Below are positions 1 through 64,000 of a stretch of 64,000 bases of DNA, in pieces. The stretch spans positions 2,334,501 to 2,398,500 of the forward strand of contig NC_092323.1 of NCBI RefSeq assembly GCF_036785885.1, given 5' to 3'. Position 1 is the first letter of the stretch, and each line of letters starts with the position of its first letter. The DNA is from Coffea arabica. Its lineage: Eukaryota; Streptophyta; Magnoliopsida; Gentianales; Rubiaceae. The position numbers were made by a program, and so were the translations under genes. The notes below the pieces were generated by a model that was given only the letters and a program-made list of their open reading frames with translations, ran no database searches and was not told where the DNA came from.

Positions 1-497
1 CAGGAAAAAAAATAGTGTACATTCTTCTGTGCCTTTAAATGTATTCTGTTTGTTTTAAGAAGGTAATGTAAACATGCTTTGCTTGATTTGCTGATTCTGT
101 TCATATAAGAGGCTCTGCGTGAAATTTATATGAACTGATTGTGAACACTGTACTTGTATGAGCAATTTTCCATATTATACCAATGCATCATACACTCCAA
201 AAGGATCACAAGAAAATACTACATATGCACACACACACACACACACACTAAAAAAAAAACCGCGGATGTATGTATTAACCAAACCAGCATGAATTTTTTT
301 TTACTCAAAAGAGCACTTCAATACATCTTTATACTTGCTTCTAGTATGAATTCGGAATTCCTATTCCGCCATGACTAGTGATGAGCCCACCCACCCGTCG
401 ACTGCTTCCATGGCGAAGCTGACGCTCTTCTGAGTTCTGACTGCTTCCTTTTTACCTATATCACTACATCCTTCGCTGTAGGCAAGCTGCTCTGCCT

Positions 498-3400
498 CTA
501 CGAGTAGAATTTATAGGTCTTCGCTTCAAGTATGATCTGTCTTAGCCCTCCAATTGGCGCAATAACCATCAAGAGGACTCCCAGTATGATGCAAATCTGC
601 CAAAACCAAGTTAGATCAGCTTCAAATTTCTATAATTAAAACCCTACGATTTCAAGAGTCCGAAGTTGCACGTACCCAGTTTGTAATCCAAGACAAGCTG
701 TATCTCCTCGGTTTATAGACGGCAAGCCACATGATACAGGGGAGCTGCAGAAAAGATGGATTTAGCAGACCAGACCCATACAGCAGGAAGATGAAAAGAG
801 AAAAAGGGCCCATACTGAGAGGGTACTCACGAAGTATGTAGTTGGGGCGAAAGCAAAGCCTCCAAAGAATCCAAGAAGTCCGCCGAAGAATGGGAATGTG
901 AGACCAACAAACATTGTGAAAGCTGCAGTCAAGACATCCCTATCAAACTTCAATGCAACTTTCAATCCAAGGAGAAGGTCTAAAACAATCAAATGCCATC
1001 ACTTACCCACGTAAATGTTCCTCGAAACAAAGCGCAACGTCCAACTGGGCTTGAATCTTAATTTCTTGACGAGCACAGTTTCAATCATGTCGAAAACCGG
1101 CATCGCATAAATCTGCAATCAAAACAGTCCACAGATATCACGGTTGTGCTGTCCTAGCCAAACAACCTCGTGAAAAATGAGCTGCTCAAAACTACATCAA
1201 CAGAGAGGAGAGCCTCCTTACCTGATAGCTTCCGATTACGTGAACCACGACAAACATGTTAGCCATCGCAATTAGCCAGGTTGGTTTATTCAATGAGAGG
1301 AGAACGTTATCCTCGACACTGTTTCCGAACATCCAGTACCCTATAAAAGCAACCGGGAAATAGCACAATGCCACAACTATGTAGGCAACAACCACTCCTC
1401 TCCACATGGGCACCTTGGAAGGCTTCCCAGGTTTAGAAGGGATGGTGGCTTGAATCTCTAAAACAACATTGTGACCGGCGTAAGCAAAAGCTACATCTCC
1501 CAGGGCACCGAAGAAGTTGAAAAGTGTTCCTGCTGTAGTCGTAGCTTTGTAGCCATATTCCACATCTGGTTGGACACCCTTTTTCACGGAGGCACCCCAA
1601 GCAATGGTGGAGTAACTACATATTAACACAGTCACGTCAGCATTGCAACCGCTTAAGAATCAAAATAAAAACAGTAAAAACCAGAGATGACGCTGGGGGA
1701 ATACCTCAATGACATGACGGCTGCGGCCAAAGACACACCGGAGATGGAATTGAAGTTTGGAAGATGGGAGAGCACAAAATGAACAGAGGCGAAGATCATA
1801 ATGAAGTAGGTAGTCTTGATATCTTTGCAAGGCTTTGAGCAGACCAAGTCATGGAACTTCTTCAATGACTTCCCTCCAGTAACCATGTAAACAATGTCCA
1901 CGCCCACTTCAACCACTAGCTGTTGGGGTACTACAATCCAGAGACCAAGTTTCTCACCAAAAGCATGCTGGCCTAGCTCGTGATATCTGTCGAAACGTTT
2001 CCCCGGAACCATTTCGTGCATTTCAACCATTTGCCATAAGGTGTACAGAGTGATAATCCAAGATAAGACCATTACAGTCACTCCAGGCCCCCTAAAAATT
2101 TTTTGATGATCGTACATAAAGCTTGTCAGTCCACCAGCAAGATTAGGATCAAGATTTCTACTAGTACGACTATTCTACATCCTAAGTAACAGGAGTTATA
2201 TAAGATGAACACTACCCAAAAGTCCAGATTAAATACTCAGAAGAAAAGGAACCCTACCATCCAAGCTTGGACATGGCATAAGGCAAGCTCAACACTCCAG
2301 CTCCCACCATGGCAGTGACATTGTGAAAGGCCGAGTACCACCATTTTGCATTCCTTGAGGACGTAATAGGAAGCCATTCATCAATTGCCTTCTCTTCAGC
2401 CGTTCGATTGTCCACCTGTAGTTTTCCGCATAATTTTTCGTTCATAAATTTCAAATTGAATTTCATTCAGAATTGTCAAACAAAAAGGAAAAAGAAGAAA
2501 ATTTGAGGAAAATGTGGGGAAAAAGACACCTGAAAAAAAAATCATGTTTTTTTCAAATCATATTGCAGCATTGTTTCAAAATAAGCGTGGAGCCATGTTA
2601 CAGTAGATCATTTTTAACTAAAAAAAATTCTGGCTTCAGTGCAATCCAATAGAAACAAAGCCTATCCATAAATTTGATGGGCAAATTTAGCCATAAGTAG
2701 AATGTCTCTCTAATTCCATATTTACTAGCGCAGTTTTTTTTTTTTTTTGGAGGGGTGGGGTTGGTGTGGGCTGGTAACCGGAGGCCAAAAAGTGTCGCAA
2801 CTTAACAATCGACGGTAGAACTTAATAGATGTGTAATTACCAAAAGAAGAACTAGACTGATATACACCTTTTGACGGTGACGTCAAAACAGAACCATAGT
2901 TAGGTTGACACGAAACAAAACAAAACACCACAGTTCGGTGGACAGAGACAAGAGGACGATGCATTGTGGGCTGGACGACAATAATGATTATAGTATCCAC
3001 CACTCCCACTTTTACAAAAAAGTTTCCAAGACTCTTGGAAGTTTTACGCTTTGAGCCAGCCACACATGATTCCAAAAAAGTGAATGAATGCCAAGCACGC
3101 AACGACGAAGGCCTAAAGCCCACAACCGCAACCTTCCCAATCATCCCGACGTCCTGCTCAGTTACTACTTACTACGACGGGAACGGAACCGCATACCGTT
3201 GTTCCCAGTAAGGCTTCGACGGAGCTGAAAGCAACTCTTATTCATGAATTTGTTTAAACTACGCAAGACACTTGTTAACTGGGACTGATACATTATTTAA
3301 TGTACTCCCTCTCCTCCTCCTCCGTCCGTTCCACTTTGATCAATTTGATTTTTTTTTCACATAATTTAAAGAAATTAGTTAATTTTATTAAAAAAATAAA

Positions 3401-5065
3401 TTTAGTTCAATACTTTCATAAGATATCCTTCTGTTAAATAGACTGTGACTAGTTAGAAAAAGTGCATTTTTAAAAAAATTATAAATTAACTATATTTTTT
3501 ATTGAAAAATAAATTATAATTTAAAATAGATGAAAAAGAAAAATAAACCTATCGAAAGTATACGCGTACACACCGCTAGTTAATTATGGAAAGTGAGGAC
3601 TAGTTGTAAAGGGGAAATAAACGTAGAAATTCATGTGTATTACTTTATGAATTATGAATGCTGCGGTCCACTGTCATTGGTAGGAGTATCACGAAAATCC
3701 AAGGAAGAAAGTTACCGACATGGGAAGTTGGACCTTAGAAGCAATGAAATCCTTGGAAGAAGGGCATTGCTTAGGCCTTGTTTGGTCTTTGAAAAATTAC
3801 TACGTTTTCGTAAATACATTTTTCAATCAACTTTTTATTCCATGTATGTCAAATCACAACAATGTTTTTTTTTATAAAAAGTTTTAAAAAAATGCAATCC
3901 AAACAATACCGCTAGCACCAGCATGTTGAAAATATATATAAATAAATAAAAGAAGAAGTAGATTCATAGAAACAACCATGGGTGCCGCCAATTGTGGAGA
4001 TATTGACTTTCATCATTTTTTCAAGTATCAAAATATCGTGTAACCGAGACATGAAGAACCCGAAGCTGAAATATGAAAAAGGGTTGGGGTTTTGGTTTCA
4101 ACTTTCAACTTTCATAGTTTAAAAGAGCTACGTAATCCTACTCTGAAAAGTCAAACACACCACACCAGCAATGGGTCCAAGTTCCGCACTTGACTTGTAG
4201 CCAACCAAACGCCTATGCCATGTGGTGAGATCCTAAACTCTAAACTCACCCAGTCAACGACCGTAATTGTTATCGTCATTGTCACGAGAACCCCACTGTC
4301 CAGCGGCCAGTTTGGCACGCCACATTTTCTTATCCTTCTCCTTCTTCTTCTTCAATACATACATATATATATATATATATGGGGGTAATTACTAATTACA
4401 GTTGCTTTGGATATTATTACTGGACGCCAGCTGGTTAAATTTCACTACGATCATTCAAAATGGAGACCCTTCCTTACTATTCAATCATATGAATGCATGA
4501 TGTAATTAAAGCTTGTCTTGCGATAGAATGAAGTCTTGAAGGAACTACATCGATCCATTTTTCAAAATATTTCTTTCACGCAGGTGCACTCCAAACTAAT
4601 TAATGACCACGTAGATGAGATTATTACTGGCGGTACCTAACTTCTTCTAAGCTTAACAGTAATAATAATATCAAGAATCAATTTTCTCCAGGTCCCTTGA
4701 TTACCTCCTCATCTTTACTTCGCCATAGGCGTCTGTCCGGGGACCATTTTTGCTGCTACTTGAGTTAATCATGCATGACGAGAACAAAAAAAGCTTTTAA
4801 AATTCTTACAGGGGTGTTACCATGCATCACTAATAACAGTAGTAGTAGTACTAGTATTTTCCATCAACCAAAAAAAGGTTCGAGGAAATAAAAAGAATAC
4901 CTACTTTTTTTAACGTACGTCAGGGACGGTCAAATCCCAAATATGCACGGGGGGATTTGGGGAGTTCCTGTGCGCGTTTGACAGAGAGAAAGAGAGGGAG
5001 AGGGCGTGACTTACTGTTTTGGAGTCGTCGTAGTGGAGATGATCAGTTGGAGCTTGAGTTCCCAT
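498..5065 (-). CDS. LHT1: LHT1-type lysine/histidine (amino acid) transporter, left copy
   Basis: Spliced CDS, mirror of the right copy: exons 5015-5065, 2258-2415, 1705-2091, 1222-1615, 1007-1112, 831-922, 676-744 and 498-596. The sum is 1356 nt, giving 451 residues, close to the roughly 446 of Arabidopsis LHT1. It is a proton-coupled amino-acid importer of the AAAP family at the plasma membrane. The N-terminus is short and hydrophilic ([10 protein letters not shown]), followed by the family block [19 protein letters not shown] and about ten hydrophobic segments. Intron 1 is very long (2.6 kb) and carries a MITE. The two copies read outward from the spacer. The gene is intact, and all coding sequence is identical to the right copy. 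LHT membership is secure; the exact orthologue (LHT1 or a paralogue) is inferred. Confidence 0.9.
3774..3910. mobile_element. MITE, TTGTTTGG-type, in LHT intron 1 (left copy)
   Basis: Starts with CCTTGTTTGGTC and ends with ATGCAATCCAAACAATACC, imperfect terminal inverted repeats built on TTGTTTGGATTGC. The body is AT-rich, about 135 bp, with no coding capacity. The same type recurs near 16925, 25065, 48765 and 63619. The superfamily is not certain; hAT-like is a guess. Confidence 0.6.
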
Positions 5066-5292
5066 GATGATGCGGAGGAATTAGAAAGCTTGGAGATGAG
5101 ATGAGCAACCGACGAAGAACAGCCGGACACAATACGAAACTCCTCGCTTGTCTTTTAACCCCCCAAAAAAAGAAGAAATGATTACACCTGTGTTACAAAG
5201 GAGGAGGAGTCCAGAGAGGCAGCAGTCTGAGGTTCGGAAGGACAAAACGGCAGTAGATACGAACGAGGAAATCTATGGAAACCTCCGGCGTA

Positions 5293-5306
5293 TATATTTA
5301 TATATG
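5293..5306 (-). promoter_or_regulatory. TATA-like element of the left LHT gene
   Basis: Mirror of the TATA-like stretch at 26659-26672, about 230 bp upstream of the left LHT start on the minus strand. Confidence 0.5.
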
Positions 5307-6046
5307 AACAAAAAGTGGATGGATGTAGATATATACAATGAATATCCAGAGTGTCCTCCCTCCTCTACGGCACCTACCTACTGAGTATATCTTCTACGTA
5401 AACTGTGGAGAGGGAGAGAGTGAAGACGACGTTTTTGTTTGACTTTCCCAGGTCTTCATTGAAGGCAAGTGATTGTTTTTTGAGCTGTATAATACTATAT
5501 ACTAGTAGTAAGTATGTGTAGTTTCTTAAGAAAATTCCTGGAACCATACATACTCACAATTGGCCGGCAGCTCACGTTGCCGTCCCACGTTTTTTTGGGT
5601 AATTAGCGTGTGTTATCTACCTGTAAACCATAATTAACAAGCTTGGATCTTTTTATAGTACTGTGTTAATTGGAGATCCCTATCCTGCTGGCCAAATTTT
5701 GCAGTTTTACTAATTTTTTGAATCAATATCAATTTTAGCACAATGATAGTGAACAATATTTCGCCAGTTCATGAATCAAACACGCATTTAGTTGGTGGTA
5801 TACTTACTAGTTTTAGAATCATTTGGAGCAAAGTTGCAACACATCATCTTGGATACGATATCTACCATATACACAAAATTGTAGTGTTACAGTGAAAGAA
5901 AACGATGGATCAACATCCATTTATTATATACTATAATTAGTTTTATAAAAAGGGGGAAAAAAGACCCGGTAAAAAAGTGACCCGGTAAATTGTGAGGAAC
6001 ATTTTAATTATTTATTTCATCCTGAGCCCAATAACTTATGTAAATA

Positions 6047-6425
6047 TTCCTTCCATCCCACTTTGATAGTCTTGATTTTTTTTTCCCACGCTGTTTAAGA
6101 AAATTTAGTTAATTTTATTGGAAGAGTAAATCTAGCATACTATTTTTCTGAAATACTCTTACATTAATATTAGTAATATAACTAATCATTATATCTTTAC
6201 ACTAATAACAACAACAAAATTGATGGAAATTAAGTTGCACTATTCAAGGTAATGAATCAAAGCAATTAATGAATAAGGTAGGTTATATAACTGATAACAA
6301 CTTACATTAAATAAGGGTATTTTATATAAGTTAAAATTTAACAATATTGTTCAATTGGTAAGTGGATTATATTTGGGAAGAATAAAAAATAAAAATAAAA
6401 ATATCAAAGTGAAACGGAGGAAGCA
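6047..6425. mobile_element. Mariner/Stowaway-like MITE in the left arm
   Basis: The ends TTCCTTCCATCCCACTTTGAT and ATCAAAGTGAAACGGAGGAA are imperfect terminal inverted repeats of the CTCCCTCCGTCCCA type known from plant Stowaway/mariner MITEs. TA lies directly outside both ends (6045-6046 and 6426-6427), as expected of a TA target duplication. At about 380 bp it is long for a Stowaway. It has no coding capacity. Confidence 0.7.
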
Positions 6426-6749
6426 TATTTTTTTTTAATTCTTTTGATTTGCCTATGTTTATGCCTGAGTATAATAAAATACGTAAAAATGACAATTTTT
6501 AGGTTTAAAGGAAAATTAACATCAAAGCAATCCAATCATTATATTTAACCTATGGAAAAATTAAATATCTACCGAAAATTTATCCGGTACTCGTGGAAAA
6601 TCAAACATCCACCGAAAATTTAGACCTTCGGGTCTAATGTGTGTCTATCAGTGGAAGCCATGAATGGACGCCCTTTACTGGTGGGAGACAATGAAGGGGG
6701 GGAAATGAATTGAGAAAATCTTTTTTAATCGTGTAATTATAGTGAAAGA

Positions 6750-6865
6750 TATATTTATTTGGATTGCACATTATTTACACCTTATTTACAAATATTGACC
6801 TGTTTGCATCATCAACATATTTTTTTAATTACCTGTTTATTTCACATACATTATATATAAAAAAA
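6750..6865. mobile_element. Truncated MITE at the inner end of the left arm
   Basis: Begins at TTTATTTGGATTGCACA and runs inward to 6865, where the mirror symmetry stops. The other arm contains the complete element (about 25065-25215). Here the element is joined to unrelated AT-rich sequence that leads to a Helitron end. The inverted repeat thus stops inside a transposon copy. Confidence 0.65.
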
Positions 6866-6979
6866 TAATTTCTGCACAAATTTTTTAAATTTATAATCAT
6901 AACCTATACTTTTTTTCATTCTTACTAGATTAAATATTTTCGAATACTTGTTTACATTCAGAGTATTAACATAGAAAAC

Positions 6980-7280
6980 ATGTTCTATGAGTTATGCAAA
7001 AATTATGGACAACTATGTGAAGGTCATTTTTCAAAAACAGTGTGTATGCATTGTAATGACGTGGTCGATATTATTGTTAGGTAATTAATTTCATGTACCT
7101 TTAATTTCAACAAATTTTTATGTATTGTATATAACATTTTATTTGTCAAACAGGTACAATGTTAATATACAAATCAGAGATTCCAGTGGTAACATGCATC
7201 TTAATCTACAGGACAGGCATGCACGATTCGTATTTAGTTATGATATTTCTTATCTCAGAAAATTACAAAAAAGGTAGAAT
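6980..7280 (+). pseudogene. Remnant of an RPA1-like OB-fold/zinc-ribbon gene
   Basis: The frame starting ATGTTCTATGAG reads ELCKNYGQLCEG and then CMHCND, resembling the zinc-ribbon part of the C-terminal OB fold of RPA70. After a plausible GT-AG intron (about 7079-7153) it continues YNVNIQIRDSSGNMHLN, an OB-fold strand pattern. Only this fragment is left, in very AT-rich DNA. RPA-like genes are known passengers or components of plant Helitrons, and a Helitron 3' end follows at 7839. Identification is by eye, so moderate. Confidence 0.45.
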
Positions 7281-7810
7281 TTCTTGATATATGTTTATTT
7301 TTTATAATACTATTTATAAACTATGTAAAAAAATGCACTAATTTTGAATTTCGCACTTACTTAATTCTCAGGACAATGGTGATAGGTTGTTCAACCAACG
7401 AATCAATTCATGCAAAGATCGTGCATTTTCATTTGTAGTACGCATTTCATAAAATTCAACAGAATTAATTAAATCACCAATTTTGGCTTTCATATTAAAA
7501 GTTGATTGGTGTGAAGAGTGTTCGCACTTTCATGCAAGATTATCAAATCGAATGCATAATATTTGTAAGTATTTCATTTTAACAACATTTAATTACATTC
7601 ATTTTTATTAATATATCATTAATTTTTTAATATAATTTTTTATTATTTTTTCAGGATCTATCTTTCGAAAAGAGGTAAATTTTGAATAATATACACATTC
7701 TATCATATTTCAAACCATTGTTAGACAGATACTATATTTTAATTGTATTGGTACAATTTTTTAATCTTTTTTAATTCACCTTTTTATTTTTATTTTTTTA
7801 ATAATATTAG

Positions 7811-7840
7811 CACGTGCGTAGCACGGGTATTCACGCTAGT
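7811..7840 (+). mobile_element. Helitron 3' terminus (hairpin + CTAG^T)
   Basis: The hairpin CGTGC-GTA-GCACG at 7813-7825 is followed 10 bases later by CTAG at 7836-7839 and then T. This is the classic 3' end of plant Helitrons, which insert between A and T. The 5' end (expected to begin TC) could not be placed. The element may have begun to the left of the arm boundary, in DNA now replaced. Confidence 0.7.
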
Positions 7841-9780
7841 TTTATAATTATTTTGGATGAGTATCAAATGCATTCTCGTAGAAAATTATCGACACTAAGT
7901 GGAACTATAACGACATGGTATACGTCCAACATTCTTAAATATGGTTTAAAGGGATCAATTGAAACTCGATTTACAAGTTGAAATTAGTTTGAGGCACTCC
8001 GTCCTCTTTTTAAAAGTGGAAAAGTGAATGAAGTGGTTGAGGTTTTTCGAAGAAGTAGTAACATCATCATTTGCCTAAAATTACGACCGTCAATGGGGTT
8101 GGGTCAACTTGAGTTTGACTCGTTCGACTTAAAAAAAAATCCGATGAGTTGACCTTTTAGTGAGTCGATTTGAGTTTGAATCTAAAAAAATAGATCAGAA
8201 TTAAATATGAGCCAAACTTGGGACTCATTAGACTCAAATTCGATATAAGTCAGACTCTTAAATTACGTATATATAATGATATATATAATATATATATTCT
8301 GATATTATATATAATTATATATATCCAAATATAATATTAATAAATACTAAATATATACAATTTACAAAATATAAAAATACATTTGAAAACTTTTCTACTA
8401 GTTTTCTTGAGAGTCAATATTGATAATGCATAGTTGAAACTTTAACTTTTCTTATTGGTTGAGTAAATTTTTGTATTAGCATAATATTGGTTGATTATTA
8501 TTATTTTTTGTCTAGAAACACAAATCATCAAACATGTTCGGATTCAAGTCACAAAACTATGAAGAAGTTCTAACATTTGAAGATGTATTGGTTTATGACC
8601 GTATGTTTTATTATTATTTTTATATATTTTGAACGAATTAGATATAAATATTATTGAAAAATTATTGATTTATGTATTTTTTAAAATCTATTACTTGTTC
8701 ATGTTTAGTTTTAATATTGTAGTTTTGTGAACGCTAAATTAGTTTTATAACTCAATAGTTATAGTAATTATATGAATAAAATTAAGGAGCAATAAGTGAA
8801 TTTGAACTAAACTCGAATAAGGTTTAAAATTTAAATATTTTGTAAGTTGAGTTTGATCATTACGTTTATTAATTCGAAACTCACGACCCCGATATCCAAA
8901 AATGTTTTAAATTAAATAAGCTGACCATAAACTCATGAAAATCCGACTCATATAACCCGATTGATGGGCCTACCTAAAATACACTACTACTACTACTAAA
9001 AGATTACTGGAGTCGTTTTTATTTTCTATAAAAACATTTGAGGAGTGTGAAAGTTTTATACAGCAGTAGTAGGGGTGAAAATCATTCAAGCTATTCAATT
9101 CGATCTTGCAAGTAATTCGATCAAAGAATCTACATGAATTCAGTTAATGCTAAGTTTAAGTTACTTGATAAACTAATTGAGTTAAATTCGAGCAAAAAAA
9201 ATCAAAATTTGAATATTCGTCAAACTTTACTTAACAGTGTATTTATAATATAATTTATAATTATTTATTATAAAAGCATGAAATTTACTGAAAAAAATGA
9301 AATTTGAATATGCGATTGAACTCTATTTGATCGAGTTCAAATAAACTCGAGCTCGAGTTGAAGTATTTTCATTGAAGCAGAGGTCTTATAAGGATTTGAG
9401 GTGCGAAAGAAGTAGAACAACCAACCATGGTGATAGTGGGACATGGCCGCGTAATCGGCGCGTTAAATGGGCCCGAGAGTTAACGCAGACGAGCAGCTAC
9501 TGCCTTCTAGCTTCTAGCACTCTGTCTCAGAGGAGAGGTTTGATAAAGTGAGCACCACTCCGTGGGCCGCAGCCTTAATTAACCAATGGAATTGTAATGT
9601 GCAGACGAGAAAGAAGAACGTGGTTCCTGTCCAACCAAATAGATAAATGGACGCGCTTGAGTCGTTAGATCTAAATTCAGCGGCTGACATCTGAGTCACT
9701 GACTCAGCCGTTGGATCAGCCGCAAACCGACAACAAGCGGCCCAGATATCGTGAAAGGCGGTGGGAATAGCAATCCGCTA
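7841..9780. other. Gene-free AT-rich spacer left of the GTE gene
   Basis: No open frame of substance. It contains degenerate repeats with GAGTTTGACTCG / AACTCGAGCTCGAGTT motifs (8100-8230, 8800-8960, 9070-9360), probably decayed DNA transposons. The last 300 bp rises in GC and holds a TGGGCC motif near 9468, likely upstream promoter of the bromodomain gene. Confidence 0.5.
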
Positions 9781-9784
9781 CCGC

Positions 9785-9792
9785 TTTATAAA
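9785..9792 (+). promoter_or_regulatory. TATA-like core promoter of the GTE gene
   Basis: TTTATAAA followed about 45 bp later by a long CT-rich tract (about 9833-9880) that often marks plant transcript leaders. This would give a 5' leader of about 870 nt containing a candidate leader intron (10290-10622, GTAATT...TTCAG) and two TAGGGTTTT telobox-like motifs (10057 and 10166). All by inspection. Confidence 0.4.
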
Positions 9793-10689
9793 GTAGCCAA
9801 TACAATGCTAACGTCGCTACTTTTCGTGATTGCCTCTCTCTCTCTCCAATAACGAAGGTCTGCCCTCTCTCTCCCTCAAAAAAAAAAAAAAAAAAACACT
9901 ACCACTACTAAGTAGAGTTGTGGGTAACTATTAGTAATCGAAGTTCACAAGTCAAGGTTTCGTCGAGCTTCCTTAGCCTCCAGCTACTTTTTTTTTTTCT
10001 TTTTTGGCTTCTCTTTATCCACTCTCCCTGCCTCCAATTCAAGGGATTTAAGATTCTAGGGTTTTCAAGTTCCCTATTTTGCATCCTAGTTTTATACAGA
10101 AACAGGCGGAATTAAAGGCCGGCCGGCTTACAAGTAGGTCCTCCAATTATTTGTTGAGGTTGATCTAGGGTTTTGGCACCGCTTCATCAGTTGTAGTTTC
10201 TTGCTGAATTTATCTGGTTTCCTGCTCGAACCTCTAATAGTACCAAGAGAATTTTGATTCTTGGAACTCCAGGAGGGATCTGGGCCAAGGTAATTGGGTT
10301 GAAGTGAATTATTCTTCATTTGTTGTATAATTTAAGTGCAATATTCAAGTTTCTCGAGTTGCGACAAGCCTCAATCAGATTATATTCGGTCTCTCTCTGT
10401 TTGTTTTCTTTTTGTGTATTAATTGCGTTCGGCGCATTCGAACCAAGCTAGGACAGCATAAGGGGTGGAGAGAAATTTCTTCAATTGTGGGGGGTTAATT
10501 CGATAGTGCTGTAAAATTTTCAATTTCATCGTGTGTGTGTTAGTGGCCGTTTTACGATGTGTGGTCAATCCAGATTTTCTTGAGGTCATATTTATGAATT
10601 CTCCAAGATTCATTCTATTCAGGGTTGAACTTCTTATATGAACTTGGCTACGAAAAAGACTTGAGTTCGGTGAGGAAGTTCTTGGCACA

Positions 10690-13600
10690 ATGATGGCTAG
10701 GAAGGAGAGGTTTCCAGATGTTTATTCTACTGGTGTTCTTCCTAATTATGAATCAGAAGGGTCTGGCAGCTCAGCAAGACTCGAGGCCGAAATTACCGCT
10801 TCTGAGGATTCGACTGCACCAAGACAAAAATGGGTGGATGTAAATTCTGCTTTACGAGATGGCTTTGATGTACCTGTCCAAGTGGTCCCTTTATCTAAAT
10901 TGTCTCTATCTGAGAAGAAGAGCTTGATACTAAGGTTAAGATCAGAGCTTGAAAAGATTCGGGTCCTCCAGAGGAAATTTCAATTGCTGAAGACAAATGC
11001 TGTTACATTGTCGTCATCTAGCGATATACTTAGCTGTAGCAATGTACAGAGAGCTGCTCCCCCGGTCCTGGATTCCAGGAAATCTTCAGCCCAGGTTTCT
11101 AGGTCTGGAAAGAAATCAAGCTCTTCAGGTAATAAGGCACGGGGTTGGAACCGCGGTACTTCAGGGAGGTTCGAGTCTGTGAAACAGGGTACTATCTCAA
11201 ATTCGAATGTGGGAATGATGAAACAATGCGAGGTCTTGTTGAAAAAGTTAATGTCCCACGAGTATGCATGGGTCTTTAATACTCCTGTTGATATAGTTAA
11301 GTTAAACATTCCGGATTATTTCACTGTCATAAAACAACCAATGGATCTGGGGACAATAAAGAGCAAGCTTGGTTCGGGAGTCTACTCAAGTCCGTTGGAC
11401 CTTCTTGCAGATGTGAAGCTTACTTTCTCAAATGCAATGACGTACAATCCACCAGGAAATGATGTTCATATTATGGCAGACACCATGCAAAAGTTTTTTG
11501 AGGCCAGATGGAAAACTCTTGAGAAGAAACTTCCAGGAAATAGTTCACAATCAGTACCTCATAAATCTGAACTTCAAGAGGAGGCTGAAGTAGTTAAGCC
11601 AACTGCCCCATCGAAGAAGAGGAAACTCAGTCCATTGCTGCATTCAGTAGTGCAACAACCTGTGAAACCAAGAATGACCGATGAAGAGAAGTGCAATTTA
11701 AGCAGAGAATTGGAGAGTTTGCTTGGAGATCTACCCGACAATATTGTTGACTTTTTGAGGGAGCAAATTTCTAATGCAGGGGAATCTGGAGAAGATGAGA
11801 TTGAGATTGATATTTATGATCTGAGTGAGGATGTTTTGTTCACATTAAGAAAGCTTTTGGATGAATATTTGAAAGAGAAACAAAAGAATGATGCAAAAGC
11901 TGAACCTTGTGAGATAGAGGTAGTAGTTGTCATTCTACGCTCTAGTATTTTCTTGGGGTCAAAGAAATAAAAGTTACATGTGCCTTGTTATATGATTGCA
12001 ATGCCTTTGCCTTTATGATGACTGTGTTGTTCCATTCTCTGTTTCAGCTGCCTAATGAATCAGGGCTCAGTAGTTCATCCATGCAAGTCGACAAAGGTGG
12101 TTATTCCCTCTAGTCTTATCGTGCCTTAGTAAATGACACTGGCTGCTTAGTGTTTATAAACCTTGTAATGTATTATTGTTATTTTGGTTCATTAGGAAAT
12201 GATCTTGTTGATGAGGAAGTTGATATTGGAGGGAATGAGCCCCCTGTCTCAAGCTACCCTGCAGTTGAGATTGAGAGAGATGGCGGTCTGAGGAGTAACA
12301 GGTCCAATTGTAAATCAGGTTTGTTGCCCCTTTGTCATGGAATTCTTGTGCTGTTACCATGCAAATTTGTGATTTGAAGTCTAAATATGTTAGTTGTAAC
12401 TGTTATTGACTTAGTTACCTCATCAAATCGTTGGTTATAGCCTTTGATATCCAAAGTATGGTGTGGTTTGTTCTATCTGTGGATTGTAATTCATTTTTGT
12501 ATACCTGTCTCTTTTCTGTCTATTTTGCTTCTACTTCACATGTTTCAACCTAAACAATACCCCTGCTGTTTGTCTTTTTTTAATACTGAAAGTCGGGGTT
12601 ATCCTAAAACACTAAATCCTAGGCCTGGTTTTAGTATTTGAATACATGCGGATTTCCTGCAGATTTGGGTTCTACTGACCATTCTGATGGTGAAGCAGAG
12701 ATTAAAGCTTACACTGCAACAAAGCCAACCTTGGTATGTGTAACTGATTGGCAATTTTTTGAATGGACACACAAAACCTATAGTTGTGGTTATCTCCTTG
12801 TTTTGGAGTGAAATGTAATTCTTGTCTTATGGTTTTCTTACTACGTGATTACAGGATGAAAGTGATTCTCCAAGAGTTTTACAGGAGAAGGAGGGTGGAG
12901 AGGATTTGACTGAGGGAAATCGTGAGTTCTTAAATCAATTGCTTTGATCCGTTTTCTTTTGGGTGTCTGTGACTTCTGTTTATTATGTATATAAGTTTGG
13001 TGACAGGCAAAAACTCTATGCCTGTCTTTTCGAGAGTTAAATGAGCTGCTGTGAGTCTTGTTATTGAATCATATGTTTCTTTGGACTGTCTTGAAGTTAT
13101 TCTTAACTAAGGACTAAATAATATTTCCATCTTAGAACTAGCGAATTGATATACAGCTGGTTATTCAAGAACAAATTGGTCTCTGTGTTTGATGTTACGT
13201 AATGTGGTTTCCTTGACTTTGGATATGATTTTTTATAATTATTTTTGGCAAAATGAAAATATGGTTCTGTTTGCTGAGACCTATAACCAAAGAGTTTTCT
13301 TCTCCCATATGAAATTATTATCAATCCATTTGCCTCGATGGTATGGAGTAAATCAGTAGTTGAAAATCATTTCAGATTTTTTTAGGTAATATTACTTTTT
13401 GTTGTAAATGGAAAATTCTTCTCCAAACTGATAAAATTAAGGAAGAAAGTGTTCCATGCTGTACTTTTCTTTTGGACGATTATCTATTGAATGGGAAAAT
13501 AGTTTTCAGGATCGGCTAGTGTTTTATACATTTGGCTCTGTAATACAGAGTTATCCACACCTTGTGCCATAAATAATTATTTCAGGGGATGTTCTGGCTT

Positions 13601-15014
13601 TTGTGCTGGTTTCTACTGATTAAGTTTGTTCGTCTTTAGCTGATATAATCTTGACGTATGATATTACTTTGAATCCACCTAGTTGACATGACTTAAGTAT
13701 TAGTTTGCGTTTGGCTTTGTCTTTTCTATTTCATTTAGTTGATTGGAGTGTATGGCTCTGGCATACTCATGATGTATGATATTACGTTGGATCCACTCAA
13801 TTGACACGGCTTCAGTAATAGTGTGTATTTGGCTTCCACTTTTCTATTTCATTTAAGTGGCAAAAATATCTCTGGCAGTCAAGTAAACTGTTTATGCGTT
13901 TCAAATGACTTTTCTTCCAAAAAGGAATTCACAACCTGCTGACTACTTTTGCATGCATGGTTCAGAATCTGTTAGTGGGCTTGATCAGCTTGAACAGAGT
14001 TCTCAAGAGAAGCCTAATTCAGATGAGTCAGATAGCCGCCAAGATGGTAAGAGAGAGTAATAAGGAAATTGTTTACAATTAATATTGTTGTCTTATCCAT
14101 TACTATTTAAAATCTTAGGGGAGAGTGCTCCAGCTAGAAGGCCAGTCTCCCCAGAGAAGCTCTACAGGGCTGCTCTCCTGAAGAACCGTTTTGCTGATAC
14201 CATCTTGAAAGCCCGAGAAAAAACTCTTGGCCAGGTTGGTTAATTTTTATGGATTGACTTGTATTAGCCCAATTGATTGTAAAAGGTCGTGTGAAATTTG
14301 ATTTTTTTTTTCCTTTTTAATTTTTTGGGCGAGATTAGGGCGAAAAGGGAAATCCTGAGAAATTGCGCCGTGAAAGGGAGGAACTTGAGCTGCAGAAGAA
14401 GAGAGGTTGCAATCTATTGAACATTTGTGTTGTGTACTCATGCTAGTGTATGAAGTCAATACAAATGAATTTTGAAATGAACACTTCATTAATTTGCTGC
14501 CTTATAATAGAGAAAGCTAGATTGCAAGCAGAAGCTAAAGCTGCTGAAGATGCTCGAAGACAAGCAGAAGAAGAAGCTGCAGCTGAAGCCAGAAAGAAAA
14601 GGGAACTTGAGAGAGAAGCTGCCCGTCAGGCACTGTTGCAGGTACTAAAGTTGAAGAATATGTTGTGAAAGGATGCAAATCTTCTGCTGCTTGTTTGTTT
14701 TACTTGAGTCTTTTGAATAACTCTTGACTCTGGCACAGATGGAGAAAACTGTTGAAATAAATGAGAATTCCCGGTTCCTCGAAGATTTGGAAATGCTCAG
14801 ATCTGGTCCACTTGAGCAGTTACCTAGTTCCGTGGATGAGACTAGCCCAGATCACTTGCAGGAAGGGTTTGGTAGTTGTTTTAAGTTTGGAGGTAATAAT
14901 CCCTTGGAACAACTTGGCTTGTACATGAAAGTGGATGAAGAGGATGAGGAAGGGGAGCCACCTAATGCTCTGGGTAGCGTTAATGATGATGTAGAGGAAG
15001 GAGAAATTGATTAA
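10690..15014 (+). CDS. GTE8: GTE8-type BET bromodomain transcription regulator
   Basis: Exons 10690-11919, 12048-12096, 12196-12318, 12663-12733, 12855-12921, 13966-14046, 14119-14234, 14339-14405, 14511-14641 and 14739-15014 join in frame to 2211 nt, 736 residues. A bromodomain lies at about 175-280, with YNPP carrying the acetyl-lysine-binding Asn (about residue 253), followed by a basic KKRK signal (about 309-312) and an NET domain (about 328-395, RMTDEEK...LSREL, EIEIDI). The C-terminal half has an Ala/Glu/Arg-rich coiled coil (about 600-645) and an acidic end (EEGEID). This order is that of plant GTE8/GTE10-class proteins, which read acetylated histones in the nucleus. MM at the start leaves two possible first codons. 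The sixth intron is about 1 kb. Confidence 0.9.
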
Positions 15015-17340
15015 GTTTTACAGCTTTTCTTTATGTCATCAAGAAGGTTAGACACACAGTCATTCGACGATCCAACCCAATCAAGTTATCTTAATGGGAA
15101 GAAAAGGTATGACAGTAACAAGCTTGCTTGTTTCATCCAGCAAGAAAAGGTACGCCTAGTCGGTTATCTGCGTTAAACATATTAACTGGCGTGCAGAATT
15201 TCCCATGAGCTTTTAGACAGCATTGTAGAGTGGGACCGAAGTCTCACTCTTGTCATGTCAAATATCGACCCTTGTTCTTTTTGCCCTTGGTTTTGGCTTT
15301 AAACAAGGTTGGAGGGATAGTACTTGCTGGGCTTTGCATGAAGTAGACTGCAGCACTCTTCCACGAACGAACTGTTTTGTCCTCGATGTACCCCACTTTG
15401 GATGTGTTACTAGGTTGATGGCTTGGATCCAGGAATGATTTAATCTATTCTTATTACGTGTTTTTATGGGGGGATTGGCTCCTCTGGTATTGGAGCAGTC
15501 GTTTAAGATTTGTGTCGTGGCTGAGGTGGGTTTCTGTCTCGAATGTACGCCATCTTTCGACACTGACGTCGCAGGAGACCATTTCATAATTTTTACGACG
15601 GATTGCGTAATTGGAGAAACTATTCATATTGGACTATTAGATTCACAGCCTTATAACGTGGTGTGCTGCTGGCTAATGAGTTATCATGGAGAAGTCAGTT
15701 AACAAGCAATTCACGCTTCCCAGCTCCCACGTTTCTTAAAGACTTTTGGGTAAAGGATGAGAGCATTCAAACTTGAAAGATGGCACAGTTTTTCGCGTGG
15801 CGCTGCAGCGTCCTCTTTAACCTTAAACGTGAAGGAGAGGGAAAAGCAAAGAAATACTACTTAATTGACATATAGCATGCTAGCACGTGGCCCAAAAGAA
15901 AAAATAATATGTTTGATGCACCGTAAACGTGAAGAAGAGAGAAAAGCAAAGAAATACTTCATTGCGGAAAAATGTTTGTCCCTGCGGTTAGAGATGCTCT
16001 TTTCCGAAAGGAAAATTGTTCAAAACCTCCTCCTTTACATTTGGTAAAGAAATTTTTTCATCATTCATATATAAAATGGTAATTTTACTTTTCTTATAAA
16101 ATTAAGTTGATAAAATTTGATTCCAACTTAAGTTTTTGACTATTTTTTGCTTGAATCCATCACATAATTTATACGTGGTTATTTTTTGGGGTAAAAAAGG
16201 TTAAATCTGATTTATTTACCGAATTCATATTCATTTTTATTCTTAAAAATGGAGTATGGCCCAAATCATTGTCATTTTTTCCTAAAAAAGTAGGATTCGG
16301 TCCAATCCATATTCATTATTGTCACTAAAAAAAAGTGAGACATGATTTTTTTTATACATAAATAACGATTGCATAAATGTGAGACATGATTTTTTTTTAT
16401 ACATAAATAATGATTGTATATGGGTTACGTGGGGATTTTAGACTAAAAAGTGATTGAAAATTTAGGTTGTGATCAAAATTTTCTAACTTGAATTTATAAC
16501 GAACGTAAAGTTAACATTTTAGTAAAGAACGAAAAAATTCATTAGATAAAATACGATGGGTGTTTTAGACTAATTTCCCGTTTTAAAAATACTAACATGT
16601 GTGGATTTTCGACATGTCAATACGACAAATTATCATTAAATAAGTGTTTGCATTTATGAATTTTTCTATATTTGCGATACATTTTCAAGCACTTTTTGAA
16701 GAAATGAATACTTAGATGGTTTATTAATAAGTGACCGGCGACTTCTTTCCACACATTCTTTTGTGCTTGGCTAACTTAACGCCTTTATTACGTCCTAATA
16801 TTAGGTTATAGTGGTTGTTTAATGGAAAAATCAACGACAGGAGAGGAACTAGGCTGTTTAGGCAAAAGTGGAAATGAAAGGAAGAAATCTAAGTACTCAT
16901 ATGTAGACATTCTTTCTCAAATTGCTTGTTTGGACTGTCATTATTCTCCAAAAAATTTTTATATTTTCCGAGAGTTCATTTTCTAATCACGTTTCTAGCT
17001 CACATACATTAAATTTATTATAATGTATTTTTTCTCACAAAAATTTCAAAAAATAGCGATCCAAACAAGTTTTTTTTATCGAAGATTGGTTCTTTTCTTC
17101 CTTTTCTTTCCACGTTTAGAGAAAAAAATTTTCCATCTCCGATTTCTACACTGTTCTTCTTTTCTTTCTTTTACTTCCAATAAAAAGCTCACCCAAACAG
17201 AAAAAAGAAAAAAAAAGATTCTTGAAAGTCTCAAGATTCTCGAAAAGTGCAATCTATTTAAGTTTGGAGAGGCAACCACCTTTTACTTTTTAGCATCAAC
17301 ATCAAACCAACCTATACCAAACATTTCCAGCCTCTTCCCC
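15015..17340. other. GTE 3' region and intergenic DNA with short tandem duplications
   Basis: The first 300-700 bp are probably the GTE 3' UTR. A motif AAACGTGAAG...AAGCAAAGAAATACT occurs twice (15823-15862 and 15924-15960). A 44-bp unit starting GTGAGACATGATTTTT is tandemly doubled at 16335-16378 and 16379-16420. No supported gene. Confidence 0.6.
16925..17069. mobile_element. MITE, TTGTTTGG-type
   Basis: Terminal inverted repeats CTTGTTTGGA at the left and TCCAAACAAG at the right, about 145 bp, AT-rich, non-coding. Same family type as the elements near 3774, 25065 and 48765. Confidence 0.65.
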
Positions 17341-17346
17341 CGGAAC

Positions 17347-17358
17347 CATATATATATG
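17347..17358 (+). promoter_or_regulatory. TATA-like element of the TLC gene
   Basis: CATATATATATG about 205 bp upstream of the ATG. Between them lies a good candidate leader intron (17470-17551: GTAAGT...ATCAG) of 82 bp, leaving a short spliced leader. Confidence 0.5.
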
Positions 17359-17562
17359 GGCTTGCATTAATTATATATAAATGTAGCATTTCTTCTTACC
17401 GTTCCTGCTAGTACTAAACCTTTCTGGCAATCTCCGCCAATCTTACTCGTAGGTTGAATCGCAGAAATAGTAAGTACTACATAGGATTTGTTTATAGCCT
17501 TTTCTTTTATTTATTTTTTAAAATTTTCGTTGATTAATTAGATTGGATCAGGTTTCGATCGT

Positions 17563-18315
17563 ATGGAAACCCTCTCTACTAGTGCGCTGCCGATGCCAAA
17601 TCTTCCTGTGTTCTTCGCCGTGTATCTGCTGCTTTACTTGATTGCTTACTTCGTCATCTTCCGCAACTGGTCCAGGAATCTCCGGCCGGAAGCGTCGAGC
17701 TGCGTAATTTCACTGGCCCACGGCACTCCCGCCGTGTTTTTAGCCAGTCGCGCCATCCTGATCGATCCGAACCGCAATTTCCATTCCCAGAATACCCCTT
17801 TCCAGAATCTAGTGCTCGATTACAGCATTGCCTATTTCTTGATGGACCTGTGCCATTACTTGATTTTCTACCCAAGAGATGTGCTTTTCATCGGCCACCA
17901 TCTGGCCACTTTATTCGTTTTCGTCACGTGTCGGTACTGCGTGTACCACGGGGCATATGCGATACTGGTGCTGTTGATTCTGGCAGAAATTACCAGCTTC
18001 TGCCAGAATGCTTGGACGCTGGCCGGTGCCCGCAGATCGGACTCGGAATTTGCCGCCAGACTGTACGACTCTCTGTCGCCTCCTTTTTATGCTTTGTACA
18101 CCGCAGCTAGGGCTTTTGCGGGGCCGGTTTTTGTATACCAAATGCTTGCTTTTTATTTGGGTGGGATGGCGGATAATGTGATTCCCAGATGGCTCTGGGT
18201 TTCCTGGATATTTGTTGTTGTTACGGCAATTTCTGTCAGTATATTGTGGATTTCGAATCTTTGGCTTCAGTTGTACAAAGAAATAACTGCAAGGCATGCC
18301 GAGAAAATTAGATAA
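17563..18315 (+). CDS. TLC (TRAM/LAG1/CLN8) domain membrane protein
   Basis: Single-exon frame of 250 residues. It starts at METLSTSALP, then a hydrophobic segment at about 15-34 and further membrane segments at about 84-102, 108-124, 130-145, 180-198 and 208-235. The core DYSIAYFLMDLCHYLIF followed by IGHHLAT (His pair at 112-113) is the signature of the TLC domain. Ceramide synthases (LAG1) share this fold, but this protein is shorter, lacks a Hox-like region and resembles the plant TLC proteins of unknown role near the TLCD4/TLCD5/TMEM136 group. It probably acts in an endomembrane with lipid substrates or in lipid sensing; that role is inference. It lies between the bromodomain gene and a SINE-rich stretch. 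Confidence 0.85.
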   Translation: METLSTSALPMPNLPVFFAVYLLLYLIAYFVIFRNWSRNLRPEASSCVISLAHGTPAVFLASRAILIDPNRNFHSQNTPFQNLVLDYSIAYFLMDLCHYLIFYPRDVLFIGHHLATLFVFVTCRYCVYHGAYAILVLLILAEITSFCQNAWTLAGARRSDSEFAARLYDSLSPPFYALYTAARAFAGPVFVYQMLAFYLGGMADNVIPRWLWVSWIFVVVTAISVSILWISNLWLQLYKEITARHAEKIR

Positions 18316-19356
18316 AGCCTGCAGCTTTTTTTAATTTTTTCCCCACCCCCTCCCCTAATTATGGAAAATTCAGCTGCTCTACTGAAAACTCTGCACTGCA
18401 GTATATTAGCTTCTTCATAACTGTTTGCTGCAAGATGAAAATGAGTTTTGCATTTAAGTTATTGGTAGCAGTTGGACTCAGATTTACATTTCTGCGGTTA
18501 TCAAATTATTGAATCTGCAGTTGGGCCCGCCCCGCTTAATAGAAATAATTTCCTTCCTTGTTAAATTATGTTAGTATTAACATTAACTTAAAAAAAAAAA
18601 GTTATTTTGCCTTGTAGGAATATGCTGATTTGAACTGGGGTATATAATATATATTATATACCCCTAACAGACAATACGCCCAAGTGTAGTAATTTGGTGC
18701 AACGGGATGAACTGGGTTTTTAGTCTTTTCAGCAGCTGGGTGGAGGACAGCGTCCTCAAATTTTGTGCTGGTAGTGCTTTCTTGGTCTTGCATTACACGA
18801 GATGTGTGTATTTATCTTAATGCAGGTTTTGTTTTAAAAAAGTTGTAGTACTGTGACTCACTCAAGTATTCAACAGTGATTGTTGTTGGTGTTTTGCTGT
18901 GTAAGTAAGGTGGGTAGCTGCTTTTCAACTGATCGGAAGTCAAGTTTATTCGTAGCCTTGCTTTGCGATATCGTGGACGACTGAAAGCCCTGACGCAAAC
19001 GTCAGGTCAGACGAGCTCCTTGAGATAAATGAATGGACTTTGATCTTTGCCCAGTTAAAGAAATATCTTGGGAAAAAAAAAAAATCAGGAGAAGGCAGGC
19101 GGCAGGTGAGGAGATGGAAGGATATCTGACGCGTTAAAACTGTATGGCCCTCTGCTTGTGGGTTGGGGCCTTGGGGGGAATTAATAAGTGAATGTGATTT
19201 CTTTTGGTCCCTTGGCCTCCTCAGCGGTTGAAGCCATAAATATCCCCAGGTCCGTGACGGCTAGAATCCGCAGAAGCAGCTGATTATTTCACCCAGTACG
19301 GAACATGGCTCCTAGACCTAGTACAAGGAGGAGCCAGAATACCATCATTTTTTGGT
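18316..19356. other. 3' region of TLC gene and intergenic DNA
   Basis: The probable 3' UTR extends over the first several hundred bases. No further gene or clear repeat was seen, apart from poly-A runs near 18590 and 19073. Confidence 0.5.
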
Positions 19357-19369
19357 GTGATTTACCCTT

Positions 19370-19537
19370 GGCTCCCCGTGGTAGCTCGGCTGGGACTGGA
19401 CGTCTATAGTTACAATAAGGTCTCAGGTTCGATCTCATGTGCTAACGTTGCTGGGTATCTTTGGGGCGAAATTATGTCCAATCTGGGGATTAGTTTGGGG
19501 TGATTCCGAAATGCCTCTCCAGACAAAAAGAAAGAAA
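19370..19537 (+). mobile_element. tRNA-derived SINE, plus strand
   Basis: Flanked by the 13-bp direct repeat GTGATTTACCCTT (19357-19369 and 19538-19550). The body starts GGCTCCCCGTGGTAGCTCGG with a pol III A-box-like TAGCTCGGCTGGGA. A B-box-like GGTTCGATCTC follows about 50 bp on, and it ends in an A-rich AAAAAGAAAGAAA tail. It is 168 bp and looks complete. Confidence 0.85.
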
Positions 19538-19900
19538 GTGATTTACCCTTACTATTATTTTTGGTGCATCAGATTGGAGGAACAGAAGAAACGGATTCTT
19601 GTTCTTGTTCATGGATAGGGGACAAAATAAAATATTGCTTTTTTTAAAAATAACATAAATGGGCTGTGAATGTGTGAGCGTGCAGGTAGTGGCGCTGGTC
19701 TCTGACCCAATGGGATTTAAGCCCATCATGTGATCGCTCATTTCAAAAGTATTTTGTACCGTTAAATTCGTATCAATTTTAGGGGGGGCGAACCGACCCG
19801 AGGCTTGAATTTTGACGACGTACAAGTAAAAGACAATTCCTTGAAATTTGATTGTCAAGGTTACTCCGAATGGGATCCAGCAGAAGCCCTGTCACCAGGT

Positions 19901-20116
19901 TTTTTTTTTTTTTTTTTGACGAAAGTTAGATTAACAAATCTAATCCCAGAAGAAACCTCAAAAGCCGGCAACTTTTGAGATCCTCCCAGAGACTTATAAA
20001 CCCAACCCCAAACCCCCCAAAAATCGATGTGGGCTGGCAACCCCACAAAGGACTTATAAACCCAACCCCAAACCCCCAAAAAATTGATGTGGGATGGCAA
20101 CCCCACAAGGTACCCA
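19901..20116 (-). mobile_element. Poly-A retroposon (SINE-like) with an internal 60-bp tandem duplication
   Basis: The direct repeat GTCACCAGGT flanks it (19891-19900 and 20117-20126). A poly-T run at the left shows minus orientation. Inside, a unit of about 60 bp (GACTTATAAACCCAACCCC...) occurs twice in tandem. No A or B box could be seen, so it may be a 5'-truncated SINE or another poly-A retroposon. Confidence 0.65.
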
Positions 20117-21252
20117 GTCACCAGGTGACATTTGAAAAATATTATTGTGCCTCCAACGGCAGGCAGATAAAAAGTACCCGATAAAAATCAAGATTTGACA
20201 CTTTGGGTTCATTCAACACGTGGGAATCCCCATCAAATGCTGCAAGCGGTTTCGATTCCGCAGTTTGCATACCAAGCTGCGGTCCGGTCCGGTCCGGTAT
20301 CCATGAAATATATTAAATCAGCAGCATGAGGAGAGAGGAGACCCATCAGTCCTTGCTCCTCAATGTCATTGCTTGCCACTTTGACTCTCAGTCATTGAGT
20401 GCATATATTGTAAACCGCTCATAGTACTACCTAATAAACATCAGGTTTGCTTACAAAATAATAATACATAAATAAACATCAGGTTACGTACTTTGACCAA
20501 TTCAAAAGCACATACAAATTAGATGATCAAATCAACGAGGAAAACAACAAATTAGACTAAAAAAGAAAAATGCTACAACCAGTTTTTTATTTTTATTTTT
20601 TTTCCTTCCTTTGGGTTGGAAAATTGGTGGTGTTTGTATTGCAGTTATATATATATATATATAATTCTTACATGTTTTCTGTGAACACATTTCTCATTCA
20701 TCTTTTTATTTTATATGTATCAAATCATTGTAGTATATTTTTCTATTTACATCAAATCGCTGTAGGATGTTTTCCATACAAACTCTAAAAAATAGCAATC
20801 TTCTATTCGAATGAACTGAATATCTTTTATAAGGAATCAGAGGAATATGCGACGATTTTTTCCAGGAAATTCCCAACGACAAATACACACTATGACTTCC
20901 TTTCTATCAAATCGATCATGATCACTGCCTACATTCCAAGAAATTGTGTAGCACCAATAGGAACTAATAAAGAGACCCGCGATTCCGTAGAAAGACATAA
21001 CGATCCCTTATGGAAAAAAATAATTTGTTGAGACGGAAAAGAAGATGGAGTATCAAATTTCTACGAACGGGAACTTTATGTGCTCATTGAAAATGATTTA
21101 GATAGGATAAAGTCAATGAATGGTTTCGATTCACAGCCAAGAATTTCCCCGGCAACTGCAAACTTCCTGATGGAGATGGAAGGTCCTGTTTCCACAAGAA
21201 ACTTTGAACCATTAGGTATGGCTGCTGCTGCAGTGCAAACGTTGCAGAACAT

Positions 21253-21440
21253 TTTTTTTTTTTTTTTTTTTTTCAGTTGGGGGGTATCCGGGACCACCCG
21301 ACTAATCCCACCAACCCCGAGGAGAGCGGGCCCCACCGATCCTCAGGAAAATACCCCAGGCAGCCCAAGCTCGGAATCGAAACCAGGACCGACGCCTTAA
21401 CTAAGGTCGTGAAGTCCGCCCGAGCTGCCCAGAGGGGGCA
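21253..21440 (-). mobile_element. tRNA-derived SINE, minus strand
   Basis: The 17-bp target duplication CAAACGTTGCAGAACAT is at 21236-21252 and 21441-21457. The left poly-T is the inverted A-tail. On the minus strand a B box GGTTTCGATTCC follows an A-box-like GGGCAGCTCGGGCGG. It is GC-rich against AT-rich surroundings. The long open frames here on both strands are by-products of this GC-rich insert. Confidence 0.88.
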
Positions 21441-22250
21441 CAAACGTTGCAGAACATGAGGTACGTTTTGTTGATGACAACTGTAGGGTAAACTTTTACA
21501 TGCTTTCACCTTAAATTCATGCTTGTTATGGATAAGAAAAAAAAAAATTAAATTAAACTTTTCTTGCAGTAAAATCTGAAGTAGTAGTACTACTTTTTTA
21601 TTACTATAACCACACGAGCACCAGATTAATAGTTACATTACAGGATGTCCCTCCCTCATCTAAAGGAGCAGTCAGCAATCAGCAGCTACACCAAGCGCTG
21701 AAACCTCATTTATGCTAGTCAGTTTCGGCGAATTTCAGTTACCAAATGTAATTAATTAGGATGGTCCACCAAATAATTTCCTTCCGTCATTCAAGAAAAG
21801 GAAAATGCTATTATCAAAAAAAAAAAAAAAGAAAAGGAAAAAGGATGCAGAAGACGACGAAGAAATGCACATCCAGTGGGCCCATATGGCAGTAGTACTA
21901 CTGCTACAACTAAGGAGAATGGCGTTGTAGTGTGAAAGTGTGGGCGTTGACTGAGAGGACCTCTTCGTTGGTCAAAGTCGTCGCTGGTGTACTTTAATTT
22001 ATTCTGAATCTTCCGCACAATTTTTTGGGTTTGGATTCCGTCTCCGCTCTCCTCTCCAGGCGGGGGAATGCCCATTCAATATTTCAATTCCCCCACAGCC
22101 CACAGCCCACTTGCTCTGCTGAAACTACACTTGCAAGCAAGCCACCCACCATGACTATAGGTGGCAAATCAATCCATTTAATTAAATTTATTCATATTCA
22201 TTCATGAATAAATGGGTATGAATATCTTAAATTTTTATATATGGGTATAA

Positions 22251-22303
22251 ATGGGTTACCCAATAATATCCATTTATTAAATGGGTATTATTGGGTAACC
22301 CAT
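22251..22303. repeat. 53-bp near-perfect palindrome
   Basis: Two 26-base arms (22251-22276 and 22278-22303) carrying ATGGGTTACCCAATAAT are inverted, with one mismatch and a single-base loop. It sits in an AT-rich stretch with several ATGGGTA/ATGGGTT words (22210-22325), probably the remains of a MITE. Confidence 0.8.
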
Positions 22304-23038
22304 CAAATCCAATTAACCCATTTAGAATTATTTTCCCCCAAATCACCATTTTTTTTTCAGATTTTTCATTTTGTTATGATGTTAACTACTTTGTAACTTT
22401 TGAAAATGACAAACCTCGTAGAGGCTAAGCCAGGGAGTTTGGGGCAGTAGGAACCTATTTCATTTCACTGCGAGCGAGCGAGTGAATACGTTGATTCTAT
22501 GTAAACCTTGGGTTGGGGCGGGGGGCCAAGAGTAACATGGCTTTCATGTGCAATAGGGGGCGCTGGGTCAGTCTCCAACGCGAAAATGCTAAATAGAGCC
22601 GCGGTTGATGATCAATTCATGGATACGGATCACCGCATTTTTTGTTGTCAATGCGTCATGGTCCATGACGCATCGACAACTTTGGACTTTTGGCTTTCTG
22701 CAGTTCTGGGGAAGCGACAGGCTGCCAATGACTGCTGGACCGCTAGGGATAGCGAGCTATTTAAGTAAATTTATCTGTTCATATCATTAATATATATATA
22801 TTTTTTTTTTATTTTAGATACATTAATTATAAAATGTAACTAGTGACCAGCAAAGTTATTTTTTATCCGTGAAAGTTGACCTTTCCTATATAAAGTTGAC
22901 CTTTCCTTCGCTTATGATACACATAATTTCAAAGGCAGAAATGAGAAATCAATCTTTCAAGTTCCACATGTCCAAGATGGATCCACAAATTCGGCCCCGG
23001 GCGGCGGGCTAGGAGGATGCTTAGTGGCGGCACTGTCT

Positions 23039-23246
23039 TTTTTTTTTTTTTTTTTTTTGTCGACACAGGGGTGTCCAGATCAATTCTTACGGGACCCCAC
23101 TAATCTCCTTGCTACTCGGGCCCGACGCCTCAACCCGGCCCGAACACGTTAAGTGCGCGGAGGAATCCAGCGGAGCGGAGACTCAAACTTGTGATCTCAA
23201 GATTCACTGGTGAGAGACGCTGCCGCTGGACCATTCACGCGGGAGC
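23039..23246 (-). mobile_element. tRNA-derived SINE, minus strand
   Basis: The 17-bp target duplication TAGTGGCGGCACTGTCT is at 23022-23038 and 23247-23263. Poly-T at the left is the inverted tail. The minus strand has an A-box-like TGGTCCAGCGGCAGCG and a weak B box (AGTTTGAGTCTC). Length is 208 bp. Confidence 0.87.
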
Positions 23247-25064
23247 TAGTGGCGGCACTGTCTGAAATTAGTAATTTGATGTTTCAAAAAGTTAAAATAT
23301 TCGTCCAATCAAATTCAAATGCCGCCAACCAACTTGATCCATGTCCCCACTTCACTTTGCAATAACAAGCACAGACACATTTGAGAGAGATTGGTATTTT
23401 ATAATTATCTCAACAGAAAATGCAATCCCGACGTGCCTCAATTAACTATACAACGAGTTTTTCAAGTCGGCCTTTTCAAAATCGGCCACAAATTCAAAAG
23501 TCAGTAGTGTATTGAGGAAAGGGAAAAATAATTCTCTTCGCTTATCGAACCAGAATAAATAAGCAATAGAAATGTGCCAGTAGTAGTAGTATTCCTTCCG
23601 TTTCCTGCCGACCTCAGAATTATACACATGCGTCTTTAGTTTTCATCTACAAAACCAAAAGGTCTCAATGAATTCTCAATCAAGCAAAAGATCCGCACCC
23701 CCCCCCCCCTTTGTACAGTACAGTGTGCGCTGCCCCAATTACGGAGAAAGGCATGGTGTGCCTGTCGTAACAAACTTTGTGCTTAAACCACTCACAGTTT
23801 TTTTTTTTTTTTTTTTTTGGAGTAATTACGAATGCTTGGCGACTTTGTCAAGGGAAATAATGACGCTTATGTGATCAAGCATATCGATTTCATCCAAATT
23901 TAAAATATTTAATTTGGATGTCACATAATTGACTAGGTAGCAAGATAACATCCAGTGACGTCTAGTTGCTCTCTCTCTCTCTCTATATATATATGCGTGT
24001 GTCCGTATACATACATATATATATATATATATGTTTTCACAAACATTTTCTCTCTTTATTGTAATTTTCGTATTCACAAATGTTTTTCACACAAAAATCG
24101 AAAGACTTTTATTCGTGAAATAGAACAACAAAAACATGTTCGATAAACTTTTCCTCATTATATATATATATATATATATATATTTTTAGAGTAAATATTA
24201 TATGCACTGATATTATATATACTATCACGATTAGATGCATGATACATATACAAAATTTGAGTTTCATATTCAAATTCGAATTATATATCATGCATTCAAT
24301 GGTGAAAATGTACATACTGTTAGTGTATGGAAGATTAATTCATTTTTTAAATAATATTGTTATCTTACTAGAAATAGAAAATCAATTAAAAAAATAAAAG
24401 AATTATAAAGCACCACCCTCTCACTGTGTTACATAGATCTGCAAATTTTCATTAGAACCCAACATGAAATACCCAAAACTGAGATTCAAAGAAAATAGAT
24501 TGGTTGTTAAATATATAATTACATAGTATGGCGTTGGATTTTTGTTAAATTTTTTATAATGTAGTTCGGATCGACTCAAATATTTTAATATCTCCCATTA
24601 ATAATTAATCCTTATTTGTTCACCCATTCTATGGAAATAATGGAACATAATACAAATGAAAAAGGTGATTCTAATCTCATATACAAACTACCTACACACA
24701 AAACCAAAGAGATCCAGATTAGGCTGTTCTTTTTTCATTTCAATCTATACACACATTTTTCACCCAAATCAAGATTCTGCGAACGTTGAGGATAGCACCT
24801 CAATCTTTTGTACCAATGTAAGAGGGACTGTAAATCATAACTGGAACACTTAGGCCAATAACAAGAACCATTAAATTTTGTTGAATCGCCTAGCTACAAC
24901 TGTTTTTTTTCGTGCTTTAATTAGTTTATGACGTGCATAAGTCAGTACTTGTTAGTTAATTTGCAGATAATCTCCCAGGAAGTTACTCATTCATCGCCTC
25001 AAATGCATTTTTCCTATAATTTGCAACAAAATACGTTGAAGTCGGTGTGTTTGACTAGGAGATT

Positions 25065-25215
25065 ATTTGGGATAATCTTTTAAGAAATACTGTAATACTT
25101 TTTTTTATATATAATGTATGTGAAATAAACAGGTAATTAAAAAAATATGTTGATGATGCAAACAGGTCAATATTTGTAAATAAGGTGTAAATAATGTGCA
25201 ATCCAAATAAATATA
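25065..25215. mobile_element. Complete MITE spanning the inner boundary of the right arm
   Basis: The ends GATTATTTGGGATAAT and GTGCAATCCAAATAAAT are imperfect inverted repeats, and the body is AT-rich. The inverted-repeat boundary (25100) lies inside it. This suggests that the right-hand arrangement is ancestral and the left arm is the derived copy. Confidence 0.6.
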
Positions 25216-25539
25216 TCTTTCACTATAATTACACGATTAAAAAAGATTTTCTCAATTCATTTCCCCCCCTTCATTGTCTCCCACCAGTAAAGGGCGTCCA
25301 TTCATGGCTTCCACTGATAGACACACATTAGACCCGAAGGTCTAAATTTTCGGTGGATGTTTGATTTTCCACGAGTACCGGATAAATTTTCGGTAGATAT
25401 TTAATTTTTCCATAGGTTAAATATAATGATTGGATTGCTTTGATGTTAATTTTCCTTTAAACCTAAAAATTGTCATTTTTACGTATTTTATTATACTCAG
25501 GCATAAACATAGGCAAATCAAAAGAATTAAAAAAAAATA

Positions 25540-25918
25540 TGCTTCCTCCGTTTCACTTTGATATTTTTATTTTTATTTTTTATTCTTCCCAAATATAATC
25601 CACTTACCAATTGAACAATATTGTTAAATTTTAACTTATATAAAATACCCTTATTTAATGTAAGTTGTTATCAGTTATATAACCTACCTTATTCATTAAT
25701 TGCTTTGATTCATTACCTTGAATAGTGCAACTTAATTTCCATCAATTTTGTTGTTGTTATTAGTGTAAAGATATAATGATTAGTTATATTACTAATATTA
25801 ATGTAAGAGTATTTCAGAAAAATAGTATGCTAGATTTACTCTTCCAATAAAATTAACTAAATTTTCTTAAACAGCGTGGGAAAAAAAAATCAAGACTATC
25901 AAAGTGGGATGGAAGGAA
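25540..25918. mobile_element. Mariner/Stowaway-like MITE in the right arm
   Basis: Mirror of the element at 6047-6425, with the same ends and TA flanks. Confidence 0.7.
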
Positions 25919-26658
25919 TATTTACATAAGTTATTGGGCTCAGGATGAAATAAATAATTAAAATGTTCCTCACAATTTACCGGGTCACTTTTTTACCGGG
26001 TCTTTTTTCCCCCTTTTTATAAAACTAATTATAGTATATAATAAATGGATGTTGATCCATCGTTTTCTTTCACTGTAACACTACAATTTTGTGTATATGG
26101 TAGATATCGTATCCAAGATGATGTGTTGCAACTTTGCTCCAAATGATTCTAAAACTAGTAAGTATACCACCAACTAAATGCGTGTTTGATTCATGAACTG
26201 GCGAAATATTGTTCACTATCATTGTGCTAAAATTGATATTGATTCAAAAAATTAGTAAAACTGCAAAATTTGGCCAGCAGGATAGGGATCTCCAATTAAC
26301 ACAGTACTATAAAAAGATCCAAGCTTGTTAATTATGGTTTACAGGTAGATAACACACGCTAATTACCCAAAAAAACGTGGGACGGCAACGTGAGCTGCCG
26401 GCCAATTGTGAGTATGTATGGTTCCAGGAATTTTCTTAAGAAACTACACATACTTACTACTAGTATATAGTATTATACAGCTCAAAAAACAATCACTTGC
26501 CTTCAATGAAGACCTGGGAAAGTCAAACAAAAACGTCGTCTTCACTCTCTCCCTCTCCACAGTTTACGTAGAAGATATACTCAGTAGGTAGGTGCCGTAG
26601 AGGAGGGAGGACACTCTGGATATTCATTGTATATATCTACATCCATCCACTTTTTGTT

Positions 26659-26672
26659 CATATATAAATATA
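26659..26672 (+). promoter_or_regulatory. TATA-like element of the right LHT gene
   Basis: The stretch TATATAAATATATA lies about 230 bp upstream of the LHT ATG and is the best core promoter candidate. Its mirror copy is at 5293-5306. Assignment is by position and composition only. Confidence 0.5.
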
Positions 26673-26899
26673 TACGCCGGAGGTTTCCATAGATTTCCTC
26701 GTTCGTATCTACTGCCGTTTTGTCCTTCCGAACCTCAGACTGCTGCCTCTCTGGACTCCTCCTCCTTTGTAACACAGGTGTAATCATTTCTTCTTTTTTT
26801 GGGGGGTTAAAAGACAAGCGAGGAGTTTCGTATTGTGTCCGGCTGTTCTTCGTCGGTTGCTCATCTCATCTCCAAGCTTTCTAATTCCTCCGCATCATC

Positions 26900-29800
26900 A
26901 TGGGAACTCAAGCTCCAACTGATCATCTCCACTACGACGACTCCAAAACAGTAAGTCACGCCCTCTCCCTCTCTTTCTCTCTGTCAAACGCGCACAGGAA
27001 CTCCCCAAATCCCCCCGTGCATATTTGGGATTTGACCGTCCCTGACGTACGTTAAAAAAAGTAGGTATTCTTTTTATTTCCTCGAACCTTTTTTTGGTTG
27101 ATGGAAAATACTAGTACTACTACTACTGTTATTAGTGATGCATGGTAACACCCCTGTAAGAATTTTAAAAGCTTTTTTTGTTCTCGTCATGCATGATTAA
27201 CTCAAGTAGCAGCAAAAATGGTCCCCGGACAGACGCCTATGGCGAAGTAAAGATGAGGAGGTAATCAAGGGACCTGGAGAAAATTGATTCTTGATATTAT
27301 TATTACTGTTAAGCTTAGAAGAAGTTAGGTACCGCCAGTAATAATCTCATCTACGTGGTCATTAATTAGTTTGGAGTGCACCTGCGTGAAAGAAATATTT
27401 TGAAAAATGGATCGATGTAGTTCCTTCAAGACTTCATTCTATCGCAAGACAAGCTTTAATTACATCATGCATTCATATGATTGAATAGTAAGGAAGGGTC
27501 TCCATTTTGAATGATCGTAGTGAAATTTAACCAGCTGGCGTCCAGTAATAATATCCAAAGCAACTGTAATTAGTAATTACCCCCATATATATATATATAT
27601 ATGTATGTATTGAAGAAGAAGAAGGAGAAGGATAAGAAAATGTGGCGTGCCAAACTGGCCGCTGGACAGTGGGGTTCTCGTGACAATGACGATAACAATT
27701 ACGGTCGTTGACTGGGTGAGTTTAGAGTTTAGGATCTCACCACATGGCATAGGCGTTTGGTTGGCTACAAGTCAAGTGCGGAACTTGGACCCATTGCTGG
27801 TGTGGTGTGTTTGACTTTTCAGAGTAGGATTACGTAGCTCTTTTAAACTATGAAAGTTGAAAGTTGAAACCAAAACCCCAACCCTTTTTCATATTTCAGC
27901 TTCGGGTTCTTCATGTCTCGGTTACACGATATTTTGATACTTGAAAAAATGATGAAAGTCAATATCTCCACAATTGGCGGCACCCATGGTTGTTTCTATG
28001 AATCTACTTCTTCTTTTATTTATTTATATATATTTTCAACATGCTGGTGCTAGCGGTATTGTTTGGATTGCATTTTTTTAAAACTTTTTATAAAAAAAAA
28101 CATTGTTGTGATTTGACATACATGGAATAAAAAGTTGATTGAAAAATGTATTTACGAAAACGTAGTAATTTTTCAAAGACCAAACAAGGCCTAAGCAATG
28201 CCCTTCTTCCAAGGATTTCATTGCTTCTAAGGTCCAACTTCCCATGTCGGTAACTTTCTTCCTTGGATTTTCGTGATACTCCTACCAATGACAGTGGACC
28301 GCAGCATTCATAATTCATAAAGTAATACACATGAATTTCTACGTTTATTTCCCCTTTACAACTAGTCCTCACTTTCCATAATTAACTAGCGGTGTGTACG
28401 CGTATACTTTCGATAGGTTTATTTTTCTTTTTCATCTATTTTAAATTATAATTTATTTTTCAATAAAAAATATAGTTAATTTATAATTTTTTTAAAAATG
28501 CACTTTTTCTAACTAGTCACAGTCTATTTAACAGAAGGATATCTTATGAAAGTATTGAACTAAATTTATTTTTTTAATAAAATTAACTAATTTCTTTAAA
28601 TTATGTGAAAAAAAAATCAAATTGATCAAAGTGGAACGGACGGAGGAGGAGGAGAGGGAGTACATTAAATAATGTATCAGTCCCAGTTAACAAGTGTCTT
28701 GCGTAGTTTAAACAAATTCATGAATAAGAGTTGCTTTCAGCTCCGTCGAAGCCTTACTGGGAACAACGGTATGCGGTTCCGTTCCCGTCGTAGTAAGTAG
28801 TAACTGAGCAGGACGTCGGGATGATTGGGAAGGTTGCGGTTGTGGGCTTTAGGCCTTCGTCGTTGCGTGCTTGGCATTCATTCACTTTTTTGGAATCATG
28901 TGTGGCTGGCTCAAAGCGTAAAACTTCCAAGAGTCTTGGAAACTTTTTTGTAAAAGTGGGAGTGGTGGATACTATAATCATTATTGTCGTCCAGCCCACA
29001 ATGCATCGTCCTCTTGTCTCTGTCCACCGAACTGTGGTGTTTTGTTTTGTTTCGTGTCAACCTAACTATGGTTCTGTTTTGACGTCACCGTCAAAAGGTG
29101 TATATCAGTCTAGTTCTTCTTTTGGTAATTACACATCTATTAAGTTCTACCGTCGATTGTTAAGTTGCGACACTTTTTGGCCTCCGGTTACCAGCCCACA
29201 CCAACCCCACCCCTCCAAAAAAAAAAAAAAACTGCGCTAGTAAATATGGAATTAGAGAGACATTCTACTTATGGCTAAATTTGCCCATCAAATTTATGGA
29301 TAGGCTTTGTTTCTATTGGATTGCACTGAAGCCAGAATTTTTTTTAGTTAAAAATGATCTACTGTAACATGGCTCCACGCTTATTTTGAAACAATGCTGC
29401 AATATGATTTGAAAAAAACATGATTTTTTTTTCAGGTGTCTTTTTCCCCACATTTTCCTCAAATTTTCTTCTTTTTCCTTTTTGTTTGACAATTCTGAAT
29501 GAAATTCAATTTGAAATTTATGAACGAAAAATTATGCGGAAAACTACAGGTGGACAATCGAACGGCTGAAGAGAAGGCAATTGATGAATGGCTTCCTATT
29601 ACGTCCTCAAGGAATGCAAAATGGTGGTACTCGGCCTTTCACAATGTCACTGCCATGGTGGGAGCTGGAGTGTTGAGCTTGCCTTATGCCATGTCCAAGC
29701 TTGGATGGTAGGGTTCCTTTTCTTCTGAGTATTTAATCTGGACTTTTGGGTAGTGTTCATCTTATATAACTCCTGTTACTTAGGATGTAGAATAGTCGTA

Positions 29801-31467
29801 CTAGTAGAAATCTTGATCCTAATCTTGCTGGTGGACTGACAAGCTTTATGTACGATCATCAAAAAATTTTTAGGGGGCCTGGAGTGACTGTAATGGTCTT
29901 ATCTTGGATTATCACTCTGTACACCTTATGGCAAATGGTTGAAATGCACGAAATGGTTCCGGGGAAACGTTTCGACAGATATCACGAGCTAGGCCAGCAT
30001 GCTTTTGGTGAGAAACTTGGTCTCTGGATTGTAGTACCCCAACAGCTAGTGGTTGAAGTGGGCGTGGACATTGTTTACATGGTTACTGGAGGGAAGTCAT
30101 TGAAGAAGTTCCATGACTTGGTCTGCTCAAAGCCTTGCAAAGATATCAAGACTACCTACTTCATTATGATCTTCGCCTCTGTTCATTTTGTGCTCTCCCA
30201 TCTTCCAAACTTCAATTCCATCTCCGGTGTGTCTTTGGCCGCAGCCGTCATGTCATTGAGGTATTCCCCCAGCGTCATCTCTGGTTTTTACTGTTTTTAT
30301 TTTGATTCTTAAGCGGTTGCAATGCTGACGTGACTGTGTTAATATGTAGTTACTCCACCATTGCTTGGGGTGCCTCCGTGAAAAAGGGTGTCCAACCAGA
30401 TGTGGAATATGGCTACAAAGCTACGACTACAGCAGGAACACTTTTCAACTTCTTCGGTGCCCTGGGAGATGTAGCTTTTGCTTACGCCGGTCACAATGTT
30501 GTTTTAGAGATTCAAGCCACCATCCCTTCTAAACCTGGGAAGCCTTCCAAGGTGCCCATGTGGAGAGGAGTGGTTGTTGCCTACATAGTTGTGGCATTGT
30601 GCTATTTCCCGGTTGCTTTTATAGGGTACTGGATGTTCGGAAACAGTGTCGAGGATAACGTTCTCCTCTCATTGAATAAACCAACCTGGCTAATTGCGAT
30701 GGCTAACATGTTTGTCGTGGTTCACGTAATCGGAAGCTATCAGGTAAGGAGGCTCTCCTCTCTGTTGATGTAGTTTTGAGCAGCTCATTTTTCACGAGGT
30801 TGTTTGGCTAGGACAGCACAACCGTGATATCTGTGGACTGTTTTGATTGCAGATTTATGCGATGCCGGTTTTCGACATGATTGAAACTGTGCTCGTCAAG
30901 AAATTAAGATTCAAGCCCAGTTGGACGTTGCGCTTTGTTTCGAGGAACATTTACGTGGGTAAGTGATGGCATTTGATTGTTTTAGACCTTCTCCTTGGAT
31001 TGAAAGTTGCATTGAAGTTTGATAGGGATGTCTTGACTGCAGCTTTCACAATGTTTGTTGGTCTCACATTCCCATTCTTCGGCGGACTTCTTGGATTCTT
31101 TGGAGGCTTTGCTTTCGCCCCAACTACATACTTCGTGAGTACCCTCTCAGTATGGGCCCTTTTTCTCTTTTCATCTTCCTGCTGTATGGGTCTGGTCTGC
31201 TAAATCCATCTTTTCTGCAGCTCCCCTGTATCATGTGGCTTGCCGTCTATAAACCGAGGAGATACAGCTTGTCTTGGATTACAAACTGGGTACGTGCAAC
31301 TTCGGACTCTTGAAATCGTAGGGTTTTAATTATAGAAATTTGAAGCTGATCTAACTTGGTTTTGGCAGATTTGCATCATACTGGGAGTCCTCTTGATGGT
31401 TATTGCGCCAATTGGAGGGCTAAGACAGATCATACTTGAAGCGAAGACCTATAAATTCTACTCGTAG
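26900..31467 (+). CDS. LHT1: LHT1-type lysine/histidine (amino acid) transporter, right copy
   Basis: Exons 26900-26950, 29550-29707, 29874-30260, 30350-30743, 30853-30958, 31043-31134, 31221-31289 and 31369-31467, all with GT-AG borders, sum to 452 codons including TAG. The start is the ATG in ATCATCATGGG, about 230 bp downstream of a TATA-like stretch. Residues about 35-70 hold the [19 protein letters not shown] block that opens the first membrane segments. The [18 protein letters not shown] loop and the C-terminal LRQIILEAK segment are typical of LHT proteins in the AAAP family. The family imports neutral and acidic amino acids with protons, for root uptake and mesophyll loading. The gene converges on the PES-ankyrin fusion gene with about 680 bp between stop codons. 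Confidence 0.92.
28055..28191. mobile_element. MITE, TTGTTTGG-type, in LHT intron 1 (right copy)
   Basis: Mirror of the element at 3774-3910, identical because it lies in the inverted repeat. It was therefore present before the arms became two. Confidence 0.6.
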
Positions 31468-32149
31468 AGGCAGAGCAGCTTGCCTACAGCGAAGGATGTA
31501 GTGATATAGGTAAAAAGGAAGCAGTCAGAACTCAGAAGAGCGTCAGCTTCGCCATGGAAGCAGTCGACGGGTGGGTGGGCTCATCACTAGTCATGGCGGA
31601 ATAGGAATTCCGAATTCATACTAGAAGCAAGTATAAAGATGTATTGAAGTGCTCTTTTGAGTAAAAAAAAATTCATGCTGGTTTGGTTAATACATACATC
31701 CGCGGTTTTTTTTTTAGTGTGTGTGTGTGTGTGTGTGCATATGTAGTATTTTCTTGTGATCCTTTTGGAGTGTATGATGCATTGGTATAATATGGAAAAT
31801 TGCTCATACAAGTACAGTGTTCACAATCAGTTCATATAAATTTCACGCAGAGCCTCTTATATGAACAGAATCAGCAAATCAAGCAAAGCATGTTTACATT
31901 ACCTTCTTAAAACAAACAGAATACATTTAAAGGCACAGAAGAATGTACACTATTTTTTTTCCTGGATCAGGGCCTAAAACCAGCGAGAAACTACTTCTTC
32001 ATCGACCAAATTCTTCTACATATAAAGCAAAACATGTCATGGTGAGCCAATTTCCAGTTACGAGAATTGCCCGCCCAAAACATTTAGGCCACCCCTGCGT
32101 TCTCTACAAAAATCACCAGGATTCAATAACCTCTTTGTCTACAAGTCAT

Positions 32150-35100
32150 TTACAGAACAGCACGTTCATAAATCTCGTATGGCTGTAGTCCACTGGAAGT
32201 AGGAGCTTTTGCAGATTGTCCTGGGCCACCAAAACATAACAACTGGTTCATCAACTTCTTATTGATTGGCCCTAGTTTGGGAACTGCACTTGGTGATCCA
32301 TCACCATCACCGATCTGTCTGGAGCAAGAAGCTCCTGCTATATCATTCTCAATTTGTATACCTTTTTGTTTATCCAAAGAGCTATGCGAGGAGAATGACG
32401 ATTTCGAAAATGAACTTGACCGTGATCGACGAGATACATTGACACTGGGAATTCCCTGCATCACACCATGCACTAGACCAGAAGCGAGTTTCTTCTTTGC
32501 TGATGGACTTGGAAGGTTACTCCTTACCGAAAGAGTTCGCTTGTTGTTCGGAAGTGATGAAGGCCTGGAGAACCTCTGCCGCAGAGGAATTGGAGGTCCT
32601 TCTGAGGGGCATATAGAATGTTCACCCACTGATTTTTTGCATCGATCTGCCCTTTTGTCTTTCATCTTAGGCCAGTGAAGCAGCTGTTTTAGCCTTCGTG
32701 CTGCATAGCTTACAGTGTGTAGTTTCTTTCTTTTTGTTGTGCTAGAGGTCTCCAGACTCGAGTCATGGTGGTTTGTCTCGGTCGAACAAGGGCTCAGGCC
32801 TACACTACCACCTGCATCTGAAATATTCTCAATGCCGGTATAAAGGAATATTTCCATGTCAGAGGTCCTGAAGGAAGTTCCAGGACTACCTCCAATACTT
32901 CGCATTCTTAAATGGGATGCAATTGCTTTTCTTGTTGAGTAGTCCTGACAACTGAAGATTCCACCTGCTGATATCAACTGTTTGGCCAGTATATCAGAAG
33001 ACACAGAATGTGGCCGTTGCCTCAGAATATCAAGAGGGGTCATTCCTTCCATATCACGAATATTGACATTGATAAAGCGAGCATTTGAAGGAAGTTGGTG
33101 TTGGAGTTGGGCAAGTCTGAGTTCAGACTCTTCAAGTTTTGTCTCTTCGTGTTTTTCCTCAACTTGTTGGGACCCAGACAAACCGATATCTTCGGAGTCC
33201 AATTTAGAAGCTTTAGAATTGGCATCAAAGTATCTTGACAAAGCATATAGATCTGCACAAATTTAGAAACAAAGAAAATACAGTATCAAGTTTTCATGTA
33301 TTAACATGCAGAGTAAACCAGCTCTAGCCAACCCATTCTACAAAAGTAAAATATTCTCCCAATTGACTTCTAAGGAAATATTTATGAGAAACTGAGTAAG
33401 GGTAAATGGAATACCGGCTGCCAATGCTTCCAAGCGAGAATCCAGAATTGGTGGATATTTGACATTTATTGAATGATAAAGTTTGAAATTAACAAAAGCA
33501 AGGAGAGTCTGCAACAAAAAACAAATAAAAATAAGTATTGAAAGAAATTAAGAGGAAAACAGAAACAGATGAGTGGAAAATAAATCTTCACTGAGTCTAC
33601 AATAAGAGGGAGATAAGTCAATAAAAATGGATAAGGCGTGTGAAATTGATTAATTTGATATGAAGATTTTGCACAATATGATGTGCCTATACAGTTCAAG
33701 GAGGTGCACTCAGGCTAAAGTGGGGCAGTGCCATGCTAGTACTTTGCCATAATAAAATGAATAAGGCATGAGAGAATACAATTCGGTGACAGAGTAAGTA
33801 ATGATTCTTCAGCAGTGTTATCTAATGACAACTGTCTCTAGGAAAGCTTAAAATTTGAGACTCTGGCCATGTCTCCAACTTCACCCATAAAAAGTCATGC
33901 TTCATAATTGACACACATCACCTGTTTTGAAAAAAAATTATATTTTGGCCCTATATAAGGTTAAGCAAGTGAGTCTGCAAATCCTGCAGAAAATACCTAA
34001 GCTAATTTTATCTTCTAATCTTCATGAAAAAAGAAGAAAACAATTACCACTCTTCACCCTGCAAAATTCCACAGAGACTGGACACTGAATGTATGTAAAA
34101 GAAAAATCAATCATGAAACCCAACATCCACTAACCTCATAGAATTCCAGGAAAGTCAGCATCACTTTGAAGTCGACGTCATCTGGCAATACTTGCTGCAA
34201 TGCATGAGGAGTTAACCAAGTGACCTTTTGGCCCTCAACCTCTGCCTGCAGAGATCATTGCTCTATCAATGTCTACCAGAAAAGGACCATATACCAGGAA
34301 TTCAGACTAGAAGGAAAGAAGACCAGAAGAAGATATACCTGGTAATATATTCCCTTTACAGATATGAAAGTTTTCCGAAGTTTATGAGTGCGAGAAATAT
34401 AAGCCTGCCATTCATGACTCAACCTAATCCATACCGAATTAGAATATCCGATAAGTACAAGAGATATGAAGTAATATCAAGAAATGTTCAAAAGCTGTAA
34501 ACTTAGTCTCACAAATATTATCTACAACAATCAAAGTAATAACCTTCGACAATTATGAATACGGTCAACTTGAATGTTTTCCCTTTCGACCCTCTGAATA
34601 GCAGGCAATGCAGCAAAGAGGTGAACCATACTGAGACAATCATCCAGATCACGTAGTGCATCAATGAATTTTGGGTACCTGTACCCAAGCAGTTATAGAT
34701 GCCCTTTTTCAAGTACCTCAACTAAGCAAGCACAAAAGGTTGCAACCTCAAAATTTATGCCATCAACCAACCTCTCTCCGATAAGCCTATCTAGTGTGTA
34801 TGAAGGCTTGCGGCTCAATAGACGCTCAGCAAGATCTCGGTTTTTCTTTGACTGGGCTTTCTTGACCTTCTTCTCATACGCCCGCATCTCTCTTAACTTC
34901 TCAAGTAGGGGCTCATGTTTCAAGAACAGAATATCTTTCATGTGATAATAGGTGTGGTGGGATCCCTTGACCTTCTTCTTGGGGTCTCGGGGAAAGACAC
35001 CTTTGAGGATGCATAATTTCCTGTAAGGATGAACCTTAAGTACTAAAATCAGTAATCCTTTTTTACCATGCAAAACAAGCTGAAGTAGCTAATGCTCATG

Positions 35101-35609
35101 GAACCCCTTTTCTACTGCTTATGTTGCTACAAGCTATACACGTGCAAAGCTTTTTCTTATAACTTCCCTCGTCTATTAGATGCATTTTCACGATGGAAAT
35201 TTTCAGAAAATGTATATACAAGTTGGTTGGCCCTAACACTGTGGAAACAATCAAAGAATCTTTATCTTGTTTGCTTCACGGGAACTTTTAAAGGGCAAAA
35301 TCCCTTGTCAAAAGCAATTCTCAAACTAGCTAAACCAATACAATCAGATGCAATTTGAGCTAAATAGTAAATCGTTAATCAGATGGAGGGGGAAGGCACC
35401 TGAAAACTGATAAGCTGACTTGGAGATATTTGACGGCTTGTGACCTTGTAACATATTTTGCAGCGTTCCCCTCCTTTTTCTTCCCCTGAAAACGGACGGA
35501 ACATGTCACAGAACTTGGCAGTCAAATGAACTTCACTAAAACAACAATGAGAGAAAGACAATGAGCCGGGTGGAATTGAACTAACCGGAGGTCTGTAATG
35601 CTTCGGCAT
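32150..35609 (-). CDS. Chimeric gene: Pescadillo N-terminal half fused to ankyrin-protein C-terminal half
   Basis: Exons (minus strand) 35586-35609, 35400-35485, 34772-35020, 34544-34678, 34339-34423, 34135-34245, 33415-33508 and 32150-33252 sum to 1887 nt, 628 residues, with no stop. Residues 1 to about 318 are a well-kept Pescadillo N-terminus: [28 protein letters not shown], the [11 protein letters not shown] basic stretch and [13 protein letters not shown], ending at [13 protein letters not shown]. There, at about 33083 in the middle of the last exon, it switches to [20 protein letters not shown] and a basic Ser-rich tail ending YEIYERAVL. This tail resembles the C-terminal part of plant ankyrin-repeat proteins; that match is from memory. 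PES works with BOP1 and WDR12 in 60S ribosome assembly, and its BRCT domain is missing here. The fusion may be expressed from the PES promoter, but its function is unknown. Confidence 0.85.
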
Positions 35610-35705
35610 GGCGGCAGAGTAACACCGACTAGGGAGAGCACTTCGAATGGAGGAGACGCCAGGAACTTCGGTTTTGCCTTTGTTTGTTCGGCGGTGCGGA
35701 TACAA

Positions 35706-35714
35706 AAACCCTAA
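35706..35714 (-). promoter_or_regulatory. Telobox in the PES-type promoter
   Basis: AAACCCTAA about 97 bp upstream of the PES ATG. Teloboxes are common in promoters of plant ribosome-biogenesis and translation genes, so this fits the PES-derived first half of the gene. Confidence 0.6.
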
Positions 35715-35739
35715 TCGGGTAAAAACCGACTTGGTGCCT

Positions 35740-36720
35740 TATGAGATTAATTACACTTACCTCCCTTGAGGTTTGTTCATATTACAAAACATATCGCATA
35801 GTTTGACCAAATTATATTTGTGCCCTTGTTATTAACTGTTCACCGTTAATGGATGTTGTTAAATGACCGAAAAGCCCCGGTAAAGATTTTATAAATCAAA
35901 ATCAAAAGCAAAATAAAAATAATTTTTAACCAAAAAAATCATGGGAGGGAGATAAATAAAATAAGAATAAAAAGAATGAGAAAATAAATGCTGATAAATA
36001 AAAACAAAACAAACAAATCCAACTACTTTCGTAGAATGATGAATAAAAAATATCTACTATGAAGAAACCAAAAAAAAGGAAAATAATAAGATATTAAAAA
36101 CAAAAAGAAAAGGAACAAATATTTGAATCTGTCTTGTCCCAAGTTACAACCAATTCATTGTCACCATTTCATTCTATTGTCGTCCAAAGACATACACATA
36201 AGATGCAAATATCTCTAATCCCCCAAAAGGTATGGCATTGGAAGAAGAGTAAATGATAAAAAAGACCAATCACTTATTTAAGACTGCATCATTTGATCAC
36301 CAAACTCTTTTTTTCTTTTTTGCCAAAAAAATTATTGAACTTATACAAATATACCTTTAAATTCATTTATAGCCAAAACTTGGAAGGATGATGCCAAAAG
36401 ATACTTCATTAGATTCACTACACTTCAATTTAATACTTTAACTTATGAATAAATTTATATATATTGACAGTGTATATAAGGTTAATTATTAATCTTAAAT
36501 AAAATTCTCATTATCTTTAAATTATCTTTTGAACACGCTGGTGCGTGATATAAAAAAAGACCAGTGAGGCCATTATTGAGTTGATGTGGCTTTCACATTT
36601 GCCGAGTCTTTTAGTGGGCAGGCTCATGAGCAAATGGGCCAGAGGGATCAACGGGTAAATGAGTTCTTGTGCGACGCCCCCGTCTACCGCCAATTCAGTC
36701 ACGTTGAAATGCCAAAATTT
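35740..36720. other. Intergenic stretch between divergent PES-fusion and CDT2 genes
   Basis: AT-rich. It contains a dispersed-repeat-like segment (about 35750-35880, TTACCTCCCTTGAGG...) and a fragment with TTGACAGTGTATA near 36467 that resembles MITEs elsewhere in the window. No gene seen. Confidence 0.5.
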
Positions 36721-36726
36721 TAAAAG

Positions 36727-36761
36727 TTTCCCGCCTCTTCCAACCACCATCCTCGCGCCAA
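36727..36761 (+). promoter_or_regulatory. Paired E2F-like sites in the CDT2 promoter
   Basis: TTTCCCGCC at 36727-36735 matches the E2F consensus TTTSSCGS. CGCGCCAA at 36754-36761 reads TTGGCGCG on the other strand, a second match. They lie about 115-150 bp upstream of the CDT2 ATG, fitting S-phase expression. Confidence 0.65.
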
Positions 36762-36877
36762 GTCAAACTGCACGGGAAACCCCATATCTAATCATATTCG
36801 GTCCTCCAAACCCCCTTTCAGCTCCTCTCTCTCTCTCTCTTCATATCTGACGGAGATCGTTTTATACTAACACGAAA

Positions 36878-39800
36878 ATGCAGAACTTCATAGCTCAATC
36901 GTTCTTCCGAGATATCAATTCCAGAGAGCTCAACGGATTCCGAGGTTCGCTTAACCGCGGCAGAGTTTTTTTGTTTTTTTGTTTTGCCTTTTTCCTCCCT
37001 CTAATTGAAGTTCTCTGTAGTTTTAATTTTAATGTTATTTATTTTTCCCCAGTGAAGAAAAGACCCTATATAGTGGATGAAAGGCCGGAATCAAGCCAAC
37101 TTGGAGCCGTATCTGTCGAGCACAATGGCAAGACTTCACCTCCAATGGCTCTCTCTTTTTGCAAGGTTAATAATCCATCGCTCGAAGTAATCACTACACG
37201 ATATATGTGTGTAGTAAGCTTTTGAATTTCTTTGTTCTTTTTATCTAAATATTTTAAAGAAATTTTAATATGTCCTCAATTTTAAGAATGCAGAGTAATG
37301 AAAACGCTCATATTCTAGCTGTTACGGATGAGGCAGGGTACATCAGCTTGTATAATACTCGCTTAAAATTTCCATCTTCTTCAACTTATCAACAGAATAC
37401 AGGTCGGATAAATTTTTTTGCCTAGATGTTGTTTGTGTAATTGAATTAAACTTTAAAAACTTGTCAAGTATTGATTACGACTTACCTCTGCAGAAAAATG
37501 TAGAATTTTGGAGTGGGTTGCCCATGATAATGCCATTTTTGATATTTGTTGGATCAAGGTATTTTTTTTTTCTCTTGACTTTCTTCCAATTGAAGTCGAA
37601 TCAGCAGATTTTTATGAGTTCAATAGATTATAATCTCCCATAAAAGTTTGTCTACGGGTCATGTTTTTTTACATGGGAATTGCTGCCAATTTGGGATTTT
37701 TTAACTTAAAAAATATGCATCTTATGTTTTGCAAATTGGCATTGCGATTTTACTTCCATCACAAGTTCAGTCTTGATAGCTTTGACATAATCAAGTTTAG
37801 TGTGCTTTACGGTTGCAAACTTGCAGTTGCCTAAAGTGGTTTCTGTGATAAGTCAAATAAAGAGGGGGCGGACGGGGCAGTAGTAATCAATAACTGGCAT
37901 TATAAATTTAGAACATCGCTGAGAAATATTCTATAGGTTAAAACGTGGCAGGCAAGCATGGCCTGTTTGTCATTTGCCTCTTTCATTTATTCAAGCGGTA
38001 ATAACCATGATTGCTTTCTTTTCAGGACGATAACAGAATATTGACTGCTTCAGGTGATCAAAGTGTGAGTCAACAAACTTCAGATGTAGTTTCTGCTCTT
38101 GGTTGTTTACATGGAATGCATATTTCAGAGAAGCTTTTCTTATATAGTTTTTTCAATTCACATTCTGGCTAATGCTGATAATAGCATGAAGTACGAAGAT
38201 TCAAATGTTATACCATGCATTAACAAGATATACACACATTCATATAATCTCGTCTACATGAATATGTAAGAAAACGCACGAAATATGAACCGCCTGACAA
38301 ATGTAAATTGAGCTGGAAGAACTTGTACATCTTAAACCCAAGATGATGGATGCAGTTCTGCTCATTTATTGATTATACGGTAAATTATGGTTTTAACAGA
38401 TAAAGGTGTGGGATGCACAAAAAAGGAAATGTGTTGGAGCATTGATGGGACACACAGGAAGTGTGAAGACCATTTCTTCTCATCCTACTAATCATGGTAC
38501 AATCATGACTCATACTCATGTTGGAAATGTTCGTTTTCCTCCAGAAAAGATGATCGAAATTTCTAATTAGCATATTTTGGTGTTGCTATCGAACAGACAT
38601 ACTTGTATCGGGTTCACGAGACGGGTCCTTTGCTTTGTGGGACTTGAGGTGTTCTGAGAATAGCAGCCACAGACTAAGCATATCGTAAGATCTGCATCCC
38701 TTCATGCTTGAGGAGGTTATAGTTGTTCCTTCACAATCTAAACACTCTTTTTCAGCTTAGTAGGAAAACTGGGAATTCATGTCATTTGTAGGCTGAACAC
38801 ATTTGGAACTATATGGAGTTTGCTATTCTTGTAGAATAATATCCATTGAAAAGGAGAAAATATAACGTAATTACCCAAAAGGGAAAAAGGCTCAAAGCTT
38901 ACTAGTGGACCTCCCTCTCTGTTTTATTTATAGGTCAGTTGCCACTGTCCATGAGGCTCATGTATCTCCCTGTCGGAGGCGGCTTAGGCGGAGAAAGGTT
39001 TGTTCTCAGTTCAAATTTGTTCATCCAAAATGCTGGTAATTTTTCCCTTAATCCTTCAATTTTTTTTTTCAGGCTGCCTCGATGAGCATTACATCCGTTC
39101 TCTACTTGAGAGATGAAGTTTCCATTGCTACAGCTGGAGCAGTTGACAGGTGTGTGAAACTTTATCATTTCTCCCAAAAGTTGATATCATTATAGAACTC
39201 TACTTTAGGCTTTGAAATTTTACTGGGTAGTTATGTAAACTTTCAGTGTTTTGAAGTTTTGGGATACGAGGAATCTCAAAAGGTCGGTTATCCAAACCAG
39301 CTCTCATCCAGATACTTCTGACGAAAAGGCAAGTCTTTACATGCAGCAGGGATGGTCAGAAATATATTGTTGATGCTGACTGACACTTCTTTTTTTAACT
39401 CAGGAGAGGCGATTGCATGGAGTATCTAGCTTGTCTCAAGATCTAAACGGAGTGTATATTTCAGCCTCATGCATGGACAGTAGGTATACTTCTGTTCTTT
39501 GACTATTATACTTGTTTTGGAGCAAAAATTTCACGCCTTATTGACTATTTTGATCAAAGAAAATCCTGGAAATTATTTACAGCTCCCAAATGAAGCCTTT
39601 CAGTTAGTTCAGATTCTGAAGTATTGCTCTTTCAGGATATACCTTTACAGTATACTTCAGCTTGACAATGGCCCTGTGAAAACTTTCTCTGGATGTCAAA
39701 TTGACTCCTTTTTTGTTAAGGTAAGCAGATTTTGCAGTACTCAAATGCTCAATACTTTAGGATATGAACCGATGTTGGGCATGCACATAATTTTCTGAAT

Positions 39801-40663
39801 GTGTTGCAGTCATCAATCAGTCCAGATGCCTCTCATATGCTTTCTGGTTCTAGTGATGGAAATGCATACGTTTGGCAGGTTAGTATTCTCTCTTTAACCA
39901 GGACCCTGTAGATTTTCTGTCTATGATTTCATTGAAGTAGCTATTTGAAGCAGGTAAACAAGCCTCACCTAGATCCAATGTTACTGAAAAGCCATGATGG
40001 AGAAGTTACTGCAGTGGATTGGTATGTTTTATGAATGTATTCTGAGCTTCAACAGAGATCCCTTTTGGAAAAGGAAATAAATTTCTCATAATTTCTCCAG
40101 GTGCCCTTCAGAGATGGGGAAGGTAGCAACATCTGCAGATGATTTTACAGTAAGTATGCAATAAATTGGTCAGCAAAAAAACTTATGAAAATTTGAGTCT
40201 CCATTAGAACCAATTATAAACTGCTTATGATGCATCATTGCTCTTTGTTGCTGGAAAAGCATCTCAAGTTTCTTCGGCAAATTGGTTTCAGGTTCGCTTT
40301 TGGAACATCCAAGGCTGTTGCTACTCAAACTCAAGATCTCCTTCATCCATTCGAAGAAGAGTAATGGCAGTTCCAAGTATAGAACGGAAAAGGCTGTTTA
40401 TCGATGAAGATTTAACTAGTTTGAAAAATAACTCTGAAATCTGCCCCCAAGGTGCAGTCTCCAATATTCATTCTCCTAAACCAACCATTGCCTCAGAAAC
40501 TACCACTCCTGAATCCCAAAGGAGTAGATATTCATCAAATTTCAGATTAAAGGAAAACTTGGATAAGACTCCAGAAGCTGCAAGTAGAAGCCCCTCTTCC
40601 GTTCTGAATCCTCCTTCGTCGTTGAAGAGAAGAACAATTAGAGACTATTTTTTGGTAGCTTGA
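36878..40663 (+). CDS. CDT2: CDT2/DTL-type WD40 protein, CUL4-DDB1 substrate receptor
   Basis: Sixteen exons: 36878-36944, 37053-37165, 37294-37402, 37494-37558, 38026-38064, 38400-38496, 38597-38684, 38934-38997, 39073-39149, 39247-39328, 39404-39483, 39636-39720, 39810-39878, 39954-40021, 40101-40149 and 40292-40663. The total is 1524 nt, 507 residues. WD repeats run from about residue 40 to 390 (IKVWDAQ, FALWDLR, LKFWDTR, AYVWQV, VRFWNI). LWDLR and FWDTR are WDxR motifs used for DDB1 contact. The long loop [14 protein letters not shown] between repeats is typical of CDT2. The protein ends [12 protein letters not shown], a PIP-box-like motif. CRL4-CDT2 destroys CDT1 and other PCNA-bound substrates in S phase, in the nucleus. 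Intron 10 begins GC (AAG|GCAAGT) instead of GT. Confidence 0.9.
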
Positions 40664-43600
40664 TATATCTTTTTAATGTTGATCAAGATTATTTACTTGT
40701 TCATAGTGATGGCCAGTGATTATGCGACAAGAAGATTGATGGTTGAAGTACTTACGTGAGAATGTAATTGCATTTTTCAGCTTTCTTAGAATCGACCTTT
40801 GTCATTGCATATCTAGGTTAGTGATATTTACTGATTCCTGTGGCTGTATTTCAATGTGGTGTTTGAAGTAAGCAAGGCTTCTTGCCTGAGCTGAATCTGA
40901 TCCATCAGAGTTTTTGCTGATGTTTCGATTTTGTAAAGCAATCACTTGGAATAATTTGTAAGCGAATCTTACATGGATATAAGGGTTTTATTTTAGGTGA
41001 AGCCTTCTGATAGTCTGTTCAAATTCGACAAGAAGCCTACGGAATCCAATCTTAAGCATCAGTGCCATCAAAATCTGGTTTTGAACCGCGAATTGATGGT
41101 CTTATCCCTTGAAGAAATATGAGAAAGAGAAAAGAATTACAATGGTTTTGTTGAATAGATAGACAGATTTAAATTTCGTTCAAGAATACAACACTGAATT
41201 TTTTTTCATTTTCTGGAGATTATATGTTGTTCAGGTCTAAACCCTCCTGCTTAAATTGGGGATGACCCTTGACGATGGGGACCAATCTTGGCATTCAGGA
41301 ACCATCAGTAGGCTTGTAGATTGCGAAGTTGTCAGATTCTGAAGGCAGCTGCAGCGCTTGGTCTTGCATTCGTTATCTCTAACTCCATGCATATTTTAAA
41401 GTTATCTGTAACAATAGAAAATACACCAGATCGTGAAAACAGTGGATTCATTTAGGTTGGAGCTGATAAAATATGCAAACAAGGACCAATAATCGCTCCT
41501 CTAATCATTAGCAGCATACTTGATTTGCAATATCCCTCCACATTCTCCAACTTTTTCCCATGGGTGTTTGCAAATAACAGAATAAACAAAGCAAAAAGGG
41601 AAAAGAAAATAAAAGAATGATAGTCCCATCATACGCAAAAAGATCAATAATCGGCTATTGTTTGGAAAGCATGTAAGTCTGCATCTGGAGAACTGAAATC
41701 TAGGTAGGGAATAGCAGCTTATTTTGTTCTTTGTTTAATGACGCCAAGCTATTTTTTGGGGGGTCAAAAACCACATGAGCTCCGAAGTTGAAAACCCAAC
41801 AGTACAAAACTTGGTGGGTTAGTCGATCTCCTTGTAAACAAATGGCTTCATGATTGAGTTTATACGATTTACAAAGCACGCTCTAATAATTAATTTTAAA
41901 CTCGCTAGATTGCAAAAGGTAGATCATGTAAGCACCCCTCCTCGAAAAATATTTTTCGTTCAGTAATGTTACAATCATGAAAACTGATGCCTGATCTCCA
42001 TAATCGTCAGATTCCCTCCTTTCCATTATACTACTAGTTTAAGTGAGTAGGGAATAGGGATGCGGCAGACTTCAGGGTCCAAAGAACCACCATTTTGCCA
42101 GATACACTTGGTAAGAAAGTGACTGCTGCTAAGATTTTCACATGGTGAAGTTCCCAAATGATTCATGTATGCCTGCAAATTAGTATTCTACATCATCTAG
42201 GTTTTACACTTTCCAAACAATTCATTAGTATGGCGATTAGGATTTTTATGGTTCTTGATAAGATTATGAATTCACGGGTACAAAACTTGGTAAGTACTAA
42301 TTTATCAAGGATTAATATTTTTATGCACTAACAGTGATTCTTTTACACTAAGAATTAGGGATGCATGTCACATGTGTATGATTTAAATTTCAAATTTAAA
42401 TTCATATTATATGGTATAATCTAATTTTACTTGTGTAAAAAAATAATCTTCACATTGATAGTGTATTAAAAAAAGTTATAGAGGGTAAGTCTTATATACA
42501 CTGTTAGTGCATACACTATCACCACTGGATTCATGATACACGTGCAAAAGTTAGATTTCAAATTCAAATTTTGCATAGTTATCATTCATCCAATACTAAT
42601 ATATATATATATATATATATATGTTAATCTTTCATATACACTAAAAGTGTATACACTATCACCGTTTGATTCATGATAACTATGTGAAATTTAAATTTGA
42701 AATCTAACTTTTGCACACATGTCATGAATCAAACAGTGATAGTGTATATACTGTCAATGTAAATAACTATATATATATATATATAACTAATTTATTAACA
42801 GCATACTAGACTCCAACATAAGATCCTTAGGCTTGGAATCATTGAAAGAGTGATATAAAAGGTATAATCACTTGATGGTGCTTTCATGGTGAAATCTTTC
42901 ACAATCGTTTATTACACCATAAGGTTCAAGACTGGAGGGATTGAATTTTGTTGGAATGACAACTACTCATTACATGCAAGTTGCCGACATGTCGGCGAGA
43001 AACATGTAAATACCAATAGTGAAGACAATAGATATTTGAACTGTTTTTACTGATTATTCGTCCGTAAATGGAGATCTTTTATGAGCACTGTGACAATACA
43101 TGAGTACAAAGATGGGTTCTGTGCATGTGTTGATAAAGGGGTTCAATAATTTAAGCAAACAGTGAAAAGGTTTCAGGGGATCTTCCGTTGGATTGTTTGA
43201 TACCAATAATTTTGGCTGCCAGATTGAGGGTTCGGAGGAATATGTACAACTGCTGGGCACGGTCCTTTCTGAAATATACCACCAGTTTCTACCCAAGTGA
43301 AAGCTGTCGAAACAATACACGGACTGACGGACGCGCAAGTGCAAAAAAAAAAAAAACAGTGGACGAACTAAACTACCTTGCAAATCCAAAAGTCACCGGC
43401 CATGTCTTCCACTCCGACTCCAGAAATCAAGCGAGATCGTGCTTTATGATTCTTATGCTCCATCGATCTCTGGAGGAGTTTAATTACTGCTCTTGGAATG
43501 AATCTCGCAAGTGCATAGTTAAAGAAAATTAGAAACTCAATCAATTTCCGCTGCCATTTATTTCTTCAATTTCTCTTCCGATTCGAAATATTTTGCACAT

Positions 43601-44946
43601 ATTTTACCCACTTAAGCAGTATCCACATTCAACGGGACTTGTTTATCGCGGAGACAAATGAATGACAAAATAAGCACACAAAAAAAAAAAAAGAAGCCAT
43701 GTACAACGGGCAGCAGCTATCCACGAGTGTGCATGCATCATTCCTGCTGCGGGAGCGACTTCTTTCCTCCATCTTTTCCAAGATTTGAAAGCTTGAGACT
43801 TGAGGCATATCTTTTGTGGGGTCTTCCCTTTCTCTACAGCTTGTTCAATTCAACAACGATCTTCATAACTGTTGAACGATTCAAATTAGGCTCCCTGTAG
43901 ACCTATACATGCAGAACAGAACCGAAAATTAGCCCTGCATTTTCATTAAGGCAAATGTTCATTTGTTTTGTTACAGGGTCTAATAAATAAAAAAAATTAT
44001 ATGATTAAAATGATAGTGAGAGTGAGAACCTTATTTTTAATTATGTAGTAAAACTGACTAGGAAGGATGGTTGAAAGATAAACGGCCTTAGTTCTAGCTC
44101 GAATGATTTTCTTTTCCCTAGGGCAAAGTTACAGATTATTCATTGATGTTAAACATATATAGAGCTTACACCAAGTGAGCACTCTCCATACAATAACAGG
44201 CCAAACAGAATCTAATTAGAAATACATGTGTAGTCCACTAATCATGATTGGTTATATGCATATTAAAGTATGTTTCATCTATGACATTGATTCGGTCTTA
44301 CGATCAATCACAAGTGTTCAGTGAGCAGTTTAGAAATAATTAAAATGAATTGATATAATTTTTTGATTAAAGAACTTTGGTTTATAGCGTTATAGTAATT
44401 TGATAGTTAGATTAGGGTGGCTATGAGTAATTATAACGACAGACAAAATGTGATTATTAGATGTAATTTTTTAATAAGGGTGAAACCGAAATTGTTTAGA
44501 CAAACTGCCATTAATTAATTCCTCATCTGATTTTGTGCATTGTATAGATGTTTGGAAAAAAAAACAATGCATATTGTTTTGTTCTGGTTAAATCATATTT
44601 AAGTGATAAATAACTTTTAGTGGTTTGAAGTCTTGACTCGTAAGAAACTAAAGCTATATATTGAGTTAGCGCAATATATAAAAACGTTAGTACGAGGTAG
44701 GAATAGAGAGCTACAAGTTTTGGTTTTGACGACATCATTCGTTACTTCTTTGTACTCCCCAATAAAAATCATTTCCCAAATGGAACGTGTAAAACTTGCA
44801 GTTTAGACCCTGAACCGCAATCCATCCATATATGGCGAAAGTGTGATGAGGTTGCCATTTTCAAAGACTAAACAGGGAAAGGAACATGTTATTAATTTGG
44901 TGTGTTGTGTTACCACTTACCATATATATATATCTTATTATATTAT

Positions 44947-44995
<49 letters not shown>

Positions 44996-45340
44996 GCAAT
45001 GACTAGGAAAAGAATGAGGATCGGATCGGATCGGATCGGATTAATTGATGGGTTCTCTCATAGTAAGTACATTTCCTTTGTTTATTGGGATTCTTACAGT
45101 GATTATTATCAATTAGTATGGGCAGCATGCAGTAGGAGAGAAAGAGATTGGGTAGCTTTCGGTTGTTTGACAATGATGAAATCAAGTCAGGTTCACAGTA
45201 TCAATTATTTAATTATCGTGTTCTGTGGCCCTTCTATTTATAATCCATTATGTCTTTGGCGTTCCATTCCCGTCTTCATCTCCTTTCACTAAATGCTCAT
45301 TGTTGCCTCCAATAATCGCTCTTTCTACTATTGATTATGC
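40664..45340. other. CDT2 3' region and gene-free intergenic DNA
   Basis: The CDT2 3' UTR probably covers the first few hundred bases. The rest has MITE hairpins (42312-42775), poly-A runs, and a long AT microsatellite near 44950 followed by GGATC repeats at about 45018-45040. Short open frames near 43.1-43.5 kb and 43.7-43.9 kb show no recognisable protein. Confidence 0.5.
42312..42775. mobile_element. Cluster of TATCAC-type MITE hairpins
   Basis: The clearest hairpin is 42640-42772, where GTGTATACACTATCAC and GTTTGATTCATGA are mirrored by TCATGAATCAAAC and GTGATAGTGTATATAC. A second, partial copy is at about 42490-42600 and an older one at 42312-42478. Each has an AT-rich core with AAATTTAAATTT words. 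No coding capacity. Confidence 0.7.
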
Positions 45341-45424
45341 TCCTAGCAGTCTACTGCAGCTGCTGCTACTACTACTACTACTTGTACTAATCATCATCAT
45401 ATAACTACTACTTTTCCCTTCACT

Positions 45425-45658
45425 GCCTATATACTTGCAGCCAGGGCTACCATCTTGTCTCCCCTTCTCTTCTCTTGCTTTTAGGGTTTCCTCCTTTGAA
45501 CTTTCCCATCCACGCATCAAGAAAATTTGCAGAATTTGTCGGATATATTTCGATGGCTGCATCATTCTTCTTAAACGAATCAGGGGACAGAGCTTGAAGT
45601 TGGAGGATCTTCCGTCTTTTTCTTCTATATATTGTGCTGCTTGGATAAGGGACAGGAG
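45425..45658 (+). promoter_or_regulatory. Candidate promoter/leader exon of the LBD gene
   Basis: A TATA-like CTATATACT at 45427-45435 is followed by a CT-rich leader with TTAGGGTTT (45481-45489, telobox-like) and a strong donor GACAGGAG|GTATGT at 45658/45659. The acceptor TTGGCAG at 46722 lies just before the LBD start, giving a 1064-bp leader intron. This is inferred from splice signals only. Confidence 0.4.
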
Positions 45659-46727
45659 GTATGTTGAACCCCATTCTTTGAAAAGTCTATAGTAAGTACA
45701 ATTCTAGATATGAAAATCGAAAACCCGTGATTCACAATTTTATGCATCATCAGAAAGATTTTAGACAACTTCGACATGGTAGATGAGGAACTCATTCATC
45801 TACGTACACACGCTTTCTAATTTACCCAAAAAAAAGAACACATTCATTTTTATATGTACATATATATATATATAGTCGCTGGGCGAGTCTTAATGTTTTT
45901 GAGTGTGCTTATTTAACATCGAAATTGAGGATCCCCTGGTACATTGCTCGTTCACTCGAGAGTTCAGTATCATGAGAATTACCGGACTGGAACTCAACAG
46001 GAAAAAGATAGGGTTTCCCCAAAGTACAAAGCGAAGGACTGACTTGAACTTTTGCTGGAAAACGGTTCTCTTCTTAGGTTTTGATGAACATTTTGACCAA
46101 ATTCAAGAATCAAAGATGTATGGATAGGTGGTTGGAATTGTTTATCTGCACGCATCTAATATACATTGGGAACTATAACATGGAGAAAGTAAAATGGGAC
46201 AAACGGTGCCAGAAACGAACATTAGATGCCTCAAAAGTCAACAGAACGAAAAGATAAGGAAGAAGACTTCTGCAGGCCACATAATCCGAACTTACTACTA
46301 ACACATACTGCTACATTTTATCCTCTCTTTTCTTAAAAGTGTGATCTGACCATGTCAGTCTCAGACATTGCTTTCAGTCCTTTAAACAATTTTTTCCCTT
46401 TGGTTTTCCAAATTTGCAATTCTGCAACCATGAATGATTACCCATTTTTCATCAGGGCATCGTACTGTCACTGCTGTACCAGTAAAAGAAAATCCCGATC
46501 ATATTGCATGGTTTCGGATGGATTTTGTGACAAAACGGATTATATAATGGTTAGGAAAAAGAGAAAAAGAAAATAATCCCATTAACTTATTCAATCTCAG
46601 AAACTTGCTTCATCTTTTTTATCCAACCCCTAGAGCATATTTGATCAAACAAATAGCAACAATAGGAAAAACCAACAATAACAAGACAAAAATCTGATGG
46701 ATTCATGTGCAAGTATTGGCAGCAAGG

Positions 46728-47249
46728 ATGGCTTCTTCCAGTTACTCCAATTCTCCTTGTGCTGCCTGCAAGTTCTTGAGGAGAAAATGCCTGCCAGGTT
46801 GCATATTTGCTCCATATTTCCCTCCAGAGGAGCCGCAGAAGTTTGCCAATGTGCACAAGATATTTGGAGCGAGTAATGTAAGTAAGCTGCTCAATGAAAT
46901 CCAACCTCATCAGAGAGAAGACGCGGTAAATTCTCTTGCCTATGAAGCTGAGGCACGGTTGAAAGATCCGGTTTATGGTTGTGTTGGAGCAATCTCGGTT
47001 CTCCAAAGGCAAGTTCTTCGTCTTCAGAAGGAGTTAGATGCCACGAATGCTGATCTAATGCGATATGCAAGCAATGAAATGCCACAAGGATACCCAGGCA
47101 ACAGTGGCTCGAATCAGATGGGGAGACGGATGAATAATGCAGATAGTTCCTTCGGTCAGTATGAATATCCATCTCCTTATTATATGTCATCATGGGACAA
47201 TAGCTTCTCAGGTGATCATCCTGATAAGCCTGGAGACAGTAACACATGA
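46728..47249 (+). CDS. LBD25: LOB-domain transcription factor (LBD25/LOB class I)
   Basis: Single coding exon of 173 residues. The start is ATGGCTTCTTCC; an upstream GTG in the same frame is not a likely start. The LOB domain occupies about residues 8-112: the zinc-finger-like CAACKFLRRKCLPGC (CX2CX6CX3C), the GAS block FANVHKIFGASNVSK and the leucine-zipper-like coil VLQRQVLRLQKEL. The sequence ARLKDPVYGCVGAISVLQ with TNADLMRYA is closest, from memory, to LBD25, with LOB itself next. Class I LBD proteins bind DNA and control organ boundaries, lateral roots and photomorphogenic or auxin responses. The C-terminal tail is polar and not conserved. Confidence 0.9.
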   Translation: MASSSYSNSPCAACKFLRRKCLPGCIFAPYFPPEEPQKFANVHKIFGASNVSKLLNEIQPHQREDAVNSLAYEAEARLKDPVYGCVGAISVLQRQVLRLQKELDATNADLMRYASNEMPQGYPGNSGSNQMGRRMNNADSSFGQYEYPSPYYMSSWDNSFSGDHPDKPGDSNT

Positions 47250-47519
47250 GCTATTTGTGCGCAATTACTGGCTAGATAACCTATATGCTAATTAGGTCTA
47301 TGGATGCAGTAAGGAGCCAGGAAAGGAAGCATTATCATATTCCACATCCTGTAACATATGTATGAGAAGATGCAACTAATTCTAGCTTGTTGCAACTTCT
47401 CAAAGCGATAGGAAAAGTAAGATATATTTGGGAAACTTAGTATGTAATTTGGAGAGTGAGTTATGGAAAATATTTGAAGCTTTGTAAATGAGCTGCTAGT
47501 AATCAAATGTTTGTGTCCT

Positions 47520-49254
47520 TGCTTCGACAGAATCCGCCCATATGGGAATCGTTCCTTTTTTTTTTTTGTAAGATGGGAATTGTTCTTTGATGTACAATAT
47601 ATCTATGTGTATAGATAATGTCATCTACATCCAGAAGATGGTACGCTTTTGTAAGGCATATACTCCCATTTTTTGGATGCTTGGATTTGTATTGTAGCTA
47701 AATCGTGTCAAAGCTTGTAGGGCAACGTCAAACATACTACACCACTTGCTAGTCTCACTTAGAGAAGTACTCCAGTTGTGGTTATTCTAACCTTTTCCTA
47801 CATGTCAAAGAGGGATATGAGCCACTGTTCTGGTGCATATGCTAAATCGCTAGTACTCTAGTAATTGATGATACTGCTCATTACCCACTTGGATAACACC
47901 AGTACGAAGCTTAACTTAGACAAATGAAATGAGGTTGAGTTTATGCATCTCCGAGACCACAAACCCACTAAAAGATAACAGTTGAAAAGAGACACAAAGT
48001 TTTTTATGCTAACTATTGATAATGTCTAATCGAACAATAAATTGCATTTTTTCTTACTCTTACTCTTTGAGGGTTCGGCTTAATTAGCATCATTAGCCAT
48101 AGTGTATGAAGTGGCTACAAGCAGGCACGCATTTCAGAGGCGGGAACACCAGAATAAAGACCTAGATATCCTGCATGCCAACTGGGATGCGAATTAAAAT
48201 TAGCAGTTAGTATATGCATCGTCCGCTCTCTACCGGCCGTTGCATTAGGCCTGTTGTTCAGGCTTCTATATATCCTATTGAAGATCTAATGTCACAAATG
48301 AGGTAATTAATAGATGGTGTACTTTATACATCATTAATGTTTAGTTCTTTTGAGCCGAAATATCTTCTGCATTGTCTACTTGCGGACCGGTGACTGCTGC
48401 TTCTACCTAATCGAAACATCTCATCCTTTTTTCTTTGGGTAATTGAGGGGAACATTTCATCCTAATTCCTATTCACCTTTCACATTTCTAGCCGCCCAAT
48501 TGGCTAAGGAAACAGCTTTAAGATCCTCCCGGCCGTATATTAGTTGTTACCTGCTATTTGGGTGAGGTGCCTGTGTGCAGATTGCAGAAGAAAACAATGA
48601 ATAAATAAATTTTAAAAAGACAAAGAATGCCAAATTAATTAGAGGAACAAATTTTGTGCGATTATCACGAGTGTCATGGGCTAAGTGGTGGTGGTTTGGC
48701 GGAAGTTATACTAACTATGATTGTGTAAAAATGTCAAAGATGGAACGGTATATATATTAAACACACCCTTAGATTGTAGTTTTTCAAAGAAAAATCGTCA
48801 CGTTTTTCATGGACACATTTTACAATCACCTTTTTACCTCCCAAATATCACATTGTTACAGTAATTTTTCTATAAAAAATCCAGAAAAATGCAATCCAAA
48901 CAAAGTCAAGTATATTAAATGACATGAATTTTTAATACTAAATGGTGCTCACGCTTTATATATATATAAATAAATAGAGAGACATGGATACGGATATGAT
49001 ACAACCAAGCATAGTAATAAAATAAGATCTGTCTTGCTTAATTGGATATTACACGGTACATATTGCCTCATGACCAGATGTATACCTTATTGCATGTGCA
49101 TAGTTTTCCAGGAAATTGAGATGCCTCTCTCCGAAGCCTCTTATCAAGTGGGAGAAAATTGATGTGGAAATAAATCATAAATGATAGAATGCGATCTCGA
49201 GCCTCTTGCTCGCAGCTGGAAATGGGATCTGTTCCTCGAGTCGAGGCCCAAGGT
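47520..49254. other. Intergenic DNA downstream of the LBD gene
   Basis: The LBD 3' UTR probably runs to about 47620. Beyond it I see a MITE (48765-48905) and an AT-rich run near 48960, but no gene. Confidence 0.5.
48765..48905. mobile_element. MITE, TTGTTTGG/GGATTGCA-type
   Basis: The right end AAAATGCAATCCAAACAAAG matches the family end seen at 3890-3908. The left end CCCTTAGATTGTAGTTTTTC is diverged. About 140 bp, non-coding. Confidence 0.5.
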
Positions 49255-49270
49255 CAAGTGGAACTTAATT

Positions 49271-49381
49271 TTTTTTTTTTTTTTTTTTGTCAATCGCCAA
49301 CCCTATTTCTACTTCTACTCTATTTAGCGGAGATCCAATTCGACCTATGAGGGGTCGGTGGGAACAGAACCACTACCGGAA
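49271..49381 (-). mobile_element. Short, probably 5'-truncated SINE, minus strand
   Basis: The 16-bp target duplication CAAGTGGAACTTAATT is at 49255-49270 and 49382-49397. Poly-T at the left is the inverted tail, and the minus-strand 3' end TTGACAAAAA resembles the tails of the other SINEs. The body is only about 110 bp and no full A box is seen. Confidence 0.75.
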
Positions 49382-49399
49382 CAAGTGGAACTTAATTAG

Positions 49400-51708
49400 A
49401 GTACAAGAGAATCAGAATATTAAGAGAAGTAGTAAAACTGTAAAATTGAAGATTTTCCAAATGTTTGTCTCCCCGAATTAAGCTGCTGTGAACTTCTGAC
49501 ATGTCCACCACCATGTTCATCTATAATTGTCAGTGTCTTGCACAGTGAAATGTACAGGAACCTACCATGTAGGATCTGGAAAAAGATTGTTCTACCATGT
49601 GAGAAAATGTGAGCCTACAGAACTTCTATATACGACGCTGCTGATGCCTGATGTTGATATTGTTGTGTTTTTTTTTTCCTTTTTTCTTTTTTTGAGGGAG
49701 GGGTTTCCCGGGGGCTCTAGATTGCCGTGGCTGGGCTAGATTTGCAGTGACTGATAATGATAGTCATGATTTGATTTCTCACAACCGTCCGCTTCTGCAA
49801 AACCATGCATAATATTCTGCCGCAGTAGAAGAGTGAATATTATGACTACTTAGTACAAGACATTGGATCTCGTGAAGGTTAATTACGGGAAATACCCTAA
49901 ATAAACCCAACTCATAATTCATAACTTATTAATCCTATTAGATGGAAAAACAAAAAAAATACGCCCCTCTTTAAACAATACTCATTGTTTTATAGTTAAT
50001 GACGAAATAATATTTGTTTATTATATTTTATTTAGACTAATATTAAAACGAGAGGCTAAGTCAAGCCCGCAATACCCTCCACAAATAAATAAATGAGAAA
50101 AAGTTTAAAATCACCCAGACCCAACCCATGATCTTACTTAATTATAATTATACGACTATTCTTACATCATCTTATTTCACCTATCATCATTTTTTTTTCT
50201 CTTTATTTATTTTTTTTAAAGAATTTCTCTCACTTTTTACGTCATCATCGAATAACGTGACGTGACACTCAAATATATCACATCCACTACAAATGAATGA
50301 ATGTGCAAAGGAGGTCCATCCAAATATTTTAATTAGATTGCTAAACTGTATCCAATTAGCTATTTTTCAGCGTGGGATTGCACCGAAACGGTAAGTAAGC
50401 GAAGTAACAAAAAAGAAATTTTTTTTTTTTAATTATTATTGATTGAGTAGGTTAGAGATGGACATCAAAATATGCTGCTTGTCTCACTTTCTCATGCAAA
50501 GCAATGCACGCGCACGCCCACGGATACATAAAAAGCGTACAGCAGCAAAAGGTGGGGTGGGGCTGGGGAAGCTGTTTTCTGGAGAAAAAGGGACTTGGCA
50601 TCTCTCACTGGGATTGTGCATTTCGGCCCCCTTCAAGTCTGCCAATTCGATAATCCGTCACATCCATCGCTCTCGTGTACTTGGAGTTAGGGGGTCAAGC
50701 TTACTTACTGCTAGTCTTGAGTGGCGTGGCATTGGCCCTCTTAACCGCCCAAACATTCCTGTGGAGTTCAGGTGACCATTTTTTGGTCCCCGGCCTACCT
50801 TAATCATATGGCATCTAGCTATGCTGGCCTGCTACTGCCACTGCTCCTCTACTCCATCCATCCTTCCAATCCCAAAGCTTCAAATTTCCATCCATCCATC
50901 CATTGATTGATTGATTGATCCGACTGCCCCCAAACGTAACTCCTCCACTCCCCTCCTTCCTACTCCTCCTACTATTACCGCTGCTAGCTACTACTAATTA
51001 TAGACGCCCGTGGAGTGGAATGGAGTGTTGTAGGCTAGCTGCCGAATTCCTCACCAACGAACACTTTCCACAGCCTACCGTGTACGAGGATTCCCATTTC
51101 GTTACTACTACTGACTACTGTTATCTTTTTGGTCCCCTTTCGTCAAAGGGTTTTAACAGTAGTAGTAGTTCCACTTTCTATATGCGATGAATTACTAATC
51201 AGGCATGTTTCTACTACTTAAGCAGAGACCAGCTGAAATTTTTTTCCCTTGAATGATGCCTTACCATGCATGGGATTGCTGGTGACGCAAAATCAAAAGA
51301 TTAGGCAATCTATGCAGCAACACATGTAGTTAGGAGACCAGCTGCAAAATGGATTCGCTGTCCCTGTCGTGTCGTGTCGTGGGGGATTTTTTACTTTAAG
51401 GTCCTGCGGGCCTTTTTCTTTCCTTTTGGTCAAAAAAGCTCATCTTTTTTTTAAAAAAAAATAAAGTGAACCAAAAAAAAAAAAAGGAATTTTTGGTACT
51501 GTCATTTTAGCCTTCAATATCAGATTTTACTGATCCAGACGACACCAAACTGGTTGGGCAGGCCAGTATGGATCCAATAATTACTGATCCAAAAGGGAGA
51601 TAGGCTTCGGCCTGTTTGTTGTCTCTTTGGTTTTGGTTTTGACCATGTTTTAAGCCCTCTTATGAATTGGATTTTTTTCGGCTTAAGAAAATAGATTAAG
51701 CCCAAGGA
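49400..51708. other. Gene-free stretch with simple repeats
   Basis: Includes CATCCATCCATCC and GATTGATTGATTGATT microsatellites near 50890-50925 and a short inverted pair (ACTACTACTGACTACTGTT against AACAGTAGTAGTAGT, about 51105-51170). The open frame at 50443-50775 has no recognisable domain. Confidence 0.4.
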
Positions 51709-51734
51709 TTGCTATTCTCGGCAAGCTTACAGGC

Positions 51735-51860
51735 CCTGCTGTCAACACCCCCGCTCATTGTAATCATCAGCCCCATACTTGTCCCAGGATTCCCTGTCTC
51801 GGGTGCTTATGGGTTGACTGGGCTTTCATCTATTTCTTGGCTTCTAAATTTCACAAGGCC
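51735..51860 (+). pseudogene. Oleosin fragment (proline-knot region)
   Basis: One frame reads LLSTPPLIVIISPILVP, then GAYGLTGLSSISWLLNF. This matches the centre of the intact oleosin 1.7 kb downstream ([14 protein letters not shown] ... [16 protein letters not shown]) and keeps the PX5SPX3P proline knot. The N-terminal hydrophobic arm and the amphipathic C-terminus are absent or unrecognisable, so it cannot make a normal oleosin. Best read as the relic of a tandem oleosin duplicate. Confidence 0.8.
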
Positions 51861-51999
51861 GAGTACCAGCAAGTTTGTACAGGTACCGCTGTGACGGGCC
51901 AGGAAAATTGCTGCTGTTGAATGAGCCCAGGAAGATGGCCTGATAATTGCAATCTCAATGCGCAAATTGCAATGCCTTGTGAAGTTCGGAAATGTCAGT

Positions 52000-53220
52000 A
52001 CATATGAAGTTTAGAAAGTTTTGGGAAAGTATGATAATAGACGGACTAATTTGTCCCTATCTTAAAATTTTTTGACAAATTTATCTCTATTAGTTAATTT
52101 AAATTTTTGTGACCAATTTGCTCCAACTTACATGTAATGAAAAGGACTATATTGCCTTTGGACTAAATTGCACTTATTAACCTTATTTTCTCAACCAATT
52201 TCTATATAAATACATAATCTTATCAATTGAGCTTTTTGCAAATGAATGCTTCAATAAGCTTAAACTAGATCCCAAAAAAAAAAAAAAACCTTCTATATTG
52301 ACTTGAGTTTGGCTCATTTAAAACTCTTAAATGGGTTGAATTTTATTCAATTTAACCCTAATTTAGCGAAAACTCACCCCATTATTTAATTGAATTTCAG
52401 TTTTAGATTCAGAAACTAGATTAAAACCTATTTTTAAGGGCCAAATGAGCTGAGTTTGAGTGAATGCAAATTTTTATATATCAAAACCCTTAATTTACTT
52501 TATAATTCTAAAGTTTCAAATTACTTTATTTTAATAAAAGTTATAAATTCTTAAATTCTTTTATTCAAACGATCATACAAATTAAGGACTATTTTGTTCA
52601 TTAAAATAGTAATCTTATTTTTTCCAATTTCCAACCAAACATAGGATAAGATTATTTCCCAGTATATCCTATCCAATCTAGAACCAATCAAACACTAAAT
52701 AATTCGGATTATTAATTCGAAAATGACTCAACTCAAAATTAATAAATGGATGATGAGTCATACCATCTCATCCACTCTGTGAACCAAACAAACCCTTAGA
52801 GATTTGTATAATTTCTATTATTAAGTTTTTTTTTGTGAGAAGTTTTGAATTTAGGACCACCTATTTATAATCTCTTTCACCTTACCATTCAATCTAAATC
52901 CCTCCCGTTGAGCGAGTGATCCAGCTGCAAAAATCACAGCATATATCTAGCTAGCAATTTTTTTATTTTTTTGTTTGGTCGGTCTTTTAAGTTCTTGATA
53001 ACAGCTAGATAGCAAATAAGAAACCAGAGTGATCATGGGCCAATTGATTATTAATCCAGCCAATATGCTCTGCTAGCACTCATTCGTTAAAAAGTACTGA
53101 TACAACAAAGAGAGAGAGAGAGAGAGAATAAGAAGAGAAGTCAGAGAAGTTTTGCCGCAGGGTAGAAGGAAACCGACAGAGATGAAGGAAGGATAGGTGG
53201 CAAGAACGTTCAAAACCCCG
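52000..53220. other. AT-rich intergenic DNA between oleosin relic and oleosin
   Basis: The segment about 52143-52325 resembles 62605-62745 (GGACTA-AATTGC, then TAAATAC-AAAATCTTAT and TATATTG-CTT-AGTTTGG-TCATTTA), so it is a dispersed repeat. GA repeats lie near 53110. No gene seen. Confidence 0.45.
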
Positions 53221-53275
53221 TGCCAGACACCCAACCCCGCAACTTGTTTCTCATGCAAAGCCTTTCACTAAATGT

Positions 53276-53352
53276 CATGCATGCAGCCCAACACGTTGCA
53301 CTCCCCCACTCTTCCCTCCTGCCCCCTAATGTCACTCACCCTTCTCTTTAAA
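53276..53352 (+). promoter_or_regulatory. Seed-type oleosin promoter: RY repeat, ABRE-like core, TATA-like box
   Basis: CATGCATGC (53276-53284) is a perfect RY motif, the site of B3 factors such as ABI3 and FUS3. ACACGTTG, about 10 bp on, is an ABRE/E-box-like core. TCTTTAAAAG at 53345 can serve as the TATA box, about 110 bp before the ATG. A further CATGCAAA lies at about 53252. Motif calls by eye. Confidence 0.65.
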
Positions 53353-53459
53353 AGCAACTGCTTACTCGAGCCGCTTCTCCACTCTATAGTCTGTAATCCA
53401 TCATCGCCTCTTCTCATCATTAAAAAAAAGCTCAACAATCTTATCATTCAGAGCAATCG

Positions 53460-53969
53460 ATGGCTGATCGAGACCGTTCACCGCCACAACAGCTTCAAGT
53501 ACACCCTCAGCACCTGGGATATGGGGAAGGCGGCGTCAAGACCCTCTTTCCTCAGAGGGGCCCGTCGGCAATTCAAGTCCTGGCAGTTGTCACTCTCCTC
53601 CCTGTTGGTGGCACCCTCTTTGGTCTCGCTGGTCTCACATTAGTTGGGACCTTGATCGGCCTTGCCCTCACCACCCCACTCTTTGTGATCTGCAGCCCGG
53701 TTCTGGTGCCTGCTGTTGTCCTCTTCGGCCTGGCCGTCACTGGCTTCCTCTCGTCTGGAGCCTTCGGTCTCACGGGGCTCTCATCTCTTTCTTGGGTTTT
53801 GAATTGCTTCAGGCAGAAGGCTACGGAGCAGATGGACGATGCCAGGAGGCGCATGCAGGAGGCGGCAGGGCAACTGGGCCAGAAGACTAAGGAAGTAGGG
53901 GAGAGGATCCAGACAAAAGCCCAGGAACCTACTGGAAGAGATCAAGGTGGAAGGGAAGCTGGAAAATAG
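53460..53969 (+). CDS. Oleosin (seed oil-body structural protein)
   Basis: Intronless, 169 residues. A hydrophilic N-terminus (1 to about 35), a roughly 75-residue uncharged hydrophobic hairpin (about 38-115) with the proline knot [12 protein letters not shown] (PX5SPX3P; P73, P80, P84), and a long charged amphipathic C-terminus ([20 protein letters not shown]). The extended C-terminus points to the H-form. Oleosins coat triacylglycerol droplets in seeds, the hairpin plunging into the oil. The seed-type promoter motifs just upstream agree. A decayed relative lies 1.6 kb upstream, so a small tandem family once stood here. Confidence 0.93.
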
Positions 53970-54899
53970 GTGGAGAAATTCCAATTAAGCACTGCGCCAG
54001 TATGCAGCATGGAAGTTGGTTCCTGGAAATAATAATGTAGATGTTTGTAATTGTACTGTGATGTTATTAATTGTACCGTGTCAATTCGTATTTGGTTGTA
54101 TTATTGCCGGCATCCATCTCAGATATCCATTTGCGTCATCATAATCTCTTTGTTTGTTGAGGGTTTTCCTTGTATTGGTAAGATCAATATCTTCAATTTT
54201 ATGGCATTGTTTTGGTATCTTTTTTCCTTAATATAACCTTTTTTTCTTTTACAGTGGATGGTATTGCGAGGAGTTATCATCAAATATTGCCGCCCATGCC
54301 AGAAGACTTCTCAAGACAAAAATTTGTTAAATCATTTTGGTTCAAAAGAATTCTCAAGACAATTTGTTTAATAACACCGGCAGGAACTGCTCGGCACATG
54401 AATCCGTCCCCTCGATTAGAGGGGGTTATCATTCTTTAGCTCTTTTCAAGATAGTTATGTACCATATTCTCCGTTGATTGTGAAACTGAAGAGCCAATAT
54501 AAAAGTGAAGTGCCACTGTATAGAGCAAGGATACGCTTTTAAGCTTCTTCTCAAGTTCTCAGGATGCGGTGAAAGCCCCACAACGTTTGATCCTATACTA
54601 ACAGCACCCGGACATCCTTATACCATATAAGAATGAACTTAGGGCAAAAATGGTCTTTGAATTTCAATCGGTATAAGAATGAGTTTAGGGTACAGGCAAA
54701 GATGGTCTTTGAAGTAAAAATGGTCTTCGAATTTCTCTTTGCCTTTGAAGTAAAGATGGTCTTCGAATTTCAACTGCAAGTGGGGCTATTTTGAGAATGT
54801 GAATTCAAATGCAAGGGTGGGATTATTTTTATTTTGGAAATATGTGAGTGTTTGAAATGTAATTGGAGCATTGAATATAGGTCATTATGACTAGTTTGG

Positions 54900-56210
54900 T
54901 TTTGTTGCAATTACTTAGATGTTTTTTCAAACATTTAAAGTTATGGGCAAGTTTGATAGGTGACATTGTTGGATATCCGATTGACCATTCGGTACAACTG
55001 AATTATATCTGATTGACATTAATGGCTAATTCAGCTTGTGTTTTAGTGGAGTTACGTAAACTTTTCTCAGTTATTTGCAAACTTATGATATATAGATATT
55101 AAAACACAATTAATGCTAAGTATTCTCAGTTATTTGCAAACTTATGATATATAGATATTAAAACACAATTAATGCTAATTAGTAGAGACTGTTATCATAG
55201 TAAGCCCATTTGTTCAAATTCATTTAATTTATTTATAGCTTTGTTACACCAAAACCATGCAACCTATTGAATTCAGATGTCGCTACATTAGCTACTTCTC
55301 TTCCCCATTTTGCAACACCCTTTTGCAATAGGTATGTTTTCTTTAACAAATCTACTTATTGGTTGTAAGAAATCTCAATAAGTATATTTTCTTTAACCAA
55401 TCTATATTTTATTTGTAAAATTTTCTTTAACCAATCTATATTTTATTTGTAAAAAATTTGTAATCTTGCAGGTTGTATGTGCGATAATTTTTTAATATTT
55501 TTAATTCAATTGTCCATGTCCGACATGTTTTGCAACACCCTTTTGCAATAGGTATGTTTTCTTTAACAAATCTACTTATTGGTTGTAAGAAATCTCAATA
55601 AGTATATTTTCTTTAACCAATCTATATTTTATTTGTAAAAAATTTGTAATCTTGCAGGTTGTATGTGCGATAATTTTTTAATATTTTTAATTCAATTGTC
55701 CATGTCCGACATGCTTGATAGAGAGGAGATCACATTTATTAATTGTTATTTGTGGTTTAAAATAAATTTATCATCATAAATTTTCCCATTTACAAATTGC
55801 ATCTACTTCTTTTTTGTTTTAAATTTCATTTACGCAATTTTTTGACTTCATTTGATTTACCAATAGATTTAACTATCTATTTAAAATATTTAGCTACAAA
55901 TCTAAAGTACGTACTTCAATAATTTTAATTATTTTCTTGAATTGAGTGGATTAAAATGCTTTAGTACTTTTTTTGAGGTAATTTTTCCTCTAAATTAGCA
56001 TGTTAATTGTTATATATCTTTCCTCTCATTATGTTTCATTGTATATTATATTTTTGACTCAGCATGTAACTTATGATTTTTCTATTTAATATTATATAAT
56101 AAAATTGTCATACTTCGATTCTTATACTACAAAATACTAAATAATAATTATTAACCATATTTAATTACAGGCACTAAACTTCCTCGTGTAACACGGGCTT
56201 TTCCCCCTAG
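54900..56210 (+). mobile_element. Non-autonomous Helitron (3' end certain, 5' end not placed)
   Basis: The 3' end has the hairpin CGTGT-A-ACACG (56185-56195), then CCCCCTAG ending at 56210, followed by T. The body is AT-rich and holds a 56-bp tandem duplication (55064-55119 and 55123-55178) and a large direct duplication (55307-55526 and 55527-55714). No Rep/helicase coding was seen, so it depends on another element. The left limit of 54900 is only a guess. Confidence 0.6.
55307..55714. repeat. Direct duplication of about 190-220 bp inside the Helitron
   Basis: Both copies start TTTTGCAACACCCTTTTGCA and end CATGTCCGACATG. The first copy additionally doubles a segment of about 35 bp (TTTCTTTAACCAATCTATAT...), explaining its greater length. 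Few or no point differences were seen, so the duplication is young. Confidence 0.8.
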
Positions 56211-56312
56211 TAAAGTACATAAGATCACCCATCCGTCTATTCTCCCATTTCAAGAAGAAAAGCATGAAACAAAAGAATATTTAAAAAATTTAAACGACTA
56301 AATACAGGTTCG

Positions 56313-59300
56313 TTATGTAGTTTGCTCCGGTTTTCCTGCTTCGGCATGCGTATTTCCAGGCTCAGTGGTTGGCTTTGCGGGATTAGGAATCCAAAAGGTA
56401 AGAACCGAAGATGCAGCAGCAAACATGACCCTACGAGGAGCCCACTTCAAGCATGAGGCAACGCCTATGTAATTATCCCAGCAGGCAACCTGCACTTAGG
56501 ATTAATTGCAGCATAAGAAGTGCAATTCAATTGTAGCATAAGTTAGAAAGGAAAATGATATTAGCACTTCTCAAAAAATCTCAAACACTTCTTCCCTTTC
56601 TTTGCATTAGATCAAAAATGAGAAACCTCAAACACTCCTTCCTTTCTTTGCATTAGATCAAAAATGAAAAATTTCATACACCCCTTGCCTTTCCCTTTCC
56701 CTTTTTTGCATTAGAACAAGTTTAAGGAGCGTCTGAGATTTTTTTTTGAAAAGTGTTAATATCATTTCCCATCCTTTTACATTAGATCAAGTTTAATAAG
56801 TGTCTGAAATTTTTTAAAGAGTGTTAATACCATTTCCCTTCCTTTCTTTTACATTAGATCAAGTTTAAGAAGTGTGTGAAATTTTTTAAAGAGTGTTAAT
56901 ACCATTTCCCTTCCTTTCTTTTACATTAGACCAAGTTTAAGGAGTGCCTGAAATTGTTTTTGAAGAGTGTTAATATCATTTTCCGTTAGCAAACTCGCTT
57001 CTTTTCCACTACAAGTATTTTATCAACTCCCTAGGTTACCACATAGCCAAGAAGCCGGCTTTCTCTCCTGATAGTTCTTATATTTCCCAATTTATAGGCC
57101 AAAATAGGTAAATGCATCTTACAGCCTTCCGTTACCACAAATGAAACTCTGACTTCATCATAAATTTACACGAGATCAGAATTTGCTTGTGTGCTTTACA
57201 ATCGTTGTTGCTCATTTACAATAGACTCGATCTGGAGCTTCAATTTTGTAAAACATAGACATATATCCTGGAAGATATTGGAAGTCAAGCAGCCTTAACC
57301 GGCCACAAAGAAATCAACCCGACTAAGGCTCTGTTTAATAATCCCATTTAGACTTAATGAATTCAGATCTTAACATGATCAGACTCATTTGATAACAAAA
57401 AATTGAATATCCGAATTAATTAAGTGACATTGAATTTCCGATGCAAAATTAGCTTCCAAAAATAAGTGATAAGCTATTCAGTTATCATTGAATGTGATAT
57501 ACATTTAAATGTAATAGATTTAATACTTAACAATTTAATAACTTAAATTTCATATTTCAAATTTAAAAATGGATTTAATAAGTGATTTCAGATTTAATAA
57601 GCTATTCACTTAATAAGCTTTTCAAATTTAATAAGTGATTTAATAAGCTATTCACTTATTTCAGATTTAATAAGTGATTTCAATTTAACAATAGATTCAG
57701 ACTTCAGATTTCAGTTTTCAGACTTCAGTTTTATCAAACACACCCTAACTCATGAAAAAACAAGATGTACGTGTCAAAATATGTTCAGCGGATATGCTTT
57801 CATGACAAGGGATGAGAATGTCATTCTCGCTCATTTACTGTAACTCTAACAAGATACATGAATCAAAGCTCAGCAGATTTGGGGGTGTCTGCTCGAGTAT
57901 ATACGAGGAAGGGAGGAATCACCATACCTTATTTCTTGTTCTTATGCTCCAAGCATGGAGAGTTCCATCTCCAGAACCTTTAACAGAGTAGTGATATCAG
58001 TTCTAGTGTTTAAAAAAAAAGAGTAGTGGATCACCAAAGAAAAAAAAAACTAGGGATATCACTAGTGTTAAATAGTGGATCACCACCAAAAAAAAAAAAC
58101 ATCAATAAGCTATTAATCATGCGAGGTATGACTAAGAACTCTTATCAAACCAACTACAAAAGGTAGCAATAAATGATGCACACAAATGATACATAAAACA
58201 GTTTCAGAATCTTTGCGCAAGGATGTGTTAGAATTAATTTAACTGGCAACAGCCAGCTAAATTGTCACATGGCCACATAGCTACTACTAAACCCCAGCAT
58301 AATGTTGGAATAGTTAAAAAAGTTGTTCCCATTACAAGATTATAGAACATAAACAGCAATGTTTGGCATCTTTAACCACTTCAGATGAACTTAAGACACT
58401 TCACTGAAGACGTACAGTTCACAAAGTTGCAAACCACTTCCCATAGACGAGTGTGATACTCCTGTTTGAAGTGTATTCACTTATTTGAAGAGAAAAACAG
58501 TATTTCTAATTGTTCAGGCACAACATCCTGATAAACAGAAAACCAGTCTATCATCCCAGTTACAACCACTAGACTGGCTCAGATGAAACGTCTAACATCA
58601 CTAAAGTAGTTATATTCCTTCTCTTTTGTTAAGAAGATGTGTTAAGGAAGAACTTGTCAATTGCACGAACCACTCAGGAAGACACTAAATCAATCACAAC
58701 CAAATTAAGATTAAGCTTAAGCATTTGAAATCTTGTATCAGATGAAAAATAATAGAGCAGAAGGAGCATCATAGAAGGAAAAAACATGAAGAATTGAAAA
58801 GTATTATATTTCCTTAAGCAAACAGAATACGACCAAATGTCTATACCTGAAACCAAATATTGGCCATCTGGTGTAAATGTAGCCTCTATAGCTGTATTGG
58901 GGGAAGGATCCAGACTAAAACCACAACGCTGAAGTAGAAAAAAGCATAATGTTTCAGTTGAGGAAAAAGAAAAGGTGAAAACCTCATACCAGTACCCCAG
59001 GAAACAAGGAAAGCAAGAAAATCCAAAAGTGATGCATACAATACTATTAAAAAATAGAGAAAGAAAAGCAAGAAATCTGACCTTCTCGCCTCCATATGCG
59101 TCAAGAACATATATGTTGTTACTTTTAGTAGCCAACAGCATTGATTTACCATCATTACTGAACTTAATATCACAGACTTCAGCTGTATCTCCACCAACAA
59201 GGAAAGTATCAAATGGTCCCTGCATTTTTCACAGGATAGTTGATTTCACGAGATCATGCGTACAAAAGAAAGTGAATGCTTGTTTTTCCTTTATATAACT

Positions 59301-61993
59301 AAGGAAGACAACATTTTGAACACACAACCTTGTCGTATGATCTAGAATCAAACAATTTGATTGCACCCCCTTCCATTGATACTGCAAAGACAAGACCTTG
59401 TTGATCATATGCAACAGTCGGCCTACCACGTAGACGTAATATTCCCTGAAAGCTACAAGAGTGAGCTCTTATCCCAGTCATGTTTTTATCTGGAAGCGGC
59501 AAAGAAAACATGATGGTAATTTTAAAATGGCTCAGGCACTCGCCAGGGCCAGGGCCTACACATTTAGAGGAATATATTCTATTCATGTAGCTTGTTTATG
59601 CATTTCAGTTTTAATAGAAAATGCTCAATTCCAATGCTTATTTTCAGATAAGGCTCAAAGAAATTTTTTTGTCTTAATTAGAGAAATTTAAGGATACAAA
59701 GTACAGAAAATGAACTTAAAGGTTGAGAAGCGCTCATAATCACAAGGAAAATAGGGATAAAAATTTACCCAGACTAACCTGGCATGCATTTACTCGGAGA
59801 TCCCATATTCGGACAGTGTGATCAAGAGAACCAGACATAAAGCTGTCATTAATAGGAGACATGCACAGTGACACAACCCTGTTGCCAAGTCCAAGCAAAA
59901 GATTGACACAAAAATTAACACTATTGTTACTGGAGTTGAATCCAGAAGAAGTAAAAAAAGGAAGTAAGTGAACGTAAATTATAAACTTCACTGAAAAAGT
60001 TGAAGAACATAAAAGAACTTTAAAAGTAACGAAGATTTTAGACTTTCAACATATTTTACCATACAGCATACACATCCAAAGTAGCAAACAATAATTCGAT
60101 GATACACAAAGTACTTGCAAAGAAAAGTAACAAGTTAACATAGAATGCATATTTACAATCTATCTAACAATTACCTCGCCAAACGTAAGCTAGATCACCA
60201 ATCATTGAGGTTAGACTATAATTGTTTCATTATATCTGCTTTCAAAAGTTACTAGCTCTGTCCCATCCTATTAGTCATGATTTTGATTTTTGAGTACCAA
60301 ATCATTCCTCCTGGTCTGGAAAGGAATTTTTTTTTTTAAAAAAAGACCAACATCTCTATATTACATATGATACAAACTCTAAAAATAAGCATTAAAGTAG
60401 GGCCCTTTTAGGGTTGTAGTAATTTTGCAAAAAAAAAGTGCTTTTGGAGGATAAAAGCACTTTTAATGTGTTTGGCGAGCACTATTCCTTGAATTTTGAA
60501 GTAAAGCTTTTGGATATTAAAGCACTTTTAGCACAAACTCAAATTTGGTGCTTGTATGGCAACTTTTTTTCCAAAAAATGATAATTAATTTTAACAATTT
60601 TATTATAAATTTTGAATTAAATGAAGAGATAAATATGTTTTGGAAATTCGAAATTGCACATTATGAAGTGCAAAAGTACTTATTCAAGTATGCACCCAAA
60701 CAAAATGATTAAGCACTTAATAAGTACTTTGACTAAAAGCTCTACTGCTACTCCAAACGATCCATTTATGTATCAAATTAAATGCTATACAAAACCATTT
60801 CAACATTTAAAAATTCAAAAGCACCAACAAAGTTTGAGTTCAAACGTCTTCTCAATCCATATGCAGATTTAGCATGACAAATAGAACAGGACCAAGGGGT
60901 ACAATCATTATTTCCACTATGGGTACATTAAGAATGGTAAAGTAAATACTAGGGAAAAAGTACTACCTATTCCGTTTTCCTAGGGATAAAATGTAGTATA
61001 CATCTATACCGTGGTCATGTTAACAAACATCTTTTCAAATCAAATGTCGCATGCATAAATGGGATGTTACACTATCATGTTTACAGTGGGAAGCTGCATA
61101 GCCATACCTTTTCTCATGTCCCTTAAAATACCGAAGGCAGCGATTGTCATACATGGATAGGTAGCGCAGAGATTCTGGTAACAAGTTAGTCAAAGATATG
61201 TTCCATACAACTACGTCTGATACATCTCTGGAAGCAGAACAAAATAAAATTACCTCTGGAATCCAAGTTGTATCTTGATGAACATATAACAGAGTTTGAG
61301 TGATGGGTGAAGCATATGCTCTCAGCACCGTGTTTCTTATGGTAGGTGGTCTTCAACAACCTAAAAGTTCAACACAAAACCATCAGAGTAGGAACTCCTT
61401 CCTGTCTGCTAAGGACTGCATAAAAAACTTTTTCATACCTGTAAGGCAAGAAGTAAATGAACTATAGTGGCAGTAAAGATAACTAATCATTCAGGTAAAA
61501 TCTTGGTTTTGCGTAATTCAGAGTGAATATTCTATGTTAATACTCCAAATTTTGAAAAACCAGGAAAAGTTGCACGGCTTGTTTTTTAAAGAGAGACTTA
61601 CTTGCCATTGGCAATGTCATACAGTCTGACCGAATCATCCTCGCTCGCTGTAACCAATAAATCACTTGTCCGATGAAAATCAAGTGAACTTATTTTTCCA
61701 CCCTAAAAAAAGTATGCACGTGGTAAACATCTCAAAGTCAAATCATCCAGCAACTTCTCAGCTTCATAAGCGCAAGAGATTTATTTATGGACTGTCTTCT
61801 AATCAAGCATATCCAATAATTAGAAGCGGCATGGGAATTGAAAACGTTATATCCTGAAGCACTACTATGTACTGTACCGAATCAAACATACACACAAAAA
61901 GGGAGAGAGGATTATGCTTACAAAATCCGAGAATACGGCTGCAACTGCCATACTGCGAACAGTGTCGTCGTTGAGTTCTGGGAGTGACGTCAT
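56313..61993 (-). CDS. WDR82/Swd2-type WD40 protein (COMPASS-associated, S2L/APRF1-like)
   Basis: Ten exons on the minus strand: 61922-61993, 61602-61702, 61254-61360, 61108-61174, 59779-59878, 59329-59445, 59082-59219, 58847-58928, 57928-57977 and 56313-56489. They give 1011 nt, 336 residues, near the family's usual 320-335. Start [15 protein letters not shown]. Repeats include [30 protein letters not shown] and [12 protein letters not shown]. The stretch [20 protein letters not shown] is the hallmark of the family. WDR82/Swd2 links COMPASS H3K4 methylation and polymerase-II termination factors; plant S2La/APRF1 affects flowering. At the exon 3/4 junction the residues read NLDSR|ESLRY where I recall NLDSTGESLRY, possibly a shifted splice border. 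Introns 4 and 9 exceed 1.2 kb and are filled with repeats. A TAGGGTTT motif lies at 62109-62116 upstream. Confidence 0.9.
56567..56980. repeat. Tandem array, about 70-bp unit, in WDR82 intron 9
   Basis: About five or six imperfect units built on CATTAGATCAAGTTTAA, a GTGTCTGAAATTTTT-like word and GAGTGTTAATACCATTTCCC. Adjacent units near 56800-56940 are almost identical, earlier ones more diverged. They lie just inside the last intron. Confidence 0.8.
57325..57745. mobile_element. MITE-like element in WDR82 intron 9
   Basis: Begins GGCTCTGTTTAATAAT and ends TTTTATCAAACACACCC, the weak inverted ends of hAT-like plant MITEs (GTTTAATA / TATCAAAC). The inside is full of TTTAATAAGTGATTT repeats. 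No coding sequence. Confidence 0.55.
60400..60765. mobile_element. MITE-like element in WDR82 intron 4
   Basis: AT-rich block of AAAAGCACTTTTA words with GTGTTTGGCGAGCAC and, at the right, CTCCAAACGATCC. The composition is typical of decayed MITEs (AAGTGCTTTT/AAAGCACTTT). Exact ends uncertain. Confidence 0.45.
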
Positions 61994-62108
61994 CCTGATT
62001 CCGACGCCAGACGGAGAGATGAGGGGTTGGGGGGGAGGGGGAAAGGAATAGCTGCATATTGAAGTCGCGTAGTTTGAAGTACTAATATATGCATTTTTTC
62101 CGTTAAAG

Positions 62109-62116
62109 TAGGGTTT
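62109..62116 (-). promoter_or_regulatory. Telobox-like motif upstream of the WDR82-type gene
   Basis: TAGGGTTT about 115 bp upstream of the ATG, next to an AT run (62117-62136) that could act as a TATA region. Confidence 0.35.
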
Positions 62117-62310
62117 ATATATATATATATATATAGTTAAATTTAAGTCCGTTTGGTTTGTGGGATAACGTAATATTGCATTAATTATCACGTATCATCT
62201 CGAGATGTGGTATTAGTTATCTCGAAATAACTAAGAAATAAGATGATGAAATATAACATAATATGAATTTTAAACTAATTTATTATTACAAATAATATAA
62301 ATTTATACTC

Positions 62311-62578
62311 TCATAATTATGTAACCTTATCCTCGATAATATAACATAAATGGACCAATTTGCACCTAATGCTGACATTACAATATTTGAATTAATTTGC
62401 CCTGCAAGTGACACAAATGCATATTGAATATTATACAACCATTCTCATAATTATGTAACCTTATCCTCAATAATATAACATAAATGGACCAATTTGCACC
62501 TAATGCTGACATTACAATATTTGAATTAATTTGCCTTGCAAGGGACGCAAATGCATATTGAATATTATACAACCATAC
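62311..62578. repeat. Tandem duplication, 134-bp unit
   Basis: Two units starting TCATAATTATGTAACCTTAT at 62311 and 62445, with only a handful of differences (CCTCGAT/CCTCAAT, AAGTGACAC/AAGGGACGC). Intergenic, with no coding sense in either frame. Confidence 0.85.
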
Positions 62579-62604
62579 TCTCACATAATAATATAATAAT
62601 AAAA

Positions 62605-64000
62605 GGACTAAATTGCTCTTATTAGACAAATTCTACATAAATACAAAATCTTATAAATTGGATTTCACGATTGAGGGTTTCAACAAGTTCAAGATTGCTC
62701 AAAGAAATATTTTCTATATTGGCTTAAGTTTGGTTCATTTAGGATTGTAATTGAGTGGTAAACATAAAAATAAAAATAAAAATAAAAATAAAATAATAAA
62801 AATATTGAATTTTCTTATTTGTATTTTTTAAAAATAATCGAGCTTTCCCTTTCTGTCTCTCTCTTTCCCTCGTCTTTCTAATTTTTTTCAATATTAATAA
62901 GATTACAAAGAAAAAAGAAATTAATATTTTTATTTATTTTCCTTGATACTAAAGATGAGAACAACCTCTCTAAATTTTTTTATTATTTTTATTGTACAAA
63001 GAGGAATGCACTTTCTTCTAAAAAATGTTAAGTTGGTTTAATAGTGGAATAAATTGCCTAAAAATTAATTTTTAACTTGCTAAGTTGGTTTAATTGCGGA
63101 ATAAGTTGTCTAAAAATTAACTCTAAGAGAACTGATAATAAGAACATAGTTTACGATGATAAAGTGATAATAAATTTAAGAGTTAAACATGTTTTTTCAC
63201 TTGAATTAACAAATTTCGTTAAGTTTGATTGTTAATCTTGAAGGTAAAGTGATTAAAAAATAATATTAAAAGGGAAATCGATATTAACGTCAAACATTAA
63301 AGGTATAGAGTGATAACAATCATTCAAACAATTACCTGTTGATTATGGATGGAGTAAATCAAGACAATTTTCCCATTGTAATTAAAGGTATGTGAGGAAT
63401 TTCAAAAAGTGATACTGTGTATTTAAACTGTACAATGAATCTGTTTTTTTATATATTGTACAGATATTTATCCTAAGTCTTCCTACCAACTTCAATAAAG
63501 AAATAGAAAATTTCACTATTTTGTAATTAATTCCTTTGTTGTAATTGATTTGTTATTACGTATTCTTTTATTTTCATTTTTCCTTAAAATATGTGTACAA
63601 ATAGAGTGTGCCTTATCCATTAGCATTTGGATTGCTAAATTATTCAAAATATTGGATTGTGTTTTATTTGGAATATTTTAACTGTAGCACTTTTTGTGAT
63701 GTGATGTGTGTGAGATAAAAAGGTAATTGGGAAGATAAAAAGGTGTATTGGAAATTGTAATGATGATGTAAACAGATAAAATTGGGGAAATAAAACACAA
63801 TCCAAACAAACCAAAATATTTCACTTGTATCATAAACACATTTTCAATCAAATTTTTTATATTTTCAATTATTTTTTATTTCACATATATTACATCACAA
63901 AAAGTGCTATAGTAATTATTTCAAATAATACTCTATCCAAACATACCATTTTTACATCAAAACGTAAAAATAATAATAGTAGTAAGAGGCCTAAAATAAA
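62605..64000. other. Repeat-rich intergenic right edge
   Basis: Contains a dispersed repeat shared with 52143-52325 (62605-62745), an AAAAT microsatellite near 62766, a 52-bp tandem pair (63029-63121, TAAGTTGGTTTAAT...) and a nested or paired TTTGGATTG MITE (about 63619-63950) with ends ATTTGGATTGC and CAATCCAAACAAACC. No gene seen. Confidence 0.55.

Follow-up and report, generated by a model that had tools for sequence, protein, structure and literature searches.

Pescadillo (PES, PES1 or Nop7) is a subunit of the PeBoW complex. In the available part of its description the wheat protein has 596 residues, with the PES domain at 9–277 and a BRCT domain at 339–417 (PMC8574815). According to the accessible text of two studies, PES1 needs its BRCT domain for PeBoW entry, nucleolar localisation and rRNA processing (PMC10386641, PMC4992165), and C-terminal deletions of PES1 (446–588) enter the complex and act dominant-negatively (PMC4992165). 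An excerpt on Arabidopsis reports that silencing of PES leads to developmental arrest (PMC5014167). Fusion genes, in turn, are common in rice, where the portion of a survey open to us gives 310 of them in four species and the intron loss of retroposition in only 2 of 69 expressed japonica fusion genes (PMC9199173). Among the plant ankyrin-repeat proteins, one tabulated entry places At5g14230 as the match of a maize ankyrin repeat family protein (PMC3118180).

Here we describe an eight-exon gene model which joins the N-terminal half of Pescadillo to a foreign tail. It lies on the minus strand at 32150–35609 of a 64-kb window, i.e. the whole stretch of plant DNA that was analysed, which does not contain a single N. 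Checking of splice sites and translation gave 628 codons followed by TAA (coding sequence of 1887 nt) without any interruption of the frame, and all seven introns have GT–AG borders. The exons were placed at 35609–35586, 35485–35400, 35020–34772, 34678–34544, 34423–34339, 34245–34135, 33508–33415 and 33252–32150. The uninterrupted in-frame fusion of 628 codons proposed in the initial annotation was thus borne out, as was the assignment of seven exons and the beginning of the eighth to the PES N-terminus.

This PES-derived part (33083–35609, minus strand, residues 1–318) was delimited by tblastn, the splice model, PDB and Pfam. Its residues 10–278 match Pescadillo_N (PF06732) at E 8.4e-115, covering positions 2–268 of the 273 in the family, so the N-terminal domain is nearly complete and occupies the same position as in the available description of wheat PES (9–277) (PMC8574815). 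Five distinct Pescadillo sequences from PDB match it, four of them near full length and the fifth being a 104-residue fragment; the best one, 8esq_n, aligns with residues 9–265 (E 2.6e-78). Using three of these five, all non-plant, we counted 124 invariant residues in 252 aligned columns, and 97 of them are kept in the fusion. At the remaining 27 positions an approximate Arabidopsis PES sequence shares the residue of the fusion 14 times; in 5 cases it has the residue of the non-plant proteins, and in 8 yet another one. Its identity to the fusion amounts to 231 of 308 aligned residues. By this test, a weak one, no obvious decay of the PES half is seen.

What the fusion shares with Pescadillo is the N-terminal domain, aligned to solved Pescadillo chains. 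It differs by having neither the BRCT domain nor the PES C-terminus, in place of which an unrelated tail of 310 residues is found. PF06732 was the sole family reported by Pfam, with no BRCT at E up to 1. The tblastn query, the approximate Arabidopsis PES sequence, did find the N-terminal half, but at E up to 10 no match to the PES C-terminus was obtained in the whole 64-kb window. The layout given for wheat PES in the accessible text (PMC8574815) places the join, at residue 318, in the interval separating the PES and BRCT domains.

The tail (310 residues and the stop codon, 32150–33082, minus strand) was characterised by Pfam, PDB and frame analysis. It begins with a weak ankyrin-like repeat and continues as a serine-rich stretch with basic clusters (KRKK at residue 435, for example); the tail as a whole has 16.5% serine and is probably disordered. 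No Pfam family was matched at E up to 0.1 over the tail, and none at E up to 1 for 64 of its residues. The first 91 residues of the tail gave 134 PDB matches at E up to 10; most of the best 60 are designed ankyrin proteins, whose alignments lie near residues 4–33 of the query and reach at most residue 52. The lowest E value, 1.2e-05, is a sum over several repeats of the target, none of which is significant singly. Comparison of the designed-ankyrin consensus with the window yielded 41 rows, of which only 33070–32981 is plausible (E 0.13), all the others having E of 5 or more; a complete ankyrin gene was thereby looked for in the window and rejected. Judging by these alignments, the tail appears to hold about one ankyrin-like repeat of roughly 30 residues rather than an ankyrin domain, with one repeat-like stretch and no Pfam family where a repeat array would be expected. 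The initial annotation had spoken of an ankyrin-protein-like C-terminus; the name "ankyrin" is too strong for this half. The tail may represent the C-terminus of an ankyrin-repeat protein of plants, with At5g14230 or a relative as the likely source. It resembles those proteins in the weak ankyrin-like repeat that follows the junction and differs from them in having neither an array nor a Pfam ankyrin match; the family link is putative. Relatives of the tail and of the PES part of exon 8 were sought in viral contigs, and relatives of exon 8 in genome contigs, with no confirmed hits; as these are virus and prokaryote collections, the result has no weight for plants.

Both halves meet inside exon 8, with no intron between them, at the boundary of codons 318 and 319 (33082–33083, minus strand), as placed by tblastn and the splice model: the codon of residue 318 (N, AAT) has its last base at 33083, which is also where the tblastn match to the approximate Arabidopsis PES query stops, and residue 319 (A, GCT) begins at 33082. 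The intron-free junction near 33083 had been noticed correctly from the sequence in the beginning. Since the PES half keeps its introns and the join lies within an exon, the fusion must have been made at the DNA level, and the earlier suggestion of a genomic event within exons is supported. The gene has the features of a DNA-level chimera, namely a join within genomic exons, retained introns and an open frame. An intronless parent copy, as expected for a retrogene fusion, is not seen in the PES half with its seven introns; the tail is a single exon piece and taken alone could not exclude retroposition. The young fusion genes of rice, as far as the available text describes them, likewise join two coding parts in sense and in frame with introns kept; the present join differs from them in adjoining a perfect large inverted repeat (PMC9199173).

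On the tail side of the junction one frame stays open over 310 codons, and stops close the other two after 13 and 8 codons. Once two coding exons meet in the same sense, an in-frame join is a one-in-three chance, and by itself it is weak evidence. The openness of the frame weighs little also because the fusion was singled out for being open.

Downstream of the fusion gene lies the perfect inverted repeat, a part of the surroundings absent from the initial annotation. Self-comparison and string identity showed that 25100–31964 (plus strand, right arm) is the exact reverse complement of 1–6865 (minus strand, left arm) over 6,865 bp, with 0 mismatches and 0 gaps. The left arm is cut by the start of the window, so that the visible outer end of the repeat is the window edge and the full repeat measures at least 6,865 bp; the right arm may extend toward the fusion junction. 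From the last base of this arm that can be seen, the distance is 186 bp to the fusion stop codon and 1,119 bp to the junction, and the outer end of the repeat may coincide with the junction. Each arm carries a transporter gene. The right-arm copy (26900–31467, plus strand, ends set by eye) is convergent with the fusion gene, and its two joined reading frames match PF01490 at E 7.1e-65; the exact copy in the left arm runs from about 5065 to 498 on the minus strand. We regard this gene, in both arms, as a putative LHT1-like amino-acid transporter. The arms are separated by a spacer of 18,234 bp (6866–25099), in which Pfam recognised a bromodomain/BET reading frame (10642–11970) and a TLC-domain reading frame (17542–18315). 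At the inner boundaries of the repeat (6866/25099) the DNA is AT-rich, with a run of 7–8 T at the breakpoint.

With 0 differences over 6,865 sites the 95% upper limit of divergence is 4.4e-4, which at assumed rates of 7e-9 and 2e-9 per site bounds the age at about 31,000 and 109,000 generations, respectively. The duplication, if real, is thus probably at most some 30,000–110,000 generations old, a bound that gene conversion would relax. The repeat and the junction are probably products of one event, in which case the open frame of so young a fusion could not yet show selection.

Our leading explanation, which we hold with about even confidence, is that the gene is a real and very recent chimera formed by DNA rearrangement in the plant genome. 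A segment comprising the LHT1-like gene together with the 3′ exon of the convergent gene next to it, the latter encoding at least one ankyrin-like repeat, would have been copied in inverted orientation. The far end of this copy would then have been joined to exon 8 of the PES gene, or of a partial PES copy, in frame by the one-in-three chance. In such a case the fusion would retain the 5′ exons, start codon and upstream DNA of PES, whereas its stop codon and 3′ end would come from the other gene. The intact eight-exon model, the nearly complete PES domain and the perfect repeat ending near the fusion stop speak in favor of this course of events, and we also counted for it that the PES 3′ half was not found in the window and that fusion genes abound in rice (PMC9199173). 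Against it, the outer end of the repeat lies beyond the window edge, so that its identity with the junction is something we infer, and copies without a single difference are equally expected from an assembly error.

Two simpler rearrangements were rejected. Had the inverted segment simply been inserted into PES, or had the spacer been inverted by two staggered breaks, the 3′ half of PES would be expected at an inner boundary (below 25100 or above 6865); the tblastn search with the approximate query, run at E up to 10, found it nowhere in the window. The lack of this half at the inner boundaries leaves either a more complex event or a wrong assembly. If the assembly is correct, more complex template switching would have joined a partial PES copy.

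A faulty assembly is a substantial possibility, though one to which we give less than an even chance. The assembler would have placed the LHT1 segment a second time, in inverted orientation, and misjoined it at 33083 to the true locus of PES and its CDT2-like neighbour; PES would be full length there and the fusion nonexistent. A duplication of 6,865 bp with 0 mismatches and 0 gaps is what such an error would leave, homopolymers included: the arm contains 10 of them of 8 or more nucleotides, together with 2 dinucleotide runs (9 and 10 units), and none of these differs between the copies. The failure to find the 3′ half of PES beside its own 5′ half also points to a misjoin, and the developmental arrest after PES silencing reported in the excerpt cited (PMC5014167) means that, unless the join is false, a full PES copy is to be expected at another place. 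On the other side, the window holds no unresolved base, and no repeat within it overlaps 33083, an observation that covers the window. A join of exon to exon in matching sense and frame would seldom come from a random misjoin as well. A random real rearrangement, however, gives such a join just as seldom, hence the geometry does not separate the two explanations. Under the recent rearrangement, a full-length PES should exist elsewhere in the genome, as we infer.

The plant origin of the window is judged from its intron-bearing genes and from the presence of plant families, LOB and oleosin for instance. A denticleless/CDT2-like WD40 gene (36878–40663, extent set by eye) is divergent from the fusion gene, with about 1.27 kb between its start and the start codon of PES. 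Its hand-spliced pieces match PDB 9c5t_A, a denticleless protein homolog, at E 8.4e-30, and the frame at 40220–40663 ends in what is presumably a PIP-box-like motif. Farther on, Pfam recognised a LOB-domain frame (46698–47249) and an oleosin-domain frame (53424–53969). Self-comparison also revealed diverged local direct repeats, about 81–94% identical, at 55308–55716, 56690–56984 and 62309–62596.

Capture of gene fragments by a transposable element, a Helitron or a Pack-MULE, we consider highly improbable as the origin of the fusion. A replication-factor-A-like fragment is present in the spacer about 110 bp past the inner end of the left arm (PF08646, E 7.5e-07, 29.5 bits with the cut-off at 28.5), and at 7813–7839 a 5-bp hairpin precedes CTAG, itself followed by T at 7840, an arrangement that we assume to be a Helitron-like 3′ end. 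The whole Helitron-like stretch (about 6974–7839) lies, however, outside the repeat arms, and at 33083, the point of contact of the two exons, no end of an element was recognised.

It is also quite unlikely that the gene is an established functional chimera older than the repeat, i.e. a PES-type N-terminal domain with a new tail maintained by selection beside a normal PES gene. Its 628 codons with neither stop nor frameshift, the clean splice sites and the invariant residues kept in the PES half would fit, and many rice fusion genes are expressed according to the accessible text (PMC9199173). But any fresh join is expected to be intact too, a duplication of near-zero age lies beside the junction, and the lost BRCT domain is needed for PES1 function in human cells, as stated in the available parts of the sources (PMC10386641, PMC4992165).

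Returning to the recent rearrangement, its predicted product may be considered. The stop codon lies in the last exon, and such a transcript is not a target of nonsense-mediated decay; decay of the mRNA is hence not expected, if the gene is transcribed. By analogy with animal PES1, a protein with the PES N-terminal domain and without BRCT should fail to join the complex of PES, BOP1 and WDR12. The C-terminal PES1 deletions which act dominant-negatively reportedly retain BRCT. As this domain is needed for PeBoW entry, the BRCT-less protein would, on the same analogy, more likely be inert than a working PES or a dominant-negative form. We regard as unlikely the stronger version, in which the promoter and N-terminal domain of PES acquired a foreign tail through the inverted duplication, and the in-frame protein of this newborn gene is produced and in part engages the PES–BOP1–WDR12 machinery or competes with it.

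No report of a Pescadillo–ankyrin fusion of this kind was recognised by title or beginning of abstract in the literature searched, which mostly excludes subscription journals, and the novelty of the pairing is therefore not established; chimeric genes formed via inverted duplication were not found there either. In the available text of the wheat PES study, Pescadillo and ankyrin genes are separate loci (PMC8574815).

The fusion, if real, belongs to the already known class of chimeric genes. Should it be an artefact, it would mean that an assembly can acquire an intact in-frame fusion next to a segment duplicated in error, and that any perfect inverted repeat in the vicinity deserves to be checked first. 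If the junction is real, the locus would offer a datable coding fusion born of a complex inverted duplication, with the structure of its breakpoint apparently undecayed.
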